Positions 1 through 64,000 of a stretch of 64,000 nucleotides of DNA are shown piece by piece (the first letter of the stretch is position 1; every line of letters starts with the position of its first letter). The notes under the pieces are model-generated. The model was not told the DNA's origin. It saw only the letters and a list, made by a program, of their open reading frames with translations, and did not search any database. Made by a program: the position numbers and the translations under genes. The DNA comes from Moniliella sp. 'wahieum' (Eukaryota; Basidiomycota; Moniliellomycetes; Moniliellales; Moniliellaceae). The stretch lies in assembly GCA_003971905.1 (NCBI GenBank), contig RSEE01000050.1, forward strand, positions 310,001 to 374,000, written 5' to 3'.

Positions 1-916
1 AGGGAAGATATCACCTCCACGTCGCCAACTCCCCCTCCTCCACACCAGAAAGCTTGTCTAAACAAGAGCAAGGTGGAGAAATAGAGATCGGTCAGCCGGC
101 ACAGCTACGGAGCATGTTAAGAAAGAAAAGAGTCGTCACTATAATGGTGGCAGAACCCACACCATCAAATACGACGCCAAATGAAAACCCGAAGGAGAGG
201 GGCAGCAGTACGGTCGGCGATGATCATGCAGCGCATCAGGCCTCCCTGTGAGGCCTCCTCAGCCTCAGGCCTCAGGGTGCTACGAGCAGAGAGATGAAAA
301 TAACACGAACGCTTGCTTACCGAGCTCACTCGGTACTCAATCAGATCGTCAGTTCGATTGTGCCATACCAGGTCATACCATGTATTTATACACTCCGTGG
401 ATGGGCTCAGAAACGGGGGGATTCGAGGACCATGTGTGTTGCTCAGTCCGAGCCTTGTCATACATCATGTTTCAACTGTAATGCGTAACGGAACGGATCA
501 TGCAGTACCCCAGCGTACGGGCGCTTCAAGCTTCAAGCTTCAAACTTCAGCGGTTATGCGAAGAGCGGCCACGGTTGGGGAAGCTTTATGATAAAGCAGT
601 ATCGGGGGGGCTCTCGGGGCTTGAACAACTAATAGTACCTAGTAACAAAACTTACTCCCGAGGAAAGGATCAAAAACGATAAGGCAAATCCATGCGCCCA
701 GGCAAAGCGGTGAGCGAGAGAGAGGACGGGCCTTTGGGGGCCAAGCGCCAAGCGCAAAGAAACAATTAGTACAGTCCTTTTGATATTCTTCTTTGTGTGA
801 TAGTAGATCGAACACGACGGAAGAGGCTACCTTCGAGACGTCTTAGTAGTTTTTCTGAAGATCAGTCCATTTAGTGAGCATTTCTTAGCCCATGTAGAGC
901 GGGAAAGAGGGAAGGT
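1..916. other. gene-free stretch, left edge
   Basis: No reading frame here resembles a known protein. It contains AGGCCT palindromes at 251 and 267 and an in-phase AAGCTT pair at 528 and 535 (7 bp apart), the same repeat type that is common further right. Short reading frames overlap on both strands without codon structure. Confidence 0.6.
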
Positions 917-1525
917 GTTACGGGGCGCTCCGGTTATCTCCGGACGCTGAGCCCCGCATGTCGTAGACATCTCAGCCCAACATGCGTCAGTCCGGTTAGA
1001 CTAGCGAGAGAGAGCCAGTTGACATGTGACATGTGACACCTTATCCTTGCTGCGGATATCATCCGCGGCCCGTCATGGTCGCATGGGCTTATCGGTACGA
1101 TGCTTTGTGCCTATTGCGCCCAGTCTTGTCAGAACCCTTCCTGCTGCGCCCGACTACGCAGCGTCAGCGCCTTGGGAAGCAAGGGCTGTGTATTAGTCTT
1201 TTCCTTTCTGGGAAGTGCCCCGCATTCTGTCTATACCTGTCATGAGGCACTTGTGGCCTGGTTCCTTCTGCTGAATATAAGCAGCCATGTCTAAGGCTTG
1301 CTAGCTGTGGTCCTTGTCGACCGTCCTGTCTATTACCGTTGGTCTCCCCGACTACCAGTTCCTCTCTCGCCCTTCCACCTTCTACCACCCTTACGCTTAC
1401 GAATTTACGACTTACGTCGAGTGCACTGCAGGCCGCGGTTACTCTCACCAGTAGCGCTTGCTCTTCTTTAGGACTCTGTCTGTTCCCGCCAGCTACAGCG
1501 TACCAAGTGTGGTAACGCTGTGAGG
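917..1525 (+). mobile_element. LTR-like segment with tRNA primer-site-like end (fossil)
   Basis: A segment beginning with TG near 917 and ending in ACA near 1498 has the layout of a long terminal repeat: a TATA-like AATATAA near 1273, then a pyrimidine-rich leader. About 12 bases after it, at 1511, lies TGGTAACGCT, close to the primer-binding site TGGTAGCGCT that many fungal Ty3 and Ty1 elements use with initiator tRNA-Met. A short open stretch follows (1520-1828) that could be the start of a gag-like leader, but no domain is recognisable. No matching second LTR was found in the window, so this is at best a fragment. The boundaries are guesses. Confidence 0.3.
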
Positions 1526-1752
1526 AACAGAGTAATTCCGGAGCTCCTGGACCCCTTCAGCTGGTCTAACGACCTACGTGCACGGCTCCTACCTCGGAGG
1601 GTCTGGACTGCGATATTTGCACGCAGGCAGCCACCCAAACTAGAAGGTCTCTCCCTAGCCTCTACACCCGCTCGGTTCAACCAGGATCTGGAGCAGGACC
1701 TAACGTACGAGCACCGAATGATCTGTCCAAGGGTTTATACCCCTAAACTACA

Positions 1753-1779
1753 GGGGGGGTCCCATCTCGGGACCCCCCC
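1753..1779. repeat. perfect 11-bp hairpin, G-rich/C-rich
   Basis: The arm 1753-1763 (seven G then TCCC) is perfectly complementary to 1769-1779, with a 5-base loop. It lies in the gene-free leader after the LTR-like segment. No gene end lies close enough to make it a terminator. Confidence 0.7.
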
Positions 1780-2094
1780 CATGACAGAAGGGGACGATCT
1801 GATAGTCGCGAACATGCAGCCATTGTAGCTACCCTCTATGCCAGCGAAGGCGAGAGTGTGTATTTTGGATTGGGGGGAAGGTGCGGCATTACATGCCCAT
1901 CCCCTTTATATAAAACACAGAGGACGTTCTGACGCTCTGACCTAATAGCACATGAAGCCCAGCCATCCCCCGATACAGCGGATTATGCACATGGGTGTGA
2001 TAAAATCCCTCCAGCGTGGAACGGTGGACCGGTGGCTAAGGTGGCGAAGGGGGAACGGTGGCTACGGTGGGGACCAAGCAAAAATCAAACACCA

Positions 2095-2135
2095 AGCTGG
2101 GGCGAAGCCCCAGCTGACCGGGCCGTAGGCCCGGT
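2095..2135. repeat. tandem double hairpin with GNA triloops
   Basis: Two perfect hairpins sit one base apart. The first has 9-bp arms AGCTGGGGC (2095-2103) and GCCCCAGCT (2107-2115) around loop GAA. The second has 8-bp arms ACCGGGCC (2117-2124) and GGCCCGGT (2128-2135) around loop GTA. Paired short-loop hairpins of this kind are known as double-hairpin elements in some fungal and algal organelle genomes; here they lie among nuclear-type sequence. No gene is adjacent. Confidence 0.75.
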
Positions 2136-3600
2136 GGTCTTATAGTGATCTCAATAAGCTCGGGCGGGACAGAAGAGGCCGATGGGGCGATTCAGCGGCA
2201 CGCAGCCGCGAGCAAGGTAGGAATCCATATCCGTAAGAGTCCGTGAAAGAAGCGAAGACCCCTTGGGAGAACGTTACAGAGGGCAGGCGAGAGTTTTCTG
2301 TTCTTAGTCCAAGTAGCACAGTAGAGATCGACATCGAACGGGATTACTCAAAGGGACTCTTCTGTCTAAAGGCAGGCGGCGCGTCAATAGCGGCAGCCAC
2401 CAGCGATATATAGACAGGTCATATCCGACAGCCTGCCGCCGCCCACAGGATGACGTTTCCTCTTAATAGATGTGACGACTTACTGAATAAAAAAAGGTCT
2501 TGGCCTTTCGTCGCGCAGGGACGCTACGGTCAACATAAGCCGAACTCAGTAGTCATTGAAGAGCCGAACCACAGAGACTTTGAATTGAGCCACTAAGCAC
2601 CAACCGGACGGAGCACAGACCACGGAAGAGGCGCGCACTTTGAATGTGTACAGCACATGATATAATGGATGACAGCATTACAGTTGGCATGCTGCCTCTC
2701 CAATTTTGTGGTTAGGCCCAGGTGAAAAAGAGTGCGGCAACACCACATGTCGCCAATGAGAAGTCCCAGCCACGGGAGCACTGAGGTCCTGCGTTATCCT
2801 GAGAAATTAGCAGTCATATAGACGGTCGCGTATGTTGGCATGCTGGAAGAGAGGTGGGGCGAGGAGGAGACACGGAGCAAGGGTGACGTCTCGTCGACTT
2901 CATGGAAAGACCGCCGTGGAGACTTGCTCGCGAGAAAAATGAGAAACTGGATGGCTTTGAGTGCCTGGGGATCCTCGTCGAGAAGCCACTTGAACAACAA
3001 CTTTCATCCAGCCCGGCCGCGAGTCAACAGGCAGGAAAGGCGGCGGCTTGATACGTTTTTGCCTTGGTGCTACACCGCTAAAGCTGCCCTGTTGCCGGGT
3101 ATTTGTGTATCTTCGCTAGCTTCAGCGCCTTCGGCACGCTACACCTGGTCCACCTTGGTTATCTGTTCGCCAGCTTGAATTTGAACTCATCCCACAGCAG
3201 GGCATTGCCTTTCGTTTCGCAGTCAGTCGCGCCAAGGACGTTCGCGTATTCGCACAGCTGGGATAGGCTGGGATACTTACGCGTCCCGCATCATGTGCAT
3301 CACGCATCATATATCCTACTGCCTCCGAAACATCATGCATCACGCGATCTAATGTGTTGGTACGTTGAGCTAGGTGACCTGTGACGCACGTGACGCGCGT
3401 GACGCGTGAATGCGAGGTTGCCATGGCCTTCGCACAAAATGGCATCAACCCTAATGTTCGCGTCTTCAAGAGTGGAATTTATTGCGCCCTTCGAACCCTA
3501 CCCACTGTTCTAGTGCGACCGCACCCACCCGGACGCAACTCAGTGGGTGTGGACAAGTTGGCCAATTCCGCTAAGCTTACACACCCCAGTAATTGCCAAG
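2136..3600. other. gene-free stretch upstream of RPS18
   Basis: No recognisable coding sequence. It holds degenerate heptads of the TGACGCG type at 3370-3415 and the 5' flank of the RPS18 gene. Reading frames of 60-115 codons on both strands overlap one another and show no family motifs. Confidence 0.5.
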
Positions 3601-4191
3601 ATGTCCCTTGTTCCTATGGATGCATCGCAGAGCTTTGCGCACATTTTGCGCTTGCTCAACACGAATGTTGATGGCAGGGTCAAGATTATGTACGCTTTGA
3701 CCCAGATTAAGGTGTGGGTCGTCGCTTTGCCAACATGGTGGGCAAGAAGGCCGACATTGACTCAACAAGCGGTATGTGGCTCGCCCGATTCCCTTTTGTC
3801 ATCCACGGACGTCGTAGGCGATGCCCCATTCGCCCCGTCCCCTCCTACCTCCTCCTCTCCTCCCCTACCCATTCTGTCGTGAACGTGAGCTGACGCTGTC
3901 TCAGTGCCGGTGAGCTCAACTCGGACGAGCTGGAGCGCGTGGTCAACATCCTCAGAACCCGCAGGAGTTCAAGATCCCGGATTGGTTCCTTAAGGCCAGC
4001 GCGATGTGACGAGGGCAAGTCGTCCCAGCTTGTTCGAACAACATTGACTCTGCACTGCGTGAGGACATTGAGCGCTTGAAGAAGATCCGCGCTCACCGCG
4101 GTATCCGTCACTACCCAGCTTGCGTGTGCGCGGACAGCACACCAAGACGACCGGCCGTCGTGGTCGTGCCATTGCTGGCAAGAAGAAGTAA
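3601..4191 (+). CDS. RPS18: 40S ribosomal protein S18 (uS13)
   Basis: This is a component of the small ribosomal subunit head that contacts tRNA and bridges to the large subunit. The start at 3601 gives MSLVP, then [14 protein letters not shown] and [10 protein letters not shown], the uS13 N-terminal signature. A GT-AG intron runs 3772-3904 (GTATGT donor, CTCAG acceptor); exon 2 resumes with [15 protein letters not shown], and later [24 protein letters not shown] and [20 protein letters not shown] at the stop (4189-4191). The total fits the usual length of about 155 residues. At least four single-base shifts interrupt the frame (near 3715, 3955, 4010 and 4113), yet the protein resumes with conserved residues each time. 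I therefore favour sequence error over a pseudogene. Confidence 0.93.
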
Positions 4192-6759
4192 ATTCTTGTT
4201 TGCTCCGTTACATGCTTTGCTGTACTATTCGTACGTCCCTGTTTGTTGGGGCAGGAGTGCCTTGTCTGTCCCTCTCTCTTGCAAACGCCGCTATGCCCAT
4301 TCCTCTCGATACTCCCGACCTCTGTACCCACCCCATCCCATCCCCAAAATGGCACATGCCTAAAGAGCCACCAGTCTGCCTGGCCTCCATCCATATAGCT
4401 GTCTCATTATTCCTGGGTCGGGTTGCACGTCGCCTTCATTGCCCTGCAATTCAGGGCATGATGCATCAACGTTCAACCTTGAAGCTTGACTATCAACAAA
4501 CTGCACCACTGGGTAATATGAAGAAGCTTGGCTATTTTGCTACTTGAGAGGGCCCTTCTGTTCTCGGTGTGGGAGGGGGGGCTGTCGGCAGTATCGGCCA
4601 ATCAACAAAAGCGTATACTATACTGAGTACTGAGAAACCTTGCGCCAACCCGAGAAAAGGTTGGAAGTGGGCCTACCCGGTTGCTCCGTGGATCTACTAG
4701 TGTTACCTAGTAACGCGCAAAGCGTGCGAAGTGCGGCAGGGTGCGGCCTGAGGCCTAGGGCTTCCGCCTCCCTAAGCCGATGGGACAGGGAAGCTCATGT
4801 GGCACGACATCAGATCCGCCAATCTTGCAAGTATCATGAGCGCTGAGTACACGAGTAGTTACTAATGGAGACTGAGTACTGAGTCCTGCTAAGTGTACAT
4901 TTCCGCATTCCCTCCCCCCCTCCAACCCACTTTAGGTATATATAGCAGTACCCAGCCTGCATCGGCGAATATGAATCAATCATGTGCAGACGCAGAGTAT
5001 CGGCAGCAGGTATTATAAGTGTTGGCGGAAGACGCGTAGAACCACAAGTACAGTCAAGGAGACAAATGATTCGTTGGTAGAAAAGAGCAGACATGTGGCT
5101 AGGAAGGAGATGAAGGATTGCTTATTGCGGATTACCTAAAGGCCTAAGGCATAACAGTAGGACCGTAGCACGTGAGTGTGACAGGTACGGATGGAGGAAG
5201 AAAGGGCAGAGCGAAATAGTCAGGCTCTGGCGCGAGGCGCCGAGGGGGCGGAGGACCTGAAAAGCCTACTACTACTGAGTATTGAACACCGGAAAACGGT
5301 TGCGGTAGTGTTGCAGCTATCGAGAGTCTCGCAGCTGAGTCACTCTCAAACACTGGCGCGACCTGAATCGGATAGGATGATGTGAACGTTGACGTTGATG
5401 ATCGAATGAAGCCAATCTGCTCATCTCCATCGTCGCTGCAAAGGAGGAATGAGTGGCAGCGTAACACGTTAAGCGTAACCGGTAACCCATCAAGTGCATC
5501 AAGGAGGCGTAACGCGTAACGCGTAATGTACGAAACAGATGTCAGACTCGGTGCTCATCGACATCATGCATCTGCATCAGGCCTCAGGTTGAGGCCGAGG
5601 GCCCCTCAGGCCTTAGGGCCCTTGGGCGGATTTCACGCGTGAGGCCACCCCCCTGAGTGACCGGTGACCACCTTGCTCTGCCACCAGTTCCAATCCAGCG
5701 CCTCTTAAAAGCACGCTGGCGTTCAGGTACTATAATCGAGGCAAACGACGTATCAATCTGCCAGGGTGTGGTGATGCCACATGAAGTACATCCAACGCTC
5801 AGCATGCGGCAAAGGCTTAAGGTCCAAGGTCCCCTTTTGTTCAGCTCAACATTCAACACGCTCAGCGTTGGGGGTTCGGCGCTCTGATAGGCCCTAGGCT
5901 CTGATCTGCTTGGCGAATTGGCGAGCGTCCTGAGCCCCAAAGGCCTGAGGGCCTCAGCCTGACGTGTGCGGAACGCTGGCGTCGGGGCGCATGAAGCTTG
6001 AAGCTTGAAGCTTGCAGTCGAGACTATGGTCACATGGTGCATCACACACAGGTGCATGATTCATTTTGCCTGCGTTGGACCAGGGTAGGCCACTGGTAGA
6101 CCAGGGTAGGTGCCCCTGCGCAAGTCTTCATCGACAACATTCGCGCGAATTGTTATATCTTGGTATGGAAGTGGTCCTGTGCTGGTGTCTAGTAGCTGAT
6201 AATCGATAACGCTTCGATACCTGCGTCATTTGCCCGAATGGCCGAAGACTGCTCTCACGCTGCGAAGTTTTCCCCGCGAACGGGGTGATATATTGGGGTG
6301 TTTGGGCGGTGGGGCCGAGACAGCGTCCGAGGTTCAGCGGCTCAGCGCACTGAGCCTCAGTGCAGAGCCGCTCAGCTTGAGAACTTGGACGCCCTACTCA
6401 GCGGCGGAGGGCGCACAGCCTACTCAGCCGAGGCAGTAGGGGAGTCCCCGCTGCGGTTCGAGAGGTAACCGGTAACGCGTAACGGCAGAACGCCTCTGGT
6501 CCTGGTCATGCATGACGAATGATGAGCGCTGAGCCAGCGAAACCGCCCGCAGCGAGAGCTACGGGCCTGCTACGGCGCGCCACGATAAGACAAGCCCCAC
6601 TCTCCACAGGGGGTGTGAGGCGTGTGAGGCATCAGCTGATGATGCTTGTTGGTTCGGTAGGAATACCGTGGCTGAATATGGGGCCTATGCCTCTCGTCTC
6701 AAACAGTTCGGCCTGCCCCCGTTCACTACTCACTTCCCTACCATCACCACACCAACATT
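4192..6759. other. gene-free stretch with palindromic heptads
   Basis: No recognisable gene. It contains ACGCGT at 5512 and 5519 and AAGCTT at 5994, 6001 and 6008, all exactly 7 bp apart, plus AGGCCT-rich stretches near 5578-5610 and 5938-5960. The 157-codon minus-strand frame at 5584-6057 runs through the arrays and shows no motif. The last ~100 bases are presumably the promoter and leader of the transporter. Confidence 0.55.
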
Positions 6760-8439
6760 ATGTCTGCTTCTACCATCGAAGAGACCGTGAAGCTCCCTTC
6801 TTCCCACCTTAACAAGGAGGAGAAAGATGAAAAGCGGTACGAGGGCGAGGGAGACGGGGCCCGAGTGGACGTATACGAGGTTGGGCATACCTATCCCGAA
6901 GGCGAGGAGGACGTGCTCGGCGAGGATAGCGAGCTTCGCCGAATGGACTGGAAAGAAGGTGCCGTCGTGGCTGCGAAATCCCAATCGGAAGTACGTCCCA
7001 CATTCCTCTTCATTGTCCCCATCCTCTTCCCCACTCCCGTCCCTGTTCTCGTATATGAGAGGTGATGGAAGATTGACTCGGCTTTGGTAGTTGGTATCCT
7101 AGGTATTCCCGCCACTTTCGGGACCCTGGGCTTTGTACCGGGCCTCATCTCCCTTTTGCTCTTATGTGCAATCACCACTCTCTCGTCATGGTACATTGCC
7201 AAGATCCGCATGCGCTATCCCCATATCCACTCAGTTGGCGACTTTGGGTACATGATTGGCGGTCGTGTGGGCGGGGAGGTGTTTGGCTGGAGTTATTGTA
7301 TTGTATTCATCCTCTTTGCCGGTTCGGCTATTGAGTAAGTCATCTTCCTTCCTTCCCTATTACGGCTATGATCCCCTGATGGAGAGAGATATTAATGCTT
7401 TGACAGGACTTTGACCATCGCTTTTAATGCGATCACCCTCCACGGGCTCTGTACACTCGCATTTGCGGGTATTGTGACCGGCTTTGTGTGCATTATCGGA
7501 TCAATCCTGCACGAGATGGAACGAGTGGCAATCCTGTCCTATATCGGCTTGACATGCGTTATCGTATCAGTGTGGGTGCAAACGATTGCCATACTTGTCA
7601 AGGGCAAAGGCCAGAGCCGCCCTCCTGGTGCGGGAAACGAAGTCCAGGCTGCCGTACGCTACCCTCTGTACAAGGCTATGAACGCCGTTTCAACGCAGCT
7701 CTTTGCCCTAATGGGAACCCCTGGTTTCTTCTCCATCTCGGCCGAGATGAAGAGACCGGAAGATTTCCTCAAGTCGGTCTATGCGGGACAAGGCTTCGTC
7801 TGCATCACGTACGTTGTGATTGCCTGTCTGGTCTATGGGCGGGCGGGCAAGTGGCTTTCCTCCCCTGTCCTCGCCACGGCTGGGCCAACACTCAAGATTG
7901 TGTGCTATTCAATCGCTCTGTTTGGATTGTTTGTTAGTGCTCTTCTCCTGTCGCACATCGGTGCCAAGTATATCTTCGTGCGTGCTCTACGCGGGACACG
8001 CCACCTGAACCACTCTACCCCTGTACACTGGGTCGTCTGGTCGGCTTCCTTTTGCACCGTACTCATTCTCGGCTTTGTGCTCGCATGTGCGGTACCAGTG
8101 TTTGACGACTTGCTTTCCCTCATTGGCGCTTTGACGGGCGGATTCTTGGTCGTCGGTCTCACTGGCCTTATGGGGCTGTACATGCTCTCCCTCGAGTTTG
8201 CGCATCCTTCCACAGGCACTCTTGTTACGCCTCCAGGCAAAACTTGGCTGCAACGGGCTTGGAACCGTTCGTTCCACCATGGGTCCAAGAAAGACCAGAT
8301 GATCTTTATCTTGAGCGTTGTTCTCGTGGGTGCAGGGTGCTTTGTTACGGGGTGCGGAACGTATGCCGCTGCTGTGGCAATGGCCAAGGACTCTTCCACC
8401 TCTGGGCAACCTTTCTCCTGCAGGGACAACAGCGTCTAG
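6760..8439 (+). CDS. amino-acid transporter, AAAP (Aa_trans) family
   Basis: A membrane protein that probably moves neutral or aromatic amino acids with protons across the plasma or vacuolar membrane. Coding exons read 6760-6990, 7072-7334 and 7407-8439 (introns of 81 and 72 nt, donors GTACGT and GTAAGT), giving about 508 residues with no frame break. A hydrophilic acidic N-terminus of roughly 80 residues precedes the first membrane span, IDSALVVGILGIP-ATFGTLGFVPG, the typical Aa_trans opening. About ten further hydrophobic spans follow. Family features include the motif around SVGDFGYMIGG and the mid-protein run SAEMKRPEDFLKSVYAGQGF. The tail ends shortly after the last span. The substrate cannot be told from sequence alone. 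This is one of the few genes here without an apparent indel. Confidence 0.9.
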
Positions 8440-9156
8440 TTTCCTCGATCTCATTTCTTCATCTAGTTGTGAATACTGGAGTGCTTGAACCCCCTACATA
8501 TTGCATCGAATCCCGGGTTCGCACTCATGACACAACAACACCCACAGCTGCGCCATCTACGACCCTGAGCAGCAGAGCAATATACGGCCAATTGGCCCCA
8601 ACTGTCTTTTACTCACGTCTTTCATATTACTGGGCTCACAAGACCCCTTCTCTCCGTACATTATGAGGGCGACTAACCAGCCTATCGTACTAATCGGCGA
8701 GCGTCTTTCCCTGTATGACCTAATGAGCCCGATGAGTTGCCCCATTCATTTTTCGGAACAATTGCCTGAAGCTGTTTTTTTATAATGCAGAGACAGATCT
8801 TGTCTGAGTGTTAAGGGTTAACGAATTTTAGAGACTGCCAGGAGTGATACTAAGTATGCCACATATACCTATTGAACTTGTTCTTGTCTCTAGTAGAGAA
8901 GACCCATTGAAAGCCAGTTTATAGATACCCTAAACCTCCACTAGCGTAGATTCAAAAGAGGGCACGAAAAGCACGCAGGAATAGCACATGTTGTGCCTTT
9001 AGCGGTCCGCAATTTCAACGACATACTAAGACGGGTGGTATGAATTCAGCATGTTGACGAAACCTCTGATATCTGTGTGGTAGCAGACACGAAAGTGGGC
9101 GAATGGGCTTTGAAAACAATCCATGGCGAAAGAAGATCTCATCCATCACAGGTCCT
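8440..9156. other. gene-free stretch
   Basis: The region between the transporter and the next minus-strand gene (tail to tail). No coding signal or palindromic array seen. Confidence 0.5.
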
Positions 9157-10676
9157 TTACACTTGGTGCAGGCTGTGAGACATGGGAGGCCCTTGGCTCG
9201 AATCCAGCTGGGATCCACGCTTCGTTATGATGCTCAGCCGCCCCAGACGCGTTCCGACTCCAGGCCGCTTTTCCTCGTCTTCATGAAGCTCACTGGAAAC
9301 CGGTGGGGATAAGCCACCGGCAGATTGCGCGGGGCCCTTGTCCATATTGGGAGGAGTCTTGGGAGTGAGTCAGAGATTTCCCTCACTGTCAATGGGGGAG
9401 ACCTTGCCCACCGAGCTGAGGAAAGTGTTGGTTGCCGAGGGGGGCGTAGGTGCGCTGCTTTCCCTGTTCATTGTGTCACTCGCAAAAGCCGATAAGATGA
9501 GAGGGTCTGCAGAACGGTGCGTTGTGTCCGAGCCATGGGATAAATGGGAGTGGTGGGGCACTGTCGGCTGAGACACGCTTGCGTTCGCTGGCTGCGCCGC
9601 ATGGATGTTCATCCCCGCATCCGTCGGCAACGGGGGCGCGTTTGTAGGCAAGGACGTCTTTTTGTGGAATAGGCTCGAGGCGCGCTTGCTGAACGACTGT
9701 CGACGCTTTTTCGACTTGACCGGTGACTCATTGTCCGTCGAAAGGGGCTTCTCTTCCGCATCATGACGGTGCAAACCGAAGAACCTGGAAGAGCGAGGAC
9801 GAGGAGAGGGCGTGGCTCGGGAGGGGCTACTAGGACTGTGCCAATCCGATTCGGGCGGTTGTGAGAGAAAGGGATACGAGGAGAGTTCTGGGGTGGCATG
9901 GGGAAACTGCTGTCCTTTGCCTTGGACACAGGTGTCCGTTCGAACGGGGGAGTGGATGTTCTTTCTCCCCGATTCGATGGCTCTTTTTCCTCACGTGATG
10001 CTGATTGGTCCACACGCGTAATGCGCGGGTCCTGTTGTGTGCTCCTGCGGGCCGTCGGTGGCGTGCTGGGGATTTGGTTTGCCGTCTTGCTCGCTTCGGG
10101 GGGAGCCCAGTTACGGTGACGGAGACAACAGGATGATCATCCTCTTTCTGGAGGGGAAGTATTCTCGGTGCTGTGGGAGTAGAAAGGGCGGGCGACACTG
10201 CAGGCATATCCCCCATGACTTCTAACGTAGGCGCAGGACACTGGGACGGAGTCGTATCTGACTCGAGAGTTCCTCCTGAGAAGGAAGCAGGTATGGCTGA
10301 TGGTACGGTTTCCAGGCCGGTAGGATTTGAGGCAGACTCCAGGTCTGGCCGAGGGTCAGTGATGAACGTGGAGCGAAGATATAGAAAACATACTGATTGC
10401 TCCATTGGGTATCGCAGGCAACTCTTCTTTCGTAGTGGCGGTAATAGGAATGTCTTCATGAGCCATTGGTCCGTCATGATGCTTCTCCGGTGTCGAATCG
10501 GTCTCGGGTCCAAGGTTAAGGAAGGTGGTGCGCGTACTGTGTTGGCCCTTTCCCTCCTTCTTGTCCTTCTTGGACGGAGGTACGCGGGAAGTGCGCCACA
10601 GGGCATATCCTACAGCCAGGATCGAGATGCCGGCAACGAGAGTAAAGGTGAGCAACGGCTTGTCTTGCACCAGCAT
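9157..10676 (-). CDS. unrecognised single-pass membrane protein with long disordered tail
   Basis: I do not recognise this gene. On the minus strand from an ATG at 10676 it reads MLVQDKPLL then a hydrophobic span (residues about 8-28, ending GYALW), a basic stop-transfer stretch (KKDKK) and several hundred Ser/Pro/Thr-rich residues without a fold signature. This predicts an N-terminal anchor with a disordered body. The frame shifts near 10370, 10110 and 9790, but Ser/Pro-rich coding character continues on one strand through each. The stop is uncertain: 9370 in one frame, 9157 if the frame shifts again. Basic runs such as KSKKRRQSF could be phosphorylation or localisation sites. That it is a real gene is inferred from the long one-stranded coding bias. 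Confidence 0.45.
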
Positions 10677-11826
10677 TGCCAACAGGTGTGAACGTGAAGA
10701 TGGTGGATGAAAGAGTAATGCACAGTTAATTCCAGGTCGTTCTTTGCTGGCCTCCAATGCTGAGCGATGTCAGCGGCACCTGCTATATTCCCCCGGATGA
10801 CAGTATGTGGATAACTACTAAACCGCAGCACATCCGACGGCTCCATGTTGTTTCTGGGTTTCCCATGTCAGCCCATACGCGCCACCCCAATTATGGCATC
10901 TCACCCGCACTACAGCCTTTTGGGAGATCCTGAAATGTGATGTTCCCCCTGCTCGACACCCGTGACGCGTGACGCATGACTCCGGCCCGGCTTTGTCCGA
11001 GATGGGCCCACTCTAATGTGTGGGGCCCCGCCTACGCCGGCGCTCAATTAGCGCGTTTGATCTTAGGAGACAGAGGACACCGGTCACATGGAATACTAGG
11101 ATGCGACCGGTGATCGGAACTTAGCGCCGGCTTGGGTTCCCTGTATCGATGTATCTCCTACTCACGGTTGCTTTGGCATTTTCCTAATGGTGGGGACAGG
11201 TCTCGGCGATCAGGCTGTCCAGGTCCCTGAGATCTAGTCGCTCAGGTTACATACTTTGGTAGCGTGGGGATGAAGGGGTTTTTGGCGTCACAAAATCCGT
11301 TATAGAGGTCAATCCTTTTTGGAAACTCTCCCATCGAGACGAAGCAGTGTTGCGGTTAAGCCCATCCTTGGGTAATACGGAAGACCGCAGGCTCGAATCT
11401 CCGTTGAGTTATCTTTTCCACTTCCTTTTCTACCCTGATGGGTCGCCCGTCTCACACAATTATACCGTAGTCATATCCTTTTGTCAGAGCAGTAAGGCTG
11501 GGACAAAGAAATGTTACCCTTCTAAACGGTGGCCTAATAAACTGGCCACCTAACTGCGGTTGCCCCTTACGCGTTACGCGGTATGGCTGAGACCACTGAC
11601 AGTATCACGCACGGGCGTGCGCCGCCAGGGGGCCCGCCCGGGGGTTTAGGGGTACAATCCCTTCGAGAACCTAAGGCCGACTCACGGTAGTTACACGCTT
11701 TGGCGATTGGTGGGTCCGAGTGGGGTTAGGACAAGGAGAGGCCTCTCAGCGTATAGCAGAGGCGGGTGCAAGTGAGGCTGCGTAGCACCGGCTTGGGCGG
11801 CAGTAGCGTGTCTGAAGCCTTCGGGC
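10677..11826. other. gene-free stretch with a dispersed repeat
   Basis: No recognisable gene. ACGCGT at 10965 is followed in phase by ACGCAT at 10972. The stretch 11300-11540 contains two segments that recur elsewhere: GTTATAGAGG near 11302 (also near 31538) and AAGGCTGGGACAAAGAAA near 11498 (near-copy at 15300). A GGCTCGAATC box near 11388 resembles a tRNA B box, so a tRNA-derived SINE is possible but unproven. Confidence 0.4.
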
Positions 11827-12500
11827 TCAGGGACGTAGTGGAGGAGGCAATGGGCGACCTACGTTTTGTGCTGTGGACTGTTGGAGCTGGACTGGGAATG
11901 GGGGTGCCGTGGTTGTAGGCGGGATCACACGCGGCTGAACTGAGCTAGGTTTCAGGGTGGCATCTGTGAGTCCCGCGCGACCTGGGTGAGCTGAGGAACG
12001 GGAAGCTGAAGACGGGAGTGGGAGGAGCAATTAAGAGGAAGAGTTGCTTGTACTGGGTTGATCAGAATTGACGAGGAGAGTAGGGGGAGACGTCAATGGA
12101 CCGTGAGGGAAAACCACGAATCGTCATTACTAACAGATAAAATGATTAAAAGGGAAACAAGGCGACATGCTGAAGGAGGAGGAGAATGGAGGATGTGGTT
12201 CTGAGGAGAGGTACAGGAGGCAATGAGAAGGGTAGGGCGTTATATAGCCGAGAGGCTTCCCGGGAAACAGAGGGAGCGTCAGGGCCAAGCCCCGCTACGA
12301 TCGTATGCGGACGAGGCGTTGAAGAACGGGCACGGCAGAGGTTCCGTGGTCGAGCAGCCCCGCCAACCTCGTGTGGAGAAGAGGCTGTTGGCCTGGGGGA
12401 CCAGACGGGCCGAAGGACGCGGAGAAGTGATGGATTGGAGTCAGAAGAGTTGGGACTGGATCATAGAGAAGCCTCTATACAGGAGGCCGTACTAGGCCCA
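11827..12500 (-). mobile_element. LTR/leader and gag-like remnant, minus strand (fossil)
   Basis: On the minus strand this stretch has a TATATAA near 12240, then an untranslated leader, then a Pro/Ser-rich frame (12030-11827) that could be the start of a gag-like protein. About 120 bases at 12040-12160 closely resemble 30370-30500 beside the Ty3-type remnant, so both probably belong to one family. No pol domain is seen here. Old and broken. Confidence 0.35.
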
Positions 12501-13551
12501 GGGCCAGTGAGGCACATACGAGAGAATGCAGGGCACACAGGGACAGTGCCACGCGCTGTGGGACGATACCCGAAGCATTTTGGGGCAGCCGAAGCGTACG
12601 ATGTTCCCGTCCAGAAGGCTGGGAGAGGGAATTCCCCGCATCTCAGCTGGTTACAACAACCATTTCGAACCGCGTCAAGAGTTTGACCCCTCTCCCGCTA
12701 TCGGAGCCCAGTTTCTAGTTCATACAGTACACTACTCAGTTACTCACCAGCTACACTCTGTTGCACTACCTAGTCCTCTCTGCCTCTTGAAAGCTTGACC
12801 GCTGAGTACGCTGAAAGACGAACGTATTGATTGACGTGACTGGGATCTGCCGCATGGAATATCGACGCCTGAGGACGGTAGCCTCCAAGGGCTTTTCCTG
12901 GCAAACGAGGCAAAATGGTTTACGTTTAACGTTTATGGTGCCAACGTACAGGCTCATCTTTGCGCTGACCGACGATCCAGTCCATCCTATCCAATGCCAA
13001 GACTTACCGATTACCCCCGGGCAACCAACAAACCACCTGCAGGGCCTGCGTGGGCTCCTGAGTCACTGCGAAGAGATAGCTGTTTATATTCAGTTTGCTT
13101 CTGTTTCCCTCTCACCCGTGCTTCACATTGAGCGATGCATGCCCCGCACCTGCAGCATCATCTCCACAATCTCTACGGTGTTGGGCACCTCCGTACCAGC
13201 CCGAACACTCCAAACCCCCGGGCTTTGCGACGCGTGGGACTAGTCTACGCGTCATAACCTGCATACACTGCTGGTCCTTACTCTCTGTGGTACCATGGAG
13301 CACGTCGGTCCTCCGCCAGACCCATCGAACGGCTCCTTCCACATCATCACCCTATCTCGACAAGATCTAGAAGCGTCTTGGTTGGAGCGGGACAGAGTCA
13401 CGTTCCTGTGCATGGCGATGACGTGCGCTCGGCGCCAAACGTTGAATTGCATGGCGATGGCGACCCTGAGCCATTTGGGTGGGGGACCTACAGCGGCGCG
13501 CGCATTCAGGCGAAGGACAGTGGGTCACTCCCAGCACCCCCCTGCCCATGC
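12501..13551. other. gene-free stretch
   Basis: No recognisable coding sequence. Overlapping frames of 60-155 codons on both strands show no motifs. The right end is the 3' flank of VPS55. Confidence 0.5.
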
Positions 13552-14136
13552 TCAAAATCCAAAGTTGGCATCCTCCTCCTCAGCAAAGAAAGCATGGTAC
13601 GTGACCATCGTCGCGTACACCAACGCCCCCCCTACAATCGACATGCCACACGCCGTTGTGGTGATCACGCCGGCGTGGGCGAGGGCCAAGGGAAGTGCCA
13701 CCCCACTGACAACCATGATGGAGGTGAGAAAGTTGCCTAGGTCGACAAAGGCCGTGTTGTAATCCGCTGAGTAGTCGTCATACCCGGCCAGGCGGGAGCA
13801 GAGCGAATTAGGAATCGGGGCGAGAACGAAAAGGAGAGCTGCGAACACAAACAGAACAGGGGAGGCGGATTAGCAGTCAGAAACATGCGTAGCAGATCGC
13901 CAGCCGAACCAGCTGAGCAATACGTGGGCCAAAGATTTGATGACGGGTGGAGAACCAGGGGTGCACGTACCAACCAGAAGGGGGTACCAGTTGGACCAAA
14001 GTGCACACGAAAGAATCAGCAGCAAAAGCCAAACGCCAAGACAAACGCGAGCCAGATGACAGCTACCCATCATACAAAACATCAGTAGCTATTCGGCAGA
14101 GGCAGCATACCACGTACTGCGGATTCCAGACGCCAT
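13552..14136 (-). CDS. VPS55: Vps55 / leptin-receptor-overlapping-transcript family endosomal protein
   Basis: A small four-span membrane protein that acts with Vps68 in transport from late endosomes to the vacuole. Three exons on the minus strand: 14136-14118 (MASGIR), 14062-13971 and 13838-13552. The introns are 55 nt (GTACGT...TAG) and 132 nt (GTACGT...CAG). Joined, the exons read TVIWLAFVLAFGF, then LLILSCALWSNWYPLLV, FVLAPIPNSLCSR, a short acidic loop (DDYSADYN) and FLTSIMVVSGVALPLALAHAGVI, ending with a third-to-fourth span and YHAFFAEEE. The SCALWSNWYPL and LAPIPN motifs are diagnostic. Length of about 132 residues matches the family. One single-base shift lies near 14025, in a T/G run. 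The gene is isolated in repeat-rich DNA. Confidence 0.9.
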
Positions 14137-17100
14137 CGTTCCAAGATCGAGCACGGCGCGAACAAAGGGAAAGAAAGCGACTCAAACAACCGCCAGAGTG
14201 GGCGGGTGAGGTTTGATGGGCTGTTTGATGGCGTCGTAGTCGCCTCGGTGGACAACGCCAGCGGCAATGTTACCTAATCCTCAGGTGGGCCATGTGTGAT
14301 ATGTTTCAACTGTTCAGCGTTCATTTGAACGTTCAAATTCTCAGAGACGTCCCATCCCCGGCCCCTTTATTCATTTCGGGGCGTTTTGCAGGGCATTGCA
14401 TGAGAGGTCGCGCGGGAGCTGATCTTCCAACTTGTGCGCACCACCGGGTACACATATTTTCAATGATGCGACGGTGGAGGAAGACGAGGAAAAACTGGGG
14501 GGAAGCAAGACCAGACGCACGGACAAGCGAGAGTGTTGCCGTGTGACACCAGGACATCCTCATTTGTATAGTGAGTGGCTCGGGTCCAAAAAGGAGGCCA
14601 TGAAGGTCACTTACAGGCAAATAGCATGCGAGGAGACGGAACCCCTTGGGCAACGCCGCGAGAAAGGGTGCATGGACTGGTGTGGAGCAAACGTAATGAT
14701 GCGACAAGAAAATACCAAGTATTATCAGGGACGCACTCGCGACCTGTCCTTAATTCCCTCTGGCCATGGTGACACGAGGAAGGTAGTACTATGTCACACA
14801 CCGTCGAAGACGGCCAACAAGATGTTTGAGCACATGAAGAATCTTACTGAAGAGTCTCATTGGAGATGGTTCTTCGCTCACATATATGTCTTTCAAACTT
14901 ATTCGTATCCACTCACACTGCATCCGGTTTTGGGAAGCAGCTGTGGCGGGGGACAAGAAGTTCTGACGTGTGCGCGACTCCACTGGCCTCCTCTAGTTAT
15001 TTTGGTATACGTGTAAGCAGCACATGCCGGCTCATATTGAGCGAGCTCGGTAGGTGTAGCATTTCGCTATCCCTAATATCTTACGCTTTGCAAATGATGA
15101 TAGTTATCAGGTGTAGTACCGGACATGTATTTAACCCTCGCCCCAACAATGGTTTACATCGTCGATTGGGCACAATTAAGGCAAGCCATCTCAATTCGCT
15201 TTGATGAAACGCTTGAGAGAAGCTTCAGGAGTCCTTCATTGGGACTGTGTTCGAGGTACCACATCTCGATCTCTAATGATATCATTGACAGAGAGCTTAA
15301 GGCTGAGACAAAGAAACGCTGGGCCTAAACTGTTGACCTGTTAATCTGGTGTGCCTTACTTGTTGGCGTCAAACCCCTTTAGGAAACCAGAGAAACCGCC
15401 ATCAGATCAGGACTGCAACGGGTGAAGATTAAGTCGCCTTGATCAAGTCGCCTTGTACAACCACCTCCAACCCCTTATTGTCCCTCTCGCTTCTCGGCTT
15501 CTCTCTCCCCCTCCTCCTTCCATCCAGCGACGGGGGTACAGGGCAACCCTCTTCTCATTCGCACGCCCCTCTGGTCCGAGTCAAAGTCGTCTTGGGAGCA
15601 GGGGAACGGAGGAGGTTCGGCGCTGTTGGCCCGCTGGCCAATGCTCGCCTCTTCTGGGACTTGGGGAAAAGTATATGAGCTCCGCTGGCCCGCCTGCCAA
15701 CGTTCGCTCGCACGAATACAAGGTCCGGGGGACTGCTAAGAGGATCGGCGCTCTCCGCTGGCCCCCGCCAGTCAGTTTTCACCCGTCACAAAAAGGGTTC
15801 TTGCGTGCGAACCCGGGTACTATATAGACGTTCTTGTCCCATTCAGATTATTCCAAGAGTCGAAGCAGCTTCTTCTCGTGGCGTTCCAATGGCGTCGCGG
15901 TGCTCTTCTCGTGTACCACCCTTCCGTACGCAGACAGCGCCTCCCCGTTCCCGATCTCCACAAAGTGAGGTCTTTCTCCATTCTTTATCCTCCGAAGGCT
16001 TCAGGTCTCAACACTCGGTAAGTAGTCAATACGCATCGTCATATCCTTCCACACCTCGCCCCATCATTGTCCCCCCCTTAGTCGGCTTGTGGATGTGGTA
16101 GTGGGGGATGGATCGCCCCAGTGGAAGAATGGGAACCTCATGAAATGCACCAAAATTGGACTGGGTGAGGCTGAAGCCATGATGTGCTTAAGCGCGGACA
16201 TGACACGACACACTGGCCCATGCTGTGCGTGGAACGGCACAACAAGGTGCGGAGTTGGAGACCAATCTGAACCTTCTTTGTTTGTGAGCCGAAGGCACAC
16301 AGATCATGGGACTGAAGAGAGCCAGGTGTGATTCAGCGCGTTGCTGTGTGCTCGACGACATTGCGACCGTCGGCATCGTCGAGCTTCTTGGGCACTTCCT
16401 TCCGGCTCTTCTCCCACCTCCCCTGACAGCGCTTGGGCCGCGTCGTAAATGCGTTCGTCGTGCGTGCGTCTAAAAAGGGGGCAATAAAAAAGTGGTAACG
16501 ACTAATAAAAGAGAGTATTAGCCGTTGACCTCATTAGCGGGCTGCCGCATCCTCCCATTCAAAGAGGCAAGCTCACGAGAATATGTCAAAGTCATCGTTC
16601 GTCGTGCCTTGGGAGTTCTATTTACTTCGGATCTGTGGGAACTCCGTGCAGATGAATGCGTTAATCTCGTGGCCAGCATTCCTTTAACATCTCCTTTCGC
16701 CACTTAGTGTCGCTCTTGATACTTCACGCAACAACTTTCCCCGCTCCTCCCTTCCTGCTTCGCCCCCGCCCATTTATTGGTTCTAGCACTACGGTTCGCA
16801 CCATCCACCCTCATCGATCATCAGGCCTCAAGGGCCTCAAGCGCCACTACATGTCTCAAACGGAATGCACATCGGGAGAGTCGCACTCCGTCCGAGTCAT
16901 TTTCTTGCATAGAATACTGCTTTGGCTATGAATGTCAGTATTCGGTACAAGTATACTCGATTCGTACAAAGTGTATTAGTCACAGCCGTATAATGCTCGG
17001 TCTGAGCACTCTCTGAGCACTCAGAGATGGGTGTGACTGATGGGATGAGTATTACTCAGTAAATCCTCTGTATTTCTTATAGTCTCCCTCCCATCATCTT

Positions 17101-17760
17101 GTTTTTTTCATCGACCATCGATGATCGATCGATCATCCCCACTGCTGTTCTGTTCTTCCAACTCTGGCCTAGGGCCTCAGGCTGAGGCCTCAGGTCTCCT
17201 CGGTCTCTTCGGCCTATCAGATGCCGGCAGTCGAGAGCAGCAATCTAAGCCCTCTTGTATCCCTTCGATCGCATCCATAGCCCCAGAAACGGGCCAGGCC
17301 ACAGTGTCTCAACAGGCTTCAGGCCCTCGCGAGCCTCTTCGAGAGGTAGGTCACATCAAATTAATCTACCCCTTTTCTTCACGGTCTTGGCGTTGTGATG
17401 CAAGCTAATACTACTAGTATGTGTTTAATGCAAGTTTTTTTGAGCGCTCTCTCAGAACGATTAAGAATATCAGTGGTCCGGAGGGCTCAAACTTCCACCA
17501 CAGGCCATCTTTTGTTCCACCTTTCGCCATCCCGATACCACAGTAGGTAATCAAGTGCGAGAGGTCTCAGAAAATCGATAGGGGTCGATTATTACTGCAG
17601 TGGCGAGCGTTCTCACATGTTCAGGCTCAGGCTGGGCGATGAGTATACTGAGTGAAAGTAGAGAGAGGAGCAGCGGCAGTGAGGAGAGGGTGAAAGGCAG
17701 TGAGATAACTCTGGGTATATGTCTCTCTCCTTTGCAGCCCATTGCGATAGGAAGTTGAGG
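14137..17760. other. gene-poor stretch with dispersed repeats
   Basis: No confident gene. The segment 14815-15000 is a diverged copy of 32240-32430. The segment around 15300 resembles 11498. A TATATA near 15823 is followed by a short frame at 15889 ending at a possible GTAAGT donor (16018). On the minus strand near 16330-16470, IYDAAQALSG followed in the next frame by RWEKSRKEVPKKLDDADG looks like the C-terminus of an unrecognised protein with an AG acceptor just upstream; I could not extend it. Confidence 0.35.
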
Positions 17761-17764
17761 TGTG

Positions 17765-17798
17765 AAGCTTGAAGCTTGAAGCTTGAAGCTTGAAGCTT
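17765..17798. repeat. AAGCTT heptad array, five units
   Basis: AAGCTT starts at 17765, 17772, 17779, 17786 and 17793, a strict 7-bp period with spacer G. It is followed directly by AGGCCT- and CCTGAG-type repeats to about 17845. Confidence 0.95.
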
Positions 17799-17905
17799 GA
17801 AGAGGCCTGAGCCTGAGCCTGAGGCCCTGAGGCCCTGAGGCCTAAAAGGAGAGCCTTTGCCTGTCCATCACCCACACTCTGCAGTATCTTTTTCCTTCCC
17901 CCGTT

Positions 17906-17939
17906 ACGCGTTACGCGTTGCGCGTTACGCGTTACGCGT
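17906..17939. repeat. ACGCGT heptad array, five units
   Basis: ACGCGT starts at 17906, 17913, 17927 and 17934, with a one-base variant (GCGCGT) at 17920, all at a 7-bp period with spacer T. The CpGs are intact. Confidence 0.95.
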
Positions 17940-18333
17940 TATCAGGCGTTACATATGTCACTCCTCGTTTGCAAGTTACATGCCCTATTACATCCGCCAT
18001 ATGCTCCCCCCATCTAGTACCACAGCCTGCCACAGCCACATCTTTTGCCACAACGGAAAAATGGGTCAATGTGCTCAACGCGCTCAACGCGAATCGGTCC
18101 ATGCCCCGCCAACGTCCAACGCTCCGCCATGGTCAAGCCGGTTAGCGCGTAACGTCGTCTTCTTAGATCTTACTGCACGCAAATCCTACAGATCATTGAT
18201 GCATGATGCATGATGCAAGCAGTTGATGCAGTTGATGTTACCTCCAGACAATTACGTTACACACGTACTGTATGGTTTTCGATCGATCTCACATCTCATC
18301 TCCGCGCTCTCAGATCTCAGACCTCAGATTCTT

Positions 18334-18374
18334 AGATCTCATGTCTGACACGTGACGGGCGACGCGTGACGCGT
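18334..18374. repeat. mixed palindromic heptad array
   Basis: Six hexamers start exactly 7 bp apart: AGATCT at 18334, ATGTCT at 18341, ACACGT at 18348, ACGGGC at 18355, ACGCGT at 18362 and ACGCGT at 18369. Perfect palindromes flank degenerate ones, but the period never slips. Confidence 0.9.
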
Positions 18375-18903
18375 GACGGCCCTTGTGATCACCGATCATC
18401 GATCCTTACCAAAGCCCTTTAGGCCTTAATTAGGCTTCCTTAGGTCTTATTACATGTTCCTCCCTTGTACCATGTACTGCATGTACACCCTCTTTAAATT
18501 TGACCTCCGACGCCCACACGTGTGTATACATTGGTTTCTTCGAACCCCTGTATCTCCCCCAACAGGTATGGCTTTGCCTGGTATAGGCATGATGTGCATG
18601 ATGCATCATGCATGAATTTGGAAACCTGCCGCGGCCTCCTGCCGGCCTCCTGCCTCATCTTCAAGCTTCAGGGGCATCATGCCATTCACAAGCAGACCAC
18701 CACCACCACCACCGTTGGATTGCTCTATGTAGTACTTCTCCAGGGGTTCCCTTACAGGCTTCGGCGAACGTTCATCTGGCCTTAGGCCTTACCTTAGGCT
18801 TAGCTTGTTGTACTTGTAGGCCGTGTTTTACAGGCCCCTTTTGTACACAACTTTTTAAGCTTCACACTGCGCCTCATTGATATGGAGGGGCTATCCCACG
18901 TTC

Positions 18904-18916
18904 AAGCTTCAAGCTT
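18904..18916. repeat. AAGCTT heptad pair
   Basis: AAGCTT at 18904 and 18911. A single ACGCGT follows at 18923, out of phase. Nearby ATGCAT pairs with 7-bp spacing occur at 18199/18206 and 18601/18608. Confidence 0.9.
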
Positions 18917-19231
18917 CACGTAACGCGTAACAGTCTTCAGTATGCTCAGGCCTGAGCCTCAGGTTCCAAATGTTCCTGGTGTATATAAACCTCCGAAAGT
19001 CCGCGACATTATGGCCTGCGACGCCGCAAAAATGTCTCTCAGACGTTACTTCTTCCGACTCGCCGTCTGCATGAAGCTCAAAAGCGCTTTTAGGCTTAAA
19101 CTTATTCGCGCTCTTAAGCTCTCAGGATCTCAGATCTCAACAGATCTCAAGCATCAAGCCTTCGTCAGACCTCAGGGTCAGGTCTCATGTGCGCTCCTTC
19201 AAGCTTCAGTCGAGCTTCAGTACTCAGTCTG

Positions 19232-19251
19232 AGTACTCAGATCTCAATATT
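19232..19251. repeat. three different palindromes in one 7-bp phase
   Basis: AGTACT at 19232, AGATCT at 19239 and AATATT at 19246, each followed by spacer C. This is the clearest case where the rule is the 7-bp period and palindromic form, not a particular sequence. Confidence 0.95.
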
Positions 19252-21689
19252 CAATTCCGAAAATTCCTATACACATCTCGATACTTCTGCAGTCTATGGT
19301 TTCTTGATCGTAACCTGATGAGACCTGGAGTCCGGATGGTCCTCGAGGGTGATGCAATCGCACTGATGGTGGTGGTGGTGGTCTAAGCCAACCAGCAACG
19401 CCTACTGAGGAACATCATGCAGCGAGTCGCCACCAGGGGCTAAGCTGCGGAGAACAAGGAAAAACAGGAGAGAAAACAACGGAACTCCTAGGCCTGAGGA
19501 GGAACTGAAAGGACATTGGCCAAATCACGAGCCACCCGGTGGCTCAACATAACCTCTTGTGGGAGGGCGGGAGGGAAGCGTTTCGCGGCCACTGATGAGG
19601 CGCTGAGGTGTTGAGTAGGGACCAAGAGGGTTAGGAAGCAAGCAATTAAGAAAAACTGTACCCATCATGATGCACCCTAAAGAATACCTGTGTAATGCAT
19701 GTAATGCTGCTACGTCGTTACCTGTGGCGGCGTCTGACGCGGCTGATTAGTAGTAATTGTGAAAAAGAGTTACAGACCCTAGAGTTGCCGCGCCCAGACC
19801 AGCAGATCACGTGTATACACTCTGTCCCACTGTTGCTTGTACTGCCCTATTCTCCTTCTCCTTTTCTCTTCCCTTCATAGTACCTATCGCTCACCTTGTT
19901 GATAGATTCTCACTCGCTGATTGTCATTGTCGCACGGGCATGGCCACTCGGGTCACCGTACATGGTTTAACGGGTCATATCATCAAACTTGGTTGGACTT
20001 CTCAGTGCGCTCTACTGGGCATGTGTAGAGCAGGCGGGACTTAGCTTTGATCAGGCCATCTCATATCCAACGCAGCCCGTACACACTGTGATCGTTCTAT
20101 GTACTTTATAGAGACTAGGTGTTTCCCAGGCCAGAGCCTAGCTTGCGCGTTGCCAGTAAAAACGGTAAAAGAGAGGCCAGGAAGCTGTATATCTAGAGCG
20201 CGTCGTAACTAACTTGTGACTGATAATTGTTGCGGGACAGCTCTGTTGGTGCACGCATGGTACATTTGCCTTCCTCCACCAGTGCAAAATGCATGGGTTT
20301 GCTCTTGGTATGTGTGTGGTTCACACATAACCAACGAAAATGTCTAACCAGCTGGTATAGCGTCCAAATACTGTGGCGCATCAACAGCCGAAAGTCTGGT
20401 TCCCTCTCCCCTTTTATACAGTAAATCATATGCACCTATCCCGTCCCCACGGAAGGCCAAATAATATTCTTGGTGGCTTCCGTACTCTCGTGTATACATC
20501 ATCCAGCTAAGTACACCAACTCTAGCTGCCTGGTCTCCCAAACAAATGCCCTCCTTTGCATACCCGTACACCCAACCAGTGCCCAAAACGTGCAACAGGA
20601 GATCTCACAGGCCCTATAGGGTCGATGGGGAATGTTGACGACTTTTTGAGACTGACATAGATGTGATGCTTGTGGTCCTGCAACTGCTCCGATCCCGGAT
20701 CTCGATAGCGCGTCCCCTGGCCAATATGCAATAGACAACAGTAAGGTGTTTGATACCCATTGGAGCCATTCTTTCCCAGAAACTACCACCCCCGCGGACA
20801 GCAAACCTATACACCGTAACGATGTAAAAATGCAAGGTGTTTACCTTTGCTAATCGAATGCTGAGTGGCATATATTGACGCATTGATACACCTGAATGTC
20901 TGAGTGTTTCTTTTGAACTGAACAGCCGTTTTGAACTGCTTTTAAATACTGTTTCTTTGCCCCCCTTAGGCTCTCTGTCAATGATACGGTCCCAAAATAG
21001 AGATATGGGAGGATGTAACAGTCGGGCTAAACGAGGGAGACCAAGGTCCTGTCAGAGGCGGGGGGAAAGGCAGATCGTTCGTGGGAGGAAACAGAAGGCA
21101 TCAGGCAGAGAACAGAAGCAAAAGGGAAGGGAAGAGCGAGAGACACAGGATGCGGAATTGGAAATTGGAGCGAGCTTAGTCATTCGGTGACAGAGGATGG
21201 TCGATGACCTTAACGATCTTAGTTATATTGTTGTGGTAGTGCCTATCGGCAAAAGATCGACTACCAGTCTACTAGGGGTACGGAGATCTTTGGGGAGCCC
21301 AGCCAGAAGCTTTAGCGGCCGACCAGGGGGGAAGGGAGGTGGAGAGAGTCTTGGGCGAGAAGTCAAATTTCAAAGGTGAGGGGCCTGAGGGTTAGACGTT
21401 AGGGTTAGGTCTGAGGGTCTGGGGGCCAGACGCACTGATGTGCTGACGCGCTGACGGCAGAGGCTGTGCTGTGGCTGCGGCACTGTCGTAGCCACATGCA
21501 CATGTCATGCATGTCACATGCCGTGTCTTGAAGCTTGATGCAGTGGCATGGTTCCGTAGCGCGGCCGTAGCCCACAACAAAAGTAAAAGGGCCAAATCGG
21601 GGGCTCAACGTACGTGCTCAACGTCAACGTGTTCAACAGTCCGCTGCAAAGCCGCATGCCCCTGGGACCTGATATACTGATACTCCATG

Positions 21690-21935
21690 AGATCTGAGAT
21701 CTGAGATCGATGAGGGGATGGGCCGGCCTTGGGCCTTGAAGCTCTTGAAGCTTGAAGCTGATTCTCAGATCTCTCAGATCTCAGTACCCCCAGGAAACCC
21801 CCAGGAACTCATCAGCACTATCAGCAATAGTATCAGTTGCTCAATACACGTCCGTGAAGCTAGTGACTAATGACTTAATGACTACCTCAGGCCCCTGGGC
21901 CTGAAGCTTGAGCTTGAAGCTTGAAGCTTGAAGCT
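21690..21935. repeat. AGATCT and AAGCTT heptad arrays
   Basis: AGATCT at 21690 and 21697 (spacer G), then AAGCTT at 21904, 21916, 21923 and 21930; the last three are at 7-bp steps. Confidence 0.9.
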
Positions 21936-22484
21936 TATCTTGAAGTCTGAACTCGCTGACTATCGTCGATGATCTCGATTATCGATTATCGGAAGCTGGA
22001 AAGGTTGCATCAACAACGTTATCGATTATCAACTAACAGAGACAGAAGAACCTAGCTTGTTTCCGCTTCATTATCATTAATCATTGGTAACCGGTGAAAC
22101 CAGTAAAGCTAGGAATCGATAATCGGTACCCGGTTAAACCCGAGAGCTCACATGCGCTCTAACAGAAAAGGGCTGCAGTTTCTCTGCCTATGATGAACAG
22201 TAGGCTGTCAGGCTATGGATCTGGGGCTTGCTGGGGCCTGTCCTGCTGCATGTAGCACGTGCAATAGCAGCTGTAACATGTAATAGGCTATAGTCCGCCA
22301 ACGGCCTCAGCGTATGAGCTGAGCGCCAGCGAACTGACCGTTGCACCGGCTCAGCCAGAATGGGCTCTGGCCGAGTACTTGACTGGGAATTGCCAGGCAT
22401 TGATTGATCGCCTGGTGCACAGGTTCTAACCCATGCACGTTGCTCTCGTCGATCTCCTCCTTCCCCACAAGCATCACAGGCATC

Positions 22485-22656
22485 ACATGTCACATGTCAC
22501 ACATCACGCGTCACGTGGGTCCTGGTCCAATTGGCACGTGGCGTGTGGCACGTGGCACACGATGACCCATTCGTATAATCATATCACGCGTCACGCGTCA
22601 CCTGCCACCGATGATTGATCATACATCATCGACATCATCGATCATCGATCATCGAT
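22485..22656. repeat. ACATGT, ACGCGT and ATCGAT heptad arrays
   Basis: ACATGT at 22485 and 22492, then ACGCGT at 22506, still a multiple of 7 away. ACGCGT at 22586 and 22593. ATCGAT at 22637, 22644 and 22651, all with spacer C. Confidence 0.9.
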
Positions 22657-22751
22657 CACCGTTCATTTGGTCACACGTCGCCGCGTCACCGGTCTCCGGT
22701 CAGTGAGACTTGCAGCATGCCACTAGCCTCGAGACTAGCCCCTCTGCCCTG

Positions 22752-22812
22752 ATGCATGATGCATGATGCATGATGCATGATGCATGATGCATGATGCTGA
22801 TGCATGATGCAT
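22752..22812. repeat. ATGCAT heptad array, eight units
   Basis: ATGCAT starts at 22752, 22759, 22766, 22773, 22780 and 22787 with spacer G. After a one-base slip it continues at 22800 and 22807. This is the longest single-type array in the window. Confidence 0.95.
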
Positions 22813-23043
22813 GATGGCATGGCATGCATGATGCAGGAGGACATGAGGTGCATGAGGATACCAGAATGGGTGGATGAACTCGATGAACGTAACAATGATC
22901 GATGAACGATCGATGAACGTTGAACGGTGGATGCTTCTCAGGCGCCCCACTAGGCACTGCAATACATACCACGGTCGATCGAGATTGATCTAATTAAGCT
23001 TGACAGATCTGCGATCACTTCGAGCTTGAACAGCTTGAACTTC

Positions 23044-23063
23044 AAGCTTCAAGCTTCAAGCTT
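23044..23063. repeat. AAGCTT heptad array, three units
   Basis: AAGCTT at 23044, 23051 and 23058 with spacer C, followed by a degenerate AAGCTC in phase. Confidence 0.95.
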
Positions 23064-23327
23064 CAAGCTCAAGCGATCCGGTCGCCGGTCGCCGGGTCAC
23101 ATGCATCACGCGTCAGGTGTCAGGCTAAGGCCTAAGGCCTAGGCTTAGGCCTAAGGTCCCACAGGCATCAGGCCGTCAGGGCCTCAGGCCTCTACACGTA
23201 ACGCGTAAACTGTTGACTTCTTCAGCGCTGAGCCGCTTAGCGCTTACGGGTTACCGGCTAAGTGCGCACGGAGCCTGAGCGGCTCAGCGGCTGCGCGCGC
23301 AGCGCTGTGCGATGCATGTTGCATGTG

Positions 23328-23368
23328 ACATGTGACATGTGATGCATGATGCATGATGCACGATGCAT
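23328..23368. repeat. mixed ACATGT-to-ATGCAT heptad array
   Basis: ACATGT at 23328 and 23335, ATGCAT at 23342 and 23349, ATGCAC at 23356 and ATGCAT at 23363, all with spacer G at a strict 7-bp period. A degenerate AGGCCG follows in phase at 23370. Confidence 0.95.
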
Positions 23369-23435
23369 GAGGCCGAGGCTCAGTTCTTAGGCCCATTGAA
23401 TATTGAGTAACTGAGTACTCAGACTGAGTGGTCTG

Positions 23436-23455
23436 AAGCTTGAAGCTTGAGGCCT
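23436..23455. repeat. AAGCTT-AAGCTT-AGGCCT mixed heptad array
   Basis: Hexamers start at 23436, 23443 and 23450, spacer G. AGTACT lies just upstream at 23414. Confidence 0.9.
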
Positions 23456-23725
23456 GAGCATATCGACGTCGAACGATGACATTGAACATTGAACGGTTGA
23501 ACTGAACATAGATGGTACGTTGATGTGCGTTGATGTCTGGCTGCCGTGCCCACCGGCCACCATTCATGTCGCCGTCGGCACCGAACTGAATCGTCCTTGA
23601 CCTGCGACAAGGCAATTCCAACACAGCTCTTATAGCCCCTCCCACCGTTCCGCGCTCAGCCTCAGTGTCAATAGGCTCAATACCGACGACACTCAGTGCT
23701 CAAATGAGCTGTACTCTTCGTTCAC

Positions 23726-23757
23726 AACGTTCAACGTTCAACGTTCAACTGAACGTT
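23726..23757. repeat. AACGTT heptad array
   Basis: AACGTT at 23726, 23733 and 23740 with spacer C; a fourth copy at 23752 is out of phase. AGCGCT-type palindromes follow to about 23820. Confidence 0.9.
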
Positions 23758-24729
23758 GAGTTCAACAGAGCCTGAACGTTAGGCGCGAGCGCTGAGGCTC
23801 AGCGCTCAGGCTGAGCAGTAGTGCCAGCTCGTTCAGCCGCTCAGCCTGAGTGAGCGCTCATCGCGCGTTCGCACGTTTCTTATTCTCCTAGTTGGCATAG
23901 ACCCGCGACAATTGCATGCCTATTACTCAGGGTGTGAAAGTCTTTGGATGCATTCGATCCACCAACGCACAATATAGCCCTTAGGCCTTAGGCGTTATGC
24001 ATTACGAGCTTCCGCGCTGCTCCCGCCTGCCCAGTCTCGATCGTTGCCTCCCCGATGCGCATGGGCGATGGCAACAACACGGGTGGCGGCCCTGTCGCCA
24101 GCCTTTGCGCTCGGACTGCGTCTGAGTATATATTGGGCATACGGGGTACTGAGTCTCAGTTCCTGTGGGTAGTGTGATTGTTGCACTGATCAGTCGAAGG
24201 CGCACAATGCACACAAGACGCCACACATGCCCCCTGCGGTTCTCTGTGTAAGCTGCACGCCTCTGGCTTCACGCTTCGCACATCCGCAGCAGCTGTGGCA
24301 TCTTTTTTTGATGCCGATGATGCCTGCAGTGTGTACATATATATTTACACCTATTTCGATCCATCCTACCCACGCGGGCGCTCATCGATCGGAACGATTC
24401 CGAACGTGCGCGACGCAAAGTTCCCTCCTTCCCCACCATCCATCAGTTCGTCATCACCGTCGGTTTCTTTCTCAGCCTCAGGGCGGCTATTAGCTACCCA
24501 GCACGCACCCCTATCGTGGCTGTCATCCAGCCTCAACCCGCGCCCTGTTCTTGCCTCTCGCTGCAAAGCTGCTGCCACGCAAGCCTCATTTGCGGCTCGG
24601 TACTGCGGTAGCGAATCTGGATCTGATACTCATTACTCCCCCACCCCTCTCTTCTCCATCCGCCCTCCGTCTCCCCACCTACCATTCCCACCATCGCCTC
24701 CTTCCATTCCTCTTGCGACCGTTGTGAGG

Positions 24730-25746
24730 ATGAGCTCTTCCAATCCACTAGATGCGAGCGCTGGTTCGACCAGTGCCTCCGCCCTCCCCTCCGAATCAAC
24801 TGACCAACGGCCAAGACGCACTCGTCTCCTACGCCCCGGGAAGATCAAAATGCGAGGTGAGCCTCCCCCTTCGCGCCTGTCAGATTTGATAAGAGACACT
24901 GACCCCCCCCCCCCCCCCCCCCCCCCGCCCTCCTTCCCCTGCCGCCCTTCCTCATTCCCTCTGCATTCAGCCGCAAGTACGAGCTCACCATCCTTCAGAG
25001 CCCCACCATTGGCCCAGCCTACGAGGCAGATCCGCTCCGTCGTATCTCAGTTCAACCGCCGCTTGTGGCTCAGATTACGATCAGGGATCATACTGGCCGA
25101 GCTTGATGGGTAGGTCGCCTCATGCATCATCCCATTTGGATGTAGTTGGCTCACATTTTGCCTGTCATTCCGATGACGCCTTCCTCGTGGTGCTGTCAAT
25201 TTGATCACAGAAGATCGTCAACCCGCCGATACACTTCTCCCTTCCCCTTCGGTTTCTGCTGATGCACCCAGCGTACTCCAACCCCCCGAAACCTAACAGA
25301 CCAACGTATACCGGCGGCTCCTTCGCTTCGGGGAACCTTGCGCCCGCTCGCATGCTCGCCGGTTCCATCAATACCAATGCGCAGCGATACCAAGACCTGA
25401 ATGGCATCAACCGCATCTTCCTTGTCTTCCCGAAATTAGTGTTCGACCGTCGGACGTTACTTGTTGGAAATCCTCCTTTTCCGTATTACCTTGTGAGATC
25501 CCTCCTCCTCTTGGGTTTCCATACTAATGTGGTCAACGTCCAACGTCCAGTGGTGGTGCAAACACCTCTAGCCTCGCAGAGGCAGTCACCCCCCACGTCA
25601 TCCAAATTGTCCCATAGTCAACTACGTCGCGCCTGGTAGTGTCTGTCTTGCCGAACGTGTGCCGTCCTACCCCCCTCCCGCGTTTGCTGCCTCCAGAACC
25701 GACGGACCTCTCGGTCCACCTCCAACGCCAAGGCGCGGACAGTTGA
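24730..25746 (+). CDS. velvet-domain transcription regulator
   Basis: Velvet proteins are fungal DNA-binding or bridging factors that couple light and development to sporulation and secondary metabolism. From the ATG at 24730 a disordered Ser/basic N-terminus runs to a GTGAGC donor at 24857. After the acceptor at 24970 comes KYELTILQSPTIGPAYEADP, then LRRISVQPPLVAQITIRD, the opening of the velvet domain. A second intron runs 25110-25210. Exon 3 carries VNPPIHF, YQDLNGINRIFLVFPKL (the 'GxFFVFPDL' core), then GRYLLEILLFRI in a shifted frame, and finally EPTDLSVHLQRQGAD, matching the domain's end. Shifts near both splice joins and 25440 look like indels. The subfamily (VosA, VelB or VelC type) is unclear. 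The first intron contains a 24-base poly-C run. Confidence 0.83.
24903..24926. repeat. 24-base poly-C tract in the velvet gene's first intron
   Basis: An uninterrupted run of 24 C, the longest homopolymer seen in the window, between donor 24857 and acceptor 24970. Its length is likely to be unreliable in the assembly. Confidence 0.9.
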
Positions 25747-28271
25747 CTCCCTTCCTTGATTTGCAAGAGTGATGATATTGTTGAAACCCATTCACCAAGC
25801 TACAAGGTGTCGTTGCGATATGTTAAGCAATATGCCCCTTTGCTTTATCCCCCTAACTTTCTCAGATCTTGATCGCATTCATGCCACCATTTCCTCCTCT
25901 GCTGTCTTCTCCCCATATACGCCGTTTCGTTTGCCTACCAGTCCACATCTCCTTTGCTATTCCCGGCGTCTACCTTGCTCTCTCTCATCTGTCACATTAC
26001 CTACGCCCTGTTCCCCCCCACCACAGTCATTTGGGGTGTTACAGCATATTCCTGTATTCCGTGGGCAATGATACATGATAGGTATTGGACGCACATCTCA
26101 GAATTGCATCTGTTGTATGTAGGGTCTTCTATTGCGCTGCGATCCGTCACCATTCTGCTCTTTCCATGGGCAAACCGACATTCAATGATCTGTTTCATTG
26201 GCTCTGGCCTTGTCCTCAAATTTGGTACACACTTTGACTGAGTATATACTGAGATAATCAAATCCGATACTGTCTACCCGATCATTGTCAAGAGAGACCC
26301 AGACAAGATTTTACCACCATTGTATCCCTCCGCCCTCTTCGCCTATGGGAACATGAAACCATTTAGCAATCTGGCTCTGACTCAAAACCTGCTGGCCGCG
26401 TCTTCCTATGCCACCACTCTGATTCCTGTCGTCATAACAGGTCGGACCTCCAACAAGAAGGGCTCACTTACTTTTCCTTGGTGGAGCTTGCTGCGAGGCG
26501 ATAACAATGTGAACCTCTCGGTCATTTCATTTGCTTTCAGACGTGACGCTGAACCCAAGGCCTTTCCATTCTTTTCTTGAGTTCAAAGACACACTTCTTG
26601 AGAGCAGGGAGCGTGCATTTTCTTCTTGATCGACTGACTGTGGCTGGCGACTTTACACAAGGGGGATTATAGGTGAGCAAAATCACCCTACCTCTACTGT
26701 GCGACGATCTTGTACTCTTGTGCTCGTAATTCGATTGAGTTCGATTGTTAGTATGTGCCTATGTGCTCTTTGATCGTCTGGTCGTACGGCGATATGTTTT
26801 GGAAACTCTGTTTCGCCTTCGTCGTTGAACTTCGTAACGAACCGCCTTCAGTGTGCAGTGTTTACGAATGGTATTGTGAGAGTGTGCGAGCATGTCCCTC
26901 CTCAAGATCTTTCCAATCTGAATTACTCACCATTGTTGCCAAAAAAGGGGATACTCCACGCCAAGACTCCTCTATACTGATTGTGTATAACATAGTGTAA
27001 CAGCGATATTTTTTGCCTCATTCGTCCCCTATAATAACATGTACAACTCTTTGCCGTTGTCTTATTTTAATGGATCTGCTCCGCGCGAAGAGGAGAGTAT
27101 AACTAGTAAAGGCGAGCTTAAAGATCGCATGGGGCAGTCCGGCACAATCCGCTTGACGATCATTTAGCGGGTAGGTGATACATAGGTATGTAACATGTAA
27201 GGGTAGTAGCAGCAGAGGGCGCTCAGAGCGGGGATACTACAACAAATGATTAATTCGATTAATGACATCAAATGCTAGAGTGGCCCTGAGGCCCCTGAGG
27301 CCTGTGGGCATATATATATGTAAGAAGAGAGAGATAGACTCCACTGAGACTCGGCATAGAACAGGCCGAAGGAAACCGTGATGCACATAAATATGCACGA
27401 TGCCTTCAGAACGAACTGAACGGCAATTGTTCCCAATCTCCATGTTGGGAGAACGAAGCGTCACGCGGTCATCACGCCGATCACGCCGGTCACGCCGGTC
27501 TCTCACGCGCTCACGTCTAGTATACCGGAGCAAAACAGCCGTAGTCCGCGGGAGTGAGAGAGGGTGCTGTTTTACGCATCACGATAATACCTGTTTTCTC
27601 TCTCTCTTCTCCTTTTGTGCGGCATTTTCCAGTGTGTACTGCATATTCCTGTCGCGGTTCTTTGACCCATTTTCTATCTTCAGGCCCCTCCGGCCTCAGG
27701 CTGAGGCCTCATCCTAACCTCACTAATTCCTTCTCACTTGTCACATGCTATTCTTACTCCATGCATTCGTTTCCTGGTTCCCGAACTTTCCTATTGTTTC
27801 GGCCTCCTTTTTATTCCCGTGCCTCGCCACAGGAAGCACTCCAGTATACATTGCCTCTCCCGCCTACTCTCCCCCACCCTCAGGCCTCATTGTTCTAGTA
27901 ATTCTCCCGCTTCCATGTCCTACCCTGTGTCCCGATTTGAACTCCATCGATCATCCCAGTTTCAGGATTAGCACAGGGATGTGGTCTCAGGCCTCAGCTT
28001 CAGGCTTCAGCCTGAGCCTCTCAGGGCTCATGCCGGTCTCACACCTCAATTCCATACAAAAGTAGGTCCTATATCTGTTAACCCACAGCAGCCCCATCTC
28101 CCCCTGGACGGACCAGCCCAACTATATATTCAAGTTCCCCATTTTCCCCACCTTATGATATACCTATCCATCCGTGCAGCTGTCTGCTTCGTCGCCCCCA
28201 CCAAAAATGGTTAAATGTGCTCGGGTACATATGCTTATAGTCTGACATCCCAATACCGAACCGAAGGCACC
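25747..28271. other. gene-poor stretch after the velvet gene
   Basis: No recognised gene. The frames at 25769-26580 could be an unrecognised downstream gene or a disordered continuation, but no motif supports this. AGGCCT-rich patches occur near 27280-27300 and 27690-27710. Confidence 0.4.
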
Positions 28272-28367
28272 GGACGATGCATCGGCTTCTGTAGCTCTCT
28301 GCCCCCTGAAAAGTCACCAGCACAGTGCATTGTTCGTGGGAGGAAGGTTCAACTCCTCCGTCGTCCA
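28272..28367 (+). tRNA. possible tRNA or tRNA-derived sequence
   Basis: GGACGAT (28272-28278) pairs fully (one G-T) with GTCGTCC (28360-28366) as a 7-bp acceptor stem, and 28367 supplies the discriminator base followed by CC. Immediately inside lies GGTTCAACTCC, a good B box forming a T arm with one mismatch, at exactly the spacing a tRNA needs. The D arm and anticodon arm are not convincing. A CCTGAAAA loop (anticodon GAA, Phe) with an intron is one reading. It may be a tRNA damaged by indels or a SINE head. Confidence 0.35.
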
Positions 28368-28789
28368 CCATGGAGGGGAGCCGGTCGGTACGCTCTCTCG
28401 GCTCGTTGGACCGCCCCGCTGCAGATCGGAAGGCCCACTGTTGGTATATCGATGTAATACTGCCTGCTTGATGCTGGGGGCAAAGTGGCGCACGAGGCTG
28501 CCCATGGACATTGGCTGCGCCCTTTGCCAGCCGACTTTGGTCCACCAGCTCAGACCTAGGCTAGCTTCAGGGGGTGCGGTGTGGGGTGCTGGGGTGCTGT
28601 TGCAACATGGCTGGCGATAAGACAGTTAGCCAAATCATCTGCGCGCATTTCCCTTTTCCTCTCGCCACCACATCTCTCCTTCCCCCTCTCTTTCGCTCGA
28701 CTTGATACTTAATCAATATAATACTCGCTGATCGATCGTTTTAGCCCAAGATAGGTGACTGGAAGATCGTGTCCCTCTGTGTGACGTTC

Positions 28790-30500
28790 CAGAAACAAGA
28801 GGCATCGTGCAGGGAACAGCAGCACAAGGGAAAGGGAAGAGCCAGGTGCAGGAAATTGGAGCAAGCGTCGTCAATTGGTGACATTGCCCCCTTTCAGACC
28901 TCACTTCCCCAGGATTGGGCAAAGCGAGTAAAAGCAATACGACGTGCGCCGGAATCAGGATCGTCTTAAGGACGGATCGGCCTCATGGGACATATCCGCA
29001 ACCAGTGGCACTCACTCCCGCTCGTGGACAGCGTAGCTCTTGAATGGAAAAGGCACTCAAGTACTCAAGACGTCCTCAACCCTTACAGCGGGAGTCAAGG
29101 ACCTCCCGGACCTCGTGGTGAACCACCCTAGTATCGTCAGCATACTCGGGAAAAGTCGGAGAGGACTGGCGGGCACCGCCCGCGACACAATGGACCGTCA
29201 AGCGCTCGAGCAAGCCGTCAGCTGAGTGGCTCGAACTGCAGGGAATTGGCACCACCAACTTGGACAGCCGATCAACCACCACCAGTACCATATTGAGCAC
29301 CTCACCCAAACTCCCGTCCTCCTCCAGCAGAGGCCCGAAGTGATCCATACTAAAACTGGACCAAGGGCGAGCTGGAATCTCCAATGGGTAGAGTAGACCT
29401 GAGGGATGCTGGCGGCAGCTCATGGCGGTTTGGCATAGTGAGCAAGTATCTACGTAACGACGCACATCAGAGACTATTCCCGGTCAATAATACCAACGCG
29501 CCAGTGGGTCATACGTGCGCTCTCTTCCCTGGTGCCCAGTCTCGAACTCTTCGTGGTGGTCGTGAAGTAAAAGGTGTACCGTAATAGAGCTTCGGATTCG
29601 GGCACATATGCCTCTCCTGGAAGTAGAGAGGCCCGTCGCGCCCCTCATAGACCTGCAGCGCATAGCCTTCCTCGACTCGCTTCACAATGGCCTCATGTCC
29701 TCCGTCGTGCTCTCTGAGCTCTTGGATTGCCTCAATCACTTCGCCTTCGGACGAACGATTGTGGTGCAGTGGCTCTTCGGCTGCTTCTACTTCTCCAGCA
29801 TGACCATCGACATCGGCGAGGATCAACTACTGCGAGGGAAGCAGCGAGAGGGACACACATATTCATCATCATGTTCTTCCGACTAGGCTCGAAGGATAGG
29901 CTGCTTGCGCCACCATTACGCCGCGTCTCGTCGGCCGCGCCTTCCATCATTTTCTTGTTCCACCAGATCCAGCCGACAGGATAGGCCGTTCGCAGTACCG
30001 TTCTTCGAGCCGGGACGCTAAATCATCAATGGTTGACCGAAGAAAAACGCACCACAGCTTGCTTGCCGGCGGTTGCGCTGACCCTCGTCGTTGTAGCCCA
30101 CAAGATTCTTGTGGTGGGTCACTAACTCCAAGTCCCGGGCCGATTCCACCAAATTCCGGAAAACCTTGAGCGCCGTGATGATGGGGAAAGAATTCCTGAT
30201 CGCCACTCCCCAAGGCTGCTCGATGGGTGTGGGCTTCCCAGTGGACCAATGGGCTATTGGGCTGCGTCCCCCGTGAGGTTGAAATAAAACCGCTTCCACG
30301 GCATAGCCACTTGTATCCGACTCGATCTGAAAAGGCTTGTTCTGGTCGAAGGGTGAGAAACAACTAAGAGAGGAAGTTGCCTGTACTGGGTTGATCCAAC
30401 TGGCAAGGACAGCATATGGGAAGACGCCAATGGACTGTAGGGAAACTCACGCATCGAATCTCATTTTGCTTACTGACAAGGGTAATCAAGAAACAACACA
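28790..30500 (-). mobile_element. Ty3/gypsy-type LTR retrotransposon remnant (fossil)
   Basis: On the minus strand, in order: an RNase H-like portion (about 30360-30020), a linker (about 29830-29500) and the start of an integrase core (about 29465-29080) with the zinc-binding CxxC and the HPxGLL.PL.IP.RPW..SMD context typical of Ty3/gypsy integrases. The flank 30370-30500 resembles 12040-12160, and 28790-28890 resembles 21060-21190, as expected of terminal or leader repeats. No gag, protease or reverse transcriptase core is recognisable. It is broken in several places and looks old. Confidence 0.75.
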
Positions 30501-33035
30501 CGCAGTAGAGGAACAACAGGGATCCAGGGAAAACAGGAGGGGTGGCTGCTGCGCGGGCAACGTAGAAAGGTAAATGGGCACGGGGCGACTATCGTCGCAC
30601 AGGAAGTTAATGAAAATTGGGTACATCCGGTGGATACCAATTCATTGGGCGAAAGGCGACTATGGTCGCGCGGATACGTAGAACTGATGATCGCGCTGGC
30701 GGGCACGCTGCCCATGATCCGACTGAGTTGAACGTACGTTGAACCTGGAAGCGCGCTCTATTGTTGGAAAGAGCAGACTAACCTCAGCTGAGGCGCTGAG
30801 GTCTGAAATTGGTTCAGATCGGAACTGACCCGATGACCAACCTCGGGTCGGAGCTATAGGAAGACGATGGGAGTGCATAGGCTCTTCCCTGGGCATGCCA
30901 GTCAGTTTTCGACCGTGACAATGTGAAGGCAATCATGCATTAGGACTCAGGTGGCACTTCCGACAGCACAGACGATTGGAAAGGGTCCCAGGTAGCGATA
31001 AAATCCAAACTGTCGGAAGAACATTTGGGTGCATAGGTCATAATGCATAACGACGGACCAAGCCCGGTTGACCGACTTCAGAAGAGTCGGCCTCGGTGCA
31101 TGTGCGATACTCCTATCAGCGTTGTACCGATGCACCCACAGGCAGTCGCGGCCAAGGCGAAATTGCCGTGCCGGACGCTGCCTCTGGCGCCTCTGGCAGA
31201 GGGTCTCCGCTCAATCCAGGCCGTAGCTCCGAAGACCTTCGTCCTTGGAGAGCGAGCTTGGCCATAGGGTGGCATACTAAGAATCGCTCGTCTGTCACGG
31301 CGTCATCGCGTCATCTGTCATCGGGTCTTCCCTTCAGGCATATTGATACCTACTATAAGCCCCACAATCCCAAAACACCAGGGCGTACTCCAATGATGGA
31401 CCTTTTACGACTACTAATGTATATGACGGCTGCGCGAATTGCAAGTGTTGCTGTGAAGTGCGTTTAATATTTGCGCACTGTTTGGCATTGACGGATGTTA
31501 TAGTTTCGACGATCCGAGGGGACAAGAACCCACAGACGTTATAGAGGGGCGATCCCTTTGATATGCCATATAATGAACCTTCCTATTTGAAGGGAGGAAG
31601 TGGTTGCCCACCCTACTGTATAATGTTTGTTTCACGCATACGTGCGTGCTGCGGCCAAGGAAATAAAAAACGACCATACATCTTATTATACCACTCTCGT
31701 TATACCCCCCCATGCACGGATGTACACACTCGACGAACACATTCATACGACGCAACGCAAGCTCTCAAAAGAATGTGGGAGAAGACTCGGCAGGAGCTAT
31801 CCAATTGAAAGAAGCTTAAGGCGGCCCATGGAAGCAATGCGTGGTCGAGCGCAGCAATGCGTTCAACGAATACACTTGACTTTCCTCGAAGCCAGCAGTA
31901 CCTCGAGCTCACCGATAAGGAGGTTCAGTTCGATCTCCAACTCCGTACCCTGTACTGCTCCTTTCAAATAGTAGCAAGTGTAAATGAGGTTTAACGACAT
32001 CGCTTGAACACACCCTTTTGGCTTGCACGCGCACCCAGTTCAAATTTGGCGATGATTGCGTATCGGAATGCGGTGATATACACGAGAGGGAACCGCAACG
32101 CACTTGGAAGACCGCGGAAGGAGCTGTTGATTCGACTCTGTCGGAGCAAGCCGAGTGCGACAAAAGAATTCCAAGTACCAATGAAGCATTAAAGTGCCAT
32201 TCTTCTATTTGGTAGTGATGATGCGCGGATACTATGTCACCAACATGGCCAGCAAGACGTTAGGGCACTGGAATGACTGAAGAATCCCATTGGAGATAGT
32301 TCACATGGTACGTTCACAGCTCATGGGTCTATCATATGCTCATTCGTATCCAGATGCGCTACTTCCGGTTTGAAAGCGAATGGAGGATGTCAGATGGTCC
32401 AGAACTGCTGGGGATTCCATTATTTTACCAATCAGTGGTTTGACAGGAACAATTTACAAGTAACACTTCGGAAGAACCAGCCGCTTAAGCACGGTACCTC
32501 CTTGTCCTAGCCTTTTGTATAAACTCAAAGAATGCACAGAATACCAAGAAAGATACTGCTATTCTTGAACAGAAGGCTGCAACCCCCTCCTCAACGTGAC
32601 TTTCTGATGCCTGAGTCGGTTGGGGCCCGAGTACTTGCCTGCGATGACATAACACCACATTCGTCAAAATATCTGAACGTGCCATAACTTCATTGGAACT
32701 GTAGACGCGGGTCCCTTCCGACTGCAAATCATCAGTCCGTAGGTATTGTCACGTCTCGTTCTCGTCTGTGCGGTGTAAGGGCCGCCTCCATCCAGAACAA
32801 CTAGGTAATACATTAAATTCCCTTACACATGCCATTGAACTTCTCTCAAATCCACCTCCGCACAAAAAGGAGAAGTAACACATATAGCTCTCTCATCCTT
32901 TTCTGTGTTTTTATTATGCAGTCGTCCCACACAGGCATGGACTTTTCTTGGCACGGACCACATCTTTATGTAGGAACGCATCCCTGTTGGTCTCTATTAT
33001 CGCGTGCGGTCTATCTTGATGCTTCTCAATGCGAC

Positions 33036-33069
33036 GGACTGAGGACTGAGGACTGAGGACTGAGGACTC
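33036..33069. repeat. GGACTGA heptamer tract, about four units
   Basis: A tandem 7-mer whose internal hexamer AGGACT begins with A and ends with T but is not a full palindrome. It has the same period as the palindromic arrays. Confidence 0.85.
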
Positions 33070-33278
33070 CTTCTCTCGACAAATCTTTATAGGATCAAAA
33101 CTTGGACAGGGGGGATGAGGAAACGTAACCGGCGTTACCGGCGGCGTAACCATGACTGCCCCCATCAATTTCTTCCGGCGCGCAGCCTGTGAACACGCAC
33201 ACAATTATGTACACCACGCCAATAATTAAAGTTCCTCCTCTCTTACGTGCTTACGCTCGATCACTAACAAAAGGGGTA

Positions 33279-33297
33279 ACCGGTAACCGGTACCGGT
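33279..33297. repeat. ACCGGT heptad array
   Basis: ACCGGT at 33279 and 33286 (7 bp), and a third at 33292, one base short of phase. Confidence 0.9.
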
Positions 33298-33970
33298 AAA
33301 CCCGCGATAGTCAAGGTCTGTCAGGGCTTCTCTGACGCTTATAACGCGTAACGGGTATTCGGTACGGCCGGTGACATGTGACAGATGGTGTGCAACGTCT
33401 ATCATATATCAGGGCCCATATCTATAGGGGTTATACCGGTTATTGCCGGCTTGACTAGTGACTGTGGTCACTTGACCTACTGTCACACGTCACGGTGGCC
33501 GCAGTGAAGCTTGAAAAGGAAGCTTGAAGCTGGGAGGGAGACGGGAGCCCACAGAGAAGAAGGCGGAAAGTGGTGATGAGAAACAATTATGCCATTTGGG
33601 GGCGAGCTTCAAAAGCTTCAAGCTTCAAAAACTTCAGCCGCCAGCGCTTAATAGCGCCAACGTGTCCAACCAGCAACTCCTTCGCGATCGATGAGCATGA
33701 TGATCGATGCGCCTCATCGCTGAGCCGCTGTGAGCAACACAACATGTGTCACATGTGACAGGTGTGATACGATTGCCCCGTCCCGAATGCCCCACGATCG
33801 ATCTGGGACGTAGTGTGCCAAGTGTGCTCGATAAGCACACCATTACCGGCGGTCTACCATTCTCTGCAGAGGGACAAGGCTGGCAACCTACCCCCAGTTG
33901 CGGGCAGATCTTAGAGCGACGCCCCTGAGCCTCAGGCACTCAGATCCCTCAGAGGCTTGAAGCTACCTTC

Positions 33971-33983
33971 AAGCTTCAAGCTT
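33971..33983. repeat. AAGCTT heptad pair
   Basis: AAGCTT at 33971 and 33978. ATGCAT pairs with the same spacing lie nearby at 34337 and 34344, followed in phase by ATCCAT. Confidence 0.9.
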
Positions 33984-35136
33984 CAGAGCTTCAGAGGTCC
34001 CTCTCTCGGATCTCAGTCTGAGATCTTAGACCGTACTGGCAGCTCTGCAGTGCAATTACAGTTATACATGTTGCACGTCGTTCTCTCGGTGAAGTATAAT
34101 ATAGGTCTCGTGAATTTCATTTGTAACATGCTTTCTTCCTTGCAAAGCACACGCGCCGAATGAGGGATGGTCGATGAGTCGACGAGGCCTGCCTGGGGCC
34201 GACCCGAGGTCAGCCAGTCTAGTGCGAACCGTTTCTGCCTATAATGCCTCTTGTAAAATGATGTGGATGGCCCTTTTCTTTCGCATTTTCACACATGTGT
34301 TGTGTGGAGATCTCAAGTTTGGATCGAGCGCCACACATGCATCATGCATCATCCATTGAGAGAGTGTGTAGTGTGGTAGGTGTGGATACCAGAGGTACGA
34401 AGGAGGGGTGGGGGTGGGTGGGCATGTGGAGCATGTGGATACCATCTAAAGTGCCCCCACCACAACGAGGAGGTCGACTTGGATACGATTGTGGAAAAGG
34501 ACAGCAGTACTGATGGCGCGATTGCATTCTGATATGGATGGTGGCTGAGCCGCTGATGATGGAAGAAAAACGGATCCGTGATCCTGAGATCTGGGAGGCC
34601 TTAGCCTTAAGGCCTTACTGTGTGTGGCCTGAGCCTCAGGTGTGACGGTGCCGCGTGACCGACATGTGGCAAGCGTCATACAGGCTGTGATGTGCGTGAC
34701 ATGTGAGAACCGATGAGTGACCCCGTGACAGAGCGAATGTATCACATTCGGATCACACCAGCACTTGTCCCAGCCACACGCCACCATTCCACCTTCGCCG
34801 CAGGCGGCCGTAGCGCTGTTAGTCGGATGCCTGGTGTGGGAGCTTGCAACTTCTCCCCGTTTAAAGTCTACGGCCTTAGGATCTTAGGAGTTAATCGTTA
34901 CGCGTTACGCGCGTTGCGCGTTACTAGTTATAGCCCCTGCAACAGTTGGGTGCGTCACACAGGCCATATGCCGGTGCGGACACATCACCTACTGTCACAC
35001 TATCACATGTGATGCATGTGATTCCCATTCTAATTCTACATTTTAGCCCAACTGAGGGCGGGGAGTACCCTCCATACTCAGTCTGAGTACTGAGCCTCAG
35101 TCTTCAGTGGCAGAGCGGGATGGTGCATCTCGCATC

Positions 35137-35170
35137 ATGCATTATGCATCATGCACCAAGCTTCAAGCTT
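35137..35170. repeat. mixed ATGCAT-to-AAGCTT heptad array
   Basis: ATGCAT at 35137 and 35144, ATGCAC at 35151, AAGCTT at 35158 and 35165: five units at a strict 7-bp period, switching palindrome without losing phase. Confidence 0.95.
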
Positions 35171-36597
35171 CAAGGCACCACAGCGCACATGTTGTCTGTC
35201 GCATGTCTTAGATCTGAGTCCCAATACGCACTGGGCCAGTATGCAGTACGGTCCCCAATGTATTTTGACACAGACACAGTGCCCTGTGTGACATGTGACG
35301 CATGTGACCAAGGATGCTGTCGGGTACTGCAGAGCCAAATCTTAATCATGAATCATAGATCAACTGCGGAGGGCAAGTGTGGTAGCTCCTTGGCAGTCAT
35401 AGCGACCCCGTGCAAGGAGCACCTCCGGAGGCGTATAGCGATCCGAAGGCCGTCGATGCCGACGCACGGCCATTCACCGGTCACCATGCATCCGAGCTCC
35501 ACGTTTGCATGCTCTCTCCCAAGCCCTTCTCTTGTTGGAGCCGAGCACTTTCCTCTTTCTTGCCACCGCTGTGACCATCGCTGCTCTCCTCTAGCACACG
35601 TCTCTGAGGCACATCTTTTCGCTGCTGCTTTCGCAGCTGCTGCTGTTGGCTACACCTCCTCAGCCCAGACACGCCGCTCCGACTCCTTCGCTTCGCCTCC
35701 CTCTTGCCTACCCCTTCTAGCCGAGCGTCCGTCAACTCTTTCTGACGCCCTCGAAGACACTCTCAGTGACAACGTTCTGCCCCTGCTTTTGAACGCGAGC
35801 CCCACTACCGATCTCCCCCGCCCACCTTCCACTCCCCTCCTCTTCCACCCTCTCACCCCTTTCTTCTCCATTTTAGGCAGCCGATTTACGCTCTGCCGCA
35901 ACTCCCCTCATCCGTCTTAACAACTCCCCCACACACTTCCACAGCCTCGACCCGTCCCGTCCCGTCCCGTCCCTATCTCTGATTCCATTATATTCTCTTC
36001 CTTTCGCCTCCTCTCGCACCCCAAGAATTTATCCTGAAAACTCCAGCCATTTCAGTGCCTAATACTCGAAGACGGCAACGAGCTTCTCTGTTTTGATACT
36101 CGTTGTTATTTTGGCCACTTGATGACCCACTAAGCACATTTCTCTCCAGCTCTCTGACCTTCCGTATGTCTCACTTCGCGAACAGATTCGCTTCCTCTGC
36201 TGTTGTCTCCCTCTTTATTGCTCAGCCCATGATTGACCCTTCATTTCCCTCATCTAAGGATTTCGTCAAGGTCGTCTCAAGGTGTCCTTTGTTGGCTTCC
36301 TCTAGAGAATCGTGCTTCTGCTCTAAACTCCCCCTCAACGCACGTATTTGGTTGATTTCACCCGCTTTTCGGCCTGCTTTGACACGAAGCTTTTTTGCCT
36401 GTACTTTGCTTCCAGGGCCTCCCTTCGGTAAAGTACTTCTTTTTACTGTTTCTTTTTTGGCGTCCGGTATCGCTACGCCTCTCTATTACGACTCCCAACC
36501 CTCTTCTCCACCCGTATTCCTTTCTCCTCCCATCCTCCAACATTCAAAGCTTAACCATGATGGATCCTACGCATTTCGACCTCACGCCTTGTTCGAT

Positions 36598-39500
36598 ATG
36601 TCCGACCCAACGGGTACGATGTTCCCTCCTCCTCAGCCCGAGTCGGAGCAAACATCTTCGATGGATACATTGGTTAATCCGTCACACTTGGGCAGCGATG
36701 ATATCTCGTCTCTCCTGCATGGTACCGACGGCATCGACGGCCAGTTTGATCCGGATTGCATCCCGAGGCGGCGGTACCAAGTCCATTTTCGACCTCCCTC
36801 TTGATTCGCTTGGACAGATTCTGTTCCCGGACTCCACCACGGTTCAGCAAGGCGATTCTTTGGTCTCGACCATGTCGTCTTTTAATGCTGAACCCCTAAG
36901 TAACGGCGCTGTTGGAACTGCAGGATTCCCCATCCAAGGTTCCTCCACGACTCCTGCTGCTCACAGCCGGGACTCGGACATGATGGCTGCATTCCGCCCC
37001 ACGTCCTCTCTGTCCGTGACACAAGACACCCTTCCCCTCGATCCAGCCAGAACAGGACAGGGGACAACGGCGCCACCGTTTGCTACGAATTCTCAAAGCG
37101 ATGCGCCGAGCCTAGTCTCTGCCCAGCCTACCGAGACAACGCACCCAAGTGACAACAACGCGGATTATCATCAACGCGTCCTCCATTACCACCGTACGCT
37201 CGTGCAGCACAAGCTCCAGCGTGCGACCTTGCCCGCAGCTCTTCCCAACACAGCAGGGACAACAGCAGTGACGGCCGGGGCGCCGGAGGCTCGGCCGCAT
37301 TCTAAGATGTCACTGCAAAACGTCGGCGTCAACGTCGCCTCCAGGAGCAACAACAGATCCTTATGGCTCACCAGCAGCGTCGATCCCAGCTGAATCGATC
37401 TGTTTCTGTGGCGGGAGGGCAGACGAATACGAGGAAGCGTCCTTTGTCCCGCACAGAATCCACCCCTGATCTGCATCCGCCCTCAACGAGCCGCCCACGG
37501 ACGGGAAGGAGTTTCCAGCTTGGTGCTTCCTCCCTCAAACCGTCGAATCATCGATCCCACACCTCCATCCCGAAAGGACGGGACGAATCCAGAGACGGTG
37601 TGGGGTTCGGCGTTGCTACCGGATTGCCCGGCACGCATTATCGCGACAGTACAATCCAACTCCCCAACGAGCTCACCCCTAACAAAGCTTATTCGTCCTC
37701 AGGATTTGACGTCCTTACTGCCTGGCTAAAGTAGCCGCCCGTCCCAACCCGATGGTCACGATTGGACCAGTGGACGAGTCGTGCTCTTTTACGATTGTGG
37801 ATGTGGATCTACCCGACCAGCCTATCGTGTACTGCTCTGCCGACACTTTCCTTCGATTGACGGGGTACGACAAAGAATCCTCGGCAGAACTGCCGTTTCC
37901 TTCAAGCACCTGCTGGACTTGTGATAAAAGGTTCCGAACGTCTGCGACGACCAACTCGCGGTCCAACAATGGCTTCCTTTGTGGCTCAAAAGAAAGAGTG
38001 CCAGGCAAGTTTGATCAATTATCGCAAGGACGGCCGACCCTTCATCAACTTGGTTACCATTGTGCCGATCGCGTGGGACGACTCGGACCGGATCAAGTAC
38101 ATGGTCGGTTTCCAGATTGACTCGATTGAGCAGCCTGGGTCGATTGTGGAAAAGATGCCAGACGGATCAACTTTGTCAACTACTCGTCCTTGACCCCTTC
38201 CCTGACCCCCATCAAGTCGGCACGCTCACTACCAGCTCCATTGGGAAAAAGTTGGCTTCTGGACCTCCGTCCGGGGATCCACCCGTTGTGGTTAGACGAG
38301 GAGGAGCTTGCTGCTGAGCGGATTCTAGAGAATGGGTGCAACGTATCCGACGCGGTGAGAGGGGTCATAACAGACCGACAACGTTGGGCCCACCTAATCC
38401 TCGAGAACTCTCATGATTTGACCTATGTCTTGTCATTAAAAGGCACCATCTTTTATGTTTCTCCCTCGGTCGAGCAGATTCTTGGGTTCAAACCGTCCGA
38501 CTTGATTGGTTGCTCCATTGCCAACTTTACTCACCCGTCGACGTGGTGCCTGTCTTCCGTGAGCTCAAAGACTCCACTCCAATGCTTCCATTGCAGCTTC
38601 CGCACGCGCGGCATCGCACCGTCGTGGACGCAGTTTACGAGACGCTGCACCCCCGCGGTCAACCTCATGTTCCGTATGCGCTGCAAGGACGACACCTACC
38701 GTTGGATCGAGTCGTCGGGCAGACTTCATCTGGAGCAAGGCAAAGGACGTAAAGTTGTTGTCTCGACGGGCCGTCCCCGACCGGAGTACCATCTAGCGGA
38801 GCAGATTGTTTTGGATGCGGCTTCTTCGCACGTGGGATTCTGGGCACGCGTTTCGACCGATGGGCTCTTTCTCAATGTGCTCTCTCCCATCACCAACGTT
38901 CTGCGTCTCGCGCCCTCAGACTTGATGGGCCGTGGGTTTAAGGACGTTTGCGATCCGTTGGCCGTGCCTGCCCTGACGCGGACCGTACGCCTGCAGTCCC
39001 CCAGCTCGGTCTTGCACACCCTTCCGGCCAGCGACGGCTCTAGGGTTCACGTCCTATCGAGCTTTTATCCATCCACTTCTACGCCCCTTTCTCCCGAGTC
39101 CACTTACCGCCCTGCTCGGAACGTGAGCGTGTGGGTGCACATTGCTCGTGCCACATCGGAGCAACTGACCGATCTGGTGCCCCATGTGGTCATGGACATG
39201 GATCCGACCACCAGCCTCCCGATCGCGCCAACACGTTTGCTGAGATGGCGACGCTGCGCAACTCGAGCTGGTGCTATGAACTGCATCAGCTCAAGAATAC
39301 CAATCGGCGGCTTAAGGAAGCCATTCGCTTGGCTCATGCTGGTGCCCGCCTCGCCTCCGGCCACGCTTCTCCCATGGCCTCTCCCCTTGCTCGAGCTCGT
39401 CAGGCCGAAGGAACCGCCGCAGCACCAAGTCGGCCACCCTGACCGACGCAGCTATCCGTGACATGATCTACTGCGCGCTTCAGACCCAGCGAGGCGAGGC

Positions 39501-40082
39501 GGGTGGGTTCCCCTCGACGCGCCCGAGTGCTCGGCAAGCCCCTTGGTCGGTAGGGGAAGAGGGAGCTGTGTCGATGGCGGCCGGAGGTCGGGCGGGTCGG
39601 GATCCAACTCGGGATCGGGTTCAGGCGCTGATTCAGGATCTGGCACAGGATCTGCTTCGAGCGACGGGACCAGCTTGGGCTTGGGTTCTGGTGGGCTATC
39701 TTCTACCACCGCCACCTCGACCAGCCTCACGCCGGGCTTGCCTGGATCTTCCCATTCACACGGGCTACTTCCGTGCCACCCTACTGCGAGCAGAGTGGGA
39801 AAGATCCTAGCAATCCTCATTTGACGTGCACTTCAGTTTCCGCGGCCAATCCCCTTTCTCATCCGTTTGCAGGCGCTCGGTCCACCATCGGATCGGCCAC
39901 GCGATATGGTCGGTTCCTCGCTGGGTAACGGATCGACGAATTCGTCCTTGGCCTTGGGCGCCGACTTTGCTTCTTTCAACGCGTCGGCTCAACGGCCCCG
40001 CCTGAAGAAGCGGCACACTCCCTCTCCCTTGTCCCGCGATCTGTCTTCCGGCTCGGGGTCAGGGATGGGTGGAGATGAGTAA
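36598..40082 (+). CDS. wc-1: White collar-1 type blue-light photoreceptor (LOV-PAS-PAS)
   Basis: A flavin-binding light sensor that works with White collar-2 to switch on transcription. The N-terminal ~380 residues are Ser/Thr/Gln-rich and disordered. The LOV domain begins near 37750 (RPNPMVTIGPVDES, SFTIVDVDLPDQPIVYCS, FLRLTGYD). GRNCRFLQ follows across a one-base deletion, with the photoactive cysteine codon at 37891-37893, then CQASLINYRKDGRPFINLV. A second PAS lies at about 38390-38790 (LTYVLSLKGTIFYVSPSVEQ, ILGFKPSDLIG) and a third at about 38800-39250. A Gly/Ser tract and a basic tail (PRLKKRHTPSP) end at 40082. No GATA zinc finger is visible, as in basidiomycete orthologues, which rely on the WC-2 partner for DNA binding. 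Several indels break the frame (for example near 36770, 37390, 37730 and 37888). The start could instead be 36557. Confidence 0.9.
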
Positions 40083-41163
40083 GGCTCAAGGTCTTAGTTG
40101 TGCATTCTTGAGGGATCGGATGGATTTGGCTGGAATGCGCCCGTGCCCTCCCTCTTGCCCTCCCAGCTCTCTTCTATCTCCCACCGCCATCAACTTAATC
40201 TCTTTTTGCATTGTTGCTGTTCCCGCCTTCCCCCCTTGTTTCTTTTCTAGTTCTCTGCCGTCTATTCCAATCCTGCTATCATCATCTTTCTTCCGTACCT
40301 CGTTCCATGGCATCCTCGACGGTGTTGCCATGCATGGTTTTGACGTAGTAGACTCTGTTCGACTACGAGCCCCTCTGTGCTCGACGTATTCATTCATGTC
40401 GCTATACTAACTGCCAGTCGTCAGTGCAGATACTCCTAGCGGTAGTACTGCCCTTTTTCATTTTGGTCTCCTACAGTATAGATCCCGTTCCTCAACATTC
40501 CCTCATCAGACCTCGACCGGGATGGTTTGCGAACAGACAAGAACCAACGCTGAAATTGAACGAGATTGTCCTCGTGCCCATCTTGAGCGTCTCTCTACCA
40601 AGCCCACGACCACTACTCTGCACCAGCCTAAAGGGCTGGGCAAAACGCTGCGGGAAAGCTAGCTACACCAGTGGTATGCGCATCATGAGAACAATTGCAG
40701 AGTAGACATGTGAGGGAACCAGCAGGGCGGGCGTCTGGCCAGCACAACGCCCCAAAATGTGAAATCCGGAATCCAGGAGGTAATAGGAGTGAAAGAAGAG
40801 GGAGCATACAGTCAAAATGTATACGTGGCCTCTGTTTGGATCGACAAGCTCCTAGCATGGAAAAGCGCGGTGCCGGGCCTCCCTATCCGGCTCCGGATTG
40901 AAGCGTGGGGTTCACTTTCAGTGGATCGCCTCGTACGCATAGGAAGAGACGAGATCCGGTGGACGGGTCCGTTGTCTTTTCAGAAAAGGTTGGTGCGAAG
41001 TGTGCAGGCGAGGAGTGTGCGGCTCCCATTGGGCCTGGGACCATCGCGCTATCGGGGGGATGAACCAGAGAGGTCGAGCTGGGATGGTGACCGAAGAAGT
41101 CGGCGTCGGCATAGGCAGCCGAACCTCTCCCACCGTTTCTCTTGGGGGTAGTCGTGCATGTCA
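40083..41163. other. gap between convergent wc-1 and SYLF genes
   Basis: No confident gene. The minus-strand frame 40883-41167 may be a C-terminal continuation of the SYLF protein after an indel near 41170, since it carries Ser/Pro-rich sequence in the right orientation. Confidence 0.4.
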
Positions 41164-42894
41164 TCAAGGTAAGCCGAGGAAGTCAATGGAGCCGAATGCG
41201 AAGGTTGTTCGTGCTCTGCAGGTCCACTCGGGAAGGGCAATTGATTTTTCTTTTTCCAGAGGAAGCAAACCCAGGTTCGGACTGGTCGGGTAGGCGGGAG
41301 GAGGGTCCAGCACGTCCGCCGCCCTGGACGACGTCCTGCTTGCTTGGGACGCTGACCGAATGGGCGCAGTGAGATCGGTACGTGAGCCCCCCAAGGGAGA
41401 TGGACGGGGGGAACAAAGCGGGTGGACGACTGGGGGAGGGAATCCTCTTGGGCGCCACGAACCGGTTGCCTGCCTTGGTCCGAGCAATGCCCTCGGCGCG
41501 TACCAAGGCGCTGGGTGCCGAGGTGGCGCAGGCAAGGACCAAATGTACACTTTGTAGTCTTCCGCCATGCGCTCGTCGCTGCTGAGATCTTTAATTCCAG
41601 CCAGCTCCATCGATTCCATTTCTTCTCCGGCGTCAGGGAAGTTGGAGACGCTCGCCATCGTCCATGACCAGTTCCCTATGTGGGATTGAGGGCTCTGGAT
41701 CGACTGGGACGTATCCGCATCGCCAGCGAGGTCAGAGGGCGTGGCTTGCGCCACGCCCGACTCGGCAGCGGCCAGGGCTTGGTACAATGCCTGTGCCTCG
41801 TATGGCTTGCGCACCCGCCCATCCAGCACGTCTCGCCCGCCACACCGGGCCAGTGGTACACCCGCTCATTCTCGTCGAACCGAGTGAGGTAGATCATGGC
41901 CATGCCCTCAAATCCCGCATAAAACCCGCGGTTGCGAGTGTAGGAAAATAAAGGCGGTGGTGGCTTGGCCACCTTGGGTTTCTGCCCCTCGGGCAGTTGC
42001 GAATTGGAGTTGGTCCAATCCACCCCATTGACACTCATGTCCATTGAAGCGCCCGTACCTACCGGTCCTGCCGCGATGGCCGTCTCCGCGCCCAAAGTCA
42101 CCTTGTGCGTCTTGAACCCTTCCAGCGCCGTGTCGGACATGATCAACAGCACCACATCGTACACATCCAGTCCAAACATCAGACCGGCCGAGACGTTTTG
42201 AGGGCGATAAACGAGGGAGGCGACCACGACCCGTCTGGCAGACGGGCCATCACGAGTCCCGAGCCACCAGAGCCACCAAAGGGAGCCATACCACTGCGCA
42301 TGGACGTATAGATGGCGATCCCACGAGCCTGTTTGAGAACCTCGGGGGGATCTACCACGAGGAAATCAATGCGTCCGGGCCAAGGGTAGTGTTAGTACAG
42401 AGGGCAACGTGGCGCAACAAGACACAGGCAAGCCAAGACGGACCTTACGGATGATTTTGACCTTTTTGATGTGGCGCGTGATCTTTTCTGTGTGGGTTTC
42501 TTCAGGGGCCAGCTTGGCTGCCTCCTCTTTGGTGATGGGCTTGCCATCGGGACCAATAATCTGCTCCTCCACCACGTCTTTGCCATTGGGATCGTCCTCG
42601 GCACGACCTGCTCCTCTCTTCGTGCACAAACCCATCCTTGGTGAACCCGGTCACGATCCGCACACACTTTTCAATCTCCTCCATAGTCGCCCGAGCAGGG
42701 CCAGAAACGCTCGGCACCAAAGTGATGGCTCATGCCGTTGATGTAGCCGGCGGCCCAGTCGAGATCTTGACGCTCTTGCTCACGCCCGTGTTGGCCCAGC
42801 CGGCCCACTTGGACTGCTTGGCATTGCGGCCGGTGGTTGCGGTGGAAGTGGCCGAGGTGGCGCGGCCGGTCGAGGGAGTGACGAGCCCGCTCAT
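41164..42894 (-). CDS. SYLF-domain (Ysc84/SH3YL1-type) protein
   Basis: SYLF proteins bind phosphoinositides and link membranes to actin during endocytosis. From the ATG at 42894 (MSGLVTPSTG) the minus strand reads KWAGWANTGVSKSVKI, FGAERFWP and EKCVRIVTGFTKDGF, a charged linker rich in Lys/Glu, then IDFLVVDPPEVLKQARGIAI, YTSMRSGMAPFGGSGGSGLV, ARLPDGSWSPP and NVSAGLMFGLDVYDVVL, and ETAIAAGPVGTGASMD, the SYLF signature. YTRNRGFYAGF and LDGRVRKPYEAQALYQ close the domain. The tail is Pro-rich (DPPPAYPTSPN) without an SH3 domain. The LG(A)ERFWP lead-in is typical of fungal members. Several frame changes occur; whether the linker near 42400-42640 includes an intron is unclear. Confidence 0.85.
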
Positions 42895-44331
42895 GGAGCT
42901 GGCACCTGGCAAGGGAAGGAGGGAAGGAAGGAGGTGCGGAGTGGGGGGGGGAAGAAGGAGGACGGGTGCTGTGGCAGAGCGTGTGCGAGGCAAGCTTCGC
43001 GTTGCTGCAGCCAGCTGAGCTTAGCCCGGCACGGGGCGGCTGGGCAGCTGGGCAGCTGGGCGGCTGAGCAGCTGAGCAGCTGAGCGACTGAGCTCAGGGC
43101 AGCACTCGGGATGGCTGATTCATGAGGAGTACGGAGTACTGACTCGGGCAAGTGACGCCGAGTACGGCATGGCACTACTGCTTACCTACGCGTGCTGCCC
43201 CACGTGTGCCTGCCGGCTGCCCAGCGCCCCGCCGCAGCCGCAGCCGCCCCGTGCTCCGATCGGCACACCGCCGCCGTCTGCGTGCAGATGCCGTCCCTGC
43301 GCTGCGGCATCGTCCCCATCATGCATCATCCACCCCATGCCTCACCCACCATCCATCCAGCCGGGGTTCCGGCGGCGCCGCGTCACCGGCACCACGCCTG
43401 TCACACGCCTGCTCCACGTCAAGCGGGCGTCGAGCTGCCGAGCCAAACGCAGCACGAGCTCAAGCATCCGCGGTACGCAGCACTCCGCACCCGTGGCACG
43501 TGCTGGATGGAGGCTTACATCAGCGCTGCAGCAGCGCCCTGGCGGTGGGTGGTCAGCTGGACAGTGTCCCACATGAACGTTTCATTGTTGGCATCTCGAG
43601 GCCTGGGCATGGTCGGTGATTGGTGAGTAATGCTCGACGTGAAATGTGAAACGCGAAGCTGTGACATGTGAGCAACAATGAAATTAATGCTGGGCTGGGT
43701 AGTCGGTAGACGCCACCGACCTCGCAGTCGCAGCAGGGACGTCCCTGCAGCAGTGAGCTGCTCGGCGCACGATGTGCGAGAGCGAGCAGGGAGGCGGCGG
43801 CGGGCCAGGTGCAGCAGCAGGCGGCAGTGGCTAGTGGGCCGGAGCGCAGCGTGCTGTGGTGCGGCACCCGCAACTGCGAGCAGCTAGCCGCCTGCTGGCT
43901 GCAGCGTGCGTCCCATCCGAGATGCTAGACCAATACCATGGAGAACAATGCACCACACAGCCGCGGTGCTGCGGCGGCGCGCAGGCGTGGGGCACGGACA
44001 AAGGACAACAGTGCCAAGCGCTCTGGATCCGAGGCACACCTGCAAGGCAGAGGCGCTGCAGGGCGCCTGTCGCATGCCAGCTGCCAGCGGTGCGGTGCAT
44101 GCGCCAGGCATTGCGCATTGTTCACGCTGCGTCTCCCGTGCCCACCGGTACACTTTTGCCTAGCTTCCGATCTCAGATCGCAGAGCGAGCCGCGGGCAGA
44201 CATCCCCCGTACCTGGCCTGCCCCCCCGCCTCACCGCCCCTCCATGCCCGCCCCCTTTTCTTGTTTCTTCTCTGCTTGCTCTCTGTCTTGTCCGTCTCCT
44301 GCCACCACCCCCTCCCTCCTCCGCGCCTGCG
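42895..44331. other. divergent intergenic region, SYLF and GT15 genes
   Basis: About 1.4 kb shared by two divergent genes. No coding signal; the GC-rich frames on both strands mirror one another. It contains a CAGCTG octamer array at 43040-43085. Confidence 0.55.
43040..43085. repeat. CAGCTG octamer array
   Basis: Five units of CAGCTG or CGGCTG followed by GG or AG, period 8 bp. CAGCTG is a palindromic E-box core. The array lies about 150 bp upstream of the SYLF start, so it could bind bHLH factors, but the period differs from the 7-bp arrays. Confidence 0.8.
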
Positions 44332-45875
44332 ATGCCTCCGCGCTACCAGCTCCTGGGCGGCGTCGCCTCCTCCGACGGCCCCCCCATGAGACTCGCTCTC
44401 AATCCTGGCTCCAGTCGCTCCTGCGCCGTCCGATGCGCCTCATCGCCCTCGCCCTGGGTGCTGTCTGCCTCGTCAGCCTCCTGTCCTGGCTCGGTTTTAG
44501 CGACACGGGCAACGAGCGCGCCCAACAATGGGTCCAGGCAGCCAAGGGCGCCGCCGGTGGCCATACTTCCGCTTGGTCCGAACCCCCACCCGCTTCCTCT
44601 TCCGTGCCCTCTTCCCCGCCCCCACGCCCTTCCGCCACCGTCCTCGTCGAAGGCGGCGAGGTGAGCCCAGCCGACTGGCTCTACTCTGCTCCCGCGGGGC
44701 GCCACCAGCGACATTGGACGAACTGACTCGCTGGGCGGAAAAGGGCACGGACGGCAACCTCTACCCACCTGCGTTTGTGCCTGCTGCAGCCAACAAGGCC
44801 ATGCGCGCCAAGGCGGCATTTATTACCCTGGTTCGCAACGAGGAATTGGAACAGATGCTCAGTTCCATGCGCGACGTGGAGGAGAAATTCAATCGCAAAT
44901 TTGGCTACCCTTGGATCTTCCTCAACGACAAAGACTTTACTGGTTCGTTGTCATTTCCGTGCACTTTGTTCTCAATCCCCCCCCCCATCTGTCATCTCCG
45001 CCGCGTGCTTTTCAGGCTGACTCGAATGTTCCCTGGCCGTTCCCTTGCCACCAGATGAGTTCAAAAAGGGCGTGCGGTCCATGACGCGGTCGGAGATTCG
45101 GTTTGGCAAAGTGGGTCCGGAACATTGGGGGTACCCCTCCTGGATCAACCAGACCAAAGCGGCCGAGACGCGGGAGAAGATGAAGGACATCATTTATGGC
45201 TCTTCCGAGTCGTATCGGCACATGTGTCGGTTCCAATCCGGGTTCTTTTTCAAGCATCCGCTCACGCTCGATCTCGACTATTACTGGCGGGTCGAGCCGG
45301 ACATCCACCTGTACTGCGACATTGATTTCGATCCGTTCTTGTTTATGCAGATGAACAACAAGACGTATGGGTTTACCATGGCCGTGCACGAGTACCCGGA
45401 CACCATCCCAACCTTGTGGGACGAGACGAAAAAGTTTATGAAAAAGTACCCGCAGTACTTGGCCAAAGACCATGGGTTGCACTTTATGACCGACGAGCCC
45501 GAGCGGCTGCTCGAACCCGGGTACAACATGTGCCACTTTTGGTCCAACTTTGAGATTGCCGATTTGCGCTTTTGGCGCAGCGAAGCGTACCAAAGGTACT
45601 TTGATCACTTGGACAAGGCTGGTGGCTTCTTTTACGAACGATGGGGCGATGCCCCCGTGCACTCGATTGCAGCGGTCTTGTTTTTGGATCGCAGTCGGAT
45701 CTACCAGTTTGACCAGATTGGGTACTACCATACACCCTACAAACATTGCCCGACCAACCCCAAGTACCACCAGTCGGGCCAGTGCACGTGCCAAGCAAGC
45801 GAGTCGTTTGACTTGGATGGCTACTCGTGCTTGAAGGAGTGGTGGCGTACCTCGATCGAGGGCAAACCCGAATAA
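44332..45875 (+). CDS. Golgi alpha-1,2-mannosyltransferase, GT15 (Kre2/Mnt1/Ktr) family
   Basis: A type II membrane enzyme that adds alpha-1,2-mannose to O- and N-linked glycans in the Golgi, using GDP-mannose. MPPRYQLLGG starts at 44332. A short cytosolic part precedes one signal-anchor (LIALALGAVCLVSLLSWLGF, about 44435-44495) and a Ser/Pro stem. The catalytic domain begins AAFITLVRNEELEQM and continues YPWIFLNDKDFT, an intron at 44943-45054, then WRVEPDIHLYCDIDFDPF and YNMCHFWSNFEIADLRFW, which holds the catalytic glutamate, followed by GGFFYERWGDAPVHSIAAVLF. About 475 residues, normal for the family. A seven-C run at 44382 shifts the frame, and a second shift or small intron lies at 44661-44710. 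The catalytic exon (45055-45875) is intact. Confidence 0.95.
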
Positions 45876-47093
45876 AACCAGCCCCACTTCATTTTGTTCA
45901 TTCCTGCTTAATCTCAATCCCACCTCACATACGCCCTCTTTCTTTTTTCTTTTTCGTTTCGTTTGGCTGCATTGTGGAGCGGTCTGCTCGCCTTGAGCTG
46001 GACGAGGGACCTCCTGGGCTGGGCTCCCACCCTCGTAGCGTCCATGAAGCTGTGGGAGGCGAGCAAGGCAGGGGAAGACGTGGTGGTGATGCAATCCCGG
46101 AGGCACAACAAGGAAGGGCGGAAGAGAGACGGGAGCCGCCTCGCACAGGAGCATGCTGGGCTGCACGTAAAACGTGCGCGGGTTCACCGGACTTGAGGCT
46201 GGGCACTCTTTCTCATCAAGGTACAAACCTGCAAACCTGCAAGCAAACAAAAGGCTGCCAGCTCGAGACTGCGAAGCCATGCCAATAGGAGCTCCCAAAC
46301 ACTGGCCCTGCTACGCTTGGCCTAGCGGGGGTAATAGCAACCAAACCATTCAATTCCAGGGCGGCTTTGGGTTGGGATTGAGGTCGGGGATGATGCTTTA
46401 ATGAGGGGGGCACCGGTCCCCCTGAAAACCGGAGGTGCATCAGTGGGAACGGAAATTGGGCCCTTGCCGACTGGGTCGGACAGGTGGGAGAGGGATGCAG
46501 GACAAGGGAGTACCGTGAAGCGTCGTGGACGTGGGGGGTCAATGGGTAGGCCTTTGGTCATACTGTAGGGAGGATACGTGAAAAGGGGAAGAAAAGAGGA
46601 GGGTGGGAGAAGGTGAAGATGCCAGGAGGTTCGACGAGGGACGCCTTAGTTATACGGAGTACTACCTGGCATGTTTGCCATGGGCATAGTATCGACGATC
46701 GCTCGCCCGACGTAGCAATCCACCCGAACTCAATCCCGTCCCAACAGGTCCCATCCTCCATGAGCTCACCCAAGTCCATCCTCCCATCACCAATCCATCG
46801 ACAGAACTTCATGGTTTTGCCACGATCACGTCCATCGCGGCACGGTAGATCTGAAGGTGCGCATGCAAGCTCGGGAATGGAAACCCGTTTGTCTCACGTT
46901 TCGGCCCTCGAGCATCATCGCTGTACCACACCTTTTCTCGGCCCTGGCAAGAACCAAATTAGCTTTGTATTGCACAATGGGGGAGGCGCGTCGGTAGGAG
47001 CAATTCAACAACTTCAAGGAGGCTGAGTGCTGTTGGAGACACAATGCGGTGAGAAGAGAAGGATATACACGACGACACAACAAAAAAGTACAT
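45876..47093. other. gap between convergent GT15 and PRS genes
   Basis: No recognisable gene in about 1.2 kb. Frames of 65-137 codons overlap on both strands without motifs. Confidence 0.5.
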
Positions 47094-48562
47094 TCATACC
47101 GCGGCAGGGCTTGCAGAGCGGGAGCAGGGGGTAGCGGAGAGGGGGGGGAAGGGTCTACTTGCTCGGCTTAGTCTAGCGAGCATAACGGGCGAACCGTCAG
47201 CGGTTGTGTTGACGTCGGTGGACAGTCTGCGGCGCTGCTGGGTACGGTGGAGGGAGGGAGGAGGCAAGAAGCCAGGATGGTCCAGGGTGGGCGTCTTGTC
47301 GGGAGCTTCGAGGGGAGTACGCTCCGATTGGGCTGGGGCCACCTCAACCTCACGTGCCTGCCTCTGCGTGCGCGCCTCGGAACGGTACGGTTGTCGTGTA
47401 TCATAGGGAACCTTGGTGAACAGCACACTGATCGACTCGCCATGATGCGCCCGGCGAATCGTCTCGGCCAGCACATGGGAAATATCAATCTCCTCCAACT
47501 TGGGACACAGCGCCTTGTTTCGCGCCTGAGGTAGCGTATTGGTTACCACGAGCGATTCCAGGGTTGAGTCACGGATGCGTTCGAGCGCCGGCGAGGACAA
47601 GATACCATGGGTGACGAGGGCCAAGACGCGTTTGGCACCGTGTTGGGTCAAGTTGCGTGCGGCTTGGTCCAACGTGCCACACGTATCGGCCATATCATCC
47701 ACGACTACCGCCACTTTGCCCCGTACGTCGCCTACGAGGACCATGCGCGACACTTCGTTGGCGCGTTGGCGTTCTTTGTGGAACAAGGCAAAATCCACAT
47801 TCAACGGACCGGTCCGCAATCGACGTGGCCCGCTTGGCCCCGCCCGCATCGGGCGAGACAATCACCACCTCGTCCAAGTCGAGCATTTCGCGAATGTATT
47901 GCAACGTGGCCGGCTCGGCATAGAGATTGTCCACGGGCACATCAAAAAGCCTTGAATCTGCGACGCGTGTAGGTCCATCGTAATCACATGGTCGCACCCA
48001 GCTTTTTCCAACATGTTGGCCACGAGCTTGGCCGTGATGGGCGCACGCGACTTGTCCTTCTTGTCTTGCCGCGCATAGTAAAAGTGCGGCAGGACCGCCG
48101 TCACGCGCTTGGCCGAGGCATCCTTGCACGCCTGGATCAGGATCAGCGTTTCCATCAAGGACGTGTTGGGCGACAAAAAGTGGTTGCCACTCCCGGTTGG
48201 GTGGGTGGTGGGGGTGCAACAGGAGGTATTGAGAATGTACACATCGTGGTCGCGTACACTCTCTTCAATCCGCTCTCTGCTCTCTCCAGCCTCGTTCCGG
48301 GCCACGAGGGCATTGCCTAGGCGCAAACCGAGCCTGGGAGAGAGTGGGGGAGGGGGAGCAAAGAAAAACAAAGAACACAGTATACGGTGTCAGTAGCGAG
48401 CGGATCCTTCGGCTGACGGGCCTTTCTGTGGGGGGGGACCACAGAGCAGCCACAGAGCCCAAAGAAAAGGGGCAGCACAACATACCGCTTTGCAATCTGG
48501 TGCGCCAGCTCGGGGTGGGAGGAGCCGGCAAAAAGCTTGATGGCGCCAGAGCCATGTTCCAT
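47094..48562 (-). CDS. ribose-phosphate pyrophosphokinase (PRPP synthetase)
   Basis: Makes PRPP from ribose-5-phosphate and ATP, feeding purine, pyrimidine, His and Trp synthesis in the cytosol. Exon 1 (48562-48486) reads [21 protein letters not shown] 152-nt intron (48334-48485) is followed by [81 protein letters not shown] and [38 protein letters not shown] is the PRPP-binding loop. About 18 extra residues sit between DVYIL and LMETL, like the non-homologous inserts of yeast Prs1 and Prs5. A ~85-residue Ser/Arg/Pro tail follows KVPYDT, where most family members end. Two shifts are seen, one in a T run at 47951-47955 and one near 47810. Confidence 0.95.
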
Positions 48563-49626
48563 GGTGGCAGGAGGGAGAGGGGCAGAAGGCGATGGTGGGG
48601 CGGATGGTCGTGCCGGGGATGAAGGTGTGGGGGTCGGGACAAGCCACAAGCCGAGTGCCCGCGACCTATGGCTGGTTGTGGCTGGTGGGGCTGGGGAGGC
48701 AGGATGCTAGCCAGATAGAGGGGTCCTAATCCAGAATCATCCATCGTGAATATTGTTCCGTCGAGATTGCGTCCACTGAGGGCTATATTCGGTACTGAGG
48801 CTCTGGCAGTAGTACTCAGGGAGTGGCCCGAGGCTCCGGCCTGAGCGTCAGGTTGGGCCAGCTGGTTGTGCTAACTTTTTGGCGACGGGGGGGGCACGCG
48901 GATACGATCGATGGCCAGCGCGTAGGTCGCTTTGGTCTTGGTGTTCGTGTGTGTGGCGTGGCTGCTCCGCCCAGCTGGTGCGGCCTTGTGACCCGCTCGT
49001 GCTCCCCAGGCTGGGCCTCAACGTCATCGAGGTCACCGGTCACCGGTCACCGGTCATCCCATTTACCGTCGACATCATCGACCATGCGCGAGAGTGACGT
49101 CATCTCTCTGCCCCGCCTCGACCATCCATGCATCCATGCATCCATCCATCCATCCAAAATCCCCTCCACGTGGCTGCGACCCGGGGGAACTGGCGGGGAT
49201 ACTGGCAGCCGCTTAGCGCAGGCTGGCAAGGGCTGGACATTGGCAGGGTGAGGCGTGTGGGGGAGCGCAGGGGAGCGCTGGGCCGGTGCGGAGCTACTCT
49301 CTGCGGTTGGGCCACCCTCCTTGCATGCTCAGCGCTCGCTCACTCAGTACTCACGTGTCACAGCTCACAGCTCACAGCCCCCAGGAGCTGCGGCACAGTG
49401 CTGGTGCGCAAGCTGTGGCGAGAGCTGCACGCGGGGGGCACACTGGCGCCTGCTCTCCCGGCGCCAGGCCCCACCACGCCCCGCATCATGCATCCGCCAT
49501 CACCGACCAATCATCCACAGCAGCGGGGGTGCGGGCGGGAGCGGCGCAGAGCACCACACGCTCCCAGCCCCATCCATCCAACCACCGCCCGACGCCCCGA
49601 CCCCTCCCCTCCACACCTTGCCCGCG
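48563..49626. other. divergent intergenic region, PRS and eIF5A
   Basis: No gene. Contains three ACCGGT palindromes at 49035, 49042 and 49049 (7 bp apart) and a CATC/CATG microsatellite at 49120-49156. Both genes are presumably transcribed outward from here. Confidence 0.6.
49035..49054. repeat. ACCGGT heptad array, three units
   Basis: Starts at 49035, 49042 and 49049, spacer C. One of only two palindromic heptad arrays seen in the gene-dense half; it lies between genes. Confidence 0.95.
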
Positions 49627-50188
49627 ATGGTACGCCAGCCGCTTGCCCTGCTGTGCCCGCACTCCCCCCCAGTCCCCGTTGCGTAACACCCCTCTCCCGG
49701 CTCCCCCCTTGGCCAGGATGACGACGAGAAGCAACGTCGAGTTTGAGTCGGCCAATGCCGGCGCGTCGCTCACGTCCCCATGCAGTGCTCGGCGCTGCGC
49801 AAGAACGGGCACGTGGTCATCAAGGGCGTCCGTGCAAGATGTGGACATGTCGACGTCCAAGACGGGCAAGCATGGACTGCCAAGGTGCACCTGGTTGCTA
49901 TCGACATTTACGGGCAAGAAGCGGAGGACATCTCGCCTTCTACCCAAACATGGAAGTGCCCAATGTGTCGCGCACCGAGTAGTACCAGCTGGTCAACATT
50001 GATGATGGTTTCCTCAACTCCTCACGGCCGACGGGGACTCGAAGGACGATGTCCGTGTGCCCGACGGCGAGCTCGGCGACCAGATTCAGGCCGACTTTGA
50101 TGATGGCAAGGATCTGATGGTCACCATTGTCTCGGCCATGGGCGAGGAGTCGGCCCTGGCGTTCAAGGAGGCGCCCCAGGGCAAGTAA
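49627..50188 (+). CDS. eIF5A: translation factor eIF5A
   Basis: A hypusine-modified factor that relieves ribosome stalling and aids termination. The best model has an ATG-only first exon (49627-49629), a GTACGC donor at 49630 and an acceptor at 49716, then DDDEK, VEFESANAGASLTSP, QCSALRKNGHVVIKG, DMSTSKTGKHG, KVHLVAIDI, EVPNVSRTEYQLVNIDDGF and DDVRVPDGELGDQI, ending FKEAPQGK at the stop (50186-50188). The hypusination lysine of TGKHG is encoded at 49868-49870. At least five single-base shifts break the frame, and every segment continues in perfect family register, so error is likelier than decay. An alternative start at 49718 would lose the acidic N-terminus. Length of about 157 residues is normal. 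Confidence 0.94.
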
Positions 50189-50480
50189 CGACCCTCTTCC
50201 TCTCGACGTTCTTTGCGTCGGATCCCGATGGCTGTCGGGCATGGCATGTATTCACCATGAACCCCCCCCCCCTCACCTTCCCCTCCGCATCAATTGGTCT
50301 CTTCCATCCCACCTACGTACATAGGAGTCGGTATTTGACTCGTAGTTTTCTCGTCACTACCCCCCCCCCCCGCCCCCCAAAAAACTACACACCATGTCGG
50401 CACCCCCCCCCATCTGCTCCATATACAGGCACAAGTGACCAAGCAGGAGCCAGCGTTGAATTGGCAAAAAATAGCGCACA
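50189..50480. other. short gap between convergent eIF5A and RBM26/27-type genes
   Basis: About 290 bases serving both 3' ends, with several C runs (50257, 50360, 50402). No gene. Confidence 0.6.
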
Positions 50481-52538
50481 TCACACAGCGTACAGGTCGT
50501 CCGCATTGAGAGAATCAGCCTCCACTTCCGCCACAGGCTCGCTGGGCGGATCGGTAGTCTGCGCGGGAGCCGAGGCAGTAAACACGGCCGAAGCATTGGC
50601 CGCGGGCGCCCAGCGCATCTGCACCTGTCCAATCCCAGGTACGTTACCGCCACTCCAAACGGCCTTGTCCCCTTCGTGTCGATTAGCCCACTGGATGGCC
50701 CAGCCGCCCTTGTCAGGGGTTACCGAGACGAGTGGGCCAAAAGACTCAAAGTGTTTGACCAGCTGCGCTTCCGTTCCTTCCTCGGTCGCTGTGCCTGGCG
50801 GCAGACTGACCCGCATCGTGGTCGGACGCAAATCCAAGTGCCCGCCGCCGGGGCGGTAGGAAGCACGGAACGGTTTGCTCCGAGGTGGTTCGGGCGGAGC
50901 AGCAGCGAGATCGGCTTGGGCCTTCGTCGCCTTTTCGGCAGCCTCCATGGCTCGCCTGGTGTTTTTCTTAATTTCGAGTCCCAACTTGCGCAGCTGAGTT
51001 AAGGTGGCACTTCGGTCCCCCGTCGTATCGCCCGGCGCGGGCAACTGTTCCAGCAAGGATTTTTGCATCTCCAGCTGCGCTTCCACCCGCAGCCTGTTTC
51101 GCCCGGGCATCCGCCAGGAGCATCTTGACGTCGGCAGGCGTCAAGCGCGGCGGTCTAGGGGGGGCTGATGGACGAGGGGGGCGTGACGCAGCCACGGAAT
51201 TGTGATGAGCATCAGCTTGACCTTCTTGCTGCCCCAACTCCTGCCCTTGCCCATTGCCCTGGCCATGAGCTCCGGGTCCGGTACCCCCGTACCCAGGACC
51301 ACCATGCCCCGCACCTTGTCCCTGACCCTGGCTCCACTCGGGCCGGTCGCGCTGGAAAAATACCTTGACAAAGCGGTCGCCAAAGAGAACCGAGGGATCA
51401 TTCTTGGCATTGCGTGCGTGCTCGGCTGTGGTAAACTTAACCACGGCCCGACGTGCCAACGGGTCAACAGAGACTTCGGCCAGCGGGCCAAATTGGGCAA
51501 AGTGAGCCCGCACCTGCTCTTCCGATGCGGAGGCAGGGGGATCCCTTGGACAACCAAACTGGTAGCAGCCCGTCCAGGCCCCGGCGCGTGGGCACCTGCG
51601 CCATACTCGCGCTGTCGGTGCTGACGGAGGGACGTTGGACCAAAGGGCCCTGCAGAAGAAGACTCCATAGATTGGGAGTACCCTCCCCCCTCGCCCGGGG
51701 AGAAACCATACGCCACCTGCCCTGAACCATCTTGCCCAGCTGGCCAAGCGGCCTGGCTGCCTCGCAGGGGCGGCCAAACCGATCCCGCTCTCGCGGCTCG
51801 TGCGATCGCCCCCCCTGCCGCCGGTAAATCCCTAGCAACGTCGGTACGTCCAGTGGCGCATGGGAGAACTTGCACCCCACCCCGCGCCCACATGCACCAC
51901 GCACATGGTAATCGCGACACAAGTTGGGGGGCAACTTGCCTTCGTAAGCGGGTTGCCCATTGGGCTCGGCGGCAAGCGCGGCCTTGGCTGCGGGAGGAAG
52001 CTCCAGGTGGCCAGAGGCAAAGAGCGGGTTGGGCACAGGTACAATCTCCTTGTTCCACCGCTCAGCGCCAGGTGCGCGATCGGAGCGACGCGGCGCATGC
52101 GCCGGGCCTAGCCGGCCCGATTTCGACGCCGGTTCCGCGCCGGGGGAGAGGGAGCGCTTGCGCTTGATCCGCTCCTCCGAATCGAGCGATGGGATGGCGT
52201 GGGACGGACGAGGAGGCACAGCGGTCGGTGCAGGTAAGTGGGTAGGCTTCTCGAGTGCATCGGCAACGAGCGTGGCAAAGCCTGGGGTGGCGTCGCCGAG
52301 AAACTCGGTGAGCTGGTCGGTAAGGGCAGTGATGGTGCTGCTGCGTGGGTCGCCGGGACGGATGAGGGCAAGGACATAGTCCGCCAGCACGTCGGGGCGT
52401 CGTCGCTGATGGGCGCGAGGGCGGCGGCGAGCCAGGGCTTGAACGTAGCCTCGTCGGGGGAGGGGGCATGGTGGAGCGGGCCAAGACGATCGATGGGTCG
52501 AGGACGGGGGCGACAGCTTCGATGGGCAACGCATCCAT
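50481..52538 (-). CDS. RBM26/RBM27-type RNA-binding protein (PWI-like, CCCH, two RRM)
   Basis: Members (human RBM26/27, fission yeast Rmn1) associate with the exosome-linked PAXT/MTREC machinery that removes polyadenylated nuclear RNA. From the ATG at 52538 (MDALPIEAVAPVLDPS) the minus strand gives a PWI-like helical domain (FKPWLAAALAPISD, VLADYVLALIRPGD, LTDQLTEFLGD), a basic linker (ERIKRKRSLSPG), one C-x8-C-x5-C-x3-H zinc finger (CRDYHVRGACGRGVGCKFSH), an RRM near 51550-51350 (EQVRAHFAQFGPLAEVSVD), a Gly/Gln-rich stretch, a coiled coil (near 51080-50930) and a second RRM (50850-50600), ending DADDLYAV-like. About 685 residues. Frame changes occur near 52450, 51640 and 51100, two of them at C runs. 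Domain order matches the family well. Confidence 0.88.
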
Positions 52539-52921
52539 GCCGGGCGACGAAAAATCATCAGCACTGTCCCAGCCCTCGCTCGCACACCTCTCCAGCCGGG
52601 TCGAGGGCGGAATGCGCCGTTCCGCCGGGGCACCTCGCCTGCTGCCACCGCAGGGCCGCGGGCGGAATGGACCAGCTTCCGCCCGGGGCGGCCGTGTCCG
52701 AGTCTGCGGCCTGAGGCTCTAAAGCGCAGCGCTCCAAACCACCGATTCTGCAGTCGGGGGGAGAGCGCTCCGCTGCGGCTGACGTCAGCCTGGTCTGGCC
52801 AGAGGGCGGGATCATCGATCATCGATCAGCGGTGGCTGATGCTCAGGAAGCGAGCAGCCGCCCCGGCCCCCTTCTTCCATTCCCCCACCACCCCCACTCA
52901 CCCCCACGCACCCTTGCCCCC
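52539..52921. promoter_or_regulatory. divergent promoter region, RBM26-type and SR protein genes
   Basis: A 383-bp head-to-head intergenic region between two RNA-processing genes, so coordinated expression is plausible. It contains ATCGAT at 52814 and 52821 (7 bp apart). No TATA box is obvious. Confidence 0.5.
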
Positions 52922-54037
52922 ATGCCCCCGCCGCCTTCCAGCTCCCCCCCCTCTACATCGGCCACATCAGCCCCGATGTGCGCACCGATGACCTCGAGGC
53001 CCTGTTCAAGCCCTATGGCCGCATTGTTGACCTCCGTCTCATGGGCGCCTTTGGCTTTGTCGAACTCGACTCGCCCGCCGAGGCAGCTGCCGCCATGGAA
53101 GCCCTCAGCGGCCACGAGTTGAAGGGCGACCGTCTGGTTCTCGAGCCCGCCAAGCCCAACCCGCGCAACGCCCGTGCCCCCCGCGGCCCGCCCACCGATT
53201 CCTACGGTCCCCCCGGCCGGGACGACGCGTGGGGCCCGCCGCGCGCGTGAGCGCAACGACCGCGCTCCGCTGCGCCGCGCCCAGTTCCGCGTGCTTCTCT
53301 CCCGCCTCCCGCCGGGCATGTCGTGGCAGACCATCAAGGACTTGGGCCGGCCCCATGGAACGGTTGTGTTTGCCGACGTTGACCCGGCTCGGGACGACGA
53401 AGGTATCCTCGAGTACAACTTCCGTGACGAGATGGAGGCCGCGGTTCGCGCCATTGACGGATCGGACTACCGCGGTAGCCGTTTGCGTGCGGACCCGGTC
53501 GAGGCGCCCCCGCCCCCGTCGCACTACGAGCGTGAGGACCGTTCCCGCGGTGGGGACGGGGGTACGATCGTTCCTACGACCGTGGCTACGACCGTGGGTA
53601 CGACCGTGGCGGGTACGATCGCCCGCCTCCGCGCCAGTCGGACCGGCGCGACCGGTACGGCGACCGCCGCCGTGAGGATCGGTATCGTCCGCGCAGCCCT
53701 CGCCGGGACGACCGCGGTGCTCGCGGTGACGACCGCCGTGCGGATCGGGCGCGCCCCCGGCGACGACGAGCGCGACGAACGCCGTTCTCGCGAGCGCTCG
53801 CCTCGCCGTACCGACGATCGTCGTGAAGAGCGTCGTTCTCGGGAGCGCTCCCCGCGCCGTGAGGAACGCCGGTACGACGAGGACGGGGCTCGTGAGGAGG
53901 AAGATCGTCGGTACGACGAAGATCGCGCGGAAGAGGATCGGTACGACCGTTCGCCGCCGGTCCCGGTGGTGCCGCAGCCACGTACACCCTTGCGTGGTGG
54001 TTCGGATGTGGAGGAGGCGGCGATGGAAGATGCGTAA
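52922..54037 (+). CDS. SR splicing factor (SRSF1/Srp2-type, two RRM plus RS domain)
   Basis: A nuclear protein that binds exonic enhancers and recruits U1 and U2AF. After an ATG at 52922 and a C run that shifts the frame comes RRM1: LYIGHISPDVRTDDLEALF, GRIVDLRLMGAFGFVELD. A Gly/Pro/Arg linker is interrupted by a second shift near 53245. The second, pseudo-RRM reads FRVLLSRLPPGMSWQTIKDL; the SWQ-x-x-KD motif is the hallmark of SRSF1-type factors. The C-terminus is an RS/RD-rich domain with RDRY/SYDRGYDR-type repeats (53560-53700) and ERSPRR-type motifs, each visible in one of three frames because of further shifts, ending EEAAMEDA at 54037. About 370 residues. Confidence 0.88.
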
Positions 54038-56020
54038 GGAGGAGTGGGATGGCGTGTCCGAGCGCGGCCGGTCCTCCTCCTGTGCTTCCCCTTTTTTTTC
54101 TTCTCTATCGCTGTGGTCGCGCCTTCTCGGCTACTTCTGCATCTCGTATCTCATGCTGCAGAACAAAAGATCAAGGCTTTTTGTCTCTTTTCCCTTGCCT
54201 CTAGCCAAAAGACCTACCCCCTCCCTTAACCTTTCTCCCACACATTTTGATCGTCTCTTTCAACCTGTTAGCCCTTATCATCCTTTTCTCTCTCTTGCCC
54301 CCTCCCCTCCCTCCCCTCCCCTCTCCTGTCCTGTCCTCTCCTCTCCTGTCCTCTCCTCTCCCCTCTTTCTCCCCCTCTCCTCTCCGTTCTACCCCCTGTC
54401 CCTCCCCACTAATCTCCTCTCTCGTCCTTGATCGATTCTCGGCGGTGAAAACGGCAATGATGTGCTCCAAGTCCCAAGTCCCGTGTGTGAGAACGGTGAC
54501 GTTTCGCGTGTTTGTTCCTCGATGTCGATACTTTCCACCCATCCTGCGTCTTTTGCTCGTATTCGGTCGTATTGGGGGGCGGGCAAGCGGATGGGCGGGC
54601 TGCTGCATGCTAGCCAGCCTTGCTCTCGTTCTCGTTCGTATCCTCGTCTGCTATTCGTATCATCATCGTTCGGCGGGAAGGAGCAGGAGGACAGAAGGTA
54701 CAACGGCCCGTGATGGACGCACCCAAGTCCGTTCGTCCCGCCCACCCTCGTGTCTGGGAAAGAGCACGGAGGCGGGATGCGCGCTGAGCTGGTACGGCCT
54801 GGTATGGCTTGATCGTGGTGCGAGAGGGAGAACGGGATGGCAGAACGTACTTATCGAAAACTTGACACGCGCCTTGCGATGATGCTTTCCCATCATGCCG
54901 TGGTACATGTTCTCGGTGGAAGAGCCAACTGCCTTCGTGGGCGGGACGGGCGAGGCGAGCGAGACCAGCGCACTGGACACCTAGGAAGTGTGGTGAACTG
55001 GGCAGGCGACAGACGCACGCGAGCAGGCCGGGCTCGGGGTTCTGACGCTCCCTCTGTATACTGACCCGGTAGACGAGCATTCTGTTTTGCCTTGGGCGGA
55101 CTGGGCCAGAGAAAGATTGAACCGAGGCTCAATACTCTCAGGTACGTTCCTGCGTCCCTGCACCCCCGACTTGATTGATCGTCGGGAGCGTGGCTATAGT
55201 GGAATGATATGGAAGGGAAAAGGGAATAGGGTAATTAATCATTGTATCCTGGAACTTGCTAGAACCCCATCCCTTTTCATCTACTGTGATGCATGATGCG
55301 ATGCGAAGGCCGAAACGTTCATTGGGGCACAGGAGAAACGGTCTGTGAGACGTTTCCCTCCTTTATGAGTCGCCGTGATCTCACAGCCCGGAGTCACTAG
55401 TCACTCTCAGTATCCCCACTAGTCACTACCCATGGTAAGACAGAGAGGCTATTCGATTCGTACTTCATCGCCTCCGTTCCTGCGCCTCCCCATGTCCATC
55501 TTGTTGAGGAAACCTGTTCCACATCGACCCACAGCGGAAGCCTGGCAGCTTCCTATCTCTTGGGTATGGGTTTGAGGGCGAGATGGACCACTTGCCGCCT
55601 CTCTTGGTGATTGAACGTTCGACCAACCGAGCCGGTGTCGACATCATCGTAGCTCAGTAACGGTTTCGAAGGTGGTGGGGGGGGGTTGCCCGTCTTTCGC
55701 GCTTTCGCCACCGGCTCAGCGCTCGCCCTGAGTCGGCACCTTGTCTTTCCTATGTACAGGCCTGAACCCTGAACGTTGAACGTCGCATGCACCTATGAAC
55801 CTGGCTGAAAACAAAAACATTCAAAAGCAGCAATGGGCTTGGTGAGATTCTGACCAATCACTAGAATCACTGATCATCATCACCGATCCAATTGAGAACC
55901 TCCAGCCGATCGTTGATCGGTGCAACGGGACCAGGCCAAATTTTTTGATTGGAGGGTTCTGACGCTTGCCGTCCCACTCCCCACCGCCCACACCATCAAC
56001 CAACCAACGTGAGCCACCCG
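54038..56020. other. intergenic region with polypyrimidine tract and a possible small gene
   Basis: Mostly without recognisable genes. On the minus strand an ATG at 54980 opens MSSALVSLASPVPPTKAVG and ends near HHRKARVKF before a possible GTACGT donor at about 54845, which could be the first exon of a small unrecognised protein; its second exon was not found. ACTAGT palindromes flank 55400-55430. Confidence 0.35.
54296..54425. repeat. polypyrimidine tract, about 130 bp
   Basis: Nearly pure C/T on the plus strand, built from irregular CTCCC, CTGTC and TCTCC units, about 260 bp after the SR protein stop. Such tracts can form triplex DNA. Confidence 0.85.
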
Positions 56021-58861
56021 ATGGCTCGTCGCACCTCATCGCGCAACGAAGGGGGGCGCGCGCCGTGAGCGCAAGCGCCCGGTCTCAAGTCGGAGGACGA
56101 TCCGCGCACAGTGGCGGATGTGTACGATGCTGCTGTGGCTGATGTCGAGGCGCAAGGTCGCAAGGGCAAGGCTGCTCTCCGCGCCGAAGCGTTCCAGCCC
56201 AGCGACTCGGACGACGATGCCGGTTCGGACGGATCTGATCAGGGGTATGATGAGTCAAGCTGGAGTTTGATGGGAATGACGAGGAGATTGATTCGGATGA
56301 CGCCTTTGCGTCAGGGGATGAGGAAGCCTTTGATGGCTGGCAGTTCCGCGCGAGCAAGTCCCATGGCTCCAAGCGCCCCAAGCCCTCCGCCAGTGGTTCT
56401 AAGCGCAAGCGCGACCAGGAATCCGAGTCGGATGCGGATGATGGCGAATTTACCGACTATGACGAAGACGACTTGATGGACATTGATGCCCTCTTTGATG
56501 GTGCGGGTGGCTCGGACGATGGGAAGCAACAGGACCTGTCGGCCGATTCGGACGAGGACGATGAAGATGATGCATCCCAATCTGATGATGATGATGATGG
56601 TGCTGTTGACGAATTTGCTCGGCAAGTGGACGAAATGGCAAGCAAACAAAAGGAAGAGGAGCGTCCTACCAAAAGGAGGAAGGAGGAAGCGCCTGCGCCT
56701 GAGATGGAAGGTTCAACGGCCGTTAGCCTGCAAGATTTACTGGCTGGCGTGGAGGACAATACGGCTCTGGCCGGCGTACGCAAGAATGCGCAGAAGTTGG
56801 AGCAGCTCACGTCTCACAAGTCGACAGGGGGTCTTGCTTCGGCCAAAGGAACAGGAACCTTGGCTGCCCCACTCCAGACAGTGCATCAAGAACGATTGGA
56901 TCGCGAAGCAGCCTATGAAGTTGCCAAGTCTGATGCCCACGGCTGGCAGCCAACAATGAACAAGATCCGCGACGCGGAGACCCTCATGTTTCCCCTTCAA
57001 TCCCAGCCTGTGCCTTCCACCTCTGTCAAGAGTCTGACAGCCCCTCGGAAGCAGGAGAAGCCGAGTGGGCCAGAGGCCGACATGGAGGCCCTTTTGGCTG
57101 CGGCTGGTGTGGGAGAGGAGGCGCAAGGCGAAAAAGAAGCACTTGCTTTGGCCAAGCTTGACCCCGAAGAGGTCAAGAGGCGCCATGTGGAACTCATGCG
57201 TATGCGTCACCTCATGTTCCGCTCCGAAGAGAAAGCTAAACGGGCTGCTAAAATCAAGTCCAAGGCTTTCCGCAAGCAACAACGCAAGGAAAAGGAGAAG
57301 CAAGCTCAGCAATCTGCTGACTTGGCGGAGCTGGCTCGCCTTGAAGCAGCAGCCCGGCGCAGATGGGTTTACCGTCGTTGATCCCGACTCGATCGATCAC
57401 GAGGCTGGGTCGGACGATGATCGTCTGAAGGCTGAGCGGGACCGTGCGCTGGAGCGCGCGACTCTAAAGCACAAAAACACAGGCAAATGGGCCAAGCAGC
57501 AATTGCGCCGACGCGACCTGGACGAGGGAACGCGGCGTGCTCTTGCCGATCAACTTCAACGCGCTGCCGAACTGCGCGCCAAGGTGGCAGGCGGAGATGA
57601 GTCGAGTGATGACGAAGACTTTGAAGACGACGAACAAGGTGGCGGCAACGACCGTGCCTTTGATGAACTCCTTTCTGCTGAGCGAAGTCTGGCAGAGGAA
57701 GCGGCAGCGACCTCGGCCCAGGCAGCTACTGGACCTGGCAACAAGTCGGCCATTATGGACATGGCATTTATGCGCAATGCGCGTGCTCGCCATGTGCAAG
57801 CGGCTCAGGAGGACTTGCAAGCTGCACGCAAGCAGCTTGAGCGGGATGACTCGGACGAATCCGAGGTGGAGGAGGAGAACCCCAACGTGCTCCGTCTCTC
57901 GAAAAATGGCGGGCGTGCAATGTACGGAACGGCCAAGCCACAAGACTCCCTACCCGGCGTCCTAAGGGACAAGCGGATGCAGCTCCTTCAGTTGTTGCGG
58001 CGCCCCAAGCTAAACAAGGGAAGACCCAGGCCGGGAAATCTGCGTGGCAACGGCGAATCTCGATGCGGCCGACTTGGCTGTTGCCGCAGCTCTGCGCACC
58101 CAAAGCACCAAGCCCGGGCCTGGGAAGGACAAGAGTAAGAGCAGTTGGTTGTCTGCTGCGCCTCAGGGTGAGGCGGGCGATGACGATGGTTGGTTTACTC
58201 CGCTGGACTCCAAGGACTCCAAAGCGAGCAAGGTGAGCAAGGCAGATACAAAAAAAGCAAGAAGGGCAAAGAGGCTGCGATCAAGCTGGACGCCCATGCC
58301 CAAGCTGCGCTTTTGGGCTCGGATGATGGGAGTGGTTCCGATTCCGAAGCCGGCTCCGAGGACGAGGAGGAAGATCGTCGTGGTGAGCAAGCGGCAATCC
58401 TAGCCGAAGCCTTTGCCGGGGAGGATGTGGCGGCGAACTTTGAGAGTGAAAAGGCAGACCTGGTGGCGGCGGCCTCGGCGGTCAAGGGAGATGGGTGGGA
58501 CGACGAGGCGCCCGGGTGGGGCGAGTGGGGTGGTAAGGGCGTTAAGGCCACGGCGGCATCGCTGAAGCGTAAGGAGGCTAAGCGCCAAGCCCGCGAGGCC
58601 GGCCGCGGCCAAAGCAGCGGCTCGGAAGGATGCCAAGCTGTGCCATGTGATCATTGACGACGGCGCGGATAACCGGAGTGCGGCCAAGTACACCGTCAAC
58701 GACTTGCCCTTCCCCTACACCAACAAGCAGCAGTACGAGGTGGCGCGCAACACTAGCCTGGGCAGGGAGTGGAACACCAATCGCAGACGATGCGTCTCAA
58801 CATGCCCAAGGTACAGACGAGGATGGGCCAGATCATCCGGCCTCTCCAGCGTCACTTCTAA
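56021..58861 (+). CDS. UTP14: U3 snoRNP / SSU processome protein Utp14
   Basis: A nucleolar scaffold of the small-subunit processome that stimulates the helicase Dhr1 to release U3 snoRNA. It starts MARRTSSRNEG at 56021; a six-G run then shifts the frame to DDPRTVADVYDAAVADVE. Acidic tracts (DYDEDDLMDIDALFDG, SDEDDEDDASQSDDDDD) alternate with basic ones (KQKEEERPTKRRKEE). VSLQDLLAGVEDNTAL, APLQTVHQERLDREAAYEVA and KLDPEEVKRRHVELMRMR are family-typical. LERATLKHKNTGKWAKQQLR leads into the conserved middle, and AKLCHVIIDDGAD, AAKYTVNDLPFPYTNKQQYE and MRLNMPKVQTRMGQIIRP form the conserved end at 58861. About 945 residues. At least five single-base shifts are seen (near 56075, 56255, 57355, 58000 and 58250), plus others. 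Confidence 0.93.
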
Positions 58862-59094
58862 GATGCAACACACCTGTACTCTATCTTCCTTGATCCATTT
58901 TGGTTGCCCCGACCCTGGCGGCGGCACGAAGTTGTATACCTGTCCCACATCATAGTTGTTAGATATTCAGTCCACCCGTACAGAGCGAATCGGTTGCAGC
59001 TTCCTTCGCTTTCTTCCTCCATGTGCTCGAGCGACGGAAGCACGTTCATAAAATACCGGGAGCTGCGCCAGCACGCGGCTGCCCCCCTGCCGCC

Positions 59095-59931
59095 TTATTC
59101 AATGTATGGTGGTGGCTCGTAGCCTGGAGGTGCGTCACGACGAGCAGGGTTGGACAAAACAGCCTGCTCTTGCGTCTCGATCTGCTGGGTCAACATGGCT
59201 GTTTCCACATCGTCCCTGGCGGAGGATTGGAGGATGGGTGTGGAAGTGCTGCTGGACTCGCAGCATTCGACCCAGCTAAAGCCGCTGACAGGCCGGCCGA
59301 TCCAGTTGTATCGGGGGTGTACTGCGGAAGCGACTCAAAGTACGACGGTTGGCTCTGTCCTCGGGCCTCTTCAAACCGGGCCTTGACCTCCTCAATCGCA
59401 TTGCGAAAGTCGATGCCCCCACCTTGGTTGAAGTACGTGGTCAACAGGCCCGTTGGGGCGGCGCCAGGCGTCGCAGGGTCCTCCGCGCTAGGCAGTCCGC
59501 CGCCAACGACGGGCACCACAGTGGCTTCCAAGTAGGGTGCACCGAAAATAGGAATCATGTAGCGCGTGTCAATGTAGTTGTCGAGGGGCACAGTAGCGTA
59601 GCCAGCGGTGCAGCCAGGTCGGCATGGGCCTTCCCCTCGACGCGGAGAGGGGGGTTGCGGACAAAAATAAGCGCTGGTTGGTGACATAGGAGGTTCCCGA
59701 TGCTTTCCAGGAGTGCTTCTTACTGCCAAGCTTCCAGGAGAGTCTGGAGAGGGGGTGAGGTGGTTAGTGTGGGTGCGTGCTGGAGGCCATGTGCGTGCTC
59801 ATGCCACGCATCAGCAGGGGGGGAGGGGCGTACTCGACGAGGCATCCGGGGGCCGAGTAGAAGATCTTCTCTTTCTGGAGCGGGACAGGAGCCGATCCTG
59901 CCTCGTTCGTGAGGGCCCAGTTGAGTGCCAT
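59095..59931 (-). CDS. WBP2-like GRAM-domain protein with PPxY motifs
   Basis: WBP2-type proteins carry a membrane-associated GRAM domain and PPxY motifs that bind WW-domain proteins such as NEDD4/Rsp5 ligases or YAP. The minus strand reads MALNWALTNEAGSAPVPL (ATG at 59931), then KIFYSAPGCLVEY, a probable intron ending in CCAG near 59743, and, with indels, SGTSYVTNQRLIFVRNPP. VPLDNYIDTRYMIPIFGAPY and TYFNQGGGIDFRNAIEEVKA match the GRAM core ('FGANY', 'GGAIEF'). A Ser/Pro linker follows, and the protein ends DAPPGYEPPPYIE at the stop (59095), giving PPGY and PPPY. Frame changes near 59665 and 59210. It is tail-to-tail with UTP14, 233 bp away. Confidence 0.82.
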
Positions 59932-60162
59932 GGCGGGTGGTGCGTGCGCGACGGTGGTGGTGGCCTCGGCTGGTGGCGAATGAAATTGGTTGGCCAATCA
60001 GGAGAGGCAGCGGAAGCGATCACGTGACCTACCGGACGCGGCAGGGCTGAAACGCGCCGCAGCGGAACTTCCACTGAGTGCTTTGTTGCTCGCGCAGCCC
60101 CGCACTTGGACAGCACCCACGCCCACCACCCCACATCACCCGCCTCAGCCGGCCCCTCCAAC

Positions 60163-63100
60163 ATGCCGTCTCTGCGGCCCCGGCACTGGCCCTCCCCATC
60201 CCGCCCCATGTCGCCCTTCCGCCCCCGCAGCCCGGCGCCCGTCTCCCCGACGATGGCGATGGGGATGCCGACGACGATGGCAGTGTCCACGGCAACGGCG
60301 GCAACGCGGACGACGACCGCAACATGCTTCTTCGTCTCGCCCGTCTTCCCGCACCGCATCCCGCTCTGCCTCACCCACCCGCCTCTTCCGCCCCTCATCT
60401 CCCACTCGTCCTCGCTCAGCATCACCCTCCAACCCCCGCTCCAAGCGCCCGCTCAGCCAGCACCTCTACCAAAAGGTTGCTGCCATCACCCGCCAACCCA
60501 CCGCGACGACGCCGGCCCCCACTAGAGGAGCGCTACTCGCATGCTACATCTGATCCCCATCCGTATGACCTGATAATCGAACTCATCCGGCCGGGTCGGG
60601 CCAAGTTCCCTTTCCTTCTGCTCCTGTCACGGCTGACGCCACGCTTTGCGCCTTCTTTGACGTGGTACTTGAACATGAGGACGAAATGCTCAACGAGAGT
60701 GCCCACACCGCTGGATCTGGTACGTTAGGGTGCTTCTCGGCGCTGCTCACCATCTTGATCCGGTCCTGACTCTTTTTATTTAGCCGTCTTGCTGCCAGAG
60801 CTGGGCATGGAAGAGCACACCTCTGTCCTCGCGGCTAGCTCCTCTTTTCCCGCCTTGGCCGACGAAGTTGGGTCCACCAGCATGAGCGTCACTGCCCTGG
60901 CTTTTGATGACCCCAAGTCTAACGAATACAACTTTCCCCATCTCGAAAGACCTTTGAGGGAATTGCTCGAGACGGTGAGTATGTGCTCCGCATCAAAGTA
61001 ATCAACAACGTGAGTTTTTCTTTTTCCTTATGCACGGAATCTCCCTTTTCTTTTCCAGCCTTACTGATCCGTTTCTCTCTACCCTCTTTATCTACAGGAG
61101 TATGCCAAGCCCCTCCGCGCTCCAGGCAACACGCTCATTTCGCCTGAGGATGCCCACACCCTCTTCAGCAATATTGGAGAGATTGTCGCTGCCCACATGA
61201 CGTTCTTGGACGAGCTTGAGGGGTTGATGAAACTTGAGACTCTGATGTCATCGAGGGGTTGGGGGATGTAATGCAGCGCCTGATGGTCTGCTCCTCGTGC
61301 TACGCCGAATACATGGCCAATGCACCGGAAGCATCCGCTCTGCTCCGCAAGATGAACAAGAAAGCGCGTTTGTCGCTTTTACAGATCGGGTCAAGGCCAA
61401 AACCAGTGCTGTCGGCCGTATTGGACTGGATGAGCTGTTAATGGCACCAGTGCAGCGGATGCCCAGGTACCAATTGCTGATTGCTCAGATGCTCAAGTAC
61501 ATTCCCTCCGGCTCACGGCCTAGGCAGCGTCTCCAAGCCGTCTCTCGAATGGCCGTACAATTGCCCTGCGCGAGAGAGATGCGGAAACCAAGCAAGCTGC
61601 TGTTCGTTGGAGTGTGAACCGGCACGTTGAAGGGGTACCCCCTGAACTATGGTCGTCCAAACCCCGCTTGCTGGGATCCGTTGATGTGAACGACTTTCCC
61701 TTGGCCGCTGACGAGGCCAGTACTGAGCTTGAGACGCTGGCAGTAACACTTCTCTTATTTGACGCGTTCCTGTTGATTGTCCAACGCGCTCCCGAATCCA
61801 GCGGAACAGCCGCACTCGGATTGGGAGACTTGAATTCGTTAGCCGATCTCATGCTGGCTGCTGCCCCTGGTGCTAACGTTTCGGTAGCCGACCAAAGCAT
61901 CCTCACGGCCGGCTTACTCCAGCATACTGATGCTGCTCAACTGACGTACAAGGGTCGCGTTGACCTTATGGACTTCGAAGCTCGTGATCTGGGCGGCCCT
62001 GACTTCCAGGTCCGCCACACTGACAAGGGCGTACAGTCGGGTTCAACCGCTTTGAGTGCGCGCTGGGCCCATCGACCCGTACGCCAGTATGCCGTTGTTG
62101 AGCCTCCGGCCCCCAACCAGGATGTCAGGCGCGCGGCTCCCTCTTCACGGTCTCCTGCTCGTGTCCAAAAAACTGCCTTTCTTGAGTCCATCTGGCGTGC
62201 CCAGGCCCGTAAACTCGCCTGCACATCGCAGTCGGTAAGGCGAGAAGTTCCCCCGCCACCTTTGACCCTGTAACTGGCGTCCCCATCCGTCCACGACAGA
62301 TCATTTACTTTCTTGTGTATCGCCGCACAGCCTGGGAACCCATCGTTCGCAAAACCCCCGTTGCGCTTCATGTCAACATTGCCAGCACCCATGGCCGCTT
62401 GCATGTTCCAGATCATCGCGTGCCTTCGTCAGGCCCCCATGCGGTGGTGGAGCTGACGGCAATCGATAAGCAGGGTCGCTGCTTTGTCCGCACCCAGTTG
62501 CCTGGCCAGGTTCAGAGTGACGAGGAGGTGGTTCCGTTGGGCATGATTACCGAGTACGTCCAGAGAGTTCACCAACGCCTCCCGCCCTCCCTGGCTACCA
62601 GCTTTGTCTCCCCGCGTGTTCGTTTGGTGAGCATCAATTCATTGGGGCCCCTCACGCCCCCGCGGGGGTGACAGCACAAGGACACGGCTTCCCAGGCACA
62701 AACTCTGCAAGTTCTAACAACAGCCCCCGCGTCTACGCGATGTGGGTCGTCACCTTCTCTCGGCTGGAATGACTACGCTTCGTCGTTCCGCCTCGCCCGT
62801 AGTCGAGTGGACCAAACGAATTTGCCTCGATGGGGCATCGCCGGCACCGCTCCCGCGCCGGATCATCCACCGGTGGTACTGCGACCTCCAGCGTCTTTGG
62901 TGGATCCATCTCCACCTCCAACTGGGGATCGACGATGACTTCGTCGGACCACACTCGAGGTACGGTTGCAACCACGTTAAGCGCCGCCAGCTCCTCCTCT
63001 GCCCACTCGAGCCCCAAGCGCGGACAGGCCAAGCGTTCTTTCCACCTTCTAAACCGGACACGTGCGGGCCCGAACAGTTCGGAGCACAAAACTGAGCCTG

Positions 63101-64000
63101 CCCCAGACTGAAGGGACCTTGGGCCACCTCCGCTCCCCGAGAAGGAGGTTGGAGAAAAATCAAATGGCTCGGTTACGCCCACTCCGAGCCCTTGTCCCTC
63201 CTACGGCAAACCCATTGAGCCAACTCTCGAAGCTGCTGCTGTCCCAGAAGTCAATACGACCATGGGTGGACATGACGTTGAAGATGATGGGGAGCACGCC
63301 AGCCACCAGCCTGCCCGGTGCAGCACTCTTCTTCCTAGAGCCCAGCGCGGGCTCGACCGTCGCGAAACGACCATGGGTCCCCGCCCGCTCCGCTCGACTC
63401 GTCTGCGAGCCCATCCTCCTGCGCCCGTTCCCTCGGTCCCATCCAGCTGTCAGACGCAGCCAGCACCAATTCGAAGCGGGTGGCGTCGGACCGTTTTGCT
63501 GACGAAGTAGATGAAAACGAGGGCATGGATGACCGTCCGTCCAAGCGCGTTTCGGTTCGGTCCAATCGCTCCAATCCTTCGGCCAACAGTCGCTCCTCCT
63601 CTCTCCGCAATAGCTCCGACAGTGCCCCTCCCCGTTCGGCCAATGCAAGGATGGCCAAGACCGACGGATTCGTCGCGCCCTCTCCCGGGCCAGCAAGCGC
63701 CCGCAAGCGTTTTGCGATATGCGCAAGTATCTCACTGATGTGCGGCAACAACATGACCAGGAAGCCTTGGATCCCCAATACCTCTCCACCCTTCTCGCGC
63801 AACTGACAAACTGGCTGCAAGATGCCGAAGCCGACTCGGTAGCGGATAAGGAAGAGCTCGATCTGCTCGTCTCTTCGGCCCTTGCCCCATCTTCCTTGTC
63901 TGATCCAGCTTCGGAGGGACAACTGGAAGTGGAAAACGCTAAACTTCGTGCAGAGCGGGCAGCGCTACAGAAGCATGAGCAGGAGCGGTTGAAGGAACTT
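60163..64000 (+). CDS. Rho guanine-nucleotide exchange factor (DH-PH), 3' end outside the window
   Basis: Activates Rho/Cdc42-type GTPases in polarity and wall growth. MPSLRPRHWPSPSRP opens a long disordered Ser/Pro N-terminus. Introns at 60720-60783 and 61010-61097. The DH domain (about 60940-61610) reads GEYVLRIKVINN, EYAKPLRAPGNTLIS, LFSNIGEIVAAHMTFLDELE, DVMQRLMVCSSCYAEYMANA and LLMAPVQRMPRYQLLIAQML, the last being the diagnostic CR3 helix. A PH-like region follows (about 61650-62300), containing LETLAVTLLLFDAFLLIVQR. Further on are Ser/Pro-rich stretches and, at the window edge, a coiled coil (QLEVENAKLRAERAALQKHE). The gene is cut by the window end. Frame changes occur near 60225, 60972, 61258, 61350, 61570, 62250 and later. 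Confidence 0.85.

Follow-up and report, generated by a model that had tools for sequence, protein, structure and literature searches.

Background

Several systems are known in which short stretches of DNA are copied in inverted orientation. Small inverted triplications (SIT, or DUP/INV/DUP) occur in rad27-deleted yeast and in FEN1-mutant cancers, with median segments of 148, 160 and 148 bp, 30-bp spacers, 6-bp reverse-complementary junctions and a broad range of sizes, according to the part of the report cited here (PMC13334657). Short-range template-switch mutations of great apes, as outlined in PMC7954356, contain a reverse-copied fragment with a median of 12 nt (MAD 4.5, maximum 128). Quasi-palindrome correction and palindrome elongation have been described in rnh201- and rad27-deleted yeast, and in the summaries of that work the events start from a prior imperfect inverted repeat or palindrome (PMC3820800, PMC5677150).

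The genome of Moniliella sp. 'wahieum' holds arrays of 7-bp units that can be compared with these systems. We write a site as L-TnA-R, where L and R are 2 nt each, L' and R' are their reverse complements and n is any base; judging from paired alleles, such a site gains 7 bp and turns into L-TnA-L'-L-TnA-R, or the mirror image. The direct/inverted/direct order of SITs recurs here as L-TnA / L' / L-TnA at 12 of 13 gaps, but here the sizes do not vary from 5/2/5 bp, the junction is one T-A pair and the spacer is 1 nt, unlike SITs as characterized in PMC13334657. In terms of template switching, the 7-bp event corresponds to a four-point switch with the return point before the departure point (PMC7954356), and the filled alleles have L' as the reverse complement of L followed by a return to the template. 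However, the cited portion of the great ape study (PMC7954356) gives neither a fixed length nor a core motif, unlike the case for the heptamers. Quasi-palindrome correction likewise involves a nascent strand that templates itself by fold-back and returns, with palindrome extension and amplification (summarized in PMC3820800 and PMC5677150), yet at the seven one-sided heptamer sites the only inverted complementarity present beforehand is that between the T and A of TnA. Five two-sided gaps are compatible with quasi-palindrome correction as well as with the fold-back rule.

Very short self-templated inverted insertions are also a feature of fold-back inversions at yeast double-strand breaks, although these, as abstracted from PMC11724301, involve a 10-bp imperfect inverted repeat, a 41-nt loop and variable length, and nearly all require end joining. 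The palindromic microsatellites of Fusarium mitochondria are similarly short and optional among relatives; they differ in being A-run/T-run sequences of mtDNA, with neither period 7 nor a TnA rule in the section cited (PMC7218506). On the proposed fold-back mechanism, the 7-bp event would be related to small inverted triplications and short template switches, but miniature and locked in its geometry. An open-access PMC search of titles and abstract openings returned no description of the TnA rule or of such heptamer arrays.

Results and discussion

Abundance and genome-wide spread of the arrays

The sample consisted of 264 kb from the 69.5-Mb genome, made up of the 64-kb window (the whole stretch of DNA that was analysed) and 20 arbitrary 10-kb pieces. 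Within it, TNA triplets spaced 7 bp apart enclosed a palindromic tetramer in 337 of 791 instances, compared with 5–6% for the ANT, CNG and GNC controls. The corresponding figures in 50 kb of E. coli were 17/198 (8.6%) for TNA and 9/135 for ANT. A preliminary description had proposed that the 7-bp units follow a 'palindrome plus one' form, A-x-y-y'-x'-T plus a single base, and this form was borne out in 51 of 67 exact period-7 arrays of at least 17 bp and in 23 of 30 of at least 21 bp, the chance expectation by arithmetic being 32 of 1172 7-mer classes (2.7%). Palindrome-plus-one units of any other type were absent from the period-7 arrays of the 264 kb, and TNA-type arrays at the remaining periods from 2 to 15 numbered at most three per period.

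Interval 17765–35170 contains 118 palindromic TNA sites and the whole window 170, while all 20 arbitrary pieces contain at least one, so that the excess reaches beyond the interval in which it was first noted. Rather than one or two hexamers, all 16 occur between TNA triplets within the interval and share one rule, in agreement with the earlier view that form and not sequence is constrained. Eleven hexamers had been listed at an exact lag of 7; nine of these do have lag-7 copy pairs in 17765–35170, but for AGTACT and AATATT there are no such pairs, both coming from a mixed chain at 19230–19253, where the three palindromes GTAC, GATC and ATAT lie between TNA triplets with varying n. (Coordinates refer to the plus strand unless otherwise stated.) Searched genome-wide, three copies of TGATGCA gave 453 matches including overlapping ones and TNACGCGTNACGCGTNA gave 773, with 0 matches for the reversed pattern in both instances, and extrapolation places the genome total at some 50,000 sites. 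The palindromic 7-bp arrays are a real, genome-wide phenomenon. Their sites have a density of 2.17 per kb outside long ORFs and 0.47 per kb inside, the lower density being expected if genes are purged of 7-bp frameshifts. Scanned for Rfam families at the gathering threshold and for tRNAs, the 64-kb window gave no matches.

Filled and empty sites in a duplicated segment

Window positions 16201–25500 have a segmental duplicate, the C2 copy, with 97% identity outside gaps and 248 mismatches, and every filled/empty comparison derives from this single pair. Long arrays differ between the copies: in the C2 copy a gap of 43 bp spans most of a TGA-AGCT array of five full units (17763–17802), and the longest array, TGA-TGCA at 22750–22835 with six perfect units in 22750–22794, lacks 60 bp there. 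A TTA-CGCG array with substitutions (17902–17941) is common to both, and a TCA-CCGG array (49033–49056) lies outside interval 17765–35170. Gap sizes peak at 7 bp (n=13), against two gaps of 6 bp and seven of 8 bp. In 12 of the 13 the rule is satisfied, the remaining one falling outside it; with its outer context, the rule reads K-L-TnA-R to K-[L-TnA-L']-L-TnA-R, the opposite-strand version being L-TnA-R-[R'-TnA-R]. The seven inserted bases form a perfect hairpin, which can be drawn with a 2-bp stem and TnA as the loop, or with a stem of 3 bp and a loop of 1 nt. Simulated random 7-mer insertions satisfied the rule in 2/20,000 instances, and simulated tandem duplications of the next 7 bp in 2074/20,000.

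The filled allele is in the window at eight of the rule-obeying gaps and in the C2 copy at four. Seven of the 12 are strictly one-sided, the empty allele being L-TnA-R only with R differing from L', and five are two-sided. Because the inserted heptamer at the one-sided gaps was not copied from a neighbouring heptamer, ordinary slippage is insufficient, as had been argued previously. One-sided filled sites in the window include TC-TTA-GA-TC-TTA (18161–18172; C2 copy TC-TTA-CT), CC-TTA-GG-CC-TTA (18780–18791; C2 copy empty) and TG-TAA-CA-TG-TAA (22272–22283; C2 copy TG-TAA-TA), and a mirror-type site, TCA-AA-TT-TCA-AA, is present on the minus strand at 21363–21374 where the C2 copy has TCA-AA. 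Conversely, the window is empty at CT-TCA-GT (18935–18941), GC-TCA-AC (21616–21622) and CT-TGA-CC (23596–23602), and the C2 copy there reads CT-TCA-AG-CT-TCA-GT, GC-TCA-GC-GC-TCA-AC and CT-TGA-AG-CT-TGA-CC, respectively. The polarity from empty to filled is argued from the improbability of the filled form, without an outgroup.

Under stricter flank filters (12 gap-free bases on either side, at most two mismatches) applied to 45 sequences, a set that excluded L004 and L029–L032 and included the joined C2 stretch, 9/9 clean 7-bp indels obeyed the rule, all from the same window/C2 pair and thus adding no new events. No 7-bp insertions were found among the clean indels of the 235-bp LTR-like repeat copies. 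Identical preservation at the matching alignment column of the C2 copy was seen for 25 of 79 window sites. With 12 rule-obeying gaps against 248 mismatches, the frequency in the compared region is about one per 20 substitutions. Indels of 1–3 bp are common and show no comparable structure by eye. The two inserts of more than 100 bp between the copies are, in our reading, solo-LTR-like with 5-bp duplications.

Sequence requirements of the event

Across closing pairs, the arrangement L-XnY-L'-L-XnY was found 163 times at 10,189 TnA sites (controls 0 and 25) and 16 times at 16,593 TnG sites (controls 4 and 3), and the remaining 14 pairs gave 0–6 cases each; for all non-TnA pairs, stretches overlapping TNA palindromes were masked. 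No comparable excess was found for T...A loops of other lengths or for stems of 1, 3 or 4 nt. Among 110 one-sided units, A/T-only L (AA, AT, TA, TT) is depleted to 0.19–0.39 of background, and AG is likewise low (0.36), a depletion for which stem strength does not account. With respect to structure-forming repeats of the CNG type, self-complementary units whose expansion depends on pairing strength, the depletion of A/T-only stems and the background level of CnG and GnC closers point in different directions. Energies of the 7-nt hairpins, computed without loop-specific terms, are unfavourable (+1.2 to +2.8 kcal/mol) and do not distinguish loops.

The spacer had been described as usually G or C and sometimes T; G or C does account for 83 of the 110 one-sided units, but any base occurs. 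The base n was C or A in 104 and G or T in 72 of 176 instances, a set that includes the C2 copy, in which shared sites may count twice, and loci chosen for holding an array; in the cleaner 264-kb set the counts were 65 and 45 of 110. Both biases are too weak to use. Beyond L-TnA, no strong base preference forming a wider target motif was seen in the 176 instances. Single y'x'TnAxy heptamers were considered as a pre-existing target and rejected, the first arm step being without excess (0.257 vs controls of 0.237–0.287); the second step had a modest excess (0.303 vs 0.244–0.261) and the third none. Plain 7-bp target-site duplication was also rejected, just six non-palindromic cases repeating both flanks.

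Isolated sites and mixed arrays

Of 173 isolated sites, 136 have the same n to the left and right of the tetramer and 19 have complementary bases there. These 136 same-n palindromic sites match the left flank only in 53 instances, the right only in 34, both in 16 and neither in 33; the last group speaks against the rule, with later mutation assumed as its cause. Isolated same-n pairs with a non-palindromic tetramer (n=143) repeat only the left flank in 17, only the right in 21 and both in 6, and these flank-repeating pairs are degraded sites or ordinary duplications.

Mixed chains were analyzed among the 186 of 382 chains having the same n and exclusively palindromic tetramers, of which 146 are single units. 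The left edge was as predicted in 8/10 mixed arrays and the right edge in 9/10, with one fitting on neither side, and growth of each array therefore seems to start at a single TnA with the bases next to it. All four mixed arrays of at least three units consist of two blocks; the other six are only two units long, so block order is tested by these four. The flanks TG and TG match prediction around CATG CATG TGCA TGCA (23326–23356), as do both flanks of the two-unit CCGG CGCG array outside interval 17765–35170 (6466–6482), whereas neither is predicted for AGCT AGCT GGCC (23434–23457), where the C2 copy lacks 20 bp. Without the same-n condition, one chain, that at 19230, holds three palindromes, and a single seed gives none such.

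Proposed mechanism and alternatives

A single, highly regular copying error at T-any-A triplets seems to have left the 7-bp palindromic repeats behind. As read from the alleles, the invariant core is TnA, and 'palindrome plus one' is a by-product of L-TnA-L' being inserted beside L-TnA. The mechanism we consider probable is a recurrent one in which a 3' end, nicked or stalled at TnA, folds back, copies 2 nt of itself and re-primes. The 3' end would halt directly after TnA, at a nick, an Okazaki junction or a paused fork, unpeel by 5 nt and fold so that A lies opposite T across n. The folded end would then copy its own L into L' (2 nt) and return to the original template, re-priming where L begins, whereby a second L-TnA would be synthesized, and the next round of replication would fix the 7-nt hairpin bulge. 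Since every TnA in the product again has L before it or R after it, the same event could lengthen arrays, and repeated events would yield blocks of the form (L-TnA-L')a L-TnA-R (R'-TnA-R)b. Among the three mechanisms put forward in the preliminary description, hairpin-templated copying fits best. Neither a nuclease or methylase with a palindromic footprint nor a protein filament with 7-bp register is supported; the hexamer is a product of the event, made from the two bases adjoining a TnA, and not its recognition site.

An identical product would come from a TnA-specific endonuclease making a 5-nt staggered break, followed by fill-in, 2-nt fold-back or P-nucleotide-like hairpin opening, and end joining. 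Compared with a free hairpin, this route is the better account of the TnA specificity and of the strict length, and very short fold-back insertions are documented at yeast breaks in the part of PMC11724301 cited. It nevertheless needs a stagger asymmetric about TnA, end joining as a rule trims variably whereas the product length here is fixed, and the depletion of A/T-only L together with the minor TnG class suggests base pairing beyond recognition alone; we regard it as rather unlikely. Ordinary slippage, helped by slipped-strand hairpins of self-complementary units as in CNG repeats, could extend existing arrays, the units being self-complementary save for n, and is compatible with the five two-sided gaps and the second-arm-step excess noted above. 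The one-sided gaps are not neighbour copies, however, single-unit chains predominate, the edges of mixed arrays are predictable from a seed, and CNG, GNC and ANT equivalents would pair equally well yet sit at background. Slippage is thus contradicted for the birth of units, and as a full account very improbable, but it may contribute to the growth of long arrays.

PIF/Harbinger and IS1031-like elements have a TnA-type target preference, and a palindromic tetramer flanked by TnA in direct repeat does resemble a target duplication with an excision footprint in which two bases of each inverted end are left behind. Such an origin is improbable: the genome gave 0 matches to the PIF/Harbinger transposase DDE_Tnp_4 (PF13359), the tetramer tracks the target flank and not an element end, with all 16 tetramers present, and the two long inserts between the copies resemble solo LTRs with 5-bp duplications. 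The higher density outside long ORFs would suit arrays of binding sites for a dimeric DNA-binding protein maintained by selection, but none of the 16 tetramers is missing, the window and the C2 copy differ in arrays as well as in single sites, and the predominance of same over complementary n is the opposite of a dyad site, which makes selection of this kind scarcely credible. In vitro amplification is known to yield polymerase fold-back chimeras, but an assembly or amplification artefact is equally hard to credit given the column-identical sites in a copy differing by 248 substitutions and the sparsity of sites inside long ORFs.

For the fold-back mechanism, the strict TnA and 2-nt limits, apart from the minor TnG class, suggest that one specific protein is involved, whether a polymerase, a nickase or a hairpin binder. 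MutS, RNase HII and FEN families have matches in the genome, which gives no sign of a simple loss of repair, and loss of repair genes was rejected as a cause; the FEN-family matches, which bear on the link of SITs with FEN1/Rad27 deficiency and Okazaki junctions, lie on C14, C19 and others and all fall below the cut-off, which is an archaeal, whole-protein one. We tentatively entertain the possibility that a dedicated activity in this genome, either a nickase specific for TnA or a polymerase that primes from hairpins, and belonging to the host or to a selfish element, acts as a 7-bp writer.

Conclusions

The product of this mutation is predictable base by base from flanking sequence, and the rule accounts for an entire repeat class: how its units are born, what form they take and in what order the blocks stand. 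Fold-back template switching elsewhere is usually rare, heterogeneous and reconstructed afterwards, whereas in this genome it is frequent and follows one stereotype, which makes the enzyme, strand and trigger testable. The arrays provide a natural example of palindromic sites and short tandem repeats arising from non-repetitive DNA. If a 7-bp writer does exist, it would read the two TnA-adjacent bases and insert a hairpin built from these, so that palindromic DNA resembling restriction sites would keep arising, mostly between genes, and it would represent a new class of sequence-creating mutator and not a by-product of general replication slippage.

Form of the repeats and excess over controls

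The single genome examined comprises 69.5 Mb in 223 contigs, and counts were made in a 264-kb sample consisting of the window, at 310001-374000 of contig C50, and 20 arbitrary 10-kb pieces from the rest. The preliminary description had claimed a shared 7-bp unit, a self-complementary hexamer of the form A-x-y-y'-x'-T plus one base. This was borne out and extended: the sample contains 67 exact period-7 arrays 17 bp or longer, of which 51 fit the form, as do 23 of the 30 that reach 21 bp. Period-7 palindrome-plus-one units with end bases other than A...T were not found in the sample, and for the remaining periods between 2 and 15, A....T palindrome-plus-one arrays numbered at most 3. Read in a shifted frame, the unit is TnA (n, any base) followed by a 4-bp palindrome. 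Tetramers between TNA triplets spaced 7 bp apart are palindromic in 337 of 791 cases in the sample (43%), against 32/519 for ANT, 92/1584 for CNG and 100/1837 for GNC at the same spacing. TNA triplets at gaps of 2, 6, 8 and 10 gave 108/408, 7/553, 5/411 and 2/460, close to chance or exceeding it by a few events.

The excess is also present beyond the window: the 20 outside pieces gave 167/449 palindromic tetramers for TNA and 21/365, 78/1228 and 75/1396 for ANT, CNG and GNC, while 50 kb of E. coli gave 17/198 for TNA. Whole-genome searches returned 453 matches for one triple array (TGATGCA x3, overlapping matches counted) and 773 for one degenerate double array, with none for either pattern written backwards.

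Isolated sites and the flank rule

Tandem arrays are a minority of the palindromic TNA sites, 173 of the 337 having no other TNA 7 bp away on either side. The n of the two triplets is identical in 136 of these isolated sites and complementary in 19, so the structure is a direct TnA repeat around a palindrome and not a dyad. Among the 136, the left flank equals the second half of the palindrome in 53 and the right flank equals its first half in 34; both flanks match in 16 and neither in 33 (about a quarter). The palindrome thus mirrors one flank in most cases. For comparison, where the tetramer of an isolated same-n pair was not palindromic (143 pairs), both flanks were repeated in 6, the left only in 17 and the right only in 21.

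Filled and empty sites in a segmental duplicate

The window from approximately 11.7 to 33.4 kb is duplicated at C2:981657-1002909 (reverse strand) on another contig, the copied part including window 17700-24000. In the aligned part, window 16201-25500, identical bases number 8005 and differing ones 248 (~97% identity outside gaps), and among the matches listed none to C2 lies beyond ~33.4 kb, repeats aside. Gap sizes between the copies show a local peak at 7 bp, with 13 gaps at that size, 2 at 6 bp and 7 at 8 bp. With L and R the two bases left and right of TnA, and L' and R' their reverse complements, 12 of the 13 follow the rule L-TnA-R to L-TnA-L'-L-TnA-R or its mirror form, the window carrying the filled form at 8 and C2 at 4. 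Thus empty TC-TTA-CT corresponds to filled TC-TTA-GA-TC-TTA-CT at window 18161, CT-TCA-GT to CT-TCA-AG-CT-TCA-GT at 18935, and TG-TAA-TA to TG-TAA-CA-TG-TAA-TA at 22272, while the mirror type is seen at 21363, where TCA-AA corresponds to TCA-AA-TT-TCA-AA. In 7 of the 12 only one flank fits, making them strictly one-sided; the remaining 5 are also compatible with a tandem copy.

Simulated insertion of random 7-mers into the same DNA satisfied the rule in 2 of 20,000 trials, and simulated tandem duplication of the next 7 bp in 2074 of 20,000, the latter because the region is already array-rich. An all-against-all locus comparison with stricter flanks retained 9 seven-bp indels, 9/9 following the rule; all come from the window/C2 pair and are a filter on the same events rather than a second sample. 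The filled/empty evidence comes from a single pair of copies, with polarity judged from the improbability of the filled form. Gaps of 12, 9, 9, 8 and 22 bp at window 18073, 18219, 18471, 23404 and 23701, respectively, carry TnA or palindromic duplications outside the simple rule.

Against reading the palindromes as transposon footprints, the tetramer matches the target flank, no PIF/Harbinger transposase was found in the genome, and the two inserts of >100 bp that distinguish the copies resemble solo LTRs in their TG...CA ends and 5-bp duplications. For one (window 19313-19550, duplication TAACC), the scored candidates listed include another 39 near-full copies, 87-98% identical; the other lies at window 21009-21192 (duplication GAGGA), and both are absent from the C2 copy. 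That the sites are an artefact is argued against by the 25 of 79 window sites common, column for column, to the diverged C2 copy. A further dispersed repeat of ~870 bp lies at window 916-1787, with 37 copies at 86-94% identity among the matches listed.

Growth of arrays from a proposed seed

Growth from one L-TnA-R seed would, under the rule, confine L'L units to a block on the left and RR' units to a block on the right, the seed's own L and R staying at the array edges. Of 382 same-n chains, 186 have every tetramer palindromic, and 10 of these are mixed. Among the 10, the predicted left edge is present in 8 and the predicted right edge in 9, with neither in one chain. Six are two-unit chains, in which the rule is tested by the edges alone; the four longer ones all fall into two blocks. 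When n was allowed to vary, one further chain with three palindromes appeared at window 19230, a pattern that calls for at least two seeds or for subsequent change. That chain aside, the variety of hexamers is the variety of possible flanks, and their common form is that of a common event. The earlier interpretation is supported in part, namely that form and not sequence is constrained.

Sequence constraints and the proposed intermediate

At the 10,189 TnA sites in the sample, 163 instances of the structure L-XnY-L'-L-XnY were counted. A minor TnG class has 16 cases at 16,593 sites (controls 4 and 3; 17 in other counts, 14 of the 17 one-sided), and each of the 14 other XnY pairs has 0 to 6, stretches overlapping TNA palindromes being masked for every pair except TnA. 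No comparable excess appeared when the T...A loop had another length or the stem had 1, 3 or 4 nt, and no strong motif was seen outside L-TnA. In 110 one-sided instances from the 264 kb, L was TT at 0.19 of background, AA at 0.20, TA at 0.26, AG at 0.36 and AT at 0.39 (0.73 in a wider, less clean set, n=176), other dinucleotides lying at 0.82-1.76. The low use of weak stems and the tolerance of a wobble pair point to a base-paired intermediate, which the AG deficit does not fit. Standard energies are unfavourable for a 7-nt hairpin and give no discrimination between loops, from which we infer that the TnA preference comes from a protein. The T and A may also form a Hoogsteen pair spanning the tiny loop, as in other DNA hairpins.

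Distribution and neighbouring genes

Taking stop-free stretches of at least 150 codons as long ORFs, equal-n sites number 2.17 per kb outside such stretches (204 in 93,865 bp) and 0.47 per kb within them (80 in 170,135 bp), the pattern that a frameshifting insertion exposed to selection would leave. Rough extrapolation from the 167 sites in the 20 pieces (200 kb) gives some 50,000-60,000 in the genome.

Window 45021-45875 encodes a KRE2-type mannosyltransferase, with a top match of 86% and best named matches in Tilletiopsis washingtonensis (76%), Testicularia cyperi (74%) and Jaminaea pallidilutea (75%). The first two belong to the Ustilaginomycotina (classes Exobasidiomycetes and Ustilaginomycetes), and judged by these matches the organism is a smut-fungus relative. 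Paralogues (76-81%) of this gene and a PRPP synthetase gene (window 44628-48318) lie in the same order on contigs C17 and C62, which suggests an older large-scale duplication.

Proposed mechanism

The product and its flank dependence are directly visible in the alignments and counts. On the favoured reading, a 3' end just after TnA would peel back five bases, fold and copy two bases, and then re-prime at L. The strand, the nick or stall, the polymerase and fixation are steps that we infer. A flap fold-back-and-return route is proposed for small inverted triplications (PMC13334657), the same as here except for the fixed 5/2/5 geometry, and palindrome elongation in rad27-deleted yeast (PMC5677150) is close to the proposed route, again reduced here to fixed 5/2/5. 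Putative MutS, RNase HII and FEN family matches are present in the genome and would count against an easy version of the mechanism, the FEN matches being of exon size and scoring under the cut-off set for whole proteins of the family. In-frame stops occur in MutS-family matches on contigs C122 and C132 and in one FEN-family match on C14; the scan ignores introns, and these may be introns or broken copies.

What emerges is a fold-back insertion that is frequent and stereotyped and follows a simple sequence rule, and a dedicated activity may lie behind it.
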